Assembly: GCF_002633015.1 (NCBI RefSeq)
Contig: NZ_NSIU01000004.1
Span: forward strand, 32,937-96,936
Source of the DNA: Sulfuricurvum sp. PD_MW2
GTDB taxonomy: Bacteria > Campylobacterota > Campylobacteria > Campylobacterales > Sulfurimonadaceae
Reading direction: 5' to 3'
DNA length: 64,000 nucleotides
Part shown: positions 1 to 64,000 of the stretch, one piece after another
Layout of the letters: each line of letters opens with the position of its first letter
Position numbering within the stretch: position 1 is the stretch's first letter
Position numbers and translations under genes: made by a program
Notes under the pieces: generated by a model
The model's database searches: none
What the model was told of the DNA's origin: nothing
The model's input: the letters and a program-made list of their open reading frames with translations, nothing else

Positions 1-1026
1 CAAATCTCCATTGCTTGAAGTATATGAGGTAGCTAAAGTCAATTTGGCTGCTCGATAGTTTATGGAAGTACGCAATGCAAACAATGCAGTATCAACACTC
101 TGATCACTATCATAATTGTTTGTTCTTGGCAAAATGATCGCACCAGCCCCTTTATCATATTGTTTAATATAGCGTCCTCCGAAACCTATAATCGCATCAC
201 CTGCTTCAAAAGCATAGTTGGCTTCTAGTGTCGTTTGATCAACAATATCATTCCAACGCATACCCCATAGCTGTAACTCTAGATTATCAATCGATTTATT
301 TTTGATTCCCCCGATAATAACACCGGGTGCTTCTCCGTGAGTTCCTTTTACCGTAGCGTAGTGGGTACCGTAATACGCAGCGATCTTATCCGGCGTATCT
401 CCTGTATCTGCCATATTTCCAAAATAACTCATGCCGCGTTCTTTGATTCGATCTGCGTAATCGATTTGAATGGTTGTATTTGGCAGATCATTTGAAATGG
501 CTTCGATACCCTCGATAGCGATCGGGATCATTTTTGTGTCATTTGGATTGATATAGGGATTACTCATCAGCATGCGTCCTGCTTTTGCCTTGGTATTTGC
601 AATATCGTATTGGAGATATGCTTGAGCCAAAACGGCATACCCTTGGGCGTACGTTGCTGAAACCGGTGCTCCGCTTGGACGAGTAATATCTCGAGAAAAA
701 AGATCCTTACTGGTGGTTGCACCTGCTCCGTCTGCTGCATCGGTAATGCCTGCTGGATTTTGTGTCGTATACAGACCTGCAGTTGCACTAAAACCATACA
801 ATGGAGCAGTTTTGTAAATCAAACTCCCTCCAACTGCCAGACCGTGAGCATCAGGGGCACCTTTCCCGGTTGTTCCATTGTTCACATCCCAATCCGTGTC
901 GAAGTATTGAGCTCGTAAACGTCCCTCTAGTTTTCCGTCTTTAAAGGCACTTGCCAAATCATCTGCAGCGGTAGCCAGCAGTGCTGTTCCTAAAAGTAAT
1001 GCGGCTGTAACACTGAATTTCGTCAT
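1..1026 (-). CDS. Outer-membrane porin-like protein (OprD/Campylobacterota major porin type), C-terminus runs off the window
   Basis: Open minus-strand frame from ATG at 1026 (MTKFSVTAALLLGTALLATAADDLASAFKDGKLEGRLRAQYFDTDW...) with signal peptide and porin-like beta-strand pattern; not in the ORF track because it is truncated at the window edge. Confidence 0.75.
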   Translation of the reverse strand, partial: MTKFSVTAALLLGTALLATAADDLASAFKDGKLEGRLRAQYFDTDWDVNNGTTGKGAPDAHGLAVGGSLIYKTAPLYGFSATAGLYTTQNPAGITDAADGAGATTSKDLFSRDITRPSGAPVSATYAQGYAVLAQAYLQYDIANTKAKAGRMLMSNPYINPNDTKMIPIAIEGIEAISNDLPNTTIQIDYADRIKERGMSYFGNMADTGDTPDKIAAYYGTHYATVKGTHGEAPGVIIGGIKNKSIDNLELQLWGMRWNDIVDQTTLEANYAFEAGDAIIGFGGRYIKQYDKGAGAIILPRTNNYDSDQSVDTALFALRTSINYRAAKLTLATSYTSSNGDL

Positions 1027-1096
1027 TTTTTATCCTTATTTATATTTTGATATAACGCTAATTTTGGCTATGTCAGACTCTGCCGAAGCAGAGCCG

Positions 1097-1852
1097 TTAT
1101 CTCTTCGGCAAGCCGTATCCACTTGATTTTAAAATTTCGAGTGCTTTGGGTGATGACATAAAGCGTAGGAATTTTTTGGCGGCGATTTGATTTTCAGGCG
1201 AGCCGTTTTTGAGACCTACCATCGCCTGATCGATCGTGTTGTACGATTTTGGATCGACTTCGACCCACTTACCGACGTTTTTCATCTCTGGGCTTAGGAC
1301 GATCGATTTGGCCATGAATCCGATATCGACTGCTTTGGACGTGACGTAGCTTCCGACCTGAGAGATCGATTCGGCAGTGACGATTTTAGATGCTGCATCA
1401 TCGGCAACTTTATAGTATTTCATCGTATTCATCGCTTCCGTTCCGTAAGGTGCGGTTTTTGGATTGGCGACGGCGATTTTTTTGACGGAGGGATCAGCCA
1501 CAATAGTGATTCCTTTGGAAAGATCGATACCCGTATCGCTCCAGATCACCAACTTGCCGTATGCGTACACTTGTGATGGAGTGGTTGTGAACCCTCCTTG
1601 GGCAAGTTTTGCAGGGAATTCGACATCTGCGGAGAGAAATGCGTCATACGGTGCACCGCTCATGATTTGTTGCGTCAGTTTACCGGAAGCACCGGTGATG
1701 ATTTTGACATCAATTCCGCTCTCTTTGGTAAACTCTTTTGCGATGTCGTTCACCGCATATTTCATATTAGCCGCAGCGGCAACCGTAATCGTTTGAGCGG
1801 CAAGTGCCGAAGCACATGCTAACGAAGCAAGAACAATTTTGAGTAATTTCAT
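1097..1852 (-). CDS. modA: Molybdate ABC transporter substrate-binding protein
   Basis: ORF with signal peptide and ModA-like sequence (ITVAAAANMKYAVNDIAKEFTKESGIDVKIITGASGKLTQQI). Confidence 0.9.
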   Translation of the reverse strand: MKLLKIVLASLACASALAAQTITVAAAANMKYAVNDIAKEFTKESGIDVKIITGASGKLTQQIMSGAPYDAFLSADVEFPAKLAQGGFTTTPSQVYAYGKLVIWSDTGIDLSKGITIVADPSVKKIAVANPKTAPYGTEAMNTMKYYKVADDAASKIVTAESISQVGSYVTSKAVDIGFMAKSIVLSPEMKNVGKWVEVDPKSYNTIDQAMVGLKNGSPENQIAAKKFLRFMSSPKALEILKSSGYGLPKR

Positions 1853-2008
1853 CTAATCTCCTTAGTATCTATTTTGATATAACGATTGATACAAACCAAT
1901 AAATGCAAAAATAGTTCGCGAAAAATACGACATTTTCGTTATGTTTTGTAAGATATAACGAAATTATAGAGAAAAAGTCTTAAAGTTTGTAGTGAAAATA
2001 AAAATGTG

Positions 2009-2785
2009 TTATAAGCCGATAATAATGTGTTTGGGAGAGATGAGGGCATAAGCATTCATCCCCTCGGAGAGTTTTTTCGTTTCTTTTGGATTCATCAGCG
2101 CGATAATATCGGTAAAAAGATCAAGTGCAAAGGTGATTTCATCGGTTTCTTCTTGAGATTCGATTCGGCTGATCGTCCCTTTGAGACAATTGATTGTCTC
2201 CTCTTTTTTAGAGGGAGCCGAAACGATTGTGACATCGCTGGATTTGATGATGGCATAGAGATCACATCCAATTGTAAGACCCATGTTACGGATCGATTTC
2301 ATCGTAATGATCGACTGGATCGTATGACTGCCGGTCAGTGAAAGGGTGAGGATACCGTTCAATCCTCGCTCTTCGATCGAGAGTAGGGTAGCGGGGAGCT
2401 GATTGCGTGCACTGGTGGTGAGAAAAGTACGGCTCAGGATTCGGGCGAGTCGCTCAGGATCATCTCCCGCTTCGGCGAATCGGTCGATAAACTGGCGATG
2501 CAGTTCTGAAAAGCGGTGAAACGTCGCAATAAGCTCATGCGCGTAGGGGGTAAGCTTCGTTCCTCCACCCCCTTTTCCTCCAGTCAAACGTTCGATGAGA
2601 GGCTGATCAGCAAGTGCATTCATACCGTTGATACGTTCCCATGCAGCTTTGTAGCTCATTTTCATCTCTTTGGCTGCGGCATTGATCGATCCTGTTTTGT
2701 CGATACGCTCCAGCAGCTCAATACGACCGGCACCTAAAAAGCTTTGACCTTCTTTACTAAGCCAAAAACGTCCGTCAATTTGCAT
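2009..2785 (-). CDS. modE: ModE-like molybdate-responsive transcriptional regulator (LysR-type HTH plus TOBE-like domain)
   Basis: N-terminal HTH (RIELLERIDKTGSINAAAKEMKMSYKAAWERINGMN) and C-terminal molybdate/TOBE-like region; adjacent to modA. Confidence 0.82.
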   Translation of the reverse strand: MQIDGRFWLSKEGQSFLGAGRIELLERIDKTGSINAAAKEMKMSYKAAWERINGMNALADQPLIERLTGGKGGGGTKLTPYAHELIATFHRFSELHRQFIDRFAEAGDDPERLARILSRTFLTTSARNQLPATLLSIEERGLNGILTLSLTGSHTIQSIITMKSIRNMGLTIGCDLYAIIKSSDVTIVSAPSKKEETINCLKGTISRIESQEETDEITFALDLFTDIIALMNPKETKKLSEGMNAYALISPKHIIIGL

Positions 2786-3576
2786 TAGAGAGAGAAACTC
2801 TGCTTCATTGCAGATCGGATGTTATCGATGGGAACTTCTCCATCCATAAAGAGATGATTGGCGAGAACTCCTTGCTCCAAAAGCATATCTGAACCGTCTT
2901 TATACGGGAGTCCGCTCACTTTTACTTCACGTAAATAAGGTGTTTCTTTTCCATAAATGACATCGATCGCCCCTTTTGCTTGGGCTAATAGTTCCATTAA
3001 AAGAGGACGTGGAAGAGGAAGTTCATTGTCGCTAAGCCCTGCAGAGGTGGTATTGATGATCAGATCATACGGTCTTGCCGTAAAATCGTCCCAGTCAAAA
3101 CACTCAAGCCCCTCAGATAAAAAGTATTCCAACCGTCCTCGTGATCGGTTTAGGATCGTAGGCGAAATTTCACCGTTACGCAAAGCGATAGCAAGGGCTC
3201 TGGCTGTTCCTCCTGCTCCTAAAATCAGAGCATTTTTAATTTCTCCGAAAGATTGAATTGCTGACATAAAACCATCTGCATCGGTGTTGTATCCGATCAG
3301 TTTCCCTTTTTCCAACACGAGGGTATTGACCGCTTTGATCGCTTTGGCAATACCGCGAACTTCATCGCATTGTGCATAAGCAGCTTCTTTGTGCGGGACG
3401 GTGACATTTGCTCCGGAAAGGGCTTTGGCAAAAAAAACATCTCGAAGTTGTGATCCATCCTGTAGTCGGGTACGACTGTAACATGCGGAGATGTCAAGTG
3501 CTTTGAAGACATAATTGTGCATCAACGGTGAGCGCGAATGGCTGACCGGATCACCGAAGATAGTGAAGTGTTTCAT
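2785..3576 (-). CDS. aroE: Shikimate dehydrogenase
   Basis: FGDPVSHSRSPLMHN, NVTVPHKEAA and LGAGGTARA motifs. Confidence 0.93.
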   Translation of the reverse strand: MKHFTIFGDPVSHSRSPLMHNYVFKALDISACYSRTRLQDGSQLRDVFFAKALSGANVTVPHKEAAYAQCDEVRGIAKAIKAVNTLVLEKGKLIGYNTDADGFMSAIQSFGEIKNALILGAGGTARALAIALRNGEISPTILNRSRGRLEYFLSEGLECFDWDDFTARPYDLIINTTSAGLSDNELPLPRPLLMELLAQAKGAIDVIYGKETPYLREVKVSGLPYKDGSDMLLEQGVLANHLFMDGEVPIDNIRSAMKQSFSL

Positions 3577-4985
3577 TTTGAAGGTACCAGATCATCCAAT
3601 GTGCTCATCAAAGCACCGAGTTTATTGGTCACTTCGAGGTATTCGAGTTCGTGAACCGAGTCTGCAACGACACCGGCTCCGGCTTGTAAAACAACGCTAT
3701 CGGGTTTGATAAGAGCGGTACGAATGGTTATAGCGCTGTCCATGTTTCCGTCAAATCCAAAATAACCGATCGTTCCGCTGTAAAATCCCCGCTTTACCCC
3801 CTCAAATTCTGCGATCAGCTCCATCGCACGAATTTTCGGTGCACCTGTCATGGTACCTGCAGTAAATGTAGCGGCGAGAAGATCAAACATATCTTTGTCA
3901 TCAGCGATTTGAGCATGGACATCGGAAACAATATGCATAACATGTGAGTAGCGCTCAACGTGCATCATCTCTTCAACTTTTACGGTTCCTGTTTTCGCAA
4001 CACGTCCGACATCGTTACGTCCTAGATCAATCAGCATGAGATGTTCTGAAAGCTCTTTTGGATCGGAGAGAAGTTCCTCTTCGAGTTCCAAATCGCGTTG
4101 TCGTGTTCCGCCGCGTTTTCGAGTACCTGCAATCGGACGAAGGAGGATATCCCCATCCGTAAGGCGAACCATAACTTCAGGAGAACTGCCGACAATACTG
4201 AAATCCTCATACTCCATCAAATACATATAGGGAGAGGGGTTTTTAAGTCTCAAAATACGGTAAAAACTAAACGGATCAACCTGTGCATGTCGGATATAGC
4301 GGTTGGTCATGAGTATTTGGAAAACATCACCGCTAAGGATCATGTTTTTAGATTGATCGACCATCGAGAAAAATTTCTCTTTGGTAAAAATGAACTCTCC
4401 GCCTTGGTCATTGTGTATCGGTTTGAGAGGAGTGTAGGTATATGGAGATTTGAGCGTAGTTTCGATCTCTTCAAAACGCTCACTCATTGCGTCTTGAGTC
4501 GTAAGCATGGTAATCGTTGCGGTCTTATGGGAGACGACCAAAGTGAGTTTCGGTAGGATCAAATCCATATCGGGGATATTGGTTTGATCGACGAGATGAC
4601 TCATCGATTCTTCAAGAACATGCTCAAAAACCTGTACCATATCGTATCCGATATAGCCGATAAAACCGTCGATATAGCCCACTTTTAGTTCGCGAGCACG
4701 TTCACGATAGGCTTTGTGATCAAGTGCCGCATAGTATTTTTTTAAAAATTCAAAAGGGGAGATATCGAGCGTTTTGCTTTGAGCTGTTGAATTGATATAG
4801 GTGGTTTGCTTTTGATTGTAAATCAGTCTCTCGCGCGCACCGATAACGATAATAGTGTAATTACCGTCGCTGTTTCCAGCACTTTCGAATAAGAAGCTGA
4901 CTTCATTAGGGAAAAGGCTTTTTGCCTTTTCGTATACGGCTATAGGGGCAAATTGGTCAAGAGAAAAATGGCGTGAAGAGATCAC
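3573..4985 (-). CDS. trpE: Anthranilate synthase component I-like / chorismate-binding protein (GTG start probably at 4985)
   Basis: Chorismate-binding domain (LIDLGRNDVGRVAKTGTV, AGTMTGAPKIRAMELI). ORF track start 5060 overlaps the SPOR gene; a GTG at 4985 (VISSRHFSLDQF) fits better. Confidence 0.82.
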   Translation of the reverse strand: MISSRHFSLDQFAPIAVYEKAKSLFPNEVSFLFESAGNSDGNYTIIVIGARERLIYNQKQTTYINSTAQSKTLDISPFEFLKKYYAALDHKAYRERARELKVGYIDGFIGYIGYDMVQVFEHVLEESMSHLVDQTNIPDMDLILPKLTLVVSHKTATITMLTTQDAMSERFEEIETTLKSPYTYTPLKPIHNDQGGEFIFTKEKFFSMVDQSKNMILSGDVFQILMTNRYIRHAQVDPFSFYRILRLKNPSPYMYLMEYEDFSIVGSSPEVMVRLTDGDILLRPIAGTRKRGGTRQRDLELEEELLSDPKELSEHLMLIDLGRNDVGRVAKTGTVKVEEMMHVERYSHVMHIVSDVHAQIADDKDMFDLLAATFTAGTMTGAPKIRAMELIAEFEGVKRGFYSGTIGYFGFDGNMDSAITIRTALIKPDSVVLQAGAGVVADSVHELEYLEVTNKLGALMSTLDDLVPSK

Positions 4986-4995
4986 ATTACCCCTT

Positions 4996-5943
4996 TTATT
5001 TTTGCGCCGGAGTAGGATAAGCACCCGACTCGATATTGCGTTTGACATTACCGAGTACATCTTGTGCCGCTTTTTTGCCTTGGAACGGTCCGACCATTAC
5101 TTTGGTTGTTGCTCCTGCTGGGACGGTAGTGTATTTGAGACCACTGGCATTGAGGCGATCAAACAATGCTTTATTCGGCTCTTTGCTAAATGAACCGACT
5201 TGGATATACCATACCCCTGAATCTTCTGATTTTGCGGCTGTTTTAGGCGCTGATGCATCCGCAGAAGCAGGTTTGGCTGCTGAATCGACAGTCGCTTTTT
5301 CTGCTGCTTTAGGGGCAGATGTTTCGGTTGCAGGTTTTGCAGCCACTTTTTTAGGTTCTACTTCTTTTTTTGCCTCAGTCGGCTTTGTTGTTTTAATAGT
5401 CGGTGTATTGACGACCGTTTTTTCTGTTTTCGGAGCACTAACAACAGCCGGTTTTGCAGTCATTTTCGTTGGTGCAGTGGCAGGTGTAGGAGCAGATGCA
5501 GGAACCGAAACAGCTTTTGGCTGTGGTGCTGGAACGCTTTGCGGTGCAGGTACAACCGGAGCACTTTGAACAACATGTTCTTGTGCCGGAGTATTTTGCA
5601 TTGATTCTTGTTTAATTTTTTGAGCAATTTTTCCTAAATCTTGTTGTGCTGAAGGTGCTGCAGGAACTTCGGCGGCTGTAGTAGCATTACCTTCACCTTC
5701 TTGGATCACTTTTACAGGCTCAAAGAGAGGATCATCGACAATTTCTTTCGGAGAAGTCGGTGTAGGAGGAACAGCAGCAACCGGTGGTTGTACCTCAGAT
5801 TGTGTCTTGAGTGAATTCATAATCACCAAAACAATGATTAGTATCAGTGTCAAAGCAGCAATCGCCAAAAGCAATTTCTTGCTATTGGAGTTTGATCCGC
5901 CTTTGCTGAGGATGATGTCGTTAAGTTCGTTTTTTTCTTCCAT
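4996..5943 (-). CDS. SPOR-domain membrane protein with Ala/Pro/Lys-rich linker
   Basis: N-terminal TM segment, low-complexity linker, C-terminal SPOR-like GVWYIQVGSFSKEPNKALFDRL... Confidence 0.82.
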   Translation of the reverse strand: MEEKNELNDIILSKGGSNSNSKKLLLAIAALTLILIIVLVIMNSLKTQSEVQPPVAAVPPTPTSPKEIVDDPLFEPVKVIQEGEGNATTAAEVPAAPSAQQDLGKIAQKIKQESMQNTPAQEHVVQSAPVVPAPQSVPAPQPKAVSVPASAPTPATAPTKMTAKPAVVSAPKTEKTVVNTPTIKTTKPTEAKKEVEPKKVAAKPATETSAPKAAEKATVDSAAKPASADASAPKTAAKSEDSGVWYIQVGSFSKEPNKALFDRLNASGLKYTTVPAGATTKVMVGPFQGKKAAQDVLGNVKRNIESGAYPTPAQK

Positions 5944-5985
5944 AAAAGTACCGTTCCTTATGCGTAGTGATAGTCTTTTCGAGTG

Positions 5986-6534
5986 TTACATATGCTTCGA
6001 CCACGAAGCTCCACGCTCTTTTGCGTATACTTCGTAGGGAAGGTTGAGAATGTTGTACTCCATCGGCAAATCGAGTGTCGGAAACATTCTCCACTGTTTT
6101 GGTTGTTTTGCAGCCAATTTCATCGAAATCATTTTACCCAGTTGGTTGGCTTCTTGTAAAGTTGTATGTCCTTTATGGATATATACATGCAGATGCCCAG
6201 GTGTCTTCGTTTCGAAAGCGGTAAAATTGATAAATCCCTCTTCTCTAAGCAATAATTGTGCCTTATGGTAAAAGCGCTGAGGATCGGTACCGTTATAGTC
6301 GATGACGATATTTTCAACTTTATCAAACTTATTGATCAAAGAGTGAGCTATTGTGATTTGTTTTTTAAGATGCTGATCGATAATCGCTTGTGTCATTGTT
6401 TTATCGATCCGCTCGTATTTGTTAAAAAAAGTACGCCCTTTGAAATCGATTTTGTCAACAACAGTATCATGCTTCAGCCAGTAATGGTCTGAAATCATTT
6501 TTATCAGCTTCATATCCATCGATGTCATGGGCAA
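5986..6534 (-). CDS. DUF1882-like conserved Campylobacterota protein
   Basis: Full ORF between SPOR protein and glyA; resembles the DUF1882 family from memory. Confidence 0.6.
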   Translation of the reverse strand: MPMTSMDMKLIKMISDHYWLKHDTVVDKIDFKGRTFFNKYERIDKTMTQAIIDQHLKKQITIAHSLINKFDKVENIVIDYNGTDPQRFYHKAQLLLREEGFINFTAFETKTPGHLHVYIHKGHTTLQEANQLGKMISMKLAAKQPKQWRMFPTLDLPMEYNILNLPYEVYAKERGASWSKHM

Positions 6535-6540
6535 TACCTT

Positions 6541-7788
6541 TTAATATGTCGATTGTTTATAAATAACGAAATTTTTAGCAAGCGCTTTTAGCTCTTCTTT
6601 TATCGCTGCTTGTTTTGATTCATTTTCAATATCATCCAAAACATCGGCAATTTTGTTGGCAATAAATTCGAACTCTTTTTCTTTCATACCGCGTGATGTC
6701 AACGCAGGGCTTCCGATACGTACACCTGAAGTAACGAACGGTGAACGGGTTTCTCCCGGTACGGTATTTTTATTGACGGTGATTCCGGCACGTCCAAGAG
6801 CAGCATCGGCATCTTTTCCGCTGAACGGTTTATTCAAAAATGAGACGAGAACAAGGTGATTGTCCGTTCCACCGCTGACGATGTCGTATCCCCGAGCCAT
6901 TAATACTTTAGCAAGTACCGCTGCATTTGCTTTGACTTGTGCCGCGTACACTTTCCACTCAGCAGAGAGATTGTATTTGAACCCCACCGCTTTTGCTGCG
7001 ATGACATGAACCAAAGGTCCGCCTTGTAATGCAGGGAAAATCGCAGAATTGATTTTTTTTGCGATCTCTTCATCATTGGTCATGATCATACCGCCGCGTG
7101 GTCCTGCAAGGGTTTTATGGGTTGTTGTCGTAACAACATCGGCATATGGGAACGGGCTAGGGTGCTCACCTGCACAAACAAGTCCGGCGATGTGTGCGAT
7201 ATCGGCAAAAAGGATCGCTCCGACGGCATCGGCGATTTCACGGAATTTTTTGAAATCGATTTCACGAGCGTACGCTGAAGCACCGCAAACAATGATTTTT
7301 GGTTGAACGATCTTTGCGATATCCATAACACGCTCATAGTTGATACGCCCATCAAGCTCTACACCATAGGAAAAACTATGATAGTTTTTACCCGAAAAAC
7401 TTACTTTTGAACCGTGCGTCAAATGTCCGCCGTGGCTGAGATCCATCCCTAAAAGTTTGTCTCCGGCTTGTAGCAATGCTGCATAAACAGCACCGTTTGC
7501 TGATGAACCTGAATGCGGTTGAACATTAGCAAACTTACATCCAAAGAGCTCACATGCACGATCGATTGCTAGTTGCTCTACGCCATCAGCATATTCACAT
7601 CCGCCATAGTAGCGTTTTGCCGGATACCCTTCTGCGTATTTGTTGGTAAATACGGAACCCATGGCTTCCATAACGGCAGGTAGGGTGAAGTTTTCGGATG
7701 CAATCATTTCTAAATGATCGGTTTGACGTTCGAGCTCTTGCTCACATAGGGTATAAATTTCGTTATCGAATTCTTTGAGGAAACTCAT
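6541..7788 (-). CDS. glyA: Serine hydroxymethyltransferase
   Basis: [38 protein letters not shown] and [14 protein letters not shown] motifs. Confidence 0.97.
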
Positions 7789-9302
7789 TCTTCTTCTCCA
7801 TTGTGGTTTTGATTGTGGTGTAAAGGTTTCATTGCCGGGAAAAGCAATACATCCCGGATTGAGTGTTGATTGGTCAGCATCATGACAAGGCGATCGATTC
7901 CGATTCCTTGACCTGCTGTGGGTGCCATACCGTAGCTGAGTGCCGTGACAAAATCTTCGTCCATTTCATGAGCTTCATCATCGCCCGAATCTTTTGCGGC
8001 CATTTGTCCTTCGAAACGCTCTAACTGATCGACTGGGTCGTTGAGCTCGCTAAACGCATTGGCAATTTCACGTCCTGCGATAAAGAGTTCAAAGCGATCG
8101 GTCAACTCAGGACGCTCGTCATTACGGCGTGCAAGCGGAGAAATTTCGACCGGATAGTGGGTAATGAAAGTCGGATTGATCAGTTTGGCTTCAACGAACT
8201 CATCAAAGAGTTCTCCTTGAAGCTGACCTAGATTCATCGATGCATTCGCTTCAAGATTTTTAGATTTTAAAAATGCCAAGATGGCCTCTTTGTCATTGAC
8301 AATCTCTTCGGGAACTCCACCGATGACACTGAGGCTTTTAACGAGTTCGATTTCAGTGAATTTATCAAAATCGACTTCCAAATCACCATAAGGGAGACGT
8401 TTTGGAAGGTCAAGATGATCAAAAAGGTACTCAAAATACTCTTTTGTGATCGCAATCAGGTCTTTATAGGTTTTATACGCCCAGTAAAATTCGATAGAAG
8501 TAAACTCAGGATTATGGGTAGCGTCCATCCCCTCGTTACGGAAATTACGGTTAATTTCAAAGACGGCTTCAAATCCGCCGACGATGAGGCGTTTGAGATA
8601 AAGCTCCGGAGCAATACGCAAATAACGATCAATTCCCAACGCATTATGGTGGGTGACGAATGGTTTCGCGTTTGCACCGCCGGCGATAGGATGCATCATC
8701 GGTGTTTCAACTTCGAGAAACCCTTTGTCTTCAAAAAATCGACGTGTAAGACTGATCACTTTGGAACGGATATGGAAAGTTTTTCGTACTTCGGAATTCA
8801 TGATCAAATCCAGATAGCGCTGACGATAACGCATCTCTTTGTCTTGAATACCATGAAATTTTTCAGGGAGTGGAGAGATTGCTTTGGTCAAAATTTTCAC
8901 ATTATCGGCATGCAAAGAGAGTTCCCCGTGTTGAGTGACGAACGGGTAGCCGCTAACTTCGATGATATCTCCTACTTCGATCAGTTTTTTGAAAACATCG
9001 TTGTAAAAATTTTCGCTTAAATTGTCGCGTGCAACATAAATTTGGAGCATTCCGCTCTCATCTTCGATTTTGATGAAACTTGCTTTTCCCATTAAACGGT
9101 AGAGTTTGATACGTCCCGCAACCGTGTAATGGCGATTTTCATCCCGTTTTTCCTCTTTTTGAAAAAGGTCGGAGTTTACGTTATGAAATTTATCAATGGT
9201 CGTGTTACGTTCAGAATGGTTTGCATACGGATCGATCCCGAGTGCTCTTAATGCACCCGCTTTTTCGATCCGCTGTTGTACGTACTGGTTTTCAAATGCC
9301 AA
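7785..9302 (-). CDS. lysS: Lysyl-tRNA synthetase, class II
   Basis: Class II aaRS motifs ([34 protein letters not shown]). Confidence 0.96.
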
Positions 9303-9323
9303 TGGTATTCCTTTTATCGATAG

Positions 9324-9803
9324 TTATTTTTTTGTTTCTTGACAGGTTTTACAAACCCCGTAAATCTGCATGGAATGCTCTTGCATCACAAATCCCAAAC
9401 GTTCGGTAATCTCTTTTTGGCGATGCTCAATCTCCTCATCTACAAACTCGGTGATGGTTCCGCATGAGGTACAAATAATATGGTCGTGATGGTCTTTTGC
9501 TCCCAACTCATATTTTTTCCCCTGTGCTCCGAAGGAAAGCGATGTCACCATATCGGAATCTTCAAGGAGTGAAAGTGTCCGATAAACGGTAGCGATTCCG
9601 GTATTCAGTTCAGGATGCTTTTGCTGAATCAGATGGTGCAACCCCTCGGGAGTAAGATGTTCATCCGAGTTATAAAGCATTTCCAAAATTACTTCACGCT
9701 GAATCGTGAATTTAAGACCGTTCGCTTTTAGTAATTGCTTGAAATCATTCAACAATTTTGCATAATCGACCGTACGTTCTGTGAATTCTGTATACGCATT
9801 CAT
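9324..9803 (-). CDS. fur: Ferric uptake regulator
   Basis: Fur fold, HHDHIICTSCGTITEFVDEEIE and CxxC. Confidence 0.9.
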   Translation of the reverse strand: MNAYTEFTERTVDYAKLLNDFKQLLKANGLKFTIQREVILEMLYNSDEHLTPEGLHHLIQQKHPELNTGIATVYRTLSLLEDSDMVTSLSFGAQGKKYELGAKDHHDHIICTSCGTITEFVDEEIEHRQKEITERLGFVMQEHSMQIYGVCKTCQETKK

Positions 9804-9807
9804 CGAG

Positions 9808-10362
9808 TTAATTATCCTTGTTCAAAGTGGTGTTGTTGTCGCTTGTATTGAAATCGTTTAAAAGCGATGCAGTGCTGTTGGTTTCAATATGCAAAATAAA
9901 ATTCCCGGTTGCGAACATCGGTTTATACAAATAGCTATTAGAGAGTTTTTGTTCAAAATTTTCTCGGATAGCACTGACGCTAAAAAGTGCATAAACGATG
10001 ATTGAAATGATGAAGAAAAATTTGCTGCTCCCCATCACAAAACCCAATCCGCGATCCAATGGCCCTAATCCGCTCAATGTGCTGAGCTTTTTGAACCCCG
10101 ATCCTAATGCAACCATAAGGAGCCAAAATATTCCCAATGCGAAAATAAATCCGACAAGATTGATAGCGGTGGTACTTTCAAAATGAAAAATGAAATCACT
10201 GAGGAAATTACCGATAATCCCGCCTAAATGAGAAGCGACAAAAACACCGCCTACAATACCGATTAATCCGAAAACCTCTTTAGAAAAGCCGTTTAAAAGC
10301 CCTTTGAGCCCTAAAAGCAATACGACGGATCCAACCGCAAGGTCAAAATAACTTAAATCCAT
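9808..10362 (-). CDS. cvpA: CvpA family membrane protein
   Basis: DLAVGSVVLLLGLKGLLNGFSKEVFGLIG, four TM segments. Confidence 0.82.
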   Translation of the reverse strand: MDLSYFDLAVGSVVLLLGLKGLLNGFSKEVFGLIGIVGGVFVASHLGGIIGNFLSDFIFHFESTTAINLVGFIFALGIFWLLMVALGSGFKKLSTLSGLGPLDRGLGFVMGSSKFFFIISIIVYALFSVSAIRENFEQKLSNSYLYKPMFATGNFILHIETNSTASLLNDFNTSDNNTTLNKDN

Positions 10363-11312
10363 TAAAACTCCGTCTCTAAACGATCTTTGCCGTTGTTTTT
10401 TGCTTTATACAATGCTGCATCTGAACGTTCGATAACCGTGTCGATTGTGTCATTTGGCTGCAGTTTTGTCATACCAATACTTAGCGTAACGGTAATCTGC
10501 TGATTTTGAAAAAGAGGCTTGTTATTTCGACAAAGTGTTAACAGCCTTTCAGCCACCAGCTTTGCCCCTTCTATATCCGTACGATTGAGAATGATAATAA
10601 ACTCTTCACCACCGAATCGATATACTCGATCCCCATCACGAAGCGCTTTTTTGAAGAGTTTCGCTAAGAAAATCAGTACTTTGTCTCCCGCGATGTGACC
10701 GAACTGATCATTGATCATTTTAAAATTGTCTGCATCGACCATCAACACAAAAATTTCAAAATCGAAAATATTTTTTTCCAAGATACTTTTGAGATGTTCG
10801 TGAAGTGCATATCGGTTAAACGTTTTGGTTAGAGGGTCCAGAGATGTTTTTACTTCAAGGTTTTTGACTTGTTCCATCAATGTATGAATCACTTCATTGG
10901 CACGGGTTACTTCATCGCTGAGATGCACTTGGATGTCGTTGAATTTTTCAGTAATTTTGTCAAAATTGATCAAAGCATCGTTGTTTTCGAGCAACTCGGA
11001 CTGTTCTTCAGATATTTTTTCAATTTTTTGGTTGGTCACGGAATATGAGTCGATACTCTTTATGGCCAGTTCTTTGTATTCATCAGCAATGGTGTCACGA
11101 TACGATTGCAGATCGATGGCACCAGAAGCGTAGGATTCTAGAACTTCATTGGTAGCAGTAGCAACGAGTTCAGCAAATTCGCTTGGTCCAATCGTTTTTT
11201 GTTGCTTGCTGATTGATGCCAGTTGAACAGAGAGTTGTTTACAAAAATGGAATAAAAAAGGATTTGTTTGACTGTATTCCACCTGTGACCTTTTTACTAG
11301 ATAAATACTCAA
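10362..11312 (-). CDS. GGDEF diguanylate cyclase
   Basis: Canonical RFGGEEFIIIL motif and GGDEF domain. Confidence 0.92.
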   Translation of the reverse strand: MSIYLVKRSQVEYSQTNPFLFHFCKQLSVQLASISKQQKTIGPSEFAELVATATNEVLESYASGAIDLQSYRDTIADEYKELAIKSIDSYSVTNQKIEKISEEQSELLENNDALINFDKITEKFNDIQVHLSDEVTRANEVIHTLMEQVKNLEVKTSLDPLTKTFNRYALHEHLKSILEKNIFDFEIFVLMVDADNFKMINDQFGHIAGDKVLIFLAKLFKKALRDGDRVYRFGGEEFIIILNRTDIEGAKLVAERLLTLCRNNKPLFQNQQITVTLSIGMTKLQPNDTIDTVIERSDAALYKAKNNGKDRLETEF

Positions 11313-11480
11313 AAGCTCTTTTTAGCTACGAAAAAACGGGCAAATGAGAGATGTTAAAATTAATGCCATTATACTTTTTCAAACATAAATCTAACTTTTG
11401 CTTTGCTCAATCAGTCCCATTTTAGGATAAATGGATAAAATTCGTCTACTAATTAGGTGCAAGAGCACACAGGAGACGAT

Positions 11481-12827
11481 ATGAGCACATGGAGCCGATC
11501 AAGCTGGAGAGAAAAACCGATTAAACAACAGCCTACGTATCCCGATACGGCAGTTTTAGAGCAAATCGAAGCACAGCTGCGCAATTATCCGCCACTCGTA
11601 TTCGCCGGTGAAGCCCGCACGCTCAAAAAGAATTTGGCTGACGTCTGTGAAGGAAAAGCTTTTTTACTTCAGGGGGGAGATTGTGCAGAGAGTTTTTCTG
11701 AATTTCACGCGCACAATATCCGAGATACATTTAAAGTCATGATGCAAATGGCAGTGGTAATGACATTTGCCGGAGGCGTACCGGTTGTTAAAGTAGGGCG
11801 TCTAGGAGGGCAGTTTGCAAAACCGCGTTCGGCTGATACGGAAACGATTGATGGCGTTACGTTGGCAAGCTATCGCGGTGATATCATCAACGGTGTCGAA
11901 TTCAATGAAGCTGCACGTATTCCAGATCCGTACCGTATGGTTCAAGCTTATAACCAATCGGCAGCAACATTAAATCTTTTACGTGCTTTTGCTACCGGAG
12001 GCTTGGCGGACTTGCATCAAGTTCATGCATGGAATCTTGGATTTGTCGGTCAAAATGAAATGACAAAAAAATACGATGAGCTCTCTCGCCAGATTGATGA
12101 TTCTCTCCGTTTCATGGCAGCATGTGGGATTACATCCGATAAATTTCAAACCCTTAGAGAGACCGATTTCTTTACGTCTCATGAAGCGTTATTGCTCAAC
12201 TACGAAGAGGCATTTACCCGACAAGACTCGTTGACGGGTGAGTGGTATGATGTATCGTCGCACATGTTATGGATCGGAGATCGTACTCGTCAGCTTGATG
12301 GTGCTCATGTTGAATTCATGCGCGGAATTAATAACCCGATCGGAGTCAAAGCAGGGCCGTCTATGGACCCTGAAGATTTAGTGCGTCTGTGTGATATTCT
12401 TAACCCGAATAATGAAGCTGGACGCTTGAACGTTATTGTACGTATGGGTGCAGATAAAGTTGCTGATGGCATGCCTGCTTTGATTCGTGCAGTGGAGAGA
12501 GAAGGGAAAAAAGTGGTGTGGAGCTGTGATCCGATGCACGGAAATACCATTACCAGTAATGGCTATAAAACCCGTCCGGTAGAGCAAGTTTTAAAAGAGA
12601 TGAAACAATTTTTCCAAGTACATAAATCGGAAGGGACGTACGCAGGTGGTGTACATCTTGAAATGACAGGGAAAAATGTAACTGAGTGTTTGGGTGGATC
12701 GTTTGAAATCACATCTGAAAATTTAAAAAGCCGTTACCATACTCACTGTGATCCGCGTCTTAATGCCGATCAATCGCTTGAATTGGCATTTTTGATCGCT
12801 GATACCCTCAAAGAAGCGCATCGTTAA
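11481..12827 (+). CDS. aroF: 3-deoxy-7-phosphoheptulonate synthase, class II
   Basis: Class II DAHP synthase motifs ([33 protein letters not shown]). ATG at 11481 preceded by AGGAGA. Confidence 0.93.
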
Positions 12828-12877
12828 GCGAAGCTTCTATCCTCGGAGTTTTTTTTCGGCTCCGCGGAATCTTTTAC

Positions 12878-13282
12878 TTATTGTTTTTGACAATTAGGGC
12901 AAATTCCCGAAATAACAATCGACACATCATCCGCTTTATAATGACTCACTTTCATAGAATGCTGAAGAATCTCATTGGGATTATAAGGTAAATCTTTGAG
13001 TTCTCCGCATGATTTGCAAAGCATATGTACATGTGATTCTTTTTGAATTTCGTATTTTGTTTTTTGCCCTGGAATTTTTACTTCCCGTATCAAACTTACA
13101 TCCAACATAGTATGAACGTTTTTATATAAGGTTGCGAGGGATATAGAGCTGAATTTTTCTCGAATCGCCTGATAAAGTTCATCAATATTGATATGCCCGG
13201 CATGATGCATCAATTGCATAATTGCAACTCTTTGCGGTGTTGCTTTGAGATGATGAGATTTTAATAGATGTTCATGTTTCAT
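12878..13282 (-). CDS. Fur-family regulator (PerR-like)
   Basis: LKATPQRVAIMQLMHHAGHINIDELYQAI, CxxC pairs. Confidence 0.82.
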   Translation of the reverse strand: MKHEHLLKSHHLKATPQRVAIMQLMHHAGHINIDELYQAIREKFSSISLATLYKNVHTMLDVSLIREVKIPGQKTKYEIQKESHVHMLCKSCGELKDLPYNPNEILQHSMKVSHYKADDVSIVISGICPNCQKQ

Positions 13283-13363
13283 AATGTGTAATTATAAACT
13301 ATAAATAGAGGTATATTTTCTAAAGGAGGGGATTCGTGAAGAGATTTGAAATTTTTTTTAAGA

Positions 13364-13379
13364 ATTCCCCCTCGGGGAA
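13364..13379 (-). terminator. Rho-independent terminator candidate downstream of pilT
   Basis: Minus strand TTCCCC-GAG-GGGGAA hairpin just past the pilT stop; A/T-rich tract follows. Confidence 0.45.
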
Positions 13380-13387
13380 AGAGGGAA

Positions 13388-14458
13388 CTAGAGGGACTCT
13401 ATAACACGAATCAATTCATCCGGCTTATTCGAATATTGCAATGCAGTCTCTTTATTGATCAATTTTTTACGTAAGAAGTCTACAATTTCTTGGGTTTGGG
13501 TCGTCATACTTGTCCCCTGCTGGTTAAGCTGCATTTGGGAATATAGTTGATGAACTTTATCTTCACGAATGAGGTTTGCAATCGCCGGATTGGTAATCAT
13601 AACCTCTTGTGCGGCAATACGGCCACCTCCGATTTTCGGTAAAAGTGCTTGGGAAATAACCGCAATCAGTGATGTTGAAAGCTGCGCACGTACTTGCGGT
13701 TGTTCATCCCCCGCAAATACGTCGATAATACGATTGATGGTTTGAGGCGCTGAGTTGGTATGGAGAGTTCCGAATACCAAGTGTCCTGTTTCCGCCGCCG
13801 TTAATGCTGCAGAGATGGTCTCTTTGTCCCGCATCTCCCCGATGAGGATAACATCAGGGTCTTCACGCAATGCGTATTTCAAAGCGGCAGAAAAGCTTTT
13901 CGTATCGGTTCCGACATTCCGATGCGAAAATAGCGATTTTTTGTTGGTATGAACGAACTCAACCGGGTCTTCGACGGTGATGATATGGCGTGCTTCAGTA
14001 ATGTTGATCTCATTGAGCATCGCAGCCAGCGTAGTCGATTTACCGCTTCCGGTAGGTCCGGTGACAAGGATAAGACCTTTTTCCCGTTTGATAATCTCTT
14101 TGAAGATGCGCTTCGCGTTCAAATCATCGAGTGATGGGATAGTGACCGGAATAATACGGAATGCACATGCGATATCGTCCATCGTTTTGTAGTAGTTCGC
14201 ACGAAAGCGGCCCACATCAGGTATGACGATTGAAAAATCCAGTTCGTTATTCTCTTCAAACGATTTTTTTTGTTTTTCGCTGAGGAGGGAGTACGCCATC
14301 TCTTCGATAGCGTGTCCATCAAGTACAGGGAGGTTAAGGGCAACAAGCCGACCGTCGATACGGATCTGAGGTTCTGAACGACTAACGAGATGTAGATCGG
14401 ACGCTTTGTACGCGACAACGCTTTTGAGAAGTTTGTAAATATCTAAACCTGCATTCAT
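13388..14458 (-). CDS. pilT: PilT-type twitching/retraction ATPase
   Basis: Walker A GPTGSGKSTTLAAM, ITVEDPVEFVH, GEMRDKETISAALTAAETGHLVFGTLHTN. Confidence 0.93.
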   Translation of the reverse strand: MNAGLDIYKLLKSVVAYKASDLHLVSRSEPQIRIDGRLVALNLPVLDGHAIEEMAYSLLSEKQKKSFEENNELDFSIVIPDVGRFRANYYKTMDDIACAFRIIPVTIPSLDDLNAKRIFKEIIKREKGLILVTGPTGSGKSTTLAAMLNEINITEARHIITVEDPVEFVHTNKKSLFSHRNVGTDTKSFSAALKYALREDPDVILIGEMRDKETISAALTAAETGHLVFGTLHTNSAPQTINRIIDVFAGDEQPQVRAQLSTSLIAVISQALLPKIGGGRIAAQEVMITNPAIANLIREDKVHQLYSQMQLNQQGTSMTTQTQEIVDFLRKKLINKETALQYSNKPDELIRVIESL

Positions 14459-14799
14459 GAAATAAATATCCCTTCGTAGTAAGATGGATCAAAACCGACG
14501 ATCATACGATCATTGTACTCAATAACGGGGCGTTTGATCAAGAGATTATGATTGCTCATCCATTGTATTTTACTCTCATCATTGAGTTCTAGCGCTTTAA
14601 GTCCCAGTGCTTTATAGGTTGTCCCTTTTGTATTCAAAAGAGTCGACATCGGTACTTGTGAGGCCCAAAATTTGATTTTTTCATAATCGACAGGAGTTTT
14701 TTTAAAATCATGGAACGTATAAGCAAGAGAATGAGAATCCAAGAAACGTAACGCTTTTTGGACGCTTCCGCACGTTTTAATCCCGTAGATATGTATCAT
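14455..14799 (-). CDS. ArsC/Spx-family thioredoxin-fold protein
   Basis: IHIYGIKTCGSVQKALRFLDSHSLAYTFHDFKKTPVDY. Confidence 0.82.
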   Translation of the reverse strand: MIHIYGIKTCGSVQKALRFLDSHSLAYTFHDFKKTPVDYEKIKFWASQVPMSTLLNTKGTTYKALGLKALELNDESKIQWMSNHNLLIKRPVIEYNDRMIVGFDPSYYEGIFIS

Positions 14800-14802
14800 A
14801 AT

Positions 14803-15093
14803 TTACTCGATAATCTTCGGAACGATGAAAAAGTGATCTTGTGAATGAGGTGCATGTGAAAGGATATCGTCATTAATGGTGCGATCGACGCTCCCTGCAT
14901 CTTCTCGCAAACGAGTCGCCGTATCAGACATTGCAAACGTAGCATCTACCCCTTCGGTAGAGAGTTCGGAGAGGTTATCGACAAAAGCGACAATCTCGCT
15001 GAGCTGAGCAATCATCTCCTCTCTGTGTTCATCGGGAATTTGAAGAAAAGATAGTTTTTCCAATCGTTGGAGAAGAGTTTCGTCAATTTGCAT
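14803..15093 (-). CDS. gatC: Asp-tRNA(Asn)/Glu-tRNA(Gln) amidotransferase subunit C
   Basis: GatC-like size and sequence (LEKLSFLQIPDEHREEMIAQLSEIVAFVDNLSEL...LREDAGS). Confidence 0.9.
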   Translation of the reverse strand: MQIDETLLQRLEKLSFLQIPDEHREEMIAQLSEIVAFVDNLSELSTEGVDATFAMSDTATRLREDAGSVDRTINDDILSHAPHSQDHFFIVPKIIE

Positions 15094-15215
15094 GGTTAAC
15101 CTAAGTTGTGATAAATTTATAAAAATAATTGTACCCTAAAAAAAGGTTTACTTAACTTTAACGTAGGGTGAGATATGATTGTCCCATTAATGAGCAGTAC
15201 AAGATAGGAGTCGTT

Positions 15216-15815
15216 TTGAGTCTAAAAGAGAATATGGAAGCCGTAAGAGAAGAGTTGAGTTCAGAAGAGAAGTTTTTTGAAAGTGCTATCCGTACGGAAC
15301 GATTTGTAAAAAAATATCAAAAACCTTTAATCGCAGTCGTTGTTGCATCCTTATTGGCCGTCGGAGGTGCTATCGGTTATCAAGCGTATACGGATGCTAA
15401 ATTGCAAAGTTCGAATAAAGCTTTTAATCTCCTTTTGGCTAATCCTGCAGATGCTCAAGCAGAGCAGACGCTAAAAAACGATAATCCGGCCCTTTATGAC
15501 GTATGGAAACTTTCTCGAGGAATTTCGCAAAATGATGTTACGATTCTTGAAGGGTTAAAAAACTCAACCACTTTCGGTGTCGGCGATATTGCAACCTATG
15601 AATCAGCTGCTATCAAAGGGGATGCCCAAGCTCTGGAGGGCTATACGAAGAAACAAGGGGCTCTGTATAAAGATCTCGCACTCATAGAACTTGCGGTTAA
15701 GTCGATTGAAAAGGGCGATGTAAAAACAGCGAATGAAAAATTAGCACTCATCCCTGAGGATTCGCCTCTGTATCAAGTTGCTTCGTCACTTCAGCACTAT
15801 GGGGTGAAAGAATGA
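15216..15815 (+). CDS. Membrane-anchored YfgM-like/TPR-type protein
   Basis: Single TM followed by helical region; start probably TTG 15216 or ATG 15234 rather than 15168. Confidence 0.6.
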   Translation: MSLKENMEAVREELSSEEKFFESAIRTERFVKKYQKPLIAVVVASLLAVGGAIGYQAYTDAKLQSSNKAFNLLLANPADAQAEQTLKNDNPALYDVWKLSRGISQNDVTILEGLKNSTTFGVGDIATYESAAIKGDAQALEGYTKKQGALYKDLALIELAVKSIEKGDVKTANEKLALIPEDSPLYQVASSLQHYGVKE

Positions 15816-16810
15816 AATTAGCCCTCAGCTCATTATCAATAGCTACTATCCTCTTATTTACCGGCTGTTCTCATAAAGAGGTGTATAAACCCGATAATGT
15901 CAAAGGTGAATGGCGAACAGCCGGACGTATAAGTTCATCTATCGCACAAACCGGTCAGTCGGCTGCATTGCTTGAAAATGGACATTTATTGACTGCCAAC
16001 GGAGAGAAAAATATTAAGCTTCCGAAAAATTATCGCTTGATCAATGCCGATAATACATGGATTATTACCGAAAGTCCGGAAGGAAATATGGTTCTTTTCC
16101 CTGAAGACGGTACCGATGCCAAAGTGACGTTTGATTTCAAACGAGACATAGCGGCTGCGTCTATTCAAGAGGATGTAGTAGCGGTTTTATTTGCAAACAA
16201 TGAAATGGCCCTCTATTCGCTTGAGAGCAAAAAACTCCTTTTCAAAGAGAGTGCGAATATTCCAATTGCCGTTGATGCACGTATCGCGAATCCCTATTTT
16301 CTCAAAGAACTGGTATTGTTTTTAACGCTGGATGGGAAAATTGTGATCGTCAATTCTGAAACAAAGCAGCTTTTGCGTTCGGTGGTTGTCAATTCGGATG
16401 AGTATTTTAATAATGTTACATACATGAATGTTATCGATAATAATCTTGTTGCTTCAACCGGAAACGGTGTTTTAGCCCTTTCTCAAAAAGAGGCACGTGA
16501 AAAATATGAAATTCGTAATATTGCGTATACTACAGAAGGAATTTGGTTAACGACCAAACAAGGTGAAGTCATTGCACTGAGTCCGACGCTTCAGTTTAAA
16601 GCGAAAAAGAAATTTCCGTTTGCCCATTTTGTAGGATTGAGTGTCCAAAATGATCGTGTTTACGCTCTTGAACAAGAGGGATATATGATTGCATTGACAA
16701 AAAATCTTTTAGCGTATGATGTTTATGACATCGATATGGACGCGAAAAATAAAATCTTTTTAGGAGACGGCCGTTTTTATTTCGACGACCGCTACATCAA
16801 TATCAAATAA
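15812..16810 (+). CDS. Lipoprotein with beta-propeller-like (PQQ-like) repeats
   Basis: Lipobox LLFTGCS and repeat-like beta sequence; overlaps upstream ORF. Confidence 0.6.
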   Translation: MKLALSSLSIATILLFTGCSHKEVYKPDNVKGEWRTAGRISSSIAQTGQSAALLENGHLLTANGEKNIKLPKNYRLINADNTWIITESPEGNMVLFPEDGTDAKVTFDFKRDIAAASIQEDVVAVLFANNEMALYSLESKKLLFKESANIPIAVDARIANPYFLKELVLFLTLDGKIVIVNSETKQLLRSVVVNSDEYFNNVTYMNVIDNNLVASTGNGVLALSQKEAREKYEIRNIAYTTEGIWLTTKQGEVIALSPTLQFKAKKKFPFAHFVGLSVQNDRVYALEQEGYMIALTKNLLAYDVYDIDMDAKNKIFLGDGRFYFDDRYINIK

Positions 16811-17634
16811 TGTCGAAAGAGCTGGATGCTTTTTTAGAGTACATTATTGTAATCAAAGCATTGAGCCCACGAACGATCGAAGCCTATCGGCATGATCTGA
16901 GTGCATTGGAAGAATCTTCCAAAAAGAATCTTACTGAAATTGATTCGAGTCAAATGTTTGAAATGCTCGGATCGATTACCAATAAGCGGACATTAAATCG
17001 AAAACTCTCTGCCTTTAACTCCTTTTTGGATTTTTGTCATCGATACCGTTTTGAGTCATCCTCATCGAAATTTTCACTTTCGAAAATTCCAAAAAATCTT
17101 CCGAAATATCTTCCGTTTGAGACGATCCAATCCTCGCTAAACTTAATTGACCGGAGTGATTGGATCGGTATGCGCGATTATGCACTCATCCTTTTTCTTT
17201 ATGCTTCCGGATTACGTATCAGTGAGTGTTTGGCAGTAGAAGAGGGGGATATTGAGGGTGAATGGCTGCGTGTACGTCATGGAAAGGGTGAAAAGGAACG
17301 GTATGTTCCATTAGCGGCCGAATCACTTAAAGCACTTAGAATGTACCAAGAACACTCTCCTTATCACAACCGTCCAACTTTATGGCTCAATTATAAGGGA
17401 GAGAGGCTCAGTCGTGTTTCAGCGTTTAAGATTACTCAGAAATATGTCGGTGTTTCTCCGCATGCACTTCGCCATTCTTACGCTACGGCACTTATTTTAG
17501 GAGGGGCTGATTTGCGTGTAGTTCAAGAACTTTTAGGGCATGCATCCCTTTTGACGACGCAGATTTATACACATGTTCAAAAACAAAATCTCCAAGATAC
17601 GGTATTGAAATACCATCCTATGTCACACTCTTGA
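16810..17634 (+). CDS. xerH: Tyrosine recombinase (Xer family; XerH-like)
   Basis: Catalytic residues in LYASGLRISECL, HALRHSYATALILGGADLRVVQELLGHASLLTTQIYTHV. Confidence 0.85.
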   Translation: MSKELDAFLEYIIVIKALSPRTIEAYRHDLSALEESSKKNLTEIDSSQMFEMLGSITNKRTLNRKLSAFNSFLDFCHRYRFESSSSKFSLSKIPKNLPKYLPFETIQSSLNLIDRSDWIGMRDYALILFLYASGLRISECLAVEEGDIEGEWLRVRHGKGEKERYVPLAAESLKALRMYQEHSPYHNRPTLWLNYKGERLSRVSAFKITQKYVGVSPHALRHSYATALILGGADLRVVQELLGHASLLTTQIYTHVQKQNLQDTVLKYHPMSHS

Positions 17635-17693
17635 TATCCGTCAAGAAACTATTTTCATCTTGAAGCTATTATCCGTTTAAAAAAGGGTTACAT

Positions 17694-18035
17694 ATGATGT
17701 ATGCATCGTTTAATGCCGATATTATTTTCGGTGACACTCAGCCGGTTATCACTCCGTTGATTACAAATGAATACACAAAAGAGATACGAATTGTGTTTCG
17801 TGAAGGGCAGTCGATGAAAGCCCATAAAACATCGTTTCCGATCACGGTCATGATCGTATCGGGCGAAATTGATTTCGGAGTGGGAGATGAGCGAATTATA
17901 TTCGGAGCCGGGGATGTAATTGCACTCGAACCGAATGTTATTCATGATCTACATGCACTGGAAGACGCTATTGTACGTCTTAGTTTGCATAAAAATGACA
18001 ATATCGCACGGGTAAATGGGGTACTTAAGTTATAA
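17694..18035 (+). CDS. Cupin-domain protein
   Basis: Cupin-like MKAHKTSFPITVMIVSGEIDFGV..GAGDVIALEPNVIHDLHA. Confidence 0.8.
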   Translation: MMYASFNADIIFGDTQPVITPLITNEYTKEIRIVFREGQSMKAHKTSFPITVMIVSGEIDFGVGDERIIFGAGDVIALEPNVIHDLHALEDAIVRLSLHKNDNIARVNGVLKL

Positions 18036-18042
18036 TAGCAGT

Positions 18043-18660
18043 ATGATTTTATGTGATATCGGCAATACTTCGGTTGATCTGTTCAGTGAGGGTAAGCGTT
18101 CCAAATGTCGTGTAGAGGATTTTGATCCCGCGACTTTTGTGGAAGATGTTTACTATGTCAGTGTCAACCTCTCGATGAATGAACGAATTCATGGACTTGC
18201 AAATTGGTATGATCTTCGAAAACTTATCGATTGGGACAAATATTACCCTAGCATGGGAGTAGATCGAGTCATGGTATGTGAAGCCATTGAAGACGGTGTA
18301 GTTGTCGATGCGGGAAGTGCAATAACTGTTGATGTAATGCGAAATGGTATCTATGATGGGGGATTTATTGCTTTAGGTCTCTACTCTGCACACGAAGCGT
18401 ATGGTCGTCTTTCAAGTGCATTGAGTATGTCATTTAACTTTGAGGTTGATTTGGCTAAAATGGCAAAAAATACACCTGATGCCCTTACAATCGGTTTTTT
18501 GGCTCCTTTAATAGAGAAAATAGAGCGGTTGGGGAAACCGCTCTATATTACCGGTGGAGACGGGCAGCTCTTGTCACGTTTTTTTAGCGAGGCGATTGTG
18601 GATGAAGATTTGATTTTCACAGGGATGAATAAGTTGATAGAAAAAGGGTCTAAATGCTAA
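18043..18660 (+). CDS. coaX: Type III pantothenate kinase
   Basis: MILCDIGNTSVDLF, VVDAGSAITVDVM; ATG at 18043 more likely than 18016. Confidence 0.87.
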   Translation: MILCDIGNTSVDLFSEGKRSKCRVEDFDPATFVEDVYYVSVNLSMNERIHGLANWYDLRKLIDWDKYYPSMGVDRVMVCEAIEDGVVVDAGSAITVDVMRNGIYDGGFIALGLYSAHEAYGRLSSALSMSFNFEVDLAKMAKNTPDALTIGFLAPLIEKIERLGKPLYITGGDGQLLSRFFSEAIVDEDLIFTGMNKLIEKGSKC

Positions 18661-19277
18661 GTGTTGCACTCCCAAAAGGGCGGATTGCCGAAGATACGTT
18701 GGAAATATTTGAGACGATTTTCGGAAGCAGTTTTAAATTTGATGATCGTAAATTGATCCTTCAAACCGAAAATTTTAAATTTTTACTCGTACGTAATCAA
18801 GATGTTGCAACGTATGTTTATCATCAAGCAGCCGATATCGGGGTTGTTGGTCTTGATACTCTTGAAGAGCAAGGGTTGGATGTCATACGACTCCTCGACC
18901 TACAAAAAGGGAAATGTCGGGTCGCCATCGGTATGCGTGCAGGTGAAAAACCCGATTTTACAAAAAGTGAGATCAAGGTAGCAACCAAAATGGTCAATAT
19001 TACCAAGCGCTATTTTGCCGAACGTGCGGTGGCTGCCGATATCATCAAATTGTATGGATCGATTGAACTTGCCCCATTGGTTGGATTGGCGGATATGATT
19101 GTTGACGTTGTTGAGACAGGTAGCACAATGAAACAAAACGGTTTGGAAGTGGTTGAGACGATTATGGAATCCACTACCCATCTTATCGCGAATAAAAACA
19201 GCTTTTTTGAGAAAAAAAGTGAAATTTTAGATGTCTATGAGAAAATAAACGCCCTTTTATACGGCAACAACCACTAA
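18654..19277 (+). CDS. hisG: ATP phosphoribosyltransferase (short form)
   Basis: LSVALPKGRIAEDTLEIF, DIGVVGLDTLEE, DMIVDVVETGSTMKQNGLEVV. Confidence 0.95.
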   Translation: MLSVALPKGRIAEDTLEIFETIFGSSFKFDDRKLILQTENFKFLLVRNQDVATYVYHQAADIGVVGLDTLEEQGLDVIRLLDLQKGKCRVAIGMRAGEKPDFTKSEIKVATKMVNITKRYFAERAVAADIIKLYGSIELAPLVGLADMIVDVVETGSTMKQNGLEVVETIMESTTHLIANKNSFFEKKSEILDVYEKINALLYGNNH

Positions 19278-19339
19278 AATTCACGATTGATTCACAAAAG
19301 AGAGCTAAAATACGATCAATAACATTTAAAGGAGAGACA

Positions 19340-19858
19340 ATGTCATCTCATTATTCATCACGTTTTGCATGGGCACTATTGCTTGCCACATCAGGACTTA
19401 TGGCTGATAGTTTTTCGACTACAGAATATATCTCAGTTACCAAATCAGTTCCGAGCTATTCAACACTTCAAGAACAAATTCCGAGTCAAAGATGTTACGA
19501 CGTACAAGAAAAAGTGAGTTCGGGTGGAACGAATAACGATGTTGTTGGTGCTGTCGTTGGAGGAGCATTAGGCGGAGTGCTCGGTCATAACGTCGGTGGA
19601 GGGACGGGTAAAACCGTTGCAACCGTCGGAGGAGCTGTTTTAGGTACGTTGGCAGGGCAAAATGTAGGGAGCAAATACAATACTCCGGAAACCACATCGT
19701 ATCAAACCGTTCGCAAATGTGAGAATATCACGACATTAAAAACACGTGAAGTGTTAAACGGTTATACAAATTATGCAAAACTAAAAGGCAAAGAGATCAC
19801 TGTCGAGAGTGATCAACCTCTTAAACAAATTCCTGTAACTGTCACCTATAGCTATTAA
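19340..19858 (+). CDS. Glycine-zipper 2TM domain protein
   Basis: VVGAVVGGALGGVLGHNVGGGTGKTVATVGGAVLGTLAG. Confidence 0.82.
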   Translation: MSSHYSSRFAWALLLATSGLMADSFSTTEYISVTKSVPSYSTLQEQIPSQRCYDVQEKVSSGGTNNDVVGAVVGGALGGVLGHNVGGGTGKTVATVGGAVLGTLAGQNVGSKYNTPETTSYQTVRKCENITTLKTREVLNGYTNYAKLKGKEITVESDQPLKQIPVTVTYSY

Positions 19859-19860
19859 TT

Positions 19861-19880
19861 TTCTCCTGTTTTCAGGAGAA
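19861..19880 (+). terminator. Terminator-like hairpin after the glycine-zipper gene
   Basis: Perfect inverted repeat TTCTCCTG-TTTT-CAGGAGAA; no long T tract. Confidence 0.4.
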
Positions 19881-19964
19881 ATCTTCCACTTTCTTACTCT
19901 CATTTCAACGATAATTTGTTAAAATAGATCATATTATTAATCTTTTAGCAGGACAGGAGTCTTT

Positions 19965-20960
19965 ATGGCACTCAAAGTGGCAATTAACGGAACAGGCAGA
20001 ATTGGAATTATCGTTGCAAAAATCATTGCAGAGCGCAATGACATCGAACTTGTAGCGTTAAACACCACATCAAAACCTGAGATGTTGGAATATTTGCTCA
20101 AATTCGACAGTGTACATCGCGGTATTGATGCAAAAGTTATCGATGATCAAACGATCCAAATCGGGGGCAAGAACATTCGTATGTTCAGTGACCGTAATAT
20201 CGATAATGTTGATTTTGGAAGTGCCGGAGCAGAAGTGGTTATTGAATGTACCGGTAAGTTTTTGGATCAAGAGAGCTGTGCAAAACACCTTAAAAACGGT
20301 GTTAAAAAAGTCATCATGTCTGCCCCTGCGAAAGATGATTCTCCAACGTATGTATTTGGTGTTAATTCAGATGGATACAAAGGTGAAGCTATTATCTCAA
20401 ATGCAAGCTGTACAACAAACTGTCTTGGGCCGATTTGTAAAGTGCTTGATGATGCATTCGGTATTGAAAACGGTCTTATGACAACGATTCACTCGTATAC
20501 TAACGATCAAAACATTCTGGATGTAAAACACTCTAAAGATCCTCGTCGTGCACGTGCGGCAGCAATGAATATGATTCCGACGTCAACCGGTGCGGCTAAA
20601 GCAATAGGGAAAGTTATGCCGAATCTCCTTGGCAAACTAAACGGATATGCGATGCGTGTACCGACTCCGGATGTATCGGTAGTGGATTTAACCGTCAATT
20701 TGAAAAAAGAGGTTACAAAAGAAGATGTACATGCTGCGTTTAATAGTGCTGCAGAAGGTGCATTTAAAGGATTGATCGAAGTTGATAACGACAAACGTGT
20801 ATCAAGTGACTTTATCGGTTCTACATACAGCTCGACCTATGTACCGGATATGACCAGTGTGGTTGATGGCAATACTGTAAAAGTATTGGCATGGTACGAT
20901 AATGAATGGGGATACAGCAGTCGCCTTGTTGATATGACGGTTCTTATCGGAACGCGTTAA
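19965..20960 (+). CDS. gap: Glyceraldehyde-3-phosphate dehydrogenase
   Basis: INGTGRIG, SNASCTTNCLGP, WYDNEWGYS. Confidence 0.97.
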   Translation: MALKVAINGTGRIGIIVAKIIAERNDIELVALNTTSKPEMLEYLLKFDSVHRGIDAKVIDDQTIQIGGKNIRMFSDRNIDNVDFGSAGAEVVIECTGKFLDQESCAKHLKNGVKKVIMSAPAKDDSPTYVFGVNSDGYKGEAIISNASCTTNCLGPICKVLDDAFGIENGLMTTIHSYTNDQNILDVKHSKDPRRARAAAMNMIPTSTGAAKAIGKVMPNLLGKLNGYAMRVPTPDVSVVDLTVNLKKEVTKEDVHAAFNSAAEGAFKGLIEVDNDKRVSSDFIGSTYSSTYVPDMTSVVDGNTVKVLAWYDNEWGYSSRLVDMTVLIGTR

Positions 20961-22201
20961 TGCTTCGATATACGAACCATTTTGAAACGAAAACGCTTGA
21001 TCCGTTTACCCTTGAAAAAGGGTACGAAGCGGTTCGTTACGAAGCCTCATCGGGAGATGTAGGTTATTATCATCTCCCTCTCTCCTCTATTGCGCTTGTA
21101 GAAGAACTCCAAAACCTTTATCGAGATATTGACCGCCGTTTTAATACGATTGCAATCATTGGTATCGGTGGATCGTCTTTGGGGATAAAAGCGATTGAAC
21201 GCCTTCTTCGTCCGAGTACTCCAAACGCAAAAAAACTTATTTATCTTGAGAATTCAGACCCTATCACTATTATGCATGAGATGAAACAAATTGATAAGTT
21301 TCGCACGCTGTTTGTTGTGATTTCAAAGTCAGGCGGAACGGTAGAGACGCTGTCAATTTTTAAACGGTTGATCGTTAGCTTTGAATTGCCGTTGCAAGAT
21401 TCTGAACAGATTTATGTTGTCAGTGACGACGCTTCTCCTTTGGCACAGTTTGCTGATGAAAATCATCTTCGCCGCTTTGTTATCCCAAGCAACGTCGGTG
21501 GACGTTTCTCTGTTTTGAGTGCTGTGGGAATGGTCCCTTTGACATTAGCCGGTTTTGATACCTTTATGATCCTAAAAGGGGCTCAAGCATTTTTGGAACG
21601 TTTCTGGAATCGTGAAGAAGAGCATATGCTTCAAAAAGCGGCTTTTTATGTTACGCACAGTGAACAATATCCTATGAACGTCCTTTTTGCCTATTCGGAT
21701 ACCTTTGAAGAGTTCGGCAAATGGGTTGTTCAAATCTGGGGTGAATCTTTGGGTAAAAGAAACCGTGTCGGCTCGCGAGTAGGATTAACTCCTATTTCAC
21801 TAATCGGATCGGTGGATCAACACTCCTTTTTGCAATTGATTATGGAAGGGCCATTGAATAAGACGGTAACCTTCATGCATATTGAAAGTTCAGAAGAGCA
21901 TTTGATGATTCCTGAACTTTCTTTATCGCATTTAGAGAAGAGTGATTTCGTAAACGGAAAAAGCTTCAATGACTTGATCAATGCACAATGTCGTGCCACA
22001 ATCCAAAGTGTCTTACAAAGCGGTGTATGTGTCGATGAGATTGCGTGGAAACAGATTGATGAAGCATCCGTAGGCGAATTGATTTTATATTATGAGTTAT
22101 TGACTTCTCTTAGCGGTGCACTGTTGGAGATTAATACGTATGACCAGCCGGGTGTCGAGGTTGGAAAACAAATCTTACAAGGGTATTTTCAGAAGGGATA
22201 A
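20960..22201 (+). CDS. pgi: Glucose-6-phosphate isomerase
   Basis: GIGGSSLGIKAI, SKSGGTVET, FGKWVVQIWGESLGK. Confidence 0.94.
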   Translation: MLRYTNHFETKTLDPFTLEKGYEAVRYEASSGDVGYYHLPLSSIALVEELQNLYRDIDRRFNTIAIIGIGGSSLGIKAIERLLRPSTPNAKKLIYLENSDPITIMHEMKQIDKFRTLFVVISKSGGTVETLSIFKRLIVSFELPLQDSEQIYVVSDDASPLAQFADENHLRRFVIPSNVGGRFSVLSAVGMVPLTLAGFDTFMILKGAQAFLERFWNREEEHMLQKAAFYVTHSEQYPMNVLFAYSDTFEEFGKWVVQIWGESLGKRNRVGSRVGLTPISLIGSVDQHSFLQLIMEGPLNKTVTFMHIESSEEHLMIPELSLSHLEKSDFVNGKSFNDLINAQCRATIQSVLQSGVCVDEIAWKQIDEASVGELILYYELLTSLSGALLEINTYDQPGVEVGKQILQGYFQKG

Positions 22202-22215
22202 ACTCCCTTTTGAAA

Positions 22216-23124
22216 TTAGACGTTTTTCCCCAGTTCTTGTTCTGATTCGATGATTAGATTATCCATGAGATTAAAGAGTTTGAGGCTTGCTTCTTCCATC
22301 TCCGTAAAGTTCGTTATGATCTCTGATTGATGCTGAATCGATTGATCCCCATTTTCAATATATTTAATATTTTCATGCACTTTATTGTGAACAATTGAGT
22401 GAGGGGTAGAAATGTTCTTAAAGCTGGTAAGATGAGAGAAACGCTCTTTGCCTAATCCGCTATCGTACCATTTTCCGAGGCGACATTCATGATGTGTTCC
22501 GAATACCGTATCGGCTTTTCCATTCACGATACTTTTGTACGCGTTAGATTTGAACATAATATGATCGATTTTTGCCAACGTGATGAACGTCGTGTTTTCA
22601 ATTGCTGTGGCTTGAATCGCCGTGCTTTGTGCATCTTGGTTGAAAGTGTACAAGGTCTCTCTAAATGACTCGATGGATTGACTTGATTCACTTGCGATAT
22701 CATTCATATCTTCGGAATTGGTATGGATTTCGGTTGTCTCTTGCTGCAAGGTTTGTACTGCGATACCGATCTCTCCTGTCGCTTTTTGAGTACGTTCTGC
22801 AAGCTTACGAACTTCATCCGCAACAACGGCAAAACCTCGACCGTGTTCACCCGCACGCGCAGCTTCGATCGCTGCATTGAGAGCGAGGAGATTGGTTTGA
22901 TCCGCAATATCTTTAATCAAATTGACAACAGAAGTAATCTCACTTGTTTTTTCGTTGAGTGAATTAATCGCTTGGGCCGAAATTTGAACCAGTTCAATAA
23001 GTCGGTTGAGTTTTGAAATGATCAATTCAAGTTCATTAACGGTCTCAGATGAGTTTTTAGAAGTTGCTTGGCTGATTTTTGTAATCGAATCAAGGCGGAT
23101 AATACTTCTTTGAAGATCTTCTTG
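22216..23124 (-). pseudogene. C-terminal half of methyl-accepting chemotaxis protein with CZB domain, split by the prophage
   Basis: MCP signalling hairpin ([40 protein letters not shown]) and CZB-like C-terminus ([47 protein letters not shown]). The frame stays open upstream to the prophage boundary (...[44 protein letters not shown]). Confidence 0.92.
23120..23124. repeat. Left copy of 5-bp target-site duplication (TCTTG)
   Basis: GAAGATC TCTTG-type junction: ...GAAGATCT(TCTTG)|TGTACAACC; matching copy at 53823-53827. Confidence 0.9.
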
Positions 23125-23130
23125 TGTACA

Positions 23131-23220
23131 ACCGATTTTAAAATGATAGTAATTTGAATTTAAAATGATAGTAACGTACCTTTTTTAACCTCCATGCAAT
23201 AAAAATACTATCATTTCAAA
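23131..23220. promoter_or_regulatory. Transposase end-binding-site candidates (two direct copies with 22-bp spacing and one inverted copy)
   Basis: TTTAAAATGATAGTAA at 23137-23152 and 23159-23174; inverted TACTATCATTTCAAA at 23206-23220. Confidence 0.7.
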
Positions 23221-23361
23221 TACAAATCTAAATAACTATAATATTCCTCGCACAGCTTCAATAACTTGCATTTTAAATTCAAATAACAATATAAATACAA
23301 AAAAATACATGAAAAGTGTTATATGATATTCAATATTCTATTGCTCAAAAAAGGAATTTAA

Positions 23362-23562
23362 GTGCATGAAGAAGCAATGAAAGCATTAACATGTGCATGT
23401 GCATTTGGTAAATCAGAATGGGTCAAAGACTGGATATGTAATCATAGTGAAGATGAACAATTTTTATATATGCTTGAACAAGGAAAGAATGTAGCAAAAA
23501 GTTATGGACATCAAGAGATTGTTAAATATTTAGAAGAAACGTATCCTGAAGCATTTGTATAA
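23362..23562 (+). CDS. Small ankyrin-repeat-like accessory protein
   Basis: 66 aa; C-terminal AKSYGHQEIVKYLEE resembles an ankyrin-repeat end; lone plus-strand ORF at the prophage terminus. Confidence 0.5.
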   Translation: MHEEAMKALTCACAFGKSEWVKDWICNHSEDEQFLYMLEQGKNVAKSYGHQEIVKYLEETYPEAFV

Positions 23563-23577
23563 GAGGCATATAGCCTC

Positions 23578-24363
23578 CTAATAATTCGAAATAAAAACCT
23601 CTCTAACCGCCTTTTTACTACCCGATCCTCGAAGTGTATAGTTGATCTCTTTAGTGGACGTGATCTTCATGTCCGCATATAGCTCTCTCACTAGTTCACA
23701 GTCGTTATAGCTCAATAGAAACTTGCCTTTGATACCGTGAAGAAGCTCTGATAGTTGACGATGCTCTGCTTCTCCAAATCCTCCAGTGTGTTGGTAGTAC
23801 TTCTCTGTCGATACATACGGAGGATCACAATAAAAGAACGCATCATCTGCATCATACGTCCGGATCAGCTTATCAAAGCTCATATTCTCAATAGTGACAA
23901 ACTTCAGTCTCTTAGACCATTGTCCAAAGTCTTTGTAGATATCTTTCGGTCGACGTCCACTCTTAGCGTTCATGGCAAACGTAGTCCCCTTAGCTCCAAA
24001 GCTCTGAGAAAGTAGGTAGAAGTAGAAAGCAGCTCGCTCAATATTGTTCCGTGGCTTCATACGTCCGGAGAGAATATCAGCGAATAGTTCACGGCTGATC
24101 AGTAGAGTACTCAAGTACATTGATAGGGACTGTGGATTGGTTCGGATAGCGCGATGAAGGTTGATCAGTTCACCATTGATATCATTGACCACTTCGGAGT
24201 GTTTTGTAGTACAGGGCTTGCGGTATAGAACGTTGAGCGCACCGCCGAACACTTCAACATAGAGACGATGATTTGGGAATAGGGAGACGATATCGTCTGC
24301 GAGTTTTGATTTACCGCCGATCCATGCGAATGGGGCTTTTAGTGTGATTTTTGGATGCTGCAT
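23578..24363 (-). CDS. D12-class DNA adenine N6-methyltransferase (Dam-like)
   Basis: APFAWIGGKSKLADDIVSLFP, YVEVFGGALNVL, DPPY (FFYCDPPYV). ATG at 24363 preferred over GTG 24378. Confidence 0.92.
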   Translation of the reverse strand: MQHPKITLKAPFAWIGGKSKLADDIVSLFPNHRLYVEVFGGALNVLYRKPCTTKHSEVVNDINGELINLHRAIRTNPQSLSMYLSTLLISRELFADILSGRMKPRNNIERAAFYFYLLSQSFGAKGTTFAMNAKSGRRPKDIYKDFGQWSKRLKFVTIENMSFDKLIRTYDADDAFFYCDPPYVSTEKYYQHTGGFGEAEHRQLSELLHGIKGKFLLSYNDCELVRELYADMKITSTKEINYTLRGSGSKKAVREVFISNY

Positions 24364-24470
24364 ATAATTTCCTGACACCGTGTCATATTTTCACGGTCGA
24401 ATTAAGATACCGGAGATAATTCCGGTACCGCTGCATCTCCTTTTGTGGTTAGGGGTGAGGCGGGAGCTTC

Positions 24471-24716
24471 TTACAAACACTTCTCCAGTGCTGCTTCAAA
24501 ATCATAAAGACAACTTTCTAACTTCGGATAGTTCTCCAGCCGTGCTTTCATCCACTGAGCAATATCTCCAGTCTCAGGAGTAGGATCTTCGCATTTAGGC
24601 TTTTTAGTATCGCATTTTTTTGTGATCGTAATCGGCTCATATGGAGCAACTTCTTTTCCGGCACATCCTGAGAAGATCATGACTGCAGTCAAGACCATCA
24701 AATATAGTATTTTCAT
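24471..24716 (-). CDS. Small lipoprotein, Rz1-like outer-membrane spanin candidate
   Basis: Lipobox VMIFSGCAG; overlaps the TM protein upstream; located in the lysis cassette. Confidence 0.6.
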   Translation of the reverse strand: MKILYLMVLTAVMIFSGCAGKEVAPYEPITITKKCDTKKPKCEDPTPETGDIAQWMKARLENYPKLESCLYDFEAALEKCL

Positions 24717-25063
24717 AATTTACTTCCTTCAGCATTTTTACGTGCCTCTTCAGCGATAGCATTCAGATCGGTACAATTATCACCGGTCGGGACGTACTCG
24801 ATCTTTGTTTTAAATACCGGCTTTGCTGCCATTGTTCGATTAAACTCTGCTTCTTTCTTTAGAGCATCGAGTTTATCTCGCTCCATCCATGCTTTCATGA
24901 AAGCAACACTGTCTTTTTCTCGTTTGATTTCAGACTCTTTGGTTTCAACTGTTTGCTGAAGAACGTTGCGCTCTCCGGAGACACTCAAAGTGTAAAAACT
25001 AACCCCAATTAAGAGCATTGAAAAGCCTAATGCAGTTGCAATAAATATCTTTAAATTAACCAC
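24713..25063 (-). CDS. Rz-like inner-membrane spanin candidate
   Basis: N-terminal TM then charged helical region; paired with the lipoprotein ORF. Confidence 0.6.
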   Translation of the reverse strand: MVNLKIFIATALGFSMLLIGVSFYTLSVSGERNVLQQTVETKESEIKREKDSVAFMKAWMERDKLDALKKEAEFNRTMAAKPVFKTKIEYVPTGDNCTDLNAIAEEARKNAEGSKL

Positions 25064-25074
25064 TTTTTATCCCT

Positions 25075-25278
25075 TTATTTATCTTGAACAGATGTTGTAG
25101 TCAGTAAGCGCATGGCGATCATTACCGTTGGAAATATAATCGCATAGAGCAATCCGAATGACGGTGCTGCATGTACTGATAGATAATCTTGAATAGCCTG
25201 TGTTTGAGACTCCATTCCACCAAGTATTCCCATTACAATAGCAATCCAAAAAGTTCGAGTTTTTACGATTTTTTTCAT
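25075..25278 (-). CDS. Holin-like small membrane protein
   Basis: 67 aa, two hydrophobic segments, directly upstream of spanins and downstream of endolysin. Confidence 0.55.
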   Translation of the reverse strand: MKKIVKTRTFWIAIVMGILGGMESQTQAIQDYLSVHAAPSFGLLYAIIFPTVMIAMRLLTTTSVQDK

Positions 25279-25706
25279 GCTACCATCTCTCCGTTTCTGA
25301 GTTGAGCCAAAGTAAGCCCTTTGGAGTCTTGAAAGTGAGGAAGATCTTTCAACGTTTTAAAGTCTCCTCCCCATTCAAGTCCGCATTCTTTACCAATGCG
25401 ACCGATATCCTGCCAAAGCTTTCCATCCTCTCCTGAGGTATTCCATACTGGTTTTCCATGTCGAACCGCTACAACGTCAAAAGCAAGACGGAAGTTATGG
25501 TATGAATAACCGGCTTTAGCATTGGTGACTTTTGCACCTTTGACAGTTCTTCCAATTGCATATAGTGCATCTTGAGATTCATCATCTCGGTAGGTTGCCG
25601 TAAAGACAAGATCAATGCCCAATTCAGCTTCACATCGCTTCTCCATCTTAAGTGCTTTTTCTCGAACCGTTGGGTGCAAATCTTCAAGTTTGCGTGAGGT
25701 AATCAT
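25275..25706 (-). CDS. Endolysin, M15-type L,D/D,D-peptidase
   Basis: VFTATYRDDESQDALYAIGRT..., YSYHNFRLAFDVVAV, WGGDFKTLKDLPHFQ. Confidence 0.85.
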   Translation of the reverse strand: MITSRKLEDLHPTVREKALKMEKRCEAELGIDLVFTATYRDDESQDALYAIGRTVKGAKVTNAKAGYSYHNFRLAFDVVAVRHGKPVWNTSGEDGKLWQDIGRIGKECGLEWGGDFKTLKDLPHFQDSKGLTLAQLRNGEMVA

Positions 25707-25736
25707 TGTGTTCTCCTTTATTTTTAGATTGATTTA

Positions 25737-26000
25737 TCATTCACCCTCCGATTTTTTACAGTGATTTTGCTCGAGCTTTTTTAGGATGCAGCATACGAAG
25801 TTATCGAACCGTGTTGCAGTTCCTGCTTCTTGCCGTCTAGCGATATAAGAGCTGATCGTCTCATCTTGTGATCCGTTCCAAAATATAACGTTGCCCATCT
25901 GATCAAGTACCAAAAGAAAGCGATACCATCGGCTCCTTTTTTCGACATCGTTTTTGAATTTAGTGTAGAGTGCTTCTAACTCTTGAGGTGTACGATTCAT
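25737..26000 (-). CDS. Phage hypothetical protein (tail region)
   Basis: Overlapping ORF in the late operon. Confidence 0.5.
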   Translation of the reverse strand: MNRTPQELEALYTKFKNDVEKRSRWYRFLLVLDQMGNVIFWNGSQDETISSYIARRQEAGTATRFDNFVCCILKKLEQNHCKKSEGE

Positions 26001-26422
26001 GAGAAAAACTTCCCACGCTCGGTGACGAACTGTAATGCGAATTTAGGGAATTCTTCGGCAGTCATAGGTAGTTTTGAACCATTAGCGAAATGGATCACGG
26101 TCGAAGTTAACCCAAGCTCAAACGATGCTTTGACCTGAACCATACCGTCACCATCATCTTTGGTGACTGAGATACGACGATCAGTTCCGTCAGAGTTAGT
26201 TCCATACACAAAACCTATGAGCATTTCTTCATTGCGTGTGTTTTCTGCTTCTTGCTCAGCTTGTTTTTGTAACTCTTCAGCGGTGAACTCCTGTTCTGGA
26301 GTGTTGTTTTTAAGCCATTCATCCAAAAGATCACTCATCCATCCTGTATAGCCATCAGGGATGTGTGTTGATCCATTTATTAGGTATCCATCCCTTTGTT
26401 TTTTAACTGATTCAATTTCCAT
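25997..26422 (-). CDS. Phage hypothetical protein, DUF4376/tail-fibre-assembly-like position
   Basis: 141 aa ORF following the fibre-like gene; family assignment is not certain. Confidence 0.5.
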   Translation of the reverse strand: MEIESVKKQRDGYLINGSTHIPDGYTGWMSDLLDEWLKNNTPEQEFTAEELQKQAEQEAENTRNEEMLIGFVYGTNSDGTDRRISVTKDDGDGMVQVKASFELGLTSTVIHFANGSKLPMTAEEFPKFALQFVTERGKFFS

Positions 26423-26432
26423 TGTTTACTCC

Positions 26433-27938
26433 TTATAAACGTGCATCTGCTTTAAATCCGCCAATACAATAACCCGCCTGCCCAACAGTCATACCAGCTG
26501 TGGATGCTGAGTAAATACCACATTTATGTGTAGTAATCCTATCTGCCGCAGCAGTTAAGTTGGTTATTAATGACCCTGTTCCTTGAAAGTCTATTGTTCC
26601 CGCTGTACCTGCGAAAGAATATAAAGTAATTATTGGAACACCTCTTTTTGCAACTTTAAATTCAATGATTGCACCTTGAAAAGTAGTAGTAGCAGTTATC
26701 CTTGCGCCACTAAAATAGGTATTATTGTCATAAGATTTTTCAAAATATCGCATAACCCTCATTTCTTCAATACCAGTAGGGACATTCTGAAATGTAGTTG
26801 CTACTGATCCCTCTTCGAGTTGTACTTCATAGATTTCAAAATAGTTTGAAGTGGAATCAAATAGATTAACAATTGTTGCCCCCGTTGGGAATAATGACCC
26901 TGCTCTTGATGCATCAGCGGCTAATGTGAAATGTATATCGAATCTTCCCGATGTGTCTTTTGTAATTGTTGATGGCATAGTAAAACTGACGCTATAACGT
27001 GTTTTTCCGGTTGCTGAAACAGTATATTTTTTAGGTGTTAAATAAGCTAGACCCGTACCGTCATAAAACCCTATCCCGTAATCTCCCAATTTGTTTGTGT
27101 TTACGGTAAAGCTTAGAGTTACAGTTTTACCGGCAAGGTTTGCGATATTGTTCCCCTCTAATGATTGAAGGATAGTCGCCATATCCCCACTGGTTAAGGA
27201 TGTGTCGGCTACGGTTGGCTGTACTTTAAGACCACCGCCTACAATGCTTGAAATAGTTGCAACTCCTGTAAATGTAGTATTTGCCCGTCCATACTTCCAC
27301 ATCGTAGAAGCGTAGGGTGTTCCAATACCATTAAAAGTTGCAGTTATACTTGTTGCCTCATACCAAAAATCAAAATGACCATCTATAATGTAATTTTTAA
27401 ATCCGGTGAAAGGTGATAACACTGCCCCATTCATTGAAGGAGAACCAGTAAATGATGGGGAATACATCAATACTGCATAAGTTATTTTTTTAAATGTCAA
27501 TGTAAGACTATCCCAAAAACCGAACTCGTCTGCATTATCCAATGAAGTTTTAGCTATAGCTGAATGTATTTGTGCTCCGACAGATAAAGGTGTCCAACTT
27601 GCAGGTTCTGATATAGGGTTATTGGATGTATTTATAGAACATCTATAATAGAACCCCGCATATGTCCATGACTCACCGACTAATGCGGATGATGTTCCTT
27701 GTATAAACAACCCCTTATAGTTTATCAGTGCAATAGCGATATTAGAAGCAGCTACTGCACTCTCTTCTTTAGCATTGACATTGGATTCAAGATCATTGAT
27801 CTGTGTCACAAATGTAATCAGCTTTGCACCGAGCGATTGAATATAGGCTAAGAATGCATCATATCTTAGTCGAAAGTTTGTTTTATCCGTACTGCTCGGC
27901 GGTGTTGGCGGTGCATCAAAATTTACATTTATTGGCAT
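26433..27938 (-). CDS. Tail fibre / receptor-binding protein candidate
   Basis: 501 aa, coiled-coil N-terminus and beta/Thr-Ser-rich C-terminus, last large gene before lysis. Confidence 0.55.
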   Translation of the reverse strand: MPINVNFDAPPTPPSSTDKTNFRLRYDAFLAYIQSLGAKLITFVTQINDLESNVNAKEESAVAASNIAIALINYKGLFIQGTSSALVGESWTYAGFYYRCSINTSNNPISEPASWTPLSVGAQIHSAIAKTSLDNADEFGFWDSLTLTFKKITYAVLMYSPSFTGSPSMNGAVLSPFTGFKNYIIDGHFDFWYEATSITATFNGIGTPYASTMWKYGRANTTFTGVATISSIVGGGLKVQPTVADTSLTSGDMATILQSLEGNNIANLAGKTVTLSFTVNTNKLGDYGIGFYDGTGLAYLTPKKYTVSATGKTRYSVSFTMPSTITKDTSGRFDIHFTLAADASRAGSLFPTGATIVNLFDSTSNYFEIYEVQLEEGSVATTFQNVPTGIEEMRVMRYFEKSYDNNTYFSGARITATTTFQGAIIEFKVAKRGVPIITLYSFAGTAGTIDFQGTGSLITNLTAAADRITTHKCGIYSASTAGMTVGQAGYCIGGFKADARL

Positions 27939-27951
27939 TGTTTCTCCTTAT

Positions 27952-28866
27952 TTAAACTAACCCGACGATGTCTAGGCTAATAGTAGTTTTTGTTGGATTG
28001 GATGCGGTCTGTCTGAATTTCTGCAGATATCCAAAAACGCTGAATGCTTCATAGGCTTCACCGATAAATACTACCGGTTGACCTTGAATCCGATCGAGCG
28101 ATCGATAGTACGCGGTGATCTGTGGAGTATCACTGTCTAGTGTTGGATTGAGCAGTTTTGCGCTGTTACCTTTTGATAGATAAGTAGCCCCAGTCGATGT
28201 ATCAGTAACGACCGTCGAATAGTCAATACTTGAAAGTTCTACACCCCATTGTGTTGATCCGATGTCTCGCATCATCCCTGCAGCGAATATTCCTAGTTTT
28301 GCCGTTCCTGATCCATTAATAGTTATGACGAATGAAATATTACGGGTAAGGGTTGTACGCTCATAAGTGATATTTCCCTGTGTCTCATCGATCCAGTCTC
28401 CATACCCATACTCTTCATGTGTTGTCGGTTCGGTGATCACCCCGATAGTTATCGGTCCCTCTATGATTGCAGCCGTATCATTATCCATGACAGAGATCAC
28501 TACATCTATTGCATCAAGGTTTCCAAGATATAGAGCATGAGCACCATAGCAAGCAACTGTCATCGTAATAGTTCCGGCATTTACAGCCTGAGTATTTAGG
28601 AACTGATCAAACGCTCTCCATCGATTCTGAGTACCGAGAAATTTCCAAACACCGGTTGGATTTTTGGTTGCGTCATAGACGTTAATAGCATCTTCAGGAC
28701 TTTTACCTACGTTTGCCACCAATGCTTGAAACTCGCCTTTTGATGCACCCGATGATGAGACGATAGCTCCGATCATGTAGTTATTTCCTACTACCCATTC
28801 AGGATATGAGGTGACGGGGATATTTGAGGATAGTAGTGTAATTGCTCCGGGTATCATTACCTTCAT
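27952..28866 (-). CDS. Tail-tip-associated structural protein candidate
   Basis: 304 aa beta-rich ORF directly downstream of the tape measure gene. Confidence 0.5.
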   Translation of the reverse strand: MKVMIPGAITLLSSNIPVTSYPEWVVGNNYMIGAIVSSSGASKGEFQALVANVGKSPEDAINVYDATKNPTGVWKFLGTQNRWRAFDQFLNTQAVNAGTITMTVACYGAHALYLGNLDAIDVVISVMDNDTAAIIEGPITIGVITEPTTHEEYGYGDWIDETQGNITYERTTLTRNISFVITINGSGTAKLGIFAAGMMRDIGSTQWGVELSSIDYSTVVTDTSTGATYLSKGNSAKLLNPTLDSDTPQITAYYRSLDRIQGQPVVFIGEAYEAFSVFGYLQKFRQTASNPTKTTISLDIVGLV

Positions 28867-31800
28867 CTATACTCTCCCAGCTGCGATTTGAGCTTGCGTC
28901 GTTTGGTTCTGTAGCTCGCGGAATATTCGTTGAAGAGTGTCAAGCATAGGTTTTAATACGGTGCCGTCATTTCTTCCTGTAATAGATGTTGCATCACCGA
29001 CACGTGATAGCATCATGTCAGATGGTTTGGTATAGGTGGTTAGAGCTTTAATGCTATCGGTATATTTCGTATTAGCATTAGTTGCAGCCATTATTGCTTC
29101 GCCAAGACTTTTCCATGTAGTAATCGTCTCAGGAGTAAAGGATGATTTCATAGCCTCTTCATATTTGGAGAGATAGTTCTCTACTGTAATACCGCTAACC
29201 CCCATTTGATTCTCAAGCGCTGCCAAATCTTTAGTGAGATAATCTGCCGTAAATTTTAGCTGCTCTATGGTTCCGCTACCGAGCTTCCACTCATTGAATG
29301 ATCTTGTACTTGATACATAAGTTCCGACAGAGGTAGCGAATGCTTGCGAAATCGTTTGATTGATAGATTTTGCATAATCAGTCCAATAAGAATAAATCGT
29401 TGAAAACGTAGAACTCGATTGCTGAACATCTGTAAATGCTGTAATGAAGTTTTTTGCAAGTTGATCTTGGAAGGTAGCCCCTGCATATCTGCCTGCAGCA
29501 AGAGTTATTTCTTTAGAGGTACCAAGCTGTACGAGAAGATAATCATAGGTATCAAACAACCCTTTGATTTTTGATTTTTCTACGTCCGATAATGGCGAAT
29601 ACGTTGTCCAGCTGCTTGAGCTAAACCATGACTTCTTTTTATAATCTACATAGGTCTGAGCGTTACTTCCATCCTCTGTAGATGATCCAAAATAATAACC
29701 GGATCCTTTTACTTTTGTACTACCGAACATACCACCTACAAGTGAACCGAGTGCTGCTCCAATTACGGCTCCTACCGGTCCGGCGATCAAAGCTCCTGCT
29801 GCACCGCCAATTGCCCCATAGGTTCCGGCTTTAGTATCAGCCCCTAGTAGTTTATCCCCTACTGATCCAAGTACATAACCTCCTGCTGCTCCAAGTGCGG
29901 CACCGCCAAGCATAGCTCCAGCACCTTCAGCTCCACTAGCTCCGGCTGATGCCCAAGGGGAAGATAATCCCATCCCAAAGTCACCGACTCCCATTGCTGC
30001 TGATGCAGCCGCATCGGATGAAAAACCGACATATTGCATACCTGATGCTAGTGATGCTCCCGCTTGACCAAATCCAGCGGCAATCGATGATGATATTCCT
30101 CCGGTCAAAGCTCCGTAAATGGTATTAGCGGATGATGCAATACTAATTGCATTCATTACATCAGCGTAATCATTTCCTTGTTTTGTGACTTGACCATTCG
30201 CATCGTAAACGGTACCGCCTTTTGTGGTTGTGAAACCTGCATCATCTTTAGTTGCACCGATCAATGCTGCAGGAGTAACTGCCGCGCCGAATACCGATCC
30301 AAGACCGCCATAACTCTTGAATAAATTGATAATTCCGCCGGTACTGTTTTCTCCGGTTCCGAGAATAGAATCTGCTAGCGATTTTGATAAACTGCGGGTC
30401 ATAGACTGTGTGATCGACGACCAAAAGTCTTTTAACCAGTTCCCAAATGAAACGAATTTACCATTCATAGCGTTAAAGAATTGTTCATCCATCGCTTTGT
30501 TCATGTTGTCAAACAGACCGGATAGAAATTGATTATCTCTCTTCCATTGTTCTTTTTGGAAGGTATCGTTATCTTTAGCTTTGATAGCCAACATTTGAGC
30601 GTTGGTATACCATCCTGTTTCGGCAAGCCTTTTCATCTTCGCTTCTTCTTGAAGATAGTATGCAGATGATGTATCGCCTATCGCCGTGTAATATTCAGTA
30701 TTAGCGGTTAGCAATCCTGCATTGTAGGTTTTGATTGCTTCTTTGGCTTGCTCATCAGCTTGGAACTGCACCTGAGCTTTTTGTTCAAAATATTTTCTAT
30801 CTTGATCTATCTTATATTGATTGATCTCATCGGTTGAAAGGATGCCCTGTTTAACCATTTCATCGACTTGGAGCATTTGCTTTATATAATAAGCTGTATC
30901 CTCTTCACCGATAGTACTGTAATGATCAATGAGTAATTTATTTTTTTCTGTCTGCTCTTTTTGATAGAGTGCTGTCATAGCAGAGGATGTCAGCTCTGCG
31001 ATCTTAACTTCATCTACTTTTGCTTTGCGGTATTTTTCAGCTTGATCATTGATAGATGCAATAGCTTTGTCATGCTCATTACCTGTAAATCCGGCAATGT
31101 CTTTGTTGATCGATAGATAAGCTTGTTTTAGATTTTCTGCAGCAATCGCCGCTTTTTTAGCAGCTTCCTCTTCAGCCTTTTTCTCAGCATCGGTTTTTTG
31201 GTACGGGTTTGTAATAAGTTCATCCACTACAGGTGCATTGATATTTTTGAGTTTTTCATAGTAGCTTACAAGTTGTAACTGCTCTGCATGAAGAGCATCT
31301 TTACGCTTTCTTAGATTATCCACAATATCATCATTTTTGGAAGACTGATAAGCAAATCCCGAGCGTTTTTTTAATTCTGCAATGATTGATTTTTCTTCGG
31401 CATAAACTTCTTTACTTCTTAGTGAAACATCATGGAGTTGCTGTGCAGTATCTTTTCCAGAAAAAGTATTTAAGTCCGACATAAAGAGTTTACTTCCTGC
31501 CGTTTTTGCATTATTTGAAGCTATTTCATTTGTTAAACTTTTGTACTCATAAAGTCCTCCAATAACTGCTGCAATAGAAGCTCCTATTATTACCCATGGA
31601 TTCACTGCTACTGCAGTATTGAAACTTATTTGAGATACTGTAGCTATTTTTGTTGCTATATCAATTTCTTTAAGAGCTTTAATTCCTGTTCCTAGAAGAG
31701 TAACTCCATAGAAAGATCCTGAAATAATTACAGCTTCTTTTGTGTAATGAGATAGATTATCTAGCTCTCCATTTTGATTTTGTAAAAGTTTAGTTAATTC

Positions 31801-32622
31801 AATAGTTCCTGATTTTGCAAGATCAAATATTCCAGAGTCATGAACTGTACTCATTTTGAATTGATTCCATGAATCTTCAAGACTGGATGTTAAACCGCTC
31901 CAGCTGTTTTCCATCTCTTTACCGGCTGCACCGAAATCGCTGAGTTTACCGATCAAGAAATCATAGACGTCACCTTGTTTGATATGCGTTTTGATTTGTT
32001 CATTGGTAAGTCCGATGTTTTTGGCGACTACTGAGTTCATATCAATATTGCCGCTTAGTACAGATGCCATTTCTTGTGATAACTGATCCATAGGTACTCT
32101 CATAGCCGCTGCAGCTTGAGTCATCAATGTACTATATTTAACAGTTTCCTGAACTGAAAAGCCAAGTTTCATTGAAGGTCCAAGAGCTGCTTGAAATCCT
32201 GCAGTTAATTGTTCAAGAGTGGCTGGAGTTTCCAAGTTAGATTTTCTAAGAAGCTGTACAGCTTCTGCAGAGGCTTTTTGTGCCATCGCAAATTTCTGAG
32301 ATGCATCAATATGTTTACCCATAGAGGTAATGTTTTGAGAGTTGACGGAGATCAGTGAAGCAATACCGATCTTCATTTGTTCAAATTGACCGGTGAGCTC
32401 TATACCTGATTTAACGACCGAAGATATGGCACTGTACCCAATGAATGAAGCAATGAGTGTTTTGACCGATGAAGCCATACGGTCAAGACTGGAGGAAGTA
32501 TTATCAATCTCTTTTGAAGCAGTTTTTGAAACCTTTTCAATGCCATCGATGGAGCTAATGGCTTCTTGTACTGCTTTTACGTCGGCGGTAGTGCTGATTT
32601 TGATTTTAAGTTCATTTGACAT
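28867..32622 (-). CDS. Phage tail tape measure protein
   Basis: 1251 aa; long alpha-helical N-terminal and central regions, Gly/Ala-rich hydrophobic segment (GGAAGALIAGPVGAVIGAALGSLVGGMFG). Confidence 0.88.
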   Translation of the reverse strand: MSNELKIKISTTADVKAVQEAISSIDGIEKVSKTASKEIDNTSSSLDRMASSVKTLIASFIGYSAISSVVKSGIELTGQFEQMKIGIASLISVNSQNITSMGKHIDASQKFAMAQKASAEAVQLLRKSNLETPATLEQLTAGFQAALGPSMKLGFSVQETVKYSTLMTQAAAAMRVPMDQLSQEMASVLSGNIDMNSVVAKNIGLTNEQIKTHIKQGDVYDFLIGKLSDFGAAGKEMENSWSGLTSSLEDSWNQFKMSTVHDSGIFDLAKSGTIELTKLLQNQNGELDNLSHYTKEAVIISGSFYGVTLLGTGIKALKEIDIATKIATVSQISFNTAVAVNPWVIIGASIAAVIGGLYEYKSLTNEIASNNAKTAGSKLFMSDLNTFSGKDTAQQLHDVSLRSKEVYAEEKSIIAELKKRSGFAYQSSKNDDIVDNLRKRKDALHAEQLQLVSYYEKLKNINAPVVDELITNPYQKTDAEKKAEEEAAKKAAIAAENLKQAYLSINKDIAGFTGNEHDKAIASINDQAEKYRKAKVDEVKIAELTSSAMTALYQKEQTEKNKLLIDHYSTIGEEDTAYYIKQMLQVDEMVKQGILSTDEINQYKIDQDRKYFEQKAQVQFQADEQAKEAIKTYNAGLLTANTEYYTAIGDTSSAYYLQEEAKMKRLAETGWYTNAQMLAIKAKDNDTFQKEQWKRDNQFLSGLFDNMNKAMDEQFFNAMNGKFVSFGNWLKDFWSSITQSMTRSLSKSLADSILGTGENSTGGIINLFKSYGGLGSVFGAAVTPAALIGATKDDAGFTTTKGGTVYDANGQVTKQGNDYADVMNAISIASSANTIYGALTGGISSSIAAGFGQAGASLASGMQYVGFSSDAAASAAMGVGDFGMGLSSPWASAGASGAEGAGAMLGGAALGAAGGYVLGSVGDKLLGADTKAGTYGAIGGAAGALIAGPVGAVIGAALGSLVGGMFGSTKVKGSGYYFGSSTEDGSNAQTYVDYKKKSWFSSSSWTTYSPLSDVEKSKIKGLFDTYDYLLVQLGTSKEITLAAGRYAGATFQDQLAKNFITAFTDVQQSSSTFSTIYSYWTDYAKSINQTISQAFATSVGTYVSSTRSFNEWKLGSGTIEQLKFTADYLTKDLAALENQMGVSGITVENYLSKYEEAMKSSFTPETITTWKSLGEAIMAATNANTKYTDSIKALTTYTKPSDMMLSRVGDATSITGRNDGTVLKPMLDTLQRIFRELQNQTTQAQIAAGRV

Positions 32623-32700
32623 ACACTACCTCCATGAAATATTTATTGAGCTATCTCAGGACTGCTGCTATTGCATACGCAGTGCCGTTGATCATAGGTT

Positions 32701-33458
32701 TTATGATTTTTTGGATGATATTCCTGCGTTAAACTCAGCCGCCATTTTTCGGAACAATCCGTATGTATCAATGACATCCAAATTCTCTTGGATACAAAAA
32801 TCTTTTGTAAAATCGTAATTGACCTCCGCCCCGTTCATACTTCCCATAAGAGACAATATAAAACCATAGGCGATAGGTTGCTCATCCGCTGCGAGCCATA
32901 CAATGGCATCAGGTTCGAAGTCCTCTTCTCTGTATCCATCACTGAGCATATGGAAGCTTGATTCGCCTTTTGCCCATTCGCCCGCAAAACGTATGAGGCG
33001 ATCTACTTTTTTTTCTGTAACTCCGCAATCTGCTCACCGATTGCAGAAATAATCTTTTTTGGATCGATATTTTTAGATCGGATCTCACTCATAAATGCCG
33101 CTTTATCCTCACCGTCTAGGGTTAGCTCTAACCGACGCATCAGTGAACTGGAAAGCATTTTTTCCGGATTTGCTTCTTTGATCTTTTTTTGAAGATCGAT
33201 GAGCTCTTTTTTGAGGTCTTTATTCTCCCAAAGCAATTTCGCTTTTTCAATAAATCCGACACATTCGATGAGTGCTTGATTTGTTTCAATATCATTGATG
33301 ATTGATGCTACACGCTGAGCATTTTCATTGACTGCTTCGATAGCTGAAGCAAGCTCATCCATCTCTTTTTGCTGCGTTGAATTAAGCTCATGTAATACGA
33401 GATTAAATCCTACACCGTCGATCATGATTAAAACGGGGTATTTCGTTAGAATTTCCAT
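32701..33458 (-). CDS. Tail assembly chaperone G/GT-like pair: ORF 33003..33458 with -1 frameshift into the frame of 32701..32949
   Basis: 0-frame ends CAG AAA AAA AAG TAG; heptamer A AAA AAG at 33006-33012; the -1 frame is open from the slippery site (VDRLIRFAGEWAKGESSFHMLSDGYREED...) to 32701; immediately upstream of the tape measure gene. Confidence 0.85.
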
Positions 33459-33471
33459 TGTTCACTTCTCC

Positions 33472-34389
33472 TTATTGATGCGTAATTATGAAGTTGGCAT
33501 TAGCAACTCCATCGTTTTGAGCGCGAAATTTACGAGTCAATTTCACACGACCTTTTTCATCTGCTTCACCAAGCTCTAGGGCAAAAGCATGTGGAACTTC
33601 AAGGAGTACTTGATTTCCTGCATCTCCGACTGTTATCAGAATCGCTTTAAGTTGACCGTTACCCATATCAATCCATGATTGCTCATCAGTTCCTTTTGTT
33701 TTGATAGCCACCAAGCTGATTGTTGGATCAAAGTTTGCGATGTAAAATTCGCTCATGCCTGTGGCATAGGTATCTTGAACATCATTACCGACATCAAGTT
33801 CAAATGAATCACAGTTAATAGGTGTTCCGCTGATCGTAATAGCCGAAATCTTTGAAATGATTGGAATAATTCCTGCATTCAATGTGACGGTAGGATTCGG
33901 ATCAGCTTCAGCTTGAGGAGTTGTATATCCGCTTACGGAAAATACTGCTTTTAATGGTTCTCCGACTTTACCGCTAATTTTCATATTGGCAGCTGCACCG
34001 TTCACGGTACGTGAATATCCATCACTGAATACTTTGACTACCCCCGACCCTGAAGATGTAATTCCTCCAGGTTTATAGACCGCTTTTGATCCCGGTGTAA
34101 TAGTTTCATACAGACCGGCAATTTTATAGAGTTCGCATAGCTCAGGAGCAGCACCTAACGTAGCTGAAGCTTTGATAACAGTTGGAATATCAAATGTCAC
34201 TTTTGTATTGTTCGGATCAACATACCCTTTTTTATTTCCTAAAGCACCGGTTCCTACAGCATTGATTTCGCCTGTAGATACTTTTGGACTCAAAAGGACA
34301 AATCCATCCAATTGGACAACATTGACAGCACTTGGAACTGATCCGGACTTTGCCAATAGTGTATTTTTATTCGTTTCCTGTACCGACAT
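33472..34389 (-). CDS. Major tail tube protein candidate
   Basis: 305 aa beta-rich ORF upstream of chaperone and tape measure genes. Confidence 0.6.
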   Translation of the reverse strand: MSVQETNKNTLLAKSGSVPSAVNVVQLDGFVLLSPKVSTGEINAVGTGALGNKKGYVDPNNTKVTFDIPTVIKASATLGAAPELCELYKIAGLYETITPGSKAVYKPGGITSSGSGVVKVFSDGYSRTVNGAAANMKISGKVGEPLKAVFSVSGYTTPQAEADPNPTVTLNAGIIPIISKISAITISGTPINCDSFELDVGNDVQDTYATGMSEFYIANFDPTISLVAIKTKGTDEQSWIDMGNGQLKAILITVGDAGNQVLLEVPHAFALELGEADEKGRVKLTRKFRAQNDGVANANFIITHQ

Positions 34390-34552
34390 CGTTTTTTACC
34401 TCCTCATTTGGAATAGATACTGAAGCTTTTCCTGTTTCGATGAGCTTGTCTGCAATTACAGGATCAACTGTTACGGTACCGCTGTACTCTTTTTTATCGA
34501 TGATGAGCGTTGTTGCTTCATCTATTTCAATATCAACTTTTTTAACCGCCAT
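34367..34552 (-). CDS. Phage small hypothetical protein
   Basis: 61 aa, overlapping tail operon ORF. Confidence 0.5.
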   Translation of the reverse strand: MAVKKVDIEIDEATTLIIDKKEYSGTVTVDPVIADKLIETGKASVSIPNEEVKNDVGTGNE

Positions 34553-34769
34553 GATTTCCTCTTTTTATAAGATGCTTTTTAACAATCTCTGCATCGGACG
34601 ATTCAAGTACGATGGCTTCAAGCAGATCGATCTGCTTTTGTTGGGAGGTAATAATCTCTTTGAGCTGACCGATTTGTGTTTCCTGATTTCGGATCGTTTT
34701 CCAAAGAGGAATGATGATAATTGCCACCATAAATTGGACAAGTGGTAGCCAATCTTTAATCGCTTCCAT
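34542..34769 (-). CDS. Small membrane-anchored coiled-coil phage protein
   Basis: One TM (VQFMVAIIIIPLW) followed by a coiled coil. Confidence 0.5.
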   Translation of the reverse strand: MEAIKDWLPLVQFMVAIIIIPLWKTIRNQETQIGQLKEIITSQQKQIDLLEAIVLESSDAEIVKKHLIKRGNHGG

Positions 34770-35119
34770 TACGACTCCATATCAATTATTTTTACGTTTA
34801 TTCGATAGATAAGAAGACCATTATCCGCTACTGCAATCGGTAGCGTTTGCGTATGTTCTATATCCGTTCTGATCCGACTGATTTCATATAAGGAATGTTC
34901 AATATCCTCAACGACTTGTTTTAATCCCGATTCTCCTGAAATCGAAAATCCGGCGCAAAAAATGGCGAATTCTCGATCTACAATACCCATTGCGGTGCGG
35001 ATACCACCGTCATAAAGGATGAATACACCTGATTCAGATAACTCTGCTTGATCTATCTCAATCAAATCAATTCCATTCAATGCCGATTTGATGAGCGCTT
35101 GAGAAGATGTTATTCCCAT
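34769..35119 (-). CDS. Head-tail connector/Mu gp37-like protein candidate
   Basis: Position and size match the Mu gp36/gp37 region; weak similarity. Confidence 0.45.
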   Translation of the reverse strand: MGITSSQALIKSALNGIDLIEIDQAELSESGVFILYDGGIRTAMGIVDREFAIFCAGFSISGESGLKQVVEDIEHSLYEISRIRTDIEHTQTLPIAVADNGLLIYRINVKIIDMES

Positions 35120-35427
35120 TCGCTTACCCTTTGTCCTATGAAAACCGTTGCGCTAGTAGTAACCAACGGATCAGATGAAGGTGAAGATCGGACTACTTTC
35201 ATAGCTGTATCGAAGATCGTCTTATCTGTTTCGGTCGGTTGGATTTTGGTTGCGAGCTTGAAACGATAGACTCCGATATCGAGCATCGCATACAAAGCAA
35301 CGCTTTTACCCTCAATAATCTCTAACACTTCATTGGCAGCACGTGTGATCGCTTCAGGAGTGATCTGTGCCGGATTGGTTAGATTGAGACGTAACCGTTC
35401 ATCGAGTTTCGATTCAAACTCATTCAT
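35110..35427 (-). CDS. DUF1320-like (Mu gp36-like) protein
   Basis: LDERLRLNLTNPAQITPEAITRAANEVLEIIEGKSVALYAMLDIG..., head-tail connector position. Confidence 0.55.
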   Translation of the reverse strand: MNEFESKLDERLRLNLTNPAQITPEAITRAANEVLEIIEGKSVALYAMLDIGVYRFKLATKIQPTETDKTIFDTAMKVVRSSPSSDPLVTTSATVFIGQRVSEWE

Positions 35428-35430
35428 TTA

Positions 35431-35646
35431 TCAGCCTTGATGTTTTTCTCGAAGTAGTCGAGCTGCTTCACGATTAGTCATCGGTTTTACTTCCGAATCA
35501 ATCACCGGTTCCTCTTCGACTGTCGGTACTTCATCGGATGTTTCAGTCTCAACCGTCGAAAGGTTTTCTTCCGGAGGGGTCGTATCTGTTACCGGTTCCT
35601 CTTCGACTGTCGGTACTTCAGGTTTTGGAGTTTTATTTCTTGCCAT
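35431..35646 (-). CDS. Small acidic phage protein with internal repeat
   Basis: 71 aa with EVPTVEEEPV repeated twice. Confidence 0.55.
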   Translation of the reverse strand: MARNKTPKPEVPTVEEEPVTDTTPPEENLSTVETETSDEVPTVEEEPVIDSEVKPMTNREAARLLREKHQG

Positions 35647-35656
35647 AATTTACTCC

Positions 35657-36538
35657 TTACGCTACGGTTCCGGTAGATTTATGAGCGAGCTGCCATAAAC
35701 CGTATCCGGCATTACAACGGCTATCTACACCGTAACGGAACTTGTCACGCATAAAGACGTTTTCATCGTCTTCTTTATCCATCGCGACGAACTTGATCTC
35801 TTTGTTTTTTTGGAGGATCGTCGGCTTGATCGGACGGCTGTTATCAACGATATACCAAGCATTCGGATCGGTAAGCCAATCAGCTACAAGATATTCCATC
35901 AACCCTTTGGAAGTATTAGACTCTCCATTTGCAAGGAAATCTTTAGTCAAGATGTCGATTGCCACTTGCTCCAGCTCAGGTGGAACGATCAGCAACGTAG
36001 GACGAATACGGAGCGGTTTTCCGGTATCGGTAGTGATACCGCGCATCTCTGCACGTGCTGCAAGCAATGACGCATTAGCCAGTTTCTTATTACTAAGATT
36101 ACTGAATGCAACTCCACCTACATCATGATCAACCGCAAAGAATGCTTTGCCGTCATAACATACGCCATTACTTTCAAGAAGACCGAATGTAAGCTCGTCA
36201 TAATGCTCTACAGCTTCGGATGCCATCATTTGAATACGAGGCTTAACGATACCGAGGTTATCGTAGGTAATATCATCTGCATCCACTTCGATAGTTGCTT
36301 CAAACTTTTTACCGATGATTTGGTACGTATATGCACTCAAATCTTTGAGAACACGATCACCTACCCATTCACGCATACGCGGAAAATCTCCGAGCCATGC
36401 GTAGTCCACCGTTTTTGTGCTGGCAATGACTTCCGTTGCGATTTTGCTTTGATCACCGGATACGGTAGTAAGTTGATCAGTAAAGATTTTTGAAAAACCT
36501 TTATTGATGGCTTGTAAATTGGTACGATTAATAATCAT
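35657..36538 (-). CDS. Mu-like major head subunit (gpT-like)
   Basis: MIINRTNLQAINKGFSKIF..., DFPRMREWVGDRVLKDLSAYTYQIIGKKFEATIEVDADDI; Mu gpT family. Confidence 0.9.
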   Translation of the reverse strand: MIINRTNLQAINKGFSKIFTDQLTTVSGDQSKIATEVIASTKTVDYAWLGDFPRMREWVGDRVLKDLSAYTYQIIGKKFEATIEVDADDITYDNLGIVKPRIQMMASEAVEHYDELTFGLLESNGVCYDGKAFFAVDHDVGGVAFSNLSNKKLANASLLAARAEMRGITTDTGKPLRIRPTLLIVPPELEQVAIDILTKDFLANGESNTSKGLMEYLVADWLTDPNAWYIVDNSRPIKPTILQKNKEIKFVAMDKEDDENVFMRDKFRYGVDSRCNAGYGLWQLAHKSTGTVA

Positions 36539-36540
36539 GG

Positions 36541-37293
36541 TTACTCCTTAATCCCAAGTTGGGCATAAACTGATTTAGTAGCTTCGTCTTCTTCTTGAGC
36601 GTTAGCTTCAACACCGGTGCGACCTGTCAAATGTTTTGTGCTGGTTTTATTCAATTCCAAGAATTGATCCAATGCCGCACCTTCCAACGTCATAGCGAAC
36701 TCTTTCGCATTTGGAAGAAGCTCACCGGCTGCAATACGCGCATCGATGGTTTGGGCTTTTAGTTTTTGGTTAGCTTCTTTAAGCTGCTCGCTCAAAGTAG
36801 CTACTTTTGCATTCAATTCGACATTGGTGTTTTTTGTCGTATTCAACTCTTTTAGGAGTTCCTCTTTTTCCATACTTTCATCCTCATCTTTTTTATTTAA
36901 TGCTGTATTGAGCAGGTTTGGCGTATTGACAAGACCTACACTGTCCAATCCGATTACACGGCGGTTATCGCCCATCACATAGACTGGAGACAAATAACGA
37001 TAAAAACGTTTATCTAGGCATTCAGTACCGAGTTCATTCGGTTCAAGTTCAGCATAGATGCCGTCGGCTCGTTCTTCGAACTTTGTATAATCAAACCATC
37101 CAGCCGCACGCTCGAAGCTGTGATTCTCATCGAGTGGAATATGCAGTCCGTTAGCCATAATTGACGCTATCAGCTCTGCTGCATCAATCACGTACGATCT
37201 GCCATCCAACCCAACGACTTGACCTACCGGAGATACTTTTACTTTATCTCCAGCCTTGTAGTTAAGTTCTAATGGTTTACCTTCGAGTTTCAC
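36541..37293 (-). CDS. Mu-like prohead protease/scaffold (gpI-like)
   Basis: GRSYVIDAAELIASIMANGLHIPLDENHSFERAAGWFDYTKFEERADGIYAELEPNELG; coiled-coil scaffold region at C-terminus. Confidence 0.87.
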   Translation of the reverse strand: MKLEGKPLELNYKAGDKVKVSPVGQVVGLDGRSYVIDAAELIASIMANGLHIPLDENHSFERAAGWFDYTKFEERADGIYAELEPNELGTECLDKRFYRYLSPVYVMGDNRRVIGLDSVGLVNTPNLLNTALNKKDEDESMEKEELLKELNTTKNTNVELNAKVATLSEQLKEANQKLKAQTIDARIAAGELLPNAKEFAMTLEGAALDQFLELNKTSTKHLTGRTGVEANAQEEDEATKSVYAQLGIKE

Positions 37294-37432
37294 AGCTCCT
37301 CCAGTGTTGAATTATTGAAGTCGGCAGTATGGCGCAACCCCTAGAGCAAAATCACTCTATATACAGACAGGTGGAGTGACCGAAATTTTCTTTGGGGGTA
37401 CACTGCGATTTATTCTTTAATAAAGGGACGCG

Positions 37433-37924
37433 ATGGCTCCTAAAATTAGTCGTGAGATTGCGCGAAGTATGTTTGTAGAGGGTTTGGCTGTATCCGATAT
37501 AGCAACGACCTACGGTGTTACTGAAGCGGCGATCTATTATCACAAGAACCAAGATTTAAAAGAGGGGATCGATTGGGAATCTCTCAAGCTCGCTAAAAGC
37601 CGTGATGCTAAAAATATCGATATTAAAGAAAATGAGTTTTTAAATACTCTGATCTCCAGCTTCGAAAAAGATCTCAAAAAACTCGAAGAGATTGAAAACC
37701 CTGCAGAGCGACTAGGTATCCTCTCTGATTATGCTAAAACCTACTACCGTCTCAAAGCCCCTGTTAAAACCGATTGTAAAACCCAAGTCTCTACGGCAAT
37801 TACTCAGACGATTACCGTTGTTGCGAATATCGCTCTTGAGCTAAAACATACCGATGTTGTTAATTTTCTCTCCGAGCACTCTGATCGAATAATTACCGAG
37901 ACTTTCAAACATGTTAAGAAATAA
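37433..37924 (+). CDS. DUF1804-like small-terminase/DNA-binding protein
   Basis: N-terminal HTH (ARSMFVEGLAVSDIATTYGVTEAAIYYHK), next to TerL. Confidence 0.7.
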   Translation: MAPKISREIARSMFVEGLAVSDIATTYGVTEAAIYYHKNQDLKEGIDWESLKLAKSRDAKNIDIKENEFLNTLISSFEKDLKKLEEIENPAERLGILSDYAKTYYRLKAPVKTDCKTQVSTAITQTITVVANIALELKHTDVVNFLSEHSDRIITETFKHVKK

Positions 37925-38013
37925 GCCCCTAGAAGCGTTTTTAACCCCTTTAGGCTATGTCGGTATAGGTTTGGGTGTTATCGTGCGAGTTAAACGGGAG
38001 TTAAACACATTAG

Positions 38014-39552
38014 GTGGCGTTTATGAATGAAGAGATAGAAAAATTAAAATCATATTTAAAAACTCTTCCGGCACTTGCTGATTCAGATCGTAAAAACAGG
38101 ATTGATCGAGCCACGAATGATTACCGTTATTTTGTGCAGACGTACTTTCCGCATCACATTGATTTTCAAACCGAAGAAACCAGTGTATTTCGTAACTTTG
38201 TCTATGATGATCTCCCCGACCTTATAGAGAGATGGAGGCTGATTGAACTTGAAGCCTATCGCGGTGCGGCAAAGACGACCGTAACCACACGTCTTATGAC
38301 CCTATGGGTAATGGTAACGCTTCGCAAACGCTACGGGATTATCATCTCCAGTACCAACGATGTAGTTGTAGAGACGATGGAAACGTTCAAGGCAGAGCTG
38401 GAAGATAATGCGCGGTTGATCGCTGACTTTGATATTCGCATCGGAACTCCGTGGACGGATCATGAGATTGTATTTTATATCGGCGATGAAGCAGTTAAGA
38501 TCAGAGCCTATGGTGCAGGTAAAAAGATCAGGGGTTCCAACTTTTTAGGACGTCGCCCCGATTGGATTGCTATCGATGACATCGAGAACGATGAAAACGT
38601 CGAGAGTAAAAACCAACGAGATAAGCTATACCGATGGTTCGTTAAAGCAATCCTAAAACTTCCATCTCGGAAAAGTAAAACACATACTTTCCTAATTGTT
38701 GGTACTCGCTTACATCATGATTCACTATTAGCCCGCATCTCAAAGCGTGCAGATTGTTTCCATCGCAACTTCCCATTAGTTATTCAGTGGCCATCACGAC
38801 TCGATGAACTTACGAAAGAAAATATATCACTTGATATTGTTGGCGATGCAGTGATCGATGATCCTGATATTGATTTACTAACTGTATTTTTAGACTTTTT
38901 AGAGGATCGGGAAAGCTTTTTCTCTGAAATGCAAAATCAGCCAACTAGTATAGATGGATTAACATTTGGGCAATACACAACGTTTTCAGAATGGCCTCAT
39001 GTTGACTCTTGGAGTATTGGAGTTGATCCCGCCCTTGGTAAAACAAAAGGGGACTACTTCGGATTAGCAGCACTCGGATATGTAAAGGCGGAAAAACGTT
39101 ATTACGCACGGGTACAGGGTTATAAAATCAAACCTGAGAAAATGATCCCGCTAATTATTGAATTGTTTGTCGCATTGCGTGCGGATGGAGTCCCCGTCAA
39201 GATTGCCATAGAGACTCAGCAATTCCAAGAGTTTTTTAAAGATACGATGAAAACAAAATCAGCAGAAATGGGGATACCTTTACCTGTCGTAGAAATAAAT
39301 AACAGAGCCGCCAAAGAACTGCGTATTGACTCATTGTCTCCCTATGTATCTGATGGAACAATACCTATCGATGAGCGAAGTCATTTACTCATCGAAGAGC
39401 TTAATACATATCCAAAACCTCCGCATGATGACTGCTTGGATGCTCTCGAAATGGCGTTTAGGATTGCGTCACGTGCTGCCGGATTAGATATGAAAGCCGT
39501 TGAACGTGTACAAAAAACATTTAGATTAACCCCGAAAGGACGCTTCGAATGA
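38014..39552 (+). CDS. Terminase large subunit (Mu gp28-like)
   Basis: ATPase-like EAYRGAAKTTVTTRLMTLW, DWIAIDDIENDENVES, nuclease-domain DPALGKTKGDYFGLAALG. Confidence 0.88.
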   Translation: MAFMNEEIEKLKSYLKTLPALADSDRKNRIDRATNDYRYFVQTYFPHHIDFQTEETSVFRNFVYDDLPDLIERWRLIELEAYRGAAKTTVTTRLMTLWVMVTLRKRYGIIISSTNDVVVETMETFKAELEDNARLIADFDIRIGTPWTDHEIVFYIGDEAVKIRAYGAGKKIRGSNFLGRRPDWIAIDDIENDENVESKNQRDKLYRWFVKAILKLPSRKSKTHTFLIVGTRLHHDSLLARISKRADCFHRNFPLVIQWPSRLDELTKENISLDIVGDAVIDDPDIDLLTVFLDFLEDRESFFSEMQNQPTSIDGLTFGQYTTFSEWPHVDSWSIGVDPALGKTKGDYFGLAALGYVKAEKRYYARVQGYKIKPEKMIPLIIELFVALRADGVPVKIAIETQQFQEFFKDTMKTKSAEMGIPLPVVEINNRAAKELRIDSLSPYVSDGTIPIDERSHLLIEELNTYPKPPHDDCLDALEMAFRIASRAAGLDMKAVERVQKTFRLTPKGRFE

Positions 39553-40973
39553 AAAAAGATGATAAGGCAAAACAAGCCCCGATTTTCTTGGAGATCGATC
39601 AACAATCTGCTCTCCCAAAGATCAACATAAAAACCGTATTGGCAGCAATAGCGAATGAAGACATTACTGAACTGATCCCAGTCTATACCGCATTTTTAAA
39701 ACGGGATCTTCATCTATCCGCTGAAATGATAAAGCGCAGGGGTCAGATCGTTTCCATTCCATACCTGATCAAGTGTGATGATCCAAAGACTAAAGAGATA
39801 CTTGATGGATATCTTGGCTCTATTGATTTTAGTGCGTTATTGATGGATCTTTCAACGGCGATACCGTATGGCTTCTCATGCATCGATATGGTTTACAGTG
39901 CAGTTGATGGAGTCTTTGCTCCGTATGAGTTCCATCTTATTCATCAACGCTACTTCGAATACGAACGCCGAACACGCTTGCTGACGTTTCGTGAGAGTTC
40001 TATCGTAAAGACCGATCCGAGTGCAAACAGTGATAAGTTCATTCTGCACTATCATAAAAGCGACGGAGGAGAGCTGGTCGATTATGGGATCATGGGGCAG
40101 ATCATCTTTACCGCGCTATTAAAACACGCTACCATCAACGCCAATATGCAGTATTTCGATACGCTTGGAGTTCCTCCGGTTATCGTAAAGATTGATTCCT
40201 CCAGCGACGATGAACTCAAAAGCATTCTCAATCAGGTCATGAGCCTGCGTTCAAACTCAATCGGACTGTTCCCGCAAAACGCGGTTGTCGATCTGCTTGA
40301 AGGTAAAGCCTCTAAAACTGAGTTCCTTGATTTTATTCGCTATTGCGACAGTGTAATGAGCCACTACATCATTGGAGCTACGCTTTCAGGAGGAAAAGAT
40401 CAGACGGGCAGCTTCGCACTTGGAAAGGTTCATGATGAACGTCGTAAAGACATCATGCGCCTTGATGCACGGTTACTTCAAAAACCGATCAATGATCTGC
40501 TCAAACGGATACTTGCACTCAATACACCGACTCCAAAGCCTTTTACTTTTGTATTCGATATCGGAGACGAAACAGATGAGAAGCTGCTCTCTGAGGTGTA
40601 TAAGAACTTATCCGATGCAGGGTATGACATACCACCTGAGCATATCGGAAAAATGTTCTCTATCGAGGGAGTTACGCGTAAATCGGATGCATCTGCCCCA
40701 AAAGCTCAAAACACGAAAGAGAAGAACTCTACCGCTCCAGCACCGTTTCGTATCGAAGATCAAGCCGCTGCCGTTGATACAAAATCTATCGAGCGTAACA
40801 TCAAGGCTCAGATGGAGGGTATTTTAGAGAGTGCTTCGGATTATGAAGAGGCGATTGCTTTGCTGATCGAAGCATTTCCTGATATGAGTTTTGATGATCT
40901 CTCCGGAGAGCTTGGAGAGCTAATTGCCAAAGGTCTTATAATCGGAGCTGCGGAGGTTGCAAGTGGTGGATGA
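39549..40973 (+). CDS. Portal protein, DUF935/Mu gp29-like
   Basis: AAIANEDITELIPVYTAFLKRDLHLSAEMIKRRGQI..., SGGKDQTGSFALGKVHDERR. Confidence 0.87.
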   Translation: MKKDDKAKQAPIFLEIDQQSALPKINIKTVLAAIANEDITELIPVYTAFLKRDLHLSAEMIKRRGQIVSIPYLIKCDDPKTKEILDGYLGSIDFSALLMDLSTAIPYGFSCIDMVYSAVDGVFAPYEFHLIHQRYFEYERRTRLLTFRESSIVKTDPSANSDKFILHYHKSDGGELVDYGIMGQIIFTALLKHATINANMQYFDTLGVPPVIVKIDSSSDDELKSILNQVMSLRSNSIGLFPQNAVVDLLEGKASKTEFLDFIRYCDSVMSHYIIGATLSGGKDQTGSFALGKVHDERRKDIMRLDARLLQKPINDLLKRILALNTPTPKPFTFVFDIGDETDEKLLSEVYKNLSDAGYDIPPEHIGKMFSIEGVTRKSDASAPKAQNTKEKNSTAPAPFRIEDQAAAVDTKSIERNIKAQMEGILESASDYEEAIALLIEAFPDMSFDDLSGELGELIAKGLIIGAAEVASGG

Positions 40974-42252
40974 AACCCTGCTGCATCATACGTTTTCTCT
41001 GCCTCCCAAGAAAGCAATCGATTACCTATCCCAAAAAGGGTATGCGCTTTCATTCAACTATGATGAGATCATGCATGAATCGCATCATACCGCGTTCACC
41101 GTTGCTAAGGTAACTCGCCTTGATCTATTGAGCGACATTCATAAGAGCCTATTGGATGCGATGCAAAACGGTACTTCATTCAAAGACTGGAAACAAAACC
41201 TTACCCCGACGCTTGTCAAATACGGATGGTATGGAGATACAACCGTTACTGATCCGCGTACAGGTGAGACGAAAGAGATCTATGTCGGATCACGCCGTTT
41301 ACGGACGATCTTTGATACCAATATGCAAGTGGCTTATTCCGCAGGTCGTCATCGTGAGATGATGGATCTTGTCGATTCGGTGTACTGGAGATACGTAACG
41401 CGGGATGATGGAAAAGTGCGCCATTCTCATGCGCTGCTGCATGGAATGATACGCCATCGTGACGATCCGGTATGGAAAAAGATATACCCTCTTAATGATT
41501 GGCATTGCCGATGCAAAGTCCAAGCTTACAGTATGGAAGATATTACTTCACGAGGATGGAAGATCATAGATCAGAGTACTCCTCTTCCCGATGGGTTTCA
41601 AGTACATCCCGATTGGGCATACGATGTCGGAGCCATGTCGAAATACAGTGCCGAGAACGCTTATTGGCAAAAGGTTTCTTCGATCACCTGCAAAGAACCG
41701 AACGCCAAAGTAAGAACCGTTCTATGCCCGTTTGCGGATGCAGTCAATGCCGGTTATCGTGATGATATGAGAAAGCTGCTCCCGAATGCTCAGGAGTGGA
41801 GTGCTTTTATTGATCGCGCACTGGATACATCGATTAAACGGCATGAAGAGATGCGCCTTGGATATCTTAGTTTCATTGCTCCGTTAGCCTCATTTTTGGC
41901 TGAACTGAAACCGCAAAGCGATTTGATCCTTGCTGATACCGGAACCGTTCGAAACCTAAAATCAAAGGGTGCGGAAAGTGTCAGCAAACTGAAAAAACAT
42001 ACCGAGGATATTAAGAACACTTTTCAAACCGAGGATATACGGACTCTGATTGAAAAAATAGATACTCCGGATGCAGCATATTATGATGGAAAGCTGATCT
42101 TGGTCTATTCATTGTCTGATAGTGCTAAGTTGGTTATTGGATTGGATATCGGGGATAAAAACAGGATATATCACACACTTTACAGTGGACAGCTTTATGA
42201 GGATGATACTAGTTTGGAGTTAGCTTTACGTGGAAAGAAGAAGATATTTTGA
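40966..42252 (+). CDS. Mu gpF-like head morphogenesis protein with extended C-terminal nuclease-like domain
   Basis: Phage_Mu_F-type HAL/WHCRC region (DDGKVRHSHALLHGMIRHRDDPVWKKIYPLNDWHCRCKVQAYS) plus about 140 aa C-terminal extension. Confidence 0.85.
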   Translation: MDETLLHHTFSLPPKKAIDYLSQKGYALSFNYDEIMHESHHTAFTVAKVTRLDLLSDIHKSLLDAMQNGTSFKDWKQNLTPTLVKYGWYGDTTVTDPRTGETKEIYVGSRRLRTIFDTNMQVAYSAGRHREMMDLVDSVYWRYVTRDDGKVRHSHALLHGMIRHRDDPVWKKIYPLNDWHCRCKVQAYSMEDITSRGWKIIDQSTPLPDGFQVHPDWAYDVGAMSKYSAENAYWQKVSSITCKEPNAKVRTVLCPFADAVNAGYRDDMRKLLPNAQEWSAFIDRALDTSIKRHEEMRLGYLSFIAPLASFLAELKPQSDLILADTGTVRNLKSKGAESVSKLKKHTEDIKNTFQTEDIRTLIEKIDTPDAAYYDGKLILVYSLSDSAKLVIGLDIGDKNRIYHTLYSGQLYEDDTSLELALRGKKKIF

Positions 42253-42318
42253 GTAAGCGAGCCGGACTCGAACCGACGACCGAACTTAATCTGTTTTACC
42301 GCTAAACCTATCGCCTAC
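42253..42318 (-). other. tRNA-like element (degenerate)
   Basis: Minus strand: TAGGCGA/TCGCTTA acceptor helix (extendable), D-arm GTTT-AGCGGTA-AAAC, T-arm GTCGG-TTCGAGT-CCGGC; anticodon arm shortened. Confidence 0.6.
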
Positions 42319-42368
42319 CCAATGTTTAATTATACATCAAAAGTTAAACGTTTTACAAGGAGATTTCT

Positions 42369-42851
42369 ATGATTGAAGTTACCGGAATTGAAGCCATACA
42401 AGCCAAACTATCAGAGCTAAAGACGTTGGGTCAAGATTCAGAACCGATCATGCATGAGATCGGAAACAAGATCAAAAATCGTATTGAGCAAAACTTTGAA
42501 GAGCAGGGGTACTATGGTCAGAAGTGGGCACCGTTAAAAGACCCATCATCGGGATATAGTGGGAAGAGGAAAGGGAAGAGCGGTAAGGAGTTAAAGTCGT
42601 TTATGGATCATATCTCAAGCCGCAAGATATTGATTCGTACCGGATTGCTGTCAAAATTTACAGTACAGGCTTCAAGTGATGAGGTTACAGTTGGAACAAA
42701 TGCTTGGTATGGGGTATTTCCGCAGAATGGGACAAAGAAGATGGTGGCGCGTCGATTCATGCCTATTGATAATAATGGCAATATCGATCCGCTTATGGGA
42801 GGGGAGATTGAAGCATATTTAGCAAGCAAGATCAAGAAGATTATTGATTAA
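42369..42851 (+). CDS. Mu gpG-like virion morphogenesis protein
   Basis: IKNRIEQNFEEQGYYGQKWAPLKDPSSGYSGKR...; gpG family. Confidence 0.83.
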   Translation: MIEVTGIEAIQAKLSELKTLGQDSEPIMHEIGNKIKNRIEQNFEEQGYYGQKWAPLKDPSSGYSGKRKGKSGKELKSFMDHISSRKILIRTGLLSKFTVQASSDEVTVGTNAWYGVFPQNGTKKMVARRFMPIDNNGNIDPLMGGEIEAYLASKIKKIID

Positions 42852-43036
42852 TCTTCCTGCTTTGAATCCTCATGAACTGCTTTTGCATAATCTTTCCAAT
42901 AATCATCGAATTTGATCGCTTCGATAGTTTGGAATGTCTTTTTACACTTATTACATTTGCGAAACCGCTCATTTTCAGTACCTTTAACCGTACCTATAAC
43001 TCGTGTTCTTTCATTGGCGCAGTAAGGACATATCAT
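42848..43036 (-). CDS. Zinc-ribbon protein (NrdR/Ogr-like zinc finger)
   Basis: MICPYCANERTRVIGTVKGTENERFRKCNKCKKTFQTIE: two CxxC knuckles. Confidence 0.65.
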   Translation of the reverse strand: MICPYCANERTRVIGTVKGTENERFRKCNKCKKTFQTIEAIKFDDYWKDYAKAVHEDSKQED

Positions 43037-43437
43037 TTCATTTTCTCCAATGATAAAATCACCTTTTGAGCTTCATTAAACTCTAGTTTATTCGGTGACT
43101 CATACTCTTTTTTAATGATCCGTTTGCAAAAACTTAGCAGTGCCGTATCGCTTTTATCCCGTGCTTTGGCTTCCCATATCTGCATGATCTTCCACACCTG
43201 TGCAGGCGTTGATTGCTTCGGGGTAAACGTCGGTAGCGACTCGCATTTCATATTCAAATAATTAACTAGGATGATCAGCTCCGATACACTCAGTGCAACT
43301 GATGAATCTTTACCGAATGCTCCCATGAGCATCTCGACATATTGCTCACGTTCATTGCGATAGTATTGTTGGTACCGTATCGAGGTATGTACTTGTTTGA
43401 TAAGTGCTGCATGAGCGTTTTTTTGCTTGGTTGTCAT
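43033..43437 (-). CDS. GemA-like regulatory protein (Mu gp16, DUF1018)
   Basis: TTKQKNAHAALIKQVHTSIRYQ...STPAQVWKIMQIWEAKARD; ATG at 43437 preferred. Confidence 0.75.
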   Translation of the reverse strand: MTTKQKNAHAALIKQVHTSIRYQQYYRNEREQYVEMLMGAFGKDSSVALSVSELIILVNYLNMKCESLPTFTPKQSTPAQVWKIMQIWEAKARDKSDTALLSFCKRIIKKEYESPNKLEFNEAQKVILSLEKMK

Positions 43438-43578
43438 GATGGAGTCCTTCTTAAATGACTTCGTTTTGAGGAGATGTACCACATAGACCACTTAACCACT
43501 ACCACACGCATACCACTCACAAAGTGGCTAAAATAGGAGCTTTTATAGTGGTTATGGTTATGTGGTACGTGTGGTAGA

Positions 43579-44481
43579 CTAGAGGATAAAGTAGAGTTTG
43601 AGTTTGCCTTTGCCGTCTTTGATTTCCCAAAAGCGACCTGCATATTTCGATAAATTGATTCGGGCGAGTTTATCGTCTTTGGCTTTGCCGATATCGGCAA
43701 GGAGTTGGCTCTGACCGATACCATCAGGATTCTTTTTCAGTACCTCTTTGATCGAGTCGATAAATGATTGCTCTTCCGGTCGGATCATCGCTTGATCATA
43801 CGCAACGATACTCAGCTCATAAGTGCTTTTATTCAGATGGAATGCCGAGTTCTCAACATGGAACCGTCCCGCTTCGACATCGAGTAAGAAGAGAGCCTTT
43901 TCAACAGTACCGCTACCTTGACGCATAAAGTACACATTGTCAGCAGCCGACTTAAATACTCCAGCTCCCTGATAGTTTTTCTCGTTCTTATTCGTATGAT
44001 GCAGTAGGATAACAGTCGCTCCGGCATTGCGTAATCGCTTCATGGCGTTCATGAAGCTTTTAGCCATCGCTTCGTTCTGTACATCCCTCACAAAATCGGT
44101 GATTGAGTCGAAGAAGAAGATGTAATCCCGATAAGCATCACCTACCGCACCCTCAACGAGAAGCTTTAAAACCTCATGCGAAGTCATAGCAGCCGTTTCA
44201 GGGTGAACATAATCGAGACGCTCCAGCAACTCCTCTATGATCTTTGAAGCTCCACGCTCTTTCAGAGCAGAGAGCGGATTGTCAAAGTCGAAATACTGAA
44301 TAATCTTGTCAGTATTTTTATAAAGGTATTTCGTCAATCCGAGACTGAATACACTCTTCCCCTGTTTAGGTGGGGCAAAGTAGATTGTGATCGCTTGCTC
44401 GACCAAGAAGTTATCGATGATATAGTTAACTTCATGATTAAAATGTTCGGACTTCAGTCCTTGACCGCGAAATGGATTCAT
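43579..44481 (-). CDS. RecA-fold ATPase (AAA_25/RepA-like)
   Basis: Walker A FAPPKQGKSVFSLGL, Walker B-like YIFFFDSITDF, VILLHHTNKN. Confidence 0.82.
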   Translation of the reverse strand: MNPFRGQGLKSEHFNHEVNYIIDNFLVEQAITIYFAPPKQGKSVFSLGLTKYLYKNTDKIIQYFDFDNPLSALKERGASKIIEELLERLDYVHPETAAMTSHEVLKLLVEGAVGDAYRDYIFFFDSITDFVRDVQNEAMAKSFMNAMKRLRNAGATVILLHHTNKNEKNYQGAGVFKSAADNVYFMRQGSGTVEKALFLLDVEAGRFHVENSAFHLNKSTYELSIVAYDQAMIRPEEQSFIDSIKEVLKKNPDGIGQSQLLADIGKAKDDKLARINLSKYAGRFWEIKDGKGKLKLYFIL

Positions 44482-44563
44482 TTTTTTTACCTTTTGAATT
44501 TAAAATGCAAGTTGACTCAATCGCCCCCATTAAAATGGAGGCTGTTAAATCCACGTCATTGTT

Positions 44564-44761
44564 TTAATCAATATGATCAATTAATTTTCGAAGCTCTTCA
44601 ACTTCGCTTTCAATGTCATACAATATTGCATCAGCTTCATCATTAGAAAGTTCAGCATCGCCATAATTAACATCATGGAAATATTCTTCAAGTCGTTCAG
44701 CCTGTCTCTTTAAATCAGTTGCTTTTCTCCAAATTTCATTTTCATCAACCTTTACCATCAC
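44564..44761 (-). CDS. Phage hypothetical protein
   Basis: 65 aa helical, overlapping early-operon ORF. Confidence 0.5.
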   Translation of the reverse strand: MMVKVDENEIWRKATDLKRQAERLEEYFHDVNYGDAELSNDEADAILYDIESEVEELRKLIDHID

Positions 44762-45288
44762 CCACCACCAAACGTCAACTCACTAAACCGACATAAAAAC
44801 ATCAGTCTTGCATGTTCGGCAGAAAGAGGCTTGATGATACCGTCATGCTCAAACCCATCCAGTCCCCAATCATCTATGTCACCATAGAAATGTAATGCTT
44901 CAGCATACAGAGCCTTGTTATCAGCGATGTGGATCTCTTCATGATCGAACGTCACAGCGAACCGTTGTTCGATCACACTCTGAAGCTTCAACTCCAAATC
45001 TTTGTACTGTGGCAGCATACGTTTAGCAGGTCGGACGATGTCGCTCAGATACGCTTCACTGGCATCATGCAGCAGTGCAGCGAGAGCCAAGTGTTCCGGT
45101 ACCATATTTGACACCATAACGCTATGCTGCGCTACACTGTAGAATTTATTGATATGCCCGCCGAAACGACAGATATTTGACAGAGCATGAGCAATGTCCG
45201 TAATATCAAACATTTCAGGCTGTAGATCATCATAAACGATCTTTTTACCGCTGATCGTTGTCATAAAGTTTCCGCTTGTATCCTTCAT
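44758..45288 (-). CDS. HD-domain phosphohydrolase (YfbR-like)
   Basis: FYSVAQHSVMVSNMVPEHLALAALLHDASEAYLSDIVRP. Confidence 0.85.
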   Translation of the reverse strand: MKDTSGNFMTTISGKKIVYDDLQPEMFDITDIAHALSNICRFGGHINKFYSVAQHSVMVSNMVPEHLALAALLHDASEAYLSDIVRPAKRMLPQYKDLELKLQSVIEQRFAVTFDHEEIHIADNKALYAEALHFYGDIDDWGLDGFEHDGIIKPLSAEHARLMFLCRFSELTFGGG

Positions 45289-45524
45289 GAAAGCTCTCCG
45301 ATACTCTCCACATCACCAATTTCTATCACGCAGATTTCATCATCGAACATCGTATAAATACGAAAGCACTCTTTTTCGGTATCGACATCGATCTCCAAAT
45401 CGAGTTTAACGTCGCTGCCCTCATACCCATGTAACTCTTCATGCTCATATCGCTGATTGTTGAACGTTACCCCACCATTTACCACTTCACGGATGATTGG
45501 TGAGTAGGAAGGTACTGCACTCAT
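45285..45524 (-). CDS. Phage hypothetical protein
   Basis: 79 aa ORF overlapping neighbours in the early operon. Confidence 0.5.
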   Translation of the reverse strand: MSAVPSYSPIIREVVNGGVTFNNQRYEHEELHGYEGSDVKLDLEIDVDTEKECFRIYTMFDDEICVIEIGDVESIGELS

Positions 45525-46168
45525 GCTGCACTTCCTGATTTTTTTAGCGGCAATGAAGCCATGTCGAGCACGATAGTATTCAACTCTCCGGATACACCTT
45601 CATGACGTTTACGGAATCGGATATAACTCTTCGTCCCTGCAATCTCAGTAGCTGCATCAATCATTGCCATAGCTTGAACCCATTTTGGATGGGTAATATC
45701 GTATGATTTTAGACCGATGATCTGTTTCGCGTCTACCTTCCCGTTCTTGACTTCGAAGGCTCGCATGATCAGCGTTTGAATCTCAGGATCGGAGTGCTCT
45801 GTTTTCTCAGTCAGGTACTCATCGATCTTCTCTTTTGCCAGTGCGAGCTTTTGATCGAATGCAAACACGTTGGCGACTTGGATAATCACCTCTTTAGTGC
45901 CGTTGAAGTTCCGCAGCGTAACTGAACCGAGTTTTGATCCCTCGGTACGATCCATTCCGTAGTTTTGACGAAGCAGCTCGACGAATGAATAACACGTTTC
46001 AAATGCTTTGGTTTTAAAATCGATCAGCTGCTCTTGCATACTCTTAGCTTCATCGACCAGTTTCTCAACTGTCTCATCTTCGAGCTTTTTATCCACTGCG
46101 ATTAGATCGGGATGTACCCACTTACCTTGCTTATCTTCCCAGTGCCCACTTTCATTAGTTTTCGGCAT
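45521..46168 (-). CDS. DUF3164-like early protein
   Basis: GHWEDKQGKWVHPDLIAVDKKLEDETVEKLVDEAKSMQEQLIDFK...; ATG 46168 preferred over 46252. Confidence 0.75.
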   Translation of the reverse strand: MPKTNESGHWEDKQGKWVHPDLIAVDKKLEDETVEKLVDEAKSMQEQLIDFKTKAFETCYSFVELLRQNYGMDRTEGSKLGSVTLRNFNGTKEVIIQVANVFAFDQKLALAKEKIDEYLTEKTEHSDPEIQTLIMRAFEVKNGKVDAKQIIGLKSYDITHPKWVQAMAMIDAATEIAGTKSYIRFRKRHEGVSGELNTIVLDMASLPLKKSGSAA

Positions 46169-46310
46169 AATTTTCTCCCAATATACAAAGCCGTACAGCG
46201 TAGCTACCGCGACACGCACTTTTTTCTTTATCCTAAGTCCCATCGGAACCACCTAATTTTTATTGGAGTCCTCCATCAGACCGCCCGTCGGCGATCTTGA
46301 GAAACACTCT

Positions 46311-46389
46311 TCACTCTTTGGTTATGTCTTTGATCAAATACGGCTCAATTACACCTCCTATTTCGATATCGACTATGCATTCTTTAAAA
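46311..46389 (-). pseudogene. Start-less remnant similar to the C-terminus of the protein encoded at 46601..46786
   Basis: FKECIVDIEIGGVIEPYLIKDITKE* versus FKGDIWVDVEISGVVEPYKLDDVEPE. Confidence 0.55.
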
Positions 46390-46641
46390 CAGCAACTTCA
46401 TAGGGTCAAGCCCCGTACGTGCACATAGTTTTAATACGTCGATATAAAGTGTTTTTTGTACCCTTTTTTTTACGCATCCAAGATGATTCTTAGGCAGTCT
46501 CAATATTCCTTCTATATCAGCATCAAATACCATTCTCCCACCGTTATTCCGACTTACAATATCTTTGATCCTATCGATGATTTCATCGTGAGACGCAAAC
46601 TCATCCACCGCTTTCATCGCCTTGCTCCGGTTCGACATCAT
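46384..46641 (-). CDS. Phage hypothetical protein
   Basis: 85 aa early-operon ORF. Confidence 0.5.
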   Translation of the reverse strand: MMSNRSKAMKAVDEFASHDEIIDRIKDIVSRNNGGRMVFDADIEGILRLPKNHLGCVKKRVQKTLYIDVLKLCARTGLDPMKLLF

Positions 46642-46786
46642 CTAGTTTATAAGGCTCTACCACTCCACTAATTTCTACATCTACCCAAATATCACCTTTG
46701 AATTCACGAATGCGGGTAACGATCCCTCGAAACAGTCCTACTCTGACCCACTGCTTCTCTTTGATCCCTTTTTTATTTTCACTCAT
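46601..46786 (-). CDS. Small beta-rich (KOW/SH3-like) phage protein
   Basis: KQWVRVGLFRGIVTRIREFKGDIWVDVEISGVVEPYKLDDVE. Confidence 0.5.
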   Translation of the reverse strand: MSENKKGIKEKQWVRVGLFRGIVTRIREFKGDIWVDVEISGVVEPYKLDDVEPEQGDESGG

Positions 46787-46902
46787 CCCGTTACTCCCAT
46801 CGTTAGATCAATCACCGTTCCGCCTAAACCGATGATGATCAAAGCGATCAACCATGCATAGGCATGTACCTTTTTCTTTTCCCAAATGTAAACTTGTTTC
46901 AT
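46783..46902 (-). CDS. 39-aa single-TM small membrane protein (absent from the ORF track)
   Basis: MKQVYIWEKKKVHAYAWLIALIIIGLGGTVIDLTMGVTG*, stop overlaps the next ATG (ATGA). Confidence 0.55.
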   Translation of the reverse strand: MKQVYIWEKKKVHAYAWLIALIIIGLGGTVIDLTMGVTG

Positions 46903-47222
46903 CCTCTTCCTCCCATCGTGCAGGTCGCACATTGTTCTTTTACTTCCCGATACAGCCGATCAGGATGCACCTTATTCATCATCGCCCACTCTCGGTACCG
47001 TTCGCACGTTTGTGGATGGATAGCTCCAAGCGTAGGACACTGTGTATCGGTCGAATCCAAATGACCGTAAGCCAAGCGGATCATCTCCAGTATCGGTTCG
47101 GGGTTTGGATAGGTACCGTTTAGCGTTTGATTGATCGTCGTTGCGCTGCGGGCTATCGATTTGGCGACTTTACGCTGACCGTACAGATTGCAGGCTTTCT
47201 TCAAGAGTTCTAATGAGTCCAT
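46899..47222 (-). CDS. HTH-type phage protein
   Basis: MDSLELLKKACNLYGQRKVAKSIARSATTINQTLNGTYPNPEPILEMI; ATG 47222 preferred. Confidence 0.6.
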   Translation of the reverse strand: MDSLELLKKACNLYGQRKVAKSIARSATTINQTLNGTYPNPEPILEMIRLAYGHLDSTDTQCPTLGAIHPQTCERYREWAMMNKVHPDRLYREVKEQCATCTMGGRG

Positions 47223-47760
47223 CGCGTTTCTCCTTATTGATGGCATAGGTACGTCGTTCTTCTCGTATCTTTGATGAACGTGGCAATCGCTCCATGATCC
47301 CATCCTCAGCAAACTCATTCAAATAGCGAAATGTCTTAGCTGAGTAGGGGTGCATATTGGCGATAACGGCGATTTGTTCGCGGAACATAGTTTTGTGCCG
47401 CATGGCGTAGAGCAGGGTGAGACGATCAGTGATTTGCATGGGATCACTTCCATCGAGGATGAACTCCTCTTTGGTATTTTTGTCCTTGACAATATCGCAT
47501 GGCTTTTTGAGTATGATTGGAGACTTCGGACCGGTATTTTTGAGCAGGCGATACCTACGATCTATAAACTCATCCGATCCGGTTTCTAGTTCGATGTATC
47601 CGGAGAGTTCGAGAGCACGAAAGATCGGCATGAGAAAGTCCCTTTTCACATCCAATACCATCATCATATCTTCGACGATAAATACCCCTTTGCGCCGTAT
47701 ATAATCCCACACTTTTTGCTTTGACGTTACCCGTGATTCGAATCTATTCTCCCAATCCAT
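47170..47760 (-). CDS. Winged-helix-like early phage protein
   Basis: Two wHTH-like segments (KVWDYIRRKGVFIVEDMMMVLDVKRDFLMPIFRALELSGYIE...). Confidence 0.5.
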   Translation of the reverse strand: MDWENRFESRVTSKQKVWDYIRRKGVFIVEDMMMVLDVKRDFLMPIFRALELSGYIELETGSDEFIDRRYRLLKNTGPKSPIILKKPCDIVKDKNTKEEFILDGSDPMQITDRLTLLYAMRHKTMFREQIAVIANMHPYSAKTFRYLNEFAEDGIMERLPRSSKIREERRTYAINKEKRDGLIRTLEESLQSVRSA

Positions 47761-48457
47761 GTTTTAGTCCTGCTGTATGAAACTGTTTAAGATCCACCGT
47801 ATCGTGATCGTTGATTTCGCACCACTCTTCGATCCGTTCCATTAGTGTTTTAATGTGTCGTAGGTTCGGGAAGTACTCGAGGAAGTACATGATCAAATCA
47901 TCTGCTATTTTGACAGTGTATCTGTCGCAAAACTTTCGAATATCGACCTCGGTTACGGGTTGAAAGTGAATAAAGTCCGATATACGGCTGTTATAGTGCT
48001 CTTGCTTCGCAAATTTGCCTTTTGCCTGCTCCATACCGACAAATAAGACGATGATAGCTGTTTCATCGTAGATGTCGCGTATCAGTTCAAGTATTGGATT
48101 GTTCCGATCATCGAGCAGGTGATCCACCTCGTCTATGATCAGGATACGCGGGCGACGGTTAAGTGATTTGAGCACTTCGAGGTACAAAGCATGAGCGGTT
48201 CTACCCGTAATGTCTCCGATGATGTCGCCCAAATCGATGAGAAACGCTTTTTTAGTCCATGTTTTTCGGCAGCGCATCAGTATCGCGTTCTCTTTCGAGG
48301 CGATCCGATCCAGTGCGTTGGTTTTACCCAACCCATACTTTCCATAAGCGATGCCTATCCGTGGTGCATCCTTTGGCAAACGTTTTAGTCGTTGCACTCC
48401 CTCGGATAATCGGTTATAATTATCCGTTTCGACAAAACTTTTCACGTATTCACTCAT
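47744..48457 (-). CDS. MuB-like AAA+ transposition target-selection ATPase
   Basis: Walker A GIAYGKYGLGKTNALDR, Walker B RILIIDEVDHLL; adjacent to MuA. Confidence 0.92.
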   Translation of the reverse strand: MSEYVKSFVETDNYNRLSEGVQRLKRLPKDAPRIGIAYGKYGLGKTNALDRIASKENAILMRCRKTWTKKAFLIDLGDIIGDITGRTAHALYLEVLKSLNRRPRILIIDEVDHLLDDRNNPILELIRDIYDETAIIVLFVGMEQAKGKFAKQEHYNSRISDFIHFQPVTEVDIRKFCDRYTVKIADDLIMYFLEYFPNLRHIKTLMERIEEWCEINDHDTVDLKQFHTAGLKHGLGE

Positions 48458-48526
48458 AATAGCTCCTTGTGTGTTATAGTCCTTGATCCCGCAAAGACTC
48501 GAACACGCAGCGGGTTATCCGCTACG

Positions 48527-50704
48527 CTATCCAATCTTCTTACTTTCTATATCTTTGAGTGCCATTTCGTACTCTTCCGGTGATTTGTCCGCCAGCCTTT
48601 GAGATGATTCATCCCATCGGTCGTTTTCTATATCCCATACGAGACGCTCGCGTCTGCTCTTAAATGCCGGTCGTCCGCTCGGCAATAGTTTCTCTCCCTC
48701 CATATTCATAATATTCGATGATTCCAATGCCTTAGCATCCGAAGCGGCAAAGGCTTTCATACCGTCTTGAACCGCACGGATCACCTCGGTACTCTTTGCT
48801 ACCGCAAACGTTGTCGGAAGCGACGGAGCTATTTTGGTGGCGGCAGCTTCGATACGGTCACGGATCGTTGGATCAACTCTTCGGCTCAGTGCCTCCCATT
48901 GCTCCATAACCCGCGCAAACTCTTTGGCTATCCGTTTGGACATCCGTTTTCCGTCGGCAAATTCTGCCCTCGATTTTCCGGTGTACATCGTATCTTCAGC
49001 GACACATATAGGCTCATGATTCATCTTGTAAACAGTGACGTATCCCATATCCGGAGTCGTCATAACCCGCACATGATCTCCCACATGCTTCGCCAGTTCA
49101 TTATGAACATACTCTGCACCGTCAAGCTTGATCCCTTTTTTACCGACTTTACGAACAAAGCTCTCAGCGAGCAAGATGTCGAGCATCATCGGATCTGCAA
49201 TACCTTTGACCGGTATCGCCTGCTCTTTGAATTTCTCAATCGGTTTTTTATCCAAGCTTCCGTGCTTTTTCTGCTCATAGATATGCTCGACCCAATCGTC
49301 AATCACACTCTGGAGCTGCTCGGCAGAGATAGGGATCTTCAAGTCCACTCCGACGTTATCTTTTTTGATAGCCAGTTTGGATACAAAGTCCTCTTTCTCT
49401 GCCTTTTTCGCTTCCTCTCTCCATGCAGCTTGAGACTCGATCTTATGCTGAAACCCTCGGCGTGATTGGATGGCGGATCGCTCCGCCACCGAGTGACCGA
49501 TATATCCTTCCAACTCTTCGAAAAGCTCGCGGGTTAATGTTCCGAACATCCGCTCAATATGCGGTTTTTGATCACCGCTAAACGGTTCGACTGGGATAGA
49601 GGTGATACCTAGGTTGTAACAGATCGATTTGAAGTGCTCCGATTGGTAGTCCTTACCGTTATCGATCACGACGTTCTCAGGCAATCCCATCTTTAGGATC
49701 GCTTTGCGAAGCAGCCGAGCAATGCTGTAGCTGCTTGATCGCTCATCCACCCAAAACGTCACCCGTCGGCTGTAAATATCGATCATACCGATAATCGCAT
49801 ACCGTTTACCGTCCGCGCATATGATGTCCGCAGGGGTAGAGTCTAGCTCCCAATAATGATTCGGAAACTTCGCTTTCTCTGATAGAGAACCGAACGCTGC
49901 CATGTAGCTGTTTTTCCACTTATCCGCGTTTTGAGCGAACGCATAGAATGAATGGTTCTTGACCTTCCATCGGTTGAGGAAGTTGTTGAGCACATCGTAA
50001 CTGCACATGGCATCGCCGTACTTATGGAGCATATTTTGATAGATGGCGGAGACGCGGAGCGGGTTATCGCGTCGGACGAACATCCGAAGAGCGGTATCTT
50101 GCATCTCCTCGCTCATGGCAACCGATCCCTCTGCACGACCTCGTGTATCGAGCAGTGCTACCAATGGACTTTCGCCCGATTGTTTTGCTTCTTGGGCGAG
50201 CTTTTTCCATCGAAAAAGCTTCGTTTCGTTGGGTTTGATCTCATCGAATCGACTCTCTAGTGTCGATAAGTACTCTTTCGCGCTAACCCTGCGATCACGA
50301 GCCTCATATCCGCTTACCAACTCCATCTTTAGGATCGCTTTTGATTTCTGATCCGGTGATGCATTGAGATACGGCTTCATATCCGGAGCGATTACCACTA
50401 CGTCCACCGCATCTTTTTTGAGTTTTGAATTAGAAATGACAGTATTTCTCGCTTCATTTTCAAGCAAAATACCGGCATCGTCATATAGATCAACATCATC
50501 TATACTGATCCCGCCCGTTATCGCTTCGTTCAGCTGCTCTTCGGTGATTCCGATTAGGAGCTTCTTACCGCCACGACCTGTGCCTTTTATAGCAATATAG
50601 GTATACTTATTTGTACCACGATCAAGTGCTCTTCGGATGGTTTTATACTCCACACCAAAAAGCACCGATGCAACCTTAGTTTCTATATAGTACATGGCGT
50701 CCAC
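48527..50704 (-). CDS. MuA-like DDE transposase
   Basis: rve catalytic core: ELDSTPADI, VIDNGKDYQSEHF, PHIERMFGTL; N-terminal Mu-type HTH. Confidence 0.95.
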   Translation of the reverse strand: MDAMYYIETKVASVLFGVEYKTIRRALDRGTNKYTYIAIKGTGRGGKKLLIGITEEQLNEAITGGISIDDVDLYDDAGILLENEARNTVISNSKLKKDAVDVVVIAPDMKPYLNASPDQKSKAILKMELVSGYEARDRRVSAKEYLSTLESRFDEIKPNETKLFRWKKLAQEAKQSGESPLVALLDTRGRAEGSVAMSEEMQDTALRMFVRRDNPLRVSAIYQNMLHKYGDAMCSYDVLNNFLNRWKVKNHSFYAFAQNADKWKNSYMAAFGSLSEKAKFPNHYWELDSTPADIICADGKRYAIIGMIDIYSRRVTFWVDERSSSYSIARLLRKAILKMGLPENVVIDNGKDYQSEHFKSICYNLGITSIPVEPFSGDQKPHIERMFGTLTRELFEELEGYIGHSVAERSAIQSRRGFQHKIESQAAWREEAKKAEKEDFVSKLAIKKDNVGVDLKIPISAEQLQSVIDDWVEHIYEQKKHGSLDKKPIEKFKEQAIPVKGIADPMMLDILLAESFVRKVGKKGIKLDGAEYVHNELAKHVGDHVRVMTTPDMGYVTVYKMNHEPICVAEDTMYTGKSRAEFADGKRMSKRIAKEFARVMEQWEALSRRVDPTIRDRIEAAATKIAPSLPTTFAVAKSTEVIRAVQDGMKAFAASDAKALESSNIMNMEGEKLLPSGRPAFKSRRERLVWDIENDRWDESSQRLADKSPEEYEMALKDIESKKIG

Positions 50705-51076
50705 CTACGCCGCATTCTCTTCGAGATTGTCGAGCGGGTAGGTCGGTGAGTTCTGATAGTCGATGCCGAGTTCATCCATCGCTTTACGAAGATGGCGACC
50801 CGTTGATCCGGTGAGTTTGTTGCTCATATTGAGATAGCTGTTAAAGATCGTATCGATCTTCGGATCAGGTGATACAAACCCATCTTCATCATCACCGATA
50901 AAACCGCTGATAACGAGAAATCCTTTTGGTCGAAGTCCATGCTTATTCCAAAGCTGACGGGTGATGTATTCGCGATGAAGCTTACGCTGTGCCTGCTCAA
51001 TTGTTAGCTCTTTGCCATTTGCTTTAGCTTCGGCTAGGGTAGCCATGATCATTTGCATTTGTTCGATTGCATCCAT
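50705..51076 (-). CDS. First gene of transposition operon, hypothetical
   Basis: MDAIEQMQMIMATLAEAKANGKELTIEQAQRKLHREYITRQLWNKHGLRPKGFLVI; ATG 51076 preceded by AAGGAAA. Confidence 0.6.
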   Translation of the reverse strand: MDAIEQMQMIMATLAEAKANGKELTIEQAQRKLHREYITRQLWNKHGLRPKGFLVISGFIGDDEDGFVSPDPKIDTIFNSYLNMSNKLTGSTGRHLRKAMDELGIDYQNSPTYPLDNLEENAA

Positions 51077-51105
51077 AATGTTTCCTTTTAAAAGATGGGG
51101 TAAAA

Positions 51106-51150
51106 GTGGGATATACCCACACCGAAGTACTTGCGCATAAACACTTTGGT
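51106..51150. promoter_or_regulatory. Early-operon operator candidate
   Basis: GTGGG-ATATA-CCCAC at 51106-51120, adjacent imperfect inverted repeat ACCGAAGT/ACTTTGGT (51121-51128, 51143-51150). Confidence 0.45.
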
Positions 51151-51237
51151 ATGAATATAAATAAAACATGTGAAGTGAAACGCCCTTATGGGTTATAATT
51201 TGTTGCGGAAACCAAACTAAAAGGCGCTTCAATTCAA

Positions 51238-51894
51238 ATGCAAGAGGAAAAAATGAAAGAAAAATCACTCGAAGTGACGAATTATGAGGCTAATCTAAAA
51301 CTACATTATGAAGCTAAACGTAAAGAGTTAGACATATTGCTTACTTCATCGATGCCTACGCAACTATCTACGATAAAGACATTATTGTGGATGAATATTG
51401 TAATGATAGGTTTGATGATGCAGATTTTTAGATCAATACCATTAACTACTATTGCAAAAGGCTTTTTTCTTCTATCCATAGTATCAATTTGTATTACACT
51501 CGCTGCAATGTTGATTAAACGTGTAAAGAGCTATGGAGTAATTGATGACATAGAATATGCTTCTAAACTGCATGATAATGAGTGGACAGTATCTAAAGGA
51601 CTTGCAGATATGCTGTCTGCAGCTCATAATTCTATTATGGATAACAGGGACGTAATAGTGCAACGAGCAAAGCTAATGCATATTGCTACATGGATTACCC
51701 TTTTTTCTATCCTGTTTTTGTGTTTAAGCGTATGGTTCCGCCCAATTCAAAATGAGGATATACAGATGGCTGATGAAAAGACTCAAAAACCAATTCCTTC
51801 ACCGATAACTCCGGAAGTTGGAAAATTACATGAAAACTCTGTTAAAAGACCACAAGAGGCTCCAAAACCGAAACCTTCAGAACAAAAGAAGTAG
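51238..51894 (+). CDS. Accessory multi-TM membrane protein of unknown function
   Basis: 218 aa, three hydrophobic segments and Pro/Lys-rich tail; divergent from the transposition operon. Confidence 0.65.
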   Translation: MQEEKMKEKSLEVTNYEANLKLHYEAKRKELDILLTSSMPTQLSTIKTLLWMNIVMIGLMMQIFRSIPLTTIAKGFFLLSIVSICITLAAMLIKRVKSYGVIDDIEYASKLHDNEWTVSKGLADMLSAAHNSIMDNRDVIVQRAKLMHIATWITLFSILFLCLSVWFRPIQNEDIQMADEKTQKPIPSPITPEVGKLHENSVKRPQEAPKPKPSEQKK

Positions 51895-51987
51895 GCTTTA
51901 CCTACTTCACCCATCATCAAATAACCACAGTGACATAATCACCAAAAAACAGAACCAATCTATATCAAGTTCTATCATATTGTCTCC

Positions 51988-52029
51988 AATACTTTGATGA
52001 TCTCCCCGAAGGGGGATCATTCAAGTATT
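51988..52029. other. Long imperfect hairpin with two GATC sites
   Basis: AATACTTTGATGATCTCCCC-GAA-GGGGGATCATTCAAGTATT. Confidence 0.6.
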
Positions 52030-52251
52030 CTCCGCATCCCCTCCATCCCCTGAAGATACGGTTGGCGCAAAGCCATTTCATTAACATCGGGTTACCCCGG
52101 ATTCATACGGTCGTGAATACGAATCAATACATCAATAATCACGCCTTAAATATCAACCACTTATTAACGATAGTGTATAATTGACACCAAAGGCGAACAG
52201 AGCCAAAAAAACAATATGGAATGTTTTTGGCTTAGGGCATTATATAGTCAT

Positions 52252-52268
52252 TTGACAATGCTTGTCAA
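52252..52268. promoter_or_regulatory. Repressor operator candidate
   Basis: Perfect TTGACAA-TGC-TTGTCAA with additional TATGACAA half-site immediately before the repressor gene. Confidence 0.5.
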
Positions 52269-52297
52269 GTCGTATGACAACAAAATAAAGGTGTTTT

Positions 52298-52912
52298 GTG
52301 GAAAAATCTGAAAAATTAGCCTATAAAAAAGAAATTTTAGAAGAGATGAAAGAGTATTTCAATGTATCAAGCATTGAACAGGTTGCCGTATTATTGGGAT
52401 TTAGTGAGGCTACAGCAAGTACATGGAGATCAAGAGGTGCTTCAGACAATGCGATTGCAAAATTTGAGCTAATAAGGTCAAACGACAATGCTAATGTTGA
52501 TCCGAATTTACTCAAAATTAATAGAGTAGCGCTAAAAGCATCAGCAGGAAGCGGAAATCACCTTGAGTCTATTGATAAATTTGACGTAGTTGAGACCATG
52601 ACAATATCTAGGTCACTACTCAAAACGCAACCAAACGGTACATTACGCCTTATAGGTGTGGATGGTTATAGTATGGTACCGATGCTTTATCCTGATTCAC
52701 TCGTTCTTTTTGATGAGCATCCTGAGTGGCGTGGAGACGGTCTCTATATTCTCAACTGGAGGAATGAACTCATGGTGAAACTATTACAGATTGATCCGCA
52801 TGGGAAACTTCATATTAAAAGTGTAAATAAAGATTATGAGAGCTGGGTGATTGATCCAGATGATCAGAGTGTATTCCATATTGTTGGAAAAGTTTTACGT
52901 GTGATTATCTAA
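52298..52912 (+). CDS. LexA/CI-like phage repressor (HTH + S24 peptidase domain)
   Basis: N-terminal HTH (SSIEQVAVLLGFSEATASTWRSRG) and S24 catalytic regions (VDGYSMVPMLYPDSLVLFDE, NELMVKLLQI). Confidence 0.87.
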   Translation: MEKSEKLAYKKEILEEMKEYFNVSSIEQVAVLLGFSEATASTWRSRGASDNAIAKFELIRSNDNANVDPNLLKINRVALKASAGSGNHLESIDKFDVVETMTISRSLLKTQPNGTLRLIGVDGYSMVPMLYPDSLVLFDEHPEWRGDGLYILNWRNELMVKLLQIDPHGKLHIKSVNKDYESWVIDPDDQSVFHIVGKVLRVII

Positions 52913-53379
52913 TGTTCGGATTTCAAGAAGATAAAGAGACGGATATATTACATAAACAAGCTACTGTTTTTTCAAAAAATGGTGATCTTGACAGTGCAAT
53001 ACTAACTTTATATCGTGTAAAAGAAAGAATGCTCATTTCAAATGTTTTTTATACAATAGACCAATGGACTAGACTACCTAAGTTTCTTCAAAAAGCTGGT
53101 AAATTTAATGATGCGATTATAGAGCTTAACTTTTTAATTGAAGATGTTGAACGAAGACATTTCCATTATGGAAAAGGACTTTCAAAAGATGATATTAAAA
53201 AATCAATTAATTATGATTTATATGGAATATATCATGCGATGTCACTGATTTATAAAAGAGAAAAATTATTTCAAGAATCTGAAGAGTATGAAAAAAAAGC
53301 CCAAAAGTTTTATATGCTTTTTAGTAAACAGCTAAAAGTTATTTTAAAAAAACAACATGAAAAATTCATAAATAAATAA
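52912..53379 (+). CDS. TPR-like protein translationally coupled to the repressor
   Basis: Start overlaps repressor stop (TAATG); helical-repeat-like sequence. Confidence 0.6.
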   Translation: MFGFQEDKETDILHKQATVFSKNGDLDSAILTLYRVKERMLISNVFYTIDQWTRLPKFLQKAGKFNDAIIELNFLIEDVERRHFHYGKGLSKDDIKKSINYDLYGIYHAMSLIYKREKLFQESEEYEKKAQKFYMLFSKQLKVILKKQHEKFINK

Positions 53380-53402
53380 GTTTGATTTTAAAATTATACT
53401 TT

Positions 53403-53571
53403 GTCGCTTAGTATGGTTATAAAAGTGTCGCTTAGTATATGTCGCTTAGTGTCGCTTTGTTGTGTCGCTTAGTCACAACTTTACCACACACTACTATAGA
53501 TAAAAATGTCCATAACCCTATGTCCATAACTGTCCATTAGTTGTGTCCATTAGTCACAACTTTACCACACC
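53403..53571. repeat. Two-block short-repeat array (GTCGCTTAGT)n and (GTCCATTAGT)n, each ending in CACAACTTTACCACAC
   Basis: Direct reading: five GTCGCTTAGT-type copies then CACAACTTTACCACAC; four GTCCAT(TAG/AAC)-type copies then CACAACTTTACCACAC. Confidence 0.85.
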
Positions 53572-53680
53572 GCGTAAATCCGTTTAAATCCCCGTATAGT
53601 CGTTAATCCATGATTTTACTTGATTGTGCGTTTTGTGCAGTTTATGGTGTTTTGAATGGTATTTTTAGAGCACTAAATAG

Positions 53681-53722
53681 AATCTATAAATTTGTAAAAC
53701 AAAATCTATAAAATTGTAAAAA
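53681..53722. promoter_or_regulatory. Right-end transposase-binding-site candidates
   Basis: AATCTATAAATTTGTAAAAC (53681-53700) and AATCTATAAAATTGTAAAAA (53703-53722), 22-bp spacing. Confidence 0.55.
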
Positions 53723-53822
53723 AGATTTAAAAATGAAACACAAGTGATTTAGGCTTGTAAACGCCTATTTTTAGGGATTTTCGCTCTTTTTGAATCACTC
53801 TCTTTTTATACTATTCCTCACA

Positions 53823-53827
53823 TCTTG
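53823..53827. repeat. Right copy of 5-bp target-site duplication (TCTTG)
   Basis: ...ATTCCTCACA|TCTTG|GATAACTTC. Confidence 0.9.
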
Positions 53828-54367
53828 GATAACTTCAAGACCTCCGCCGACACCCGAACCGATTTTTCCAAGGGTACTGTTAAGTACTGATTTTTGTATA
53901 TGCTCATAATTGGAGTGCATAGAATTAATTGCCTTATTGACAAAGGCACTTGCTTCTTTATATTCCCCTTGTAACCCTTGGATGTTGATACGTCGATAGA
54001 ATTCGTCACGACTTGCAGCTTCTACGCTAGCACGAATTTCACGAATGAAAACTTCTGTTTGATCGAGCATATTGTTAGTATTCCAACAAAGATCGTTTAG
54101 TTCTCCATGGTCATTGATTTTCGTAATACGACTCTCCAATTGACCCGCTTCAGCTTGTTTGATAACCGCTGCAACTTCGTGAATGGTTTTTTGAGCTTCT
54201 CTAATATTGATAAAAACAAACCATGCAAGGGCAAAGTTTGCAATATTCAAAATACGGATCCAACTCCAGCCATACTCAACAATCTCGATAATGAGAGCTA
54301 TGACGAATAACACGATAGAGATAATATTCGCATATTGGACTTTAGATAGAGAGGATAAATTCGTCAT
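53823..54367 (-). pseudogene. N-terminal half of the split methyl-accepting chemotaxis protein
   Basis: Two TM-like segments plus HAMP-like region ending GSGVGGGLEVIQ at the prophage boundary; the ORF track stop at 53795 lies in phage sequence. Confidence 0.92.
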
Positions 54368-54842
54368 AGGACAATCCTTTGTCTTTTAAAATTTGATTGA
54401 GAGCTGTTTCTGAAGCAGCGATACCGCCTCGTTTTTCATGTTGCAGCAATGTAGAATAAAGCGGCTTGATAATATTTAACGCTTTTTCAGAAGGTTTGCG
54501 GCGTACAGAATGGAAGTTCGTTATATTACGGTTTCCATCAAAAGAGGGCGTGACATGAGCAAATACCCAATAATAATCTCCATCTTTTGTCTTGTTTTTC
54601 ACGTAGGCAAAGATCTCTTTTCCTTCTTTGATACGATTCCACAAAAGTTTAAAGACAACTGCGGGCATATCTTCATGCCGTAGAATATTATGAGGTTGTC
54701 CAAGCAACTCGAATTCATCGTATCCCGACATTTTGATAAACAATGCGTTACCATAGGTGATTTTACTGTTTAAATCAGTTTTTGAAACAATAAACTCTTC
54801 CGCTCCAAATGTTAGCTCTTGATTCGCCATCATATTCTCCAT
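54342..54842 (-). CDS. PAS-domain signalling protein (Aer-like)
   Basis: FIVSKTDLNSKITYGNALFIKMSGYDEFELLGQPHNILRHEDMPAVVFKLLW. Confidence 0.87.
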   Translation of the reverse strand: MENMMANQELTFGAEEFIVSKTDLNSKITYGNALFIKMSGYDEFELLGQPHNILRHEDMPAVVFKLLWNRIKEGKEIFAYVKNKTKDGDYYWVFAHVTPSFDGNRNITNFHSVRRKPSEKALNIIKPLYSTLLQHEKRGGIAASETALNQILKDKGLSYDEFILSI

Positions 54843-54873
54843 TGCTATAATAAAAAATCATAAACTCTTTGTA

Positions 54874-56226
54874 TCAGTCTAACAGCCATTTCCTGAATAT
54901 TTTCCCTTTAATAGGCCGATTCACAAATTTAACAAAATTCTTTTCGGCAGTGTTACGAGAAATCGCAACATAGCTGAGATGATCAAGCTGATCGATTTTT
55001 CCAATCTCCTCTTTGGTTAATCCGCATTCATGAATCAAAGCTCCGACAATATCTCCTGCCCGCAGTTTTTCTTTTTTTCCTGCATCGATACATATTGTAC
55101 GCATCGGTGTCTGAAGCAGGGAAGGATTTTTGATATGCGGTAGTTCTACAGGGGTTATGGCTCGGTTGAGTTCATCAAACCGTTCCATTTGGTAGTGGGT
55201 AACGAGGGTAATGGCCAACCCTTCTTTGCCTGCACGTCCGGTACGTCCGATACGATGAATGTAACGCTCAGATTGAATCGGCACGTCAAAATTGATAATG
55301 GCATCGAGCCCTTCGATATCGATACCACGCCCTGCAATATCCGTAGCTACAAGAATTGGAGCACTGAGATTGCGAAATTGAATAATGGCTTCATTGCGAT
55401 CAAATTGTTCCATATCGCCATGTAGTGTCAGAGTGTGAATTCCAACACGGTTAAGATCATCGCAGAGTGCATTTGCATCAACTTTCGTATTGCAAAAAAT
55501 GATCGTATTCGTAATACTATGATGATGTAACACTTGCGCAATAGCACTGAGTTTATCATTACACAGATACGCTATTTCTTCGATTTTCGGTTTATCGATT
55601 GTATTTGCAGTCCGAACGAGTACAGGGTCACGCATAAATGCCGAGGTGATGGTGTCAACGGAATCCGGAAAAGTTGCTGAAAACAGAAGCGTTTGTCGGG
55701 TAGCAGGTATGAAATTTAAAATGGCACTGATGTCTTCAATAAATCCCATATCAATCATTTGATCAGCTTCATCCAGTACAACTTGTTTGATGGTTGAGGG
55801 ATCGAACGTTTCCATTTGAAGAAGTTTTAGAACACGGCCTGGGGTACCGACAATAATATGTGCACCGTGTTTTAGAGAGTGAATCTGTCCTTTCATCGGG
55901 ACACCTCCGCACAACGTCAATACTTTTATATTTCCTATCTCAGATGCAATGGAACGGATTACTGTGGCCACTTGTTCAGCAAGTTCGCGAGTAGGGCATA
56001 ATATGAGTGACTGTGTTCCAAACATGCGAGGATTGAGCTGTTCCAATGTTCCAAGGGCAAATGCCAATGTTTTTCCGCTTCCTGTAGAAGCTTGGGCGAT
56101 GCAATCTTTTTTATCCAGAATAATGGGAAGGGTGCCGGACTGGACAGGTGTCATTGTGGTGAAATTGAGTCGGAAAAGGGCTTTTTTGAGTTGGGAACAT
56201 AACGGTAACGTATCGAATGAAGACAT
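54874..56226 (-). CDS. dbpA: DEAD-box RNA helicase (DbpA-like)
   Basis: ASTGSGKT, LDEADQM, HRIGRTGRAG; C-terminal DbpA-type RNA-binding domain. Confidence 0.87.
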   Translation of the reverse strand: MSSFDTLPLCSQLKKALFRLNFTTMTPVQSGTLPIILDKKDCIAQASTGSGKTLAFALGTLEQLNPRMFGTQSLILCPTRELAEQVATVIRSIASEIGNIKVLTLCGGVPMKGQIHSLKHGAHIIVGTPGRVLKLLQMETFDPSTIKQVVLDEADQMIDMGFIEDISAILNFIPATRQTLLFSATFPDSVDTITSAFMRDPVLVRTANTIDKPKIEEIAYLCNDKLSAIAQVLHHHSITNTIIFCNTKVDANALCDDLNRVGIHTLTLHGDMEQFDRNEAIIQFRNLSAPILVATDIAGRGIDIEGLDAIINFDVPIQSERYIHRIGRTGRAGKEGLAITLVTHYQMERFDELNRAITPVELPHIKNPSLLQTPMRTICIDAGKKEKLRAGDIVGALIHECGLTKEEIGKIDQLDHLSYVAISRNTAEKNFVKFVNRPIKGKIFRKWLLD

Positions 56227-56306
56227 TGTGCTGCTTTTGTAGTAAAGATAAGAGATTATAGCACAGATAGACTAGCCCTCTGAAAAGAGGACTAAGAAGG
56301 AAAGGA

Positions 56307-58916
56307 TTATACCGCTTTGATTGTTACACCGTATTTTTCTTCTGCAACGTTACGTGCTTGAAGCGAGTAAGATGCGATCTCATTAAAATTGAGATATTTA
56401 TAAACATTATCAGCTTTTCCAGCCAATTTTTGTGGAACGATGCTCATATACTCTGCTACCGTAGGAATGCGTCCAAGCGCTGCACACACGGATGCGAGTT
56501 CAGCAGAACCGAGGTACACTTGCGTCCCTTTACCAAGACGGTTGTCAAAGTTACGTGTAGAGGTTGAGAAAACTGTAGAACCCTCACGTGAACTTGCTTG
56601 GTTACCCATACAGAGTGAACATCCCGGAACTTCGGTTGTCGCGGCTACCGATTTATACACATCGTAGTAACCTTCGTTAATGAGTTGTTGCTCATCCATA
56701 CGAGTTGGCGGAACGATCCAGAATTTTTCAACAGCAATTTTGCTTTCACCGCGCATTACTTCACCCGCAGCACGGTAGTGACCGATATTGGTCATACAGC
56801 TGCCTAAGAATACTTCATGGATGGTTTCTCCGGCTACTTCGCTCAAAAGTTTCACATTGTCCGGATCATTTGGACATGCTAAGATCGGCTCAGTCACTTC
56901 TGCCAAATCGATTTCGATGATTGCTGCATATTCAGCATCAGCATCCGGCTCCATCAATGTAGGGTTAGCCAACCACTCTTTCATTTTATCGGCACGGCGT
57001 TGCAAAGTACGAGCGTCTTCATATCCGTCTTTGATCATTGCTTCAAGCAACGTCACATTTGATTTGAGATATTCGATGACCGGCTCTTTGTTCAAACGAA
57101 CAGTACATGCAGCTGCTGAACGCTCTGCAGACGCATCGGAGAGTTCAAATGCCTGTTCAACTTTCATGTTCGGTAACCCTTCAATCTCCAAAACACGTCC
57201 ATTGAAAATATTCTTTTTCCCTTTTTTCTCGACTGTCAATAGACCTTGTTTAATCGCATAATACGGGATCGCATTGACTAGGTCACGAAGGGTGATACCC
57301 GGTTGCATTTCGCCTTTGAAACGGACAAGAACCGATTCAGGCATTTCAAGAGGCATTGAACCAGTAACCGCTGCGAATGCAACCAAACCTGAACCTGCCG
57401 GGAAACTTACACCGATTGGGAAACGGGTATGAGAGTCACCACCGGTTCCAACAGTATCCGGCAAGACCATACGGTTAAGCCATGAGTGGATAACACCATC
57501 AGCTGGACGTAGAGCAACACCGCTGCGTGAGCTGATAAATGCAGGCAATGTTGCGTGCAATTTTACATCCGATGGTTTTGGATATGCTGCGGTATGACAG
57601 AATGATTGAAGAACAAAATCAGCTGAGAAACCAAGTGCTGAAAGCTCTTTAATCTCATCACGTGTCATTGGTCCGGTTGTATCTTGGCTACCGACTGTGC
57701 TTGTGATCGGCTCACAGTACATACCAGGGCGAACACCATCCATACCACATGCTTTTCCTACCATTTTTTGTGCAAGAGTATACCCTTTACCGCTATCAGC
57801 AGGTTGTACCGGCTGTGCGAAAATAGTTGCAGGTGCTAGACCAAGTGCTGCACGTGCTTTTGCCGTTAATCCACGTCCGATGATAAGAGGGATACGTCCA
57901 CCTGCACGTACTTCATCTTCGATAGTATTTGGACGAAGAGAGAACGTAGCGATAACAGAGCCATTTTTTGTAATGGTTCCGGCTTTGGTGTCGATATCGA
58001 GGACATCGCCTGTTTCCATTTGACCGACATCAGCTTCGATCGGTAGTGCACCGGAATCTTCACAGGTTGCAAAGAAAATAGGGGCAATAATACTTCCGAT
58101 AACAACACCACCGGTACGTTTATTCGGGATTCCCGGAATGTCTTCACCCATGTGCCACTGAACAGAGTTTGCAGCTGATTTGCGGCTTGAACCTGTCCCA
58201 ACAACGTCACCGACATAGGCAATCGGAAGCCCTTTTGATTTAAGTTCTGCAATTTTTGCAATACCTTCCGGCATTTTTGCACTAAGCATGGTTGTAGCGT
58301 GAAGAGGAATATCTGAACGCGTGAATGCTGCACTTGCAGGGGAAAGGTCATCGGTATTGGTTTCGCCAGGGAATTTGAAAACAACAACACTAAATTTTTC
58401 TTCGAGAGGTTTCTTTGCTGTAAACCACTCTGCATTTGCCCATGATTCTAATACCTCTTTTGCATATTTATTGCTTTTTGAAAGATCGACAATATCATTG
58501 AATGCATCATAAACTAAGAGAGTGTGTTTAAGTTGATGCGCAGCATCAGGAGCAAGTGATTCAATAGAGAGTGCATCGATAAGAGGTTTTACATTGTAAC
58601 CGCCTACCATTTTCCCTAGAATCTTGATAGCTGCAATTTTGTGATCATCACTATTGATATCACTGTTATCCGCCAAGAAAGCTTTTACTTCACCTTGTAC
58701 CACTTGGTGTAAAAATGCTGCTTTAACGTGTGCACCATCATCAACACCCGGGTTGACACGATTAGAAAGCATATCAACCAATCCACAGTTTTTTGATGTT
58801 TCTGCACTAATAAGATCAACAAGAGCAGTAACTTGCTCTTTGGTTAATGGCAAAGGGGGGATTCCTTGTGCCGCTCGTTCTTCAACGTGTGCTTTGTATT
58901 CGTCCATAAAAGCCAT
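56307..58916 (-). CDS. acnB: Aconitate hydratase B
   Basis: 869 aa AcnB-like ([43 protein letters not shown]...). Confidence 0.96.
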
Positions 58917-59141
58917 AGTGACTCCTGTGCATGTTAATTTTGAATGATTATATCAGAAGAAAAAAGCTGATTTTTATAAATGTTACAAAAGTAAACATAT
59001 TTTTGTGAGATAATTTCATCAAATGAGAATATTTGTAACAATTTATGGTAATGTAAAAAATAGCATATGATAGGCTATAAAAAAAAATGGCAAAAAGGTT
59101 ACATATTTTGAATTTTGAGTAAAATCTCCACGAATGGAGAA

Positions 59142-61406
59142 TTAAAAAGGATCATTTACAATGATGTCACGGTTGCCTTTTGCATTAGGGGCTGAGAGAA
59201 TACCGTTGTTTTCCAGTTGCTCGATAAGTCGTGCTGAACGATTATAACCGATTTGCAATCTTCGCTGGAGATAGCTGATAGAGGTTTTTTGTTCACTTAG
59301 AACGATATTTTTAGCCTCTTCGTAGAGTTCATCGGTTTCTTCATCCCCAGATGAACTGGTATCAGATTTTGGACTATCTTCTTTATCCCGTAAGAAACGG
59401 CGATCATAATCGGGTTCACGTTGACCTTTGAGGAAATCAACCACTTTTTCGATTTCTACTTCGGTACTCCACGGTGCATGAAGCCGTACAAGACCGCTCA
59501 TTCCCGGAGGAGTGAAAAGCATATCACCCCGTCCTAGCAATGATTCGGCTCCCATTCCGTCAAGAATAATTTTACTGTCGATTTTTTGTCCCACTTTGTA
59601 ACTAATGCGCGATGGTAGGTTTGCTTTGATCAGTCCCGTGACAACATCGACGCTTGGGCGCTGTGTTGCAACGATCAAGTGGATACCGCTAGCACGAGCC
59701 ATTTGTGCCAAACGGGCAATGGAATATTCAACGTCTTTGCCACTCGTCATCATCAAATCGGCAAGTTCATCGATGATAACGACGATGTACGGTAAGAGGT
59801 CCCGTTTTTCAGCTTTGGCTTTTTCATTGAAATTTTCAATGTTTTTGGTACGTGTCTCACTCATTAATTGATAACGGCGTTCCATTTCGTATACCATATT
59901 GTTGAGTGCAGATATAGCCTCTTTTGGTTTTGTGATAACCGGTGTCAGTAAGTGGGGAATATCATTATAGATCGAAAATTCGAGCATTTTTGGATCGATC
60001 ATCAGCAGTTTAAGTTGATCCGGGGAGTTTTTGTAGAGCAAACTCAAAATCATCGAATTGATACCGACACTTTTTCCACTACCGGTTGTTCCTGCGATGA
60101 GAAGATGCGGTAATTTCTTGAGATCAGTTACAAACGGTTTTCCGACAATGTCTTTACCCAAGATAAGGGTAAGAGGAGAAGCCGCTTCTTGGAAAAGCTG
60201 ACTCTCTAACATTTCACGAAGATAAATTGTTTCGACCGCTTTGTTTGGAATTTCGATACCTACGACATCTTTGCCGGGAATAGGGGCCTGAATACGGATA
60301 GTTTGTGCTTTAAGTGCCATTGCCAAATCATCTTGAAGCCCCAAAATTTTAGATACTTTGATGTTGGCAGCCGGTTTGAATTCAAAGGTTGAGACAACAG
60401 GCCCGGCGTAGGTTCGTACAACATCCCCCTCGATATTAAAATGTTTGAGCTTCTCAATCAAATCTCGGATTTTATCATCGAGTTCCGCTTCATCAACCAT
60501 AGTCTGTTTTTTAGGCGGATTTTGAAAAAATTCTAAAGGCGGAAGTTTGAAATTTTTGGGTTTTTCACTAATCCCTTTATCGATTTGATCGAGAAGAATT
60601 TTATTCTCTTCTAATTCATCTACAACGAGGGTGTGTTGTTTTGATTCTTTTACTTTTTTTGCCATGCTCAAAATGGTAGACTCTTTCGGCTCAGCGATGA
60701 TAGGTTCTTGATTCTGGACGGGTTCGATAAGAGGTTCATCGATAGATTCATTGAACACTTGAGGTTCAGATTCTATTATCTGGAGTGTAGGTGTTGCAAT
60801 AGGATGCGATGGGATGATCGGTTCAGGTACAAAAGTGTTATTTTCAAGAGTATTGTCTATGAATGAAGGTGTTTCCTGGATGCTTTCCATCGTAGGCGAT
60901 TTTTCTTCATTAATAGGTATGGTTTTGGAAGGCTTGATCGATGTAAGAGGTTTATCCATGTACTCTTTTAACGGCTGGGCTAATTCTGATAAGCTTTGCT
61001 CCATAACCAAAACAATCGAGACTGTAGCCATCATAAGCCACAATATCCATAGACCGAATCCTCCGATATAAACAGCTAGTGTATCGGCAACACTCCCTAT
61101 CAATGAGCCTCTATACTCCCCGCTCACAACAAGTGCTTGAAAAAATAGAAGTGCGACAAACAATAAAGCAAAAACAACACTCATTTCCAAGCGTCGTTGT
61201 ATTTCACCGTCGTATTTATACCAGTATAAAAGAGGGACCATCAAAAGGAGTAAATAGGTATAGGCAACATAACCGAAAAGATGAAGATTCATTTGGGCGA
61301 ATGATGCACCGTACGCTCCGATGATGGATGGATCACCGATTATTGTTGCAAGCCCCAGATAAAATAAAACGCCGAAGCCGGCAATGAAAAGTATATCGCG
61401 TACTAT
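59142..61406 (-). CDS. ftsK: DNA translocase FtsK; true N-terminus probably upstream of ATG 61292
   Basis: Walker A IAGTTGSGKSVGIN, FtsK gamma-like C-terminus. Open frame upstream encodes the missing first TM (IVRDILFIAGFGVLFYLGLATIIGDPSIIGAYGASFAQ). Confidence 0.88.
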   Translation of the reverse strand: MVRDILFIAGFGVLFYLGLATIIGDPSIIGAYGASFAQMNLHLFGYVAYTYLLLLMVPLLYWYKYDGEIQRRLEMSVVFALLFVALLFFQALVVSGEYRGSLIGSVADTLAVYIGGFGLWILWLMMATVSIVLVMEQSLSELAQPLKEYMDKPLTSIKPSKTIPINEEKSPTMESIQETPSFIDNTLENNTFVPEPIIPSHPIATPTLQIIESEPQVFNESIDEPLIEPVQNQEPIIAEPKESTILSMAKKVKESKQHTLVVDELEENKILLDQIDKGISEKPKNFKLPPLEFFQNPPKKQTMVDEAELDDKIRDLIEKLKHFNIEGDVVRTYAGPVVSTFEFKPAANIKVSKILGLQDDLAMALKAQTIRIQAPIPGKDVVGIEIPNKAVETIYLREMLESQLFQEAASPLTLILGKDIVGKPFVTDLKKLPHLLIAGTTGSGKSVGINSMILSLLYKNSPDQLKLLMIDPKMLEFSIYNDIPHLLTPVITKPKEAISALNNMVYEMERRYQLMSETRTKNIENFNEKAKAEKRDLLPYIVVIIDELADLMMTSGKDVEYSIARLAQMARASGIHLIVATQRPSVDVVTGLIKANLPSRISYKVGQKIDSKIILDGMGAESLLGRGDMLFTPPGMSGLVRLHAPWSTEVEIEKVVDFLKGQREPDYDRRFLRDKEDSPKSDTSSSGDEETDELYEEAKNIVLSEQKTSISYLQRRLQIGYNRSARLIEQLENNGILSAPNAKGNRDIIVNDPF

Positions 61407-61485
61407 AGGAGATCCTTGAAATAAGTATGTAAAATGGCTAAATTATAGCAAAAAAGGGTATATAAACCCATTTTATTGCAGTTTG

Positions 61486-63618
61486 CTATAAATAATTAAC
61501 GAGAGAAAGTTTTGAAACTTTTGAAATGTTGGATAACAGGGCTTGATAATTCAAACTTAGCTGTTGAAGCTTTAATTGAGATTCAGCAATATCGGTATCA
61601 ATGACATCGGATTGAAGACTTTTTGTGTTGGTTATCAACAATGAAGATCGATCCGATGAAGATTGTAAAACCTGTGAATAGGAACCTGCTTCTGTCTGGA
61701 CACGGGAGACATGATCCAATATATCATCCATCATTTTTATGCCGTTTTGAATACCAAAATTTCGAGGGTCGGTAGCATCTGAACCATCAGATCGCTTTTT
61801 ACCCTCTTCAACGGAGCGTATCATTTGATCGATTTGAGCAAAAAAATCTGTTTTTGGATCACGAGTTGTTAATGCACTGTTAGCATTGAAAGTAAGCGAT
61901 GAACCGGATGTGGTTGTATAATCGTTTGATGTAGCATCATAAAAAGCGAGAGTTGCTTGGGTCGATGGATTTACTTTATCTTCAAAAACCATTTTTCCTG
62001 AACTGTCAAGCTTTGTTGAAGCAAGGGCATTTGATGATGCGATGGCTGCATCGTATTGAGTTGCATTATTAGCTGTTGGCAATGAGCCGCTTACAGCCAT
62101 ATTGACAACATCCATGAGCTGTTTGTATGTCATGGTATCTGCTGAAGCCACGGTGCGGGAGGTATCTGCATTATAAATATTGAACGGAGTAATGGCAACA
62201 CCATTTACCGTACCGCTTACAGAGGAAGCTGCAGCCAAATTGATTTGAATATCATACGGGAAACCATCAACATTTTTACCTTGAAGATTCAAGGTTTTAC
62301 CTACCAATGTTCCGCCGCTTGCAACATCTATCAATTTCGTGGAAGCTGTGGCGAACGCATTATCGGATTTGAGAATTTGAGCTATATTTGAGCTCAATTT
62401 TGCACCATTTTGTGCAAAATTGGTACGGTCGTAATTGATACCCTCAATGGTATTTGGTGTCCCGGTCGGTGTTGTGAAACCGCTCTTTGTAAATTCTTTG
62501 ATATACAATCCCGGTGTTGTTATCGCGGCGGTTAAATAATCGGTCGATCCTCCCTGAAGGTTATCGATCTCTCCAAGCGTTGCTCCATAGAGCGCAGCAT
62601 CAGATATATCGGCAGCATCACCGGCATTTGTTGCGTCAAAATCGATTGCACCGACCATATGAAAATCCAGTTTGCTTGAACCTGCTAGCTTATCGGCTAT
62701 TTCAATTTGTCCGTTAGCATTCAGTGTAACATTGACTTGATTGGCGGTTGGACTGAGTTGATTCGGATCGTATGCCAATGCAATTTTGTGCATTAAATCA
62801 TCCATCGTATCGGTTGTCGCCATGGTGATTTTGGATTTGAACGATGTTCCGTCGGTACGTGTTCCTTGAAGATAAAAATAGGCATTACGTCCGGCATCGT
62901 TTGTTGAATCGGTATCAGTATCACCCATAAGATCACGAATAGTGCTTGTAGTTGTAATGTAGGTATCTTTAGCATCACTACGCGGCATAATAGTGTCTTT
63001 CATAATATCGGGATACAAATCGGTCAGGCTTTTTTGGGCTACGTTAGCCGATATGGTTCTATTAATGGTGTTTTCACTCCCATAAAAAAGCTGTGATCCG
63101 CTGATATTGTATTTTTGTTTGAGACCTGAACCGATAAACGCTTTTAAATTTTGATCGTTTCCTTGATATGAGCCATCATCGGCCACCGGTTTTACCGAAG
63201 TAGCAGTACCTGAAAAAAGGTATTGCCCCCCTACAGAAGTATTTGCTAAAGTCATAAGATGATTTTCAAGACCGCGAAGCTCTTTTGCAATTGCTTGTAT
63301 ACTCGCATCGGAATGGACATCATTAGCGGCATTGATCAATTTAACTTTCATTGATTCTACCGTTTTAATAATTTCGCCGATTGTTGTGTCGGTTTGTGTT
63401 GAAAATTTATAGGCGCTTTGAGCACTACTTTTGATTTGTGTGAGCGTTGTTACTTCATCATCCAATCGCAAAGTATCGCTGAATACAGTAGGGTCTTCAT
63501 GTGCGTATTGAATTTTTAAACCCGAGGCAATTTGTTTATTTACATCGAATAGTTGTTTGTTTAATTTATTGTTTTCGCCATAAATGTTGTTGTAATAAGA
63601 CGATGGTGTAATCCTCAT
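61486..63618 (-). CDS. flgL: Flagellar hook-associated protein FlgL (extended)
   Basis: Flagellin-like N- and C-terminal helices (MRITPSSYYNNIYGENNKLNKQLFDVNKQIASGLKIQ; ...DVIDTDIAESQLKLQQLSLNYQALLSNISKVSKLSLVNYL). Confidence 0.85.
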   Translation of the reverse strand: MRITPSSYYNNIYGENNKLNKQLFDVNKQIASGLKIQYAHEDPTVFSDTLRLDDEVTTLTQIKSSAQSAYKFSTQTDTTIGEIIKTVESMKVKLINAANDVHSDASIQAIAKELRGLENHLMTLANTSVGGQYLFSGTATSVKPVADDGSYQGNDQNLKAFIGSGLKQKYNISGSQLFYGSENTINRTISANVAQKSLTDLYPDIMKDTIMPRSDAKDTYITTTSTIRDLMGDTDTDSTNDAGRNAYFYLQGTRTDGTSFKSKITMATTDTMDDLMHKIALAYDPNQLSPTANQVNVTLNANGQIEIADKLAGSSKLDFHMVGAIDFDATNAGDAADISDAALYGATLGEIDNLQGGSTDYLTAAITTPGLYIKEFTKSGFTTPTGTPNTIEGINYDRTNFAQNGAKLSSNIAQILKSDNAFATASTKLIDVASGGTLVGKTLNLQGKNVDGFPYDIQINLAAASSVSGTVNGVAITPFNIYNADTSRTVASADTMTYKQLMDVVNMAVSGSLPTANNATQYDAAIASSNALASTKLDSSGKMVFEDKVNPSTQATLAFYDATSNDYTTTSGSSLTFNANSALTTRDPKTDFFAQIDQMIRSVEEGKKRSDGSDATDPRNFGIQNGIKMMDDILDHVSRVQTEAGSYSQVLQSSSDRSSLLITNTKSLQSDVIDTDIAESQLKLQQLSLNYQALLSNISKVSKLSLVNYL

Positions 63619-63767
63619 GACAAATCCTTTTGCACGATCTTATAACATGCTAAGCAATAAAAGTTCCATACACACTATATCGACAAAACAAAAAAATCGA
63701 TTAGAAAAAATGGTTTTACGTATTTTTAAGCAAAAGGTTCCTATAATTCCACCTCTTCACAAGACAT

Positions 63768-63851
63768 GCCAGTGTGGTGAAATGGTAGACACGCCGGATT
63801 CAAAATCCGGTGGCGCGAGTCGTGGCGGTTCGAGTCCGCCCACTGGTACCA
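63768..63851 (+). tRNA. tRNA-Leu (anticodon CAA), CCA encoded
   Basis: GCCAGTG...CACTGGT acceptor, anticodon loop TTCAAAA, class II variable arm, T-loop TTCGAGT, 3' ACCA. Confidence 0.95.
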
Positions 63852-64000
63852 CTTTTTTATTCAAAAAATCCCCTAAAATACGAACTTTGAAGCTTTTTGA
63901 AAGAAGCAACGAGCTTTTTGTTACACCTATGTTACACCATTGCTTGTTATACCTTTTAAAATTGCACCATGTTGTAACATAGTTACACGCTTATTTAAAC

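Follow-up and report, generated by a model that had tools for sequence, protein, structure and literature searches.

How two neighbouring open reading frames (ORFs) among the tail genes of a prophage in Sulfuricurvum sp. PD_MW2 are translated, as two separate genes or as one gene continued through a change of reading frame, is the question raised by the locus studied here. The window, i.e., the whole 64,000-nucleotide stretch of DNA that was analysed, carries a Mu-like transposable prophage of approximate extent 23578..53379. The prophage encodes a Mu transposase (48527-50704), a MuB-like ATPase (47744-48457) and an S24 repressor (52298-52909), along with DUF3164, a Mu-type portal, gpF, a protease and a major head protein. 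Its late region is split divergently: the terminase, portal, gpF and Neck genes lie on the plus strand (37433-42851), and the protease, capsid and all tail genes lie on the minus strand, opposite this block. Near the repressor end, positions 53400-53560 contain short repeats, GTCGCTTAGT and GTCCATAA, which are possibly transposase binding sites or a phage end.

The two frames of interest lie on the minus strand. ORF1 (33003..33458), a putative G-like tail assembly chaperone gene with homologues elsewhere, encodes 151 aa, is preceded by the Shine-Dalgarno (SD) sequence AAGGAG and ends with GAG TTA CAG AAA AAA AAG TAG. The slippery heptamer A_AAA_AAG (33006..33012), part of a run of eight A's, is in the zero frame and abuts the stop codon TAG (33003..33005), so that the spacer between them is zero. 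A -1 shift at the heptamer leads into GTA GAT CGC CTC and so on, that is, 19 codons (VDRLIRFAGEWAKGESSFH) followed by the ORF starting at ATG 32949. This T-like -1 frame (32701..33006) runs for 101 codons from GTA (33006-33004) to its stop, and the predicted G-T fusion (32701..33458) would comprise 252 aa. A preliminary description of this stretch had proposed a -1 programmed frameshift in a tail chaperone pair; the end of ORF1 that it gave is exact base for base, as are the heptamer directly against the stop and the -1 frame open into the ORF 32701..32949, and its fusion of about 252 aa was reproduced on recomputation.

The gene order is that of the lambda G/GT class, with the pair placed between the tail tube and tape measure genes. 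Downstream, 78 nt separate the end of the second frame from the start of the gene for the tail tape measure protein (28867..32622, minus strand, 1251 aa), which was assigned by PHROG 10093 (E 9.8e-61) and is related to the tape measures of NrS and Helicobacter phages; the earlier claim that the pair lies immediately upstream of the tape measure gene is thus borne out. Upstream, 13 nt separate ORF1 from a gene for a 305-aa protein (33472..34389, minus strand), which is probably the tail tube (major tail) protein. The latter assignment is based on its position and on homologues directly upstream of the pair in several relatives, and the NCBIfam tail tube cut-off is passed by the gene at the tube position in one relative only, a Campylobacter provirus (L053). 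The fold model of the 305-aa protein was too poor for a structure search. In the same provirus, the tape measure gene is broken into several ORFs (L053:4926-6200), and this copy is therefore probably decayed or misassembled.

Relatives were sought by profile searches of Campylobacterota genomes, with a follow-up via the tape measure gene. With the window included, these searches gave 26 loci in which the pair is complete, most of them divergent; the 25 others belong to several families of the order or to phages of Nitratiruptor and Helicobacter. Querying named phages and plasmids with the ORF1 protein gave no match, and there it was the tape measure and capsid that led to the relatives; scans of viral contigs returned near-identical Campylobacter copies only or were empty. 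Rejected candidates comprised chance matches (L001, L024-L025), ribosomal protein L9 (L045-L048, L050) and short partial matches within ORFs of about 300-360 aa (L013-L023, L026-L029). A second copy in genome G256 (L030) keeps A_AAA_AAC TAA, albeit with a second frame that ends at 40 codons; with the site present and the second frame truncated, it was left out of the 26.

A heptamer by itself carries little weight, because 151 slippery heptamers occur in frame among the 185 ORFs of the window. ORF1 alone has two further copies of A_AAA_AAG, at 33183 and 33054, where the -1 frames are only 24 and 6 codons long. Heptamers of the form X_XXY_YYZ directly before a stop are, by contrast, rare. In a background set of 200 distinct ORFs (120 aa or longer) from the window and the fetched loci, 14 end in this way; 12 of these 14 belong to the ORF1 gene family, one is an unrelated ORF, and one comes from a tape-measure frame that is interrupted, of which it is a fragment. 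AAA-AAG accounts for 23% of Lys-Lys codon pairs, and all family members with Lys-Lys at the slip site use it.

Conservation across the relatives is the decisive evidence for the predicted frameshift site. In 26/26 loci having the second frame, a zero-frame X_XXY_YYZ stands near the end of ORF1 (A_AAA_AAG in 17, A_AAA_AAC in six and G_GGA_AAG in three) and gives access to a -1 frame 79-116 codons long; the translation of this frame is conserved from the heptamer onwards. The other two frames are shorter, variable and not conserved, the zero-frame readthrough ranging from 1 to 55 codons and the +1 frame from 1 to 36 codons. The -1 frame opens just 7 nt before the heptamer end in L005, L007, L038, L039 and L056; being closed until the heptamer, it could be entered by a slip only there. 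In L036 and L037, which come from the host genus of the window, the heptamer is G_GGA_AAG, as in lambda, the stop is still adjacent and the second frame is conserved, a change that retains a slip site but not the lysines. The expectation in the preliminary description that the A-run and the -1 frame would be conserved thus holds for the -1 frame and the heptamer, and fails for the A-run itself. Relatives with the slippery run interrupted and both ORFs kept were sought, and none was seen. The homologue in L041 (genome G061) has neither heptamer nor second frame, its tape measure gene starting 35 nt after ORF1, and L039, from the same genus, has both; judged from its sequence, L041 is a natural case of loss. 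As in the lambda G/GT class, the putative slip site and the shifted frame are conserved together.

Gene callers would start the second ORF at ATG 32949, 53 nt past the TAG, and annotations of related phages indeed show two hypothetical genes, as expected if the second ORF were a separate gene translated from this ATG or by re-initiation after the TAG. Nevertheless, ATG 32949 has no SD sequence, whereas the tube, ORF1 and tape measure genes have good ones (-9.3 kcal/mol for the ORF1 duplex). The conservation of the -1 frame also extends over the 19 codons upstream of the ATG, where 12 of 19 residues (63%) are identical to those of L031 and 15 of the 24 substitutions between the window and L031 affect the third base of a -1-frame codon; substitutions follow the codon positions of this frame in most pairs compared. 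Furthermore, relatives lack a usable start nearby. For instance, the second frame of L007 has no ATG or GTG anywhere, and its only candidate is a TTG at +146. Two separate genes are, in the light of these observations, very improbable. Readthrough of the adjacent TAG, which might be suggested by a zero frame open for 55 codons past the stop in the window, is a far poorer prospect, since this extension is only 1-43 codons in relatives and is not conserved, and since the substitutions track the -1 frame. We attach the least credence of all to a decayed single gene or a homopolymer sequencing error: long A-runs are error-prone, but the architecture is shared by 26 loci across many species and assemblies, and this conservation refutes the idea.

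The same fusion could also arise if RNA polymerase added or dropped A's in the run, so that some mRNAs would encode it. The run of eight A's in the window is of a suitable length, as A-runs above 7 are reported to permit transcriptional slippage (PMC3711429). Nevertheless, L004 and L008 have six A's only, and L036, L037 and L060 carry GGGAAAG, with the same architecture in all five. Ribosomal slippage of tandem tRNAs is favoured because it is the in-register heptamer, and not the length of the A-run, that is conserved. We regard transcriptional slippage as an improbable account of the pair, although somewhat less so than two separate genes, and it may make a minor contribution at the A8 of the window. 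Several observations count against the frameshift reading. The A_AAA_AAC found at six loci is reported to be far less shift-prone than A_AAA_AAG in Escherichia coli (PMC5009743); the window shows no significant downstream RNA structure, and its 5' SD-like element is weak and variable among relatives; and its two proteins match no curated chaperone family, nor the ORF1 model any solved chaperone. On balance, a -1 frameshift is by far the best reading on account of (i) the position between the tube and tape measure genes, (ii) the conservation of heptamer and -1 frame at 26 loci, (iii) the want of a good second start and (iv) the joint absence of heptamer and second frame in L041. We are thus confident that the proposal of the preliminary description is right, and that ORF1 and the second frame form a lambda G/GT-type -1 frameshift pair in a Mu-like prophage.

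The heptamer abuts the zero-frame stop in 18/26 loci, which span three G families without detectable relation to one another, and the spacer ranges from 0 to 60 nt across the loci; in SEA-PHAGES annotations it averages 26 nt (PMC10885494). Of the 26 stops beside slip sites, none is TGA; all are TAA or, often, TAG, as against 58% TAA, 21% TAG and 21% TGA (41/200 TGA) in the background of 200 ORFs. These counts of spacers and stop codons are only suggestive because the loci are related. We tentatively raise the idea, which we consider rather unlikely, that the abutting stop contributes to the signal: when it occupies the A site and release is slow, the tRNAs in the P and E sites would slip back by one base. 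Such a coupling to termination would explain the zero spacer in 18/26 loci, the absence of TGA and the use of A_AAA_AAC. If this is the case, frameshifting would be tuned by the level of release factor. In work on HIV-1, a stop so positioned was shown to be readable ahead of slippage, but there it reduced frameshifting by about 70% in human cells (PMC4373837).

Stimulatory elements are less uniform than the slip site. A weak SD-like GGAG (33021..33024, minus strand), located roughly 8 nt before the heptamer, is a possible 5' stimulator with a duplex energy of -6.1 kcal/mol; the corresponding values in relatives are -2.1 to -7.6 kcal/mol, and the element is not conserved. Downstream RNA structure in the window was not significant (z 0.02 to -1.3). 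Strong downstream hairpins occur in L011, L007 and L006, and some relatives have z below -3, but single-sequence folding of the window and its relatives revealed no common downstream hairpin or pseudoknot.

The pair appears to resemble G/GT in its position and two-product architecture rather than in any sequence kinship to curated chaperone families, as neither of the two ORFs of the window matched Pfam (including Phage_TAC and DUF1799), the PHROG tail chaperonin or NCBIfam. The second frame of Nitratiruptor phage NrS-4 alone matches DUF1799 above the cut-off (and Phage_TAC_18 below it), and its sequence link to the family of the window is not significant. For the T domain, homology was detected with the domain at the same position in Helicobacter prophages (hhalign 99.1%) and with that of L040. 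The AlphaFold model of ORF1 (pLDDT 89) has an N-terminal beta hairpin followed by long helices; a Foldseek search with it found no PDB match at E below 0.001, and thus no solved chaperone, and the best viral match was an unnamed phage protein (E 2e-8).

The basic phenomenon has reportedly been known since the work on lambda by Levin and others in 1993 and that of Xu and others in 2004. The pair of the window adds a new member, so far without annotation, to the lambda G/GT class, and the mechanism itself is not new. Lambda G/G-T matches its position between tube and tape measure and its predicted -1 slip, with a short and an extended protein, but the lambda slip site lies 15 nt before the stop, as against 0 nt in the window, and the sequences have no detectable relation. 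In Mu, gp41 and its frameshift product (Mu_56) occupy the same position in a Mu-like phage and are annotated as a verified frameshift chaperone; the shift in Mu is -2, whereas that proposed for the window prophage is -1 on A_AAA_AAG. A Mu-type -2 shift was rejected for the window, where it takes a -1 shift to enter the conserved second frame and the +1 frame (equivalent to -2) is open for 21 codons only.

Tail chaperones made by frameshifting were already known, including examples with A_AAA_AAG (PMC3483164, PMC10885494). PMC3483164, citing Xu 2004, names PVL, psiM2, VT1-Sakai, ul36 and AH2 as phages with A_AAA_AAG tail chaperones. These share the heptamer, the gene position and the predicted -1 shift with the window, but the spacer to the stop is 21 nt in PVL and 57 nt in psiM2, and no sequence relation to the window pair is detectable. 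Our frame scan recovers the slip sites of lambda, PVL and psiM2. The zero spacer, found in 18/26 loci, is what sets the Campylobacterota pairs apart from those of lambda, PVL and psiM2. The closest counterparts, NrS-4 and the Helicobacter prophages BK070145-BK070158, have a homologous tape measure and a G/T pair in the same place with the heptamer 0-3 nt from the stop, albeit with a G part that is much shorter than that of the window and not recognisably related to it, and the Helicobacter prophages use A_AAA_AAC. No NrS-4 or Helicobacter record is annotated as frameshifted, and in NrS-1, NrS-4 and Helicobacter prophages (L056-L062) we observed predicted G/T frameshift pairs that lie between the tube and tape measure genes and lack annotation as such. 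Outside phages, E. coli dnaX has the same A_AAA_AAG heptamer in a host gene of unrelated function, where a 3' hairpin and a 5' SD stimulate frameshifting to about 50% efficiency (PMC3711429).

If the frameshift operates as we infer, most ribosomes would terminate at the TAG and release the 151-aa G-like protein. A minority, with two lysyl-tRNAs on A_AAA_AAG, would slip back by one base, bypass the TAG and read on for 101 codons to yield the 252-aa G-T protein. In lambda, the G part binds the tape measure and the T part recruits tube subunits (PMC5009743). By analogy, the G-like part would coat the tape measure protein, the T-like part would recruit tail tube subunits, and the slip rate would set the G:GT ratio, which matters for tail assembly.

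For Campylobacterota phages, in which gene callers give either two hypothetical genes or only the first, the present reading corrects the annotation of a widespread and unlabelled family of tail chaperones. The family also offers a natural series of slip sites at one gene position (A_AAA_AAG, A_AAA_AAC and G_GGA_AAG, with six to eight A's and spacers of 0-60 nt), which is useful for learning how -1 frameshifting is set by a stop codon close by.
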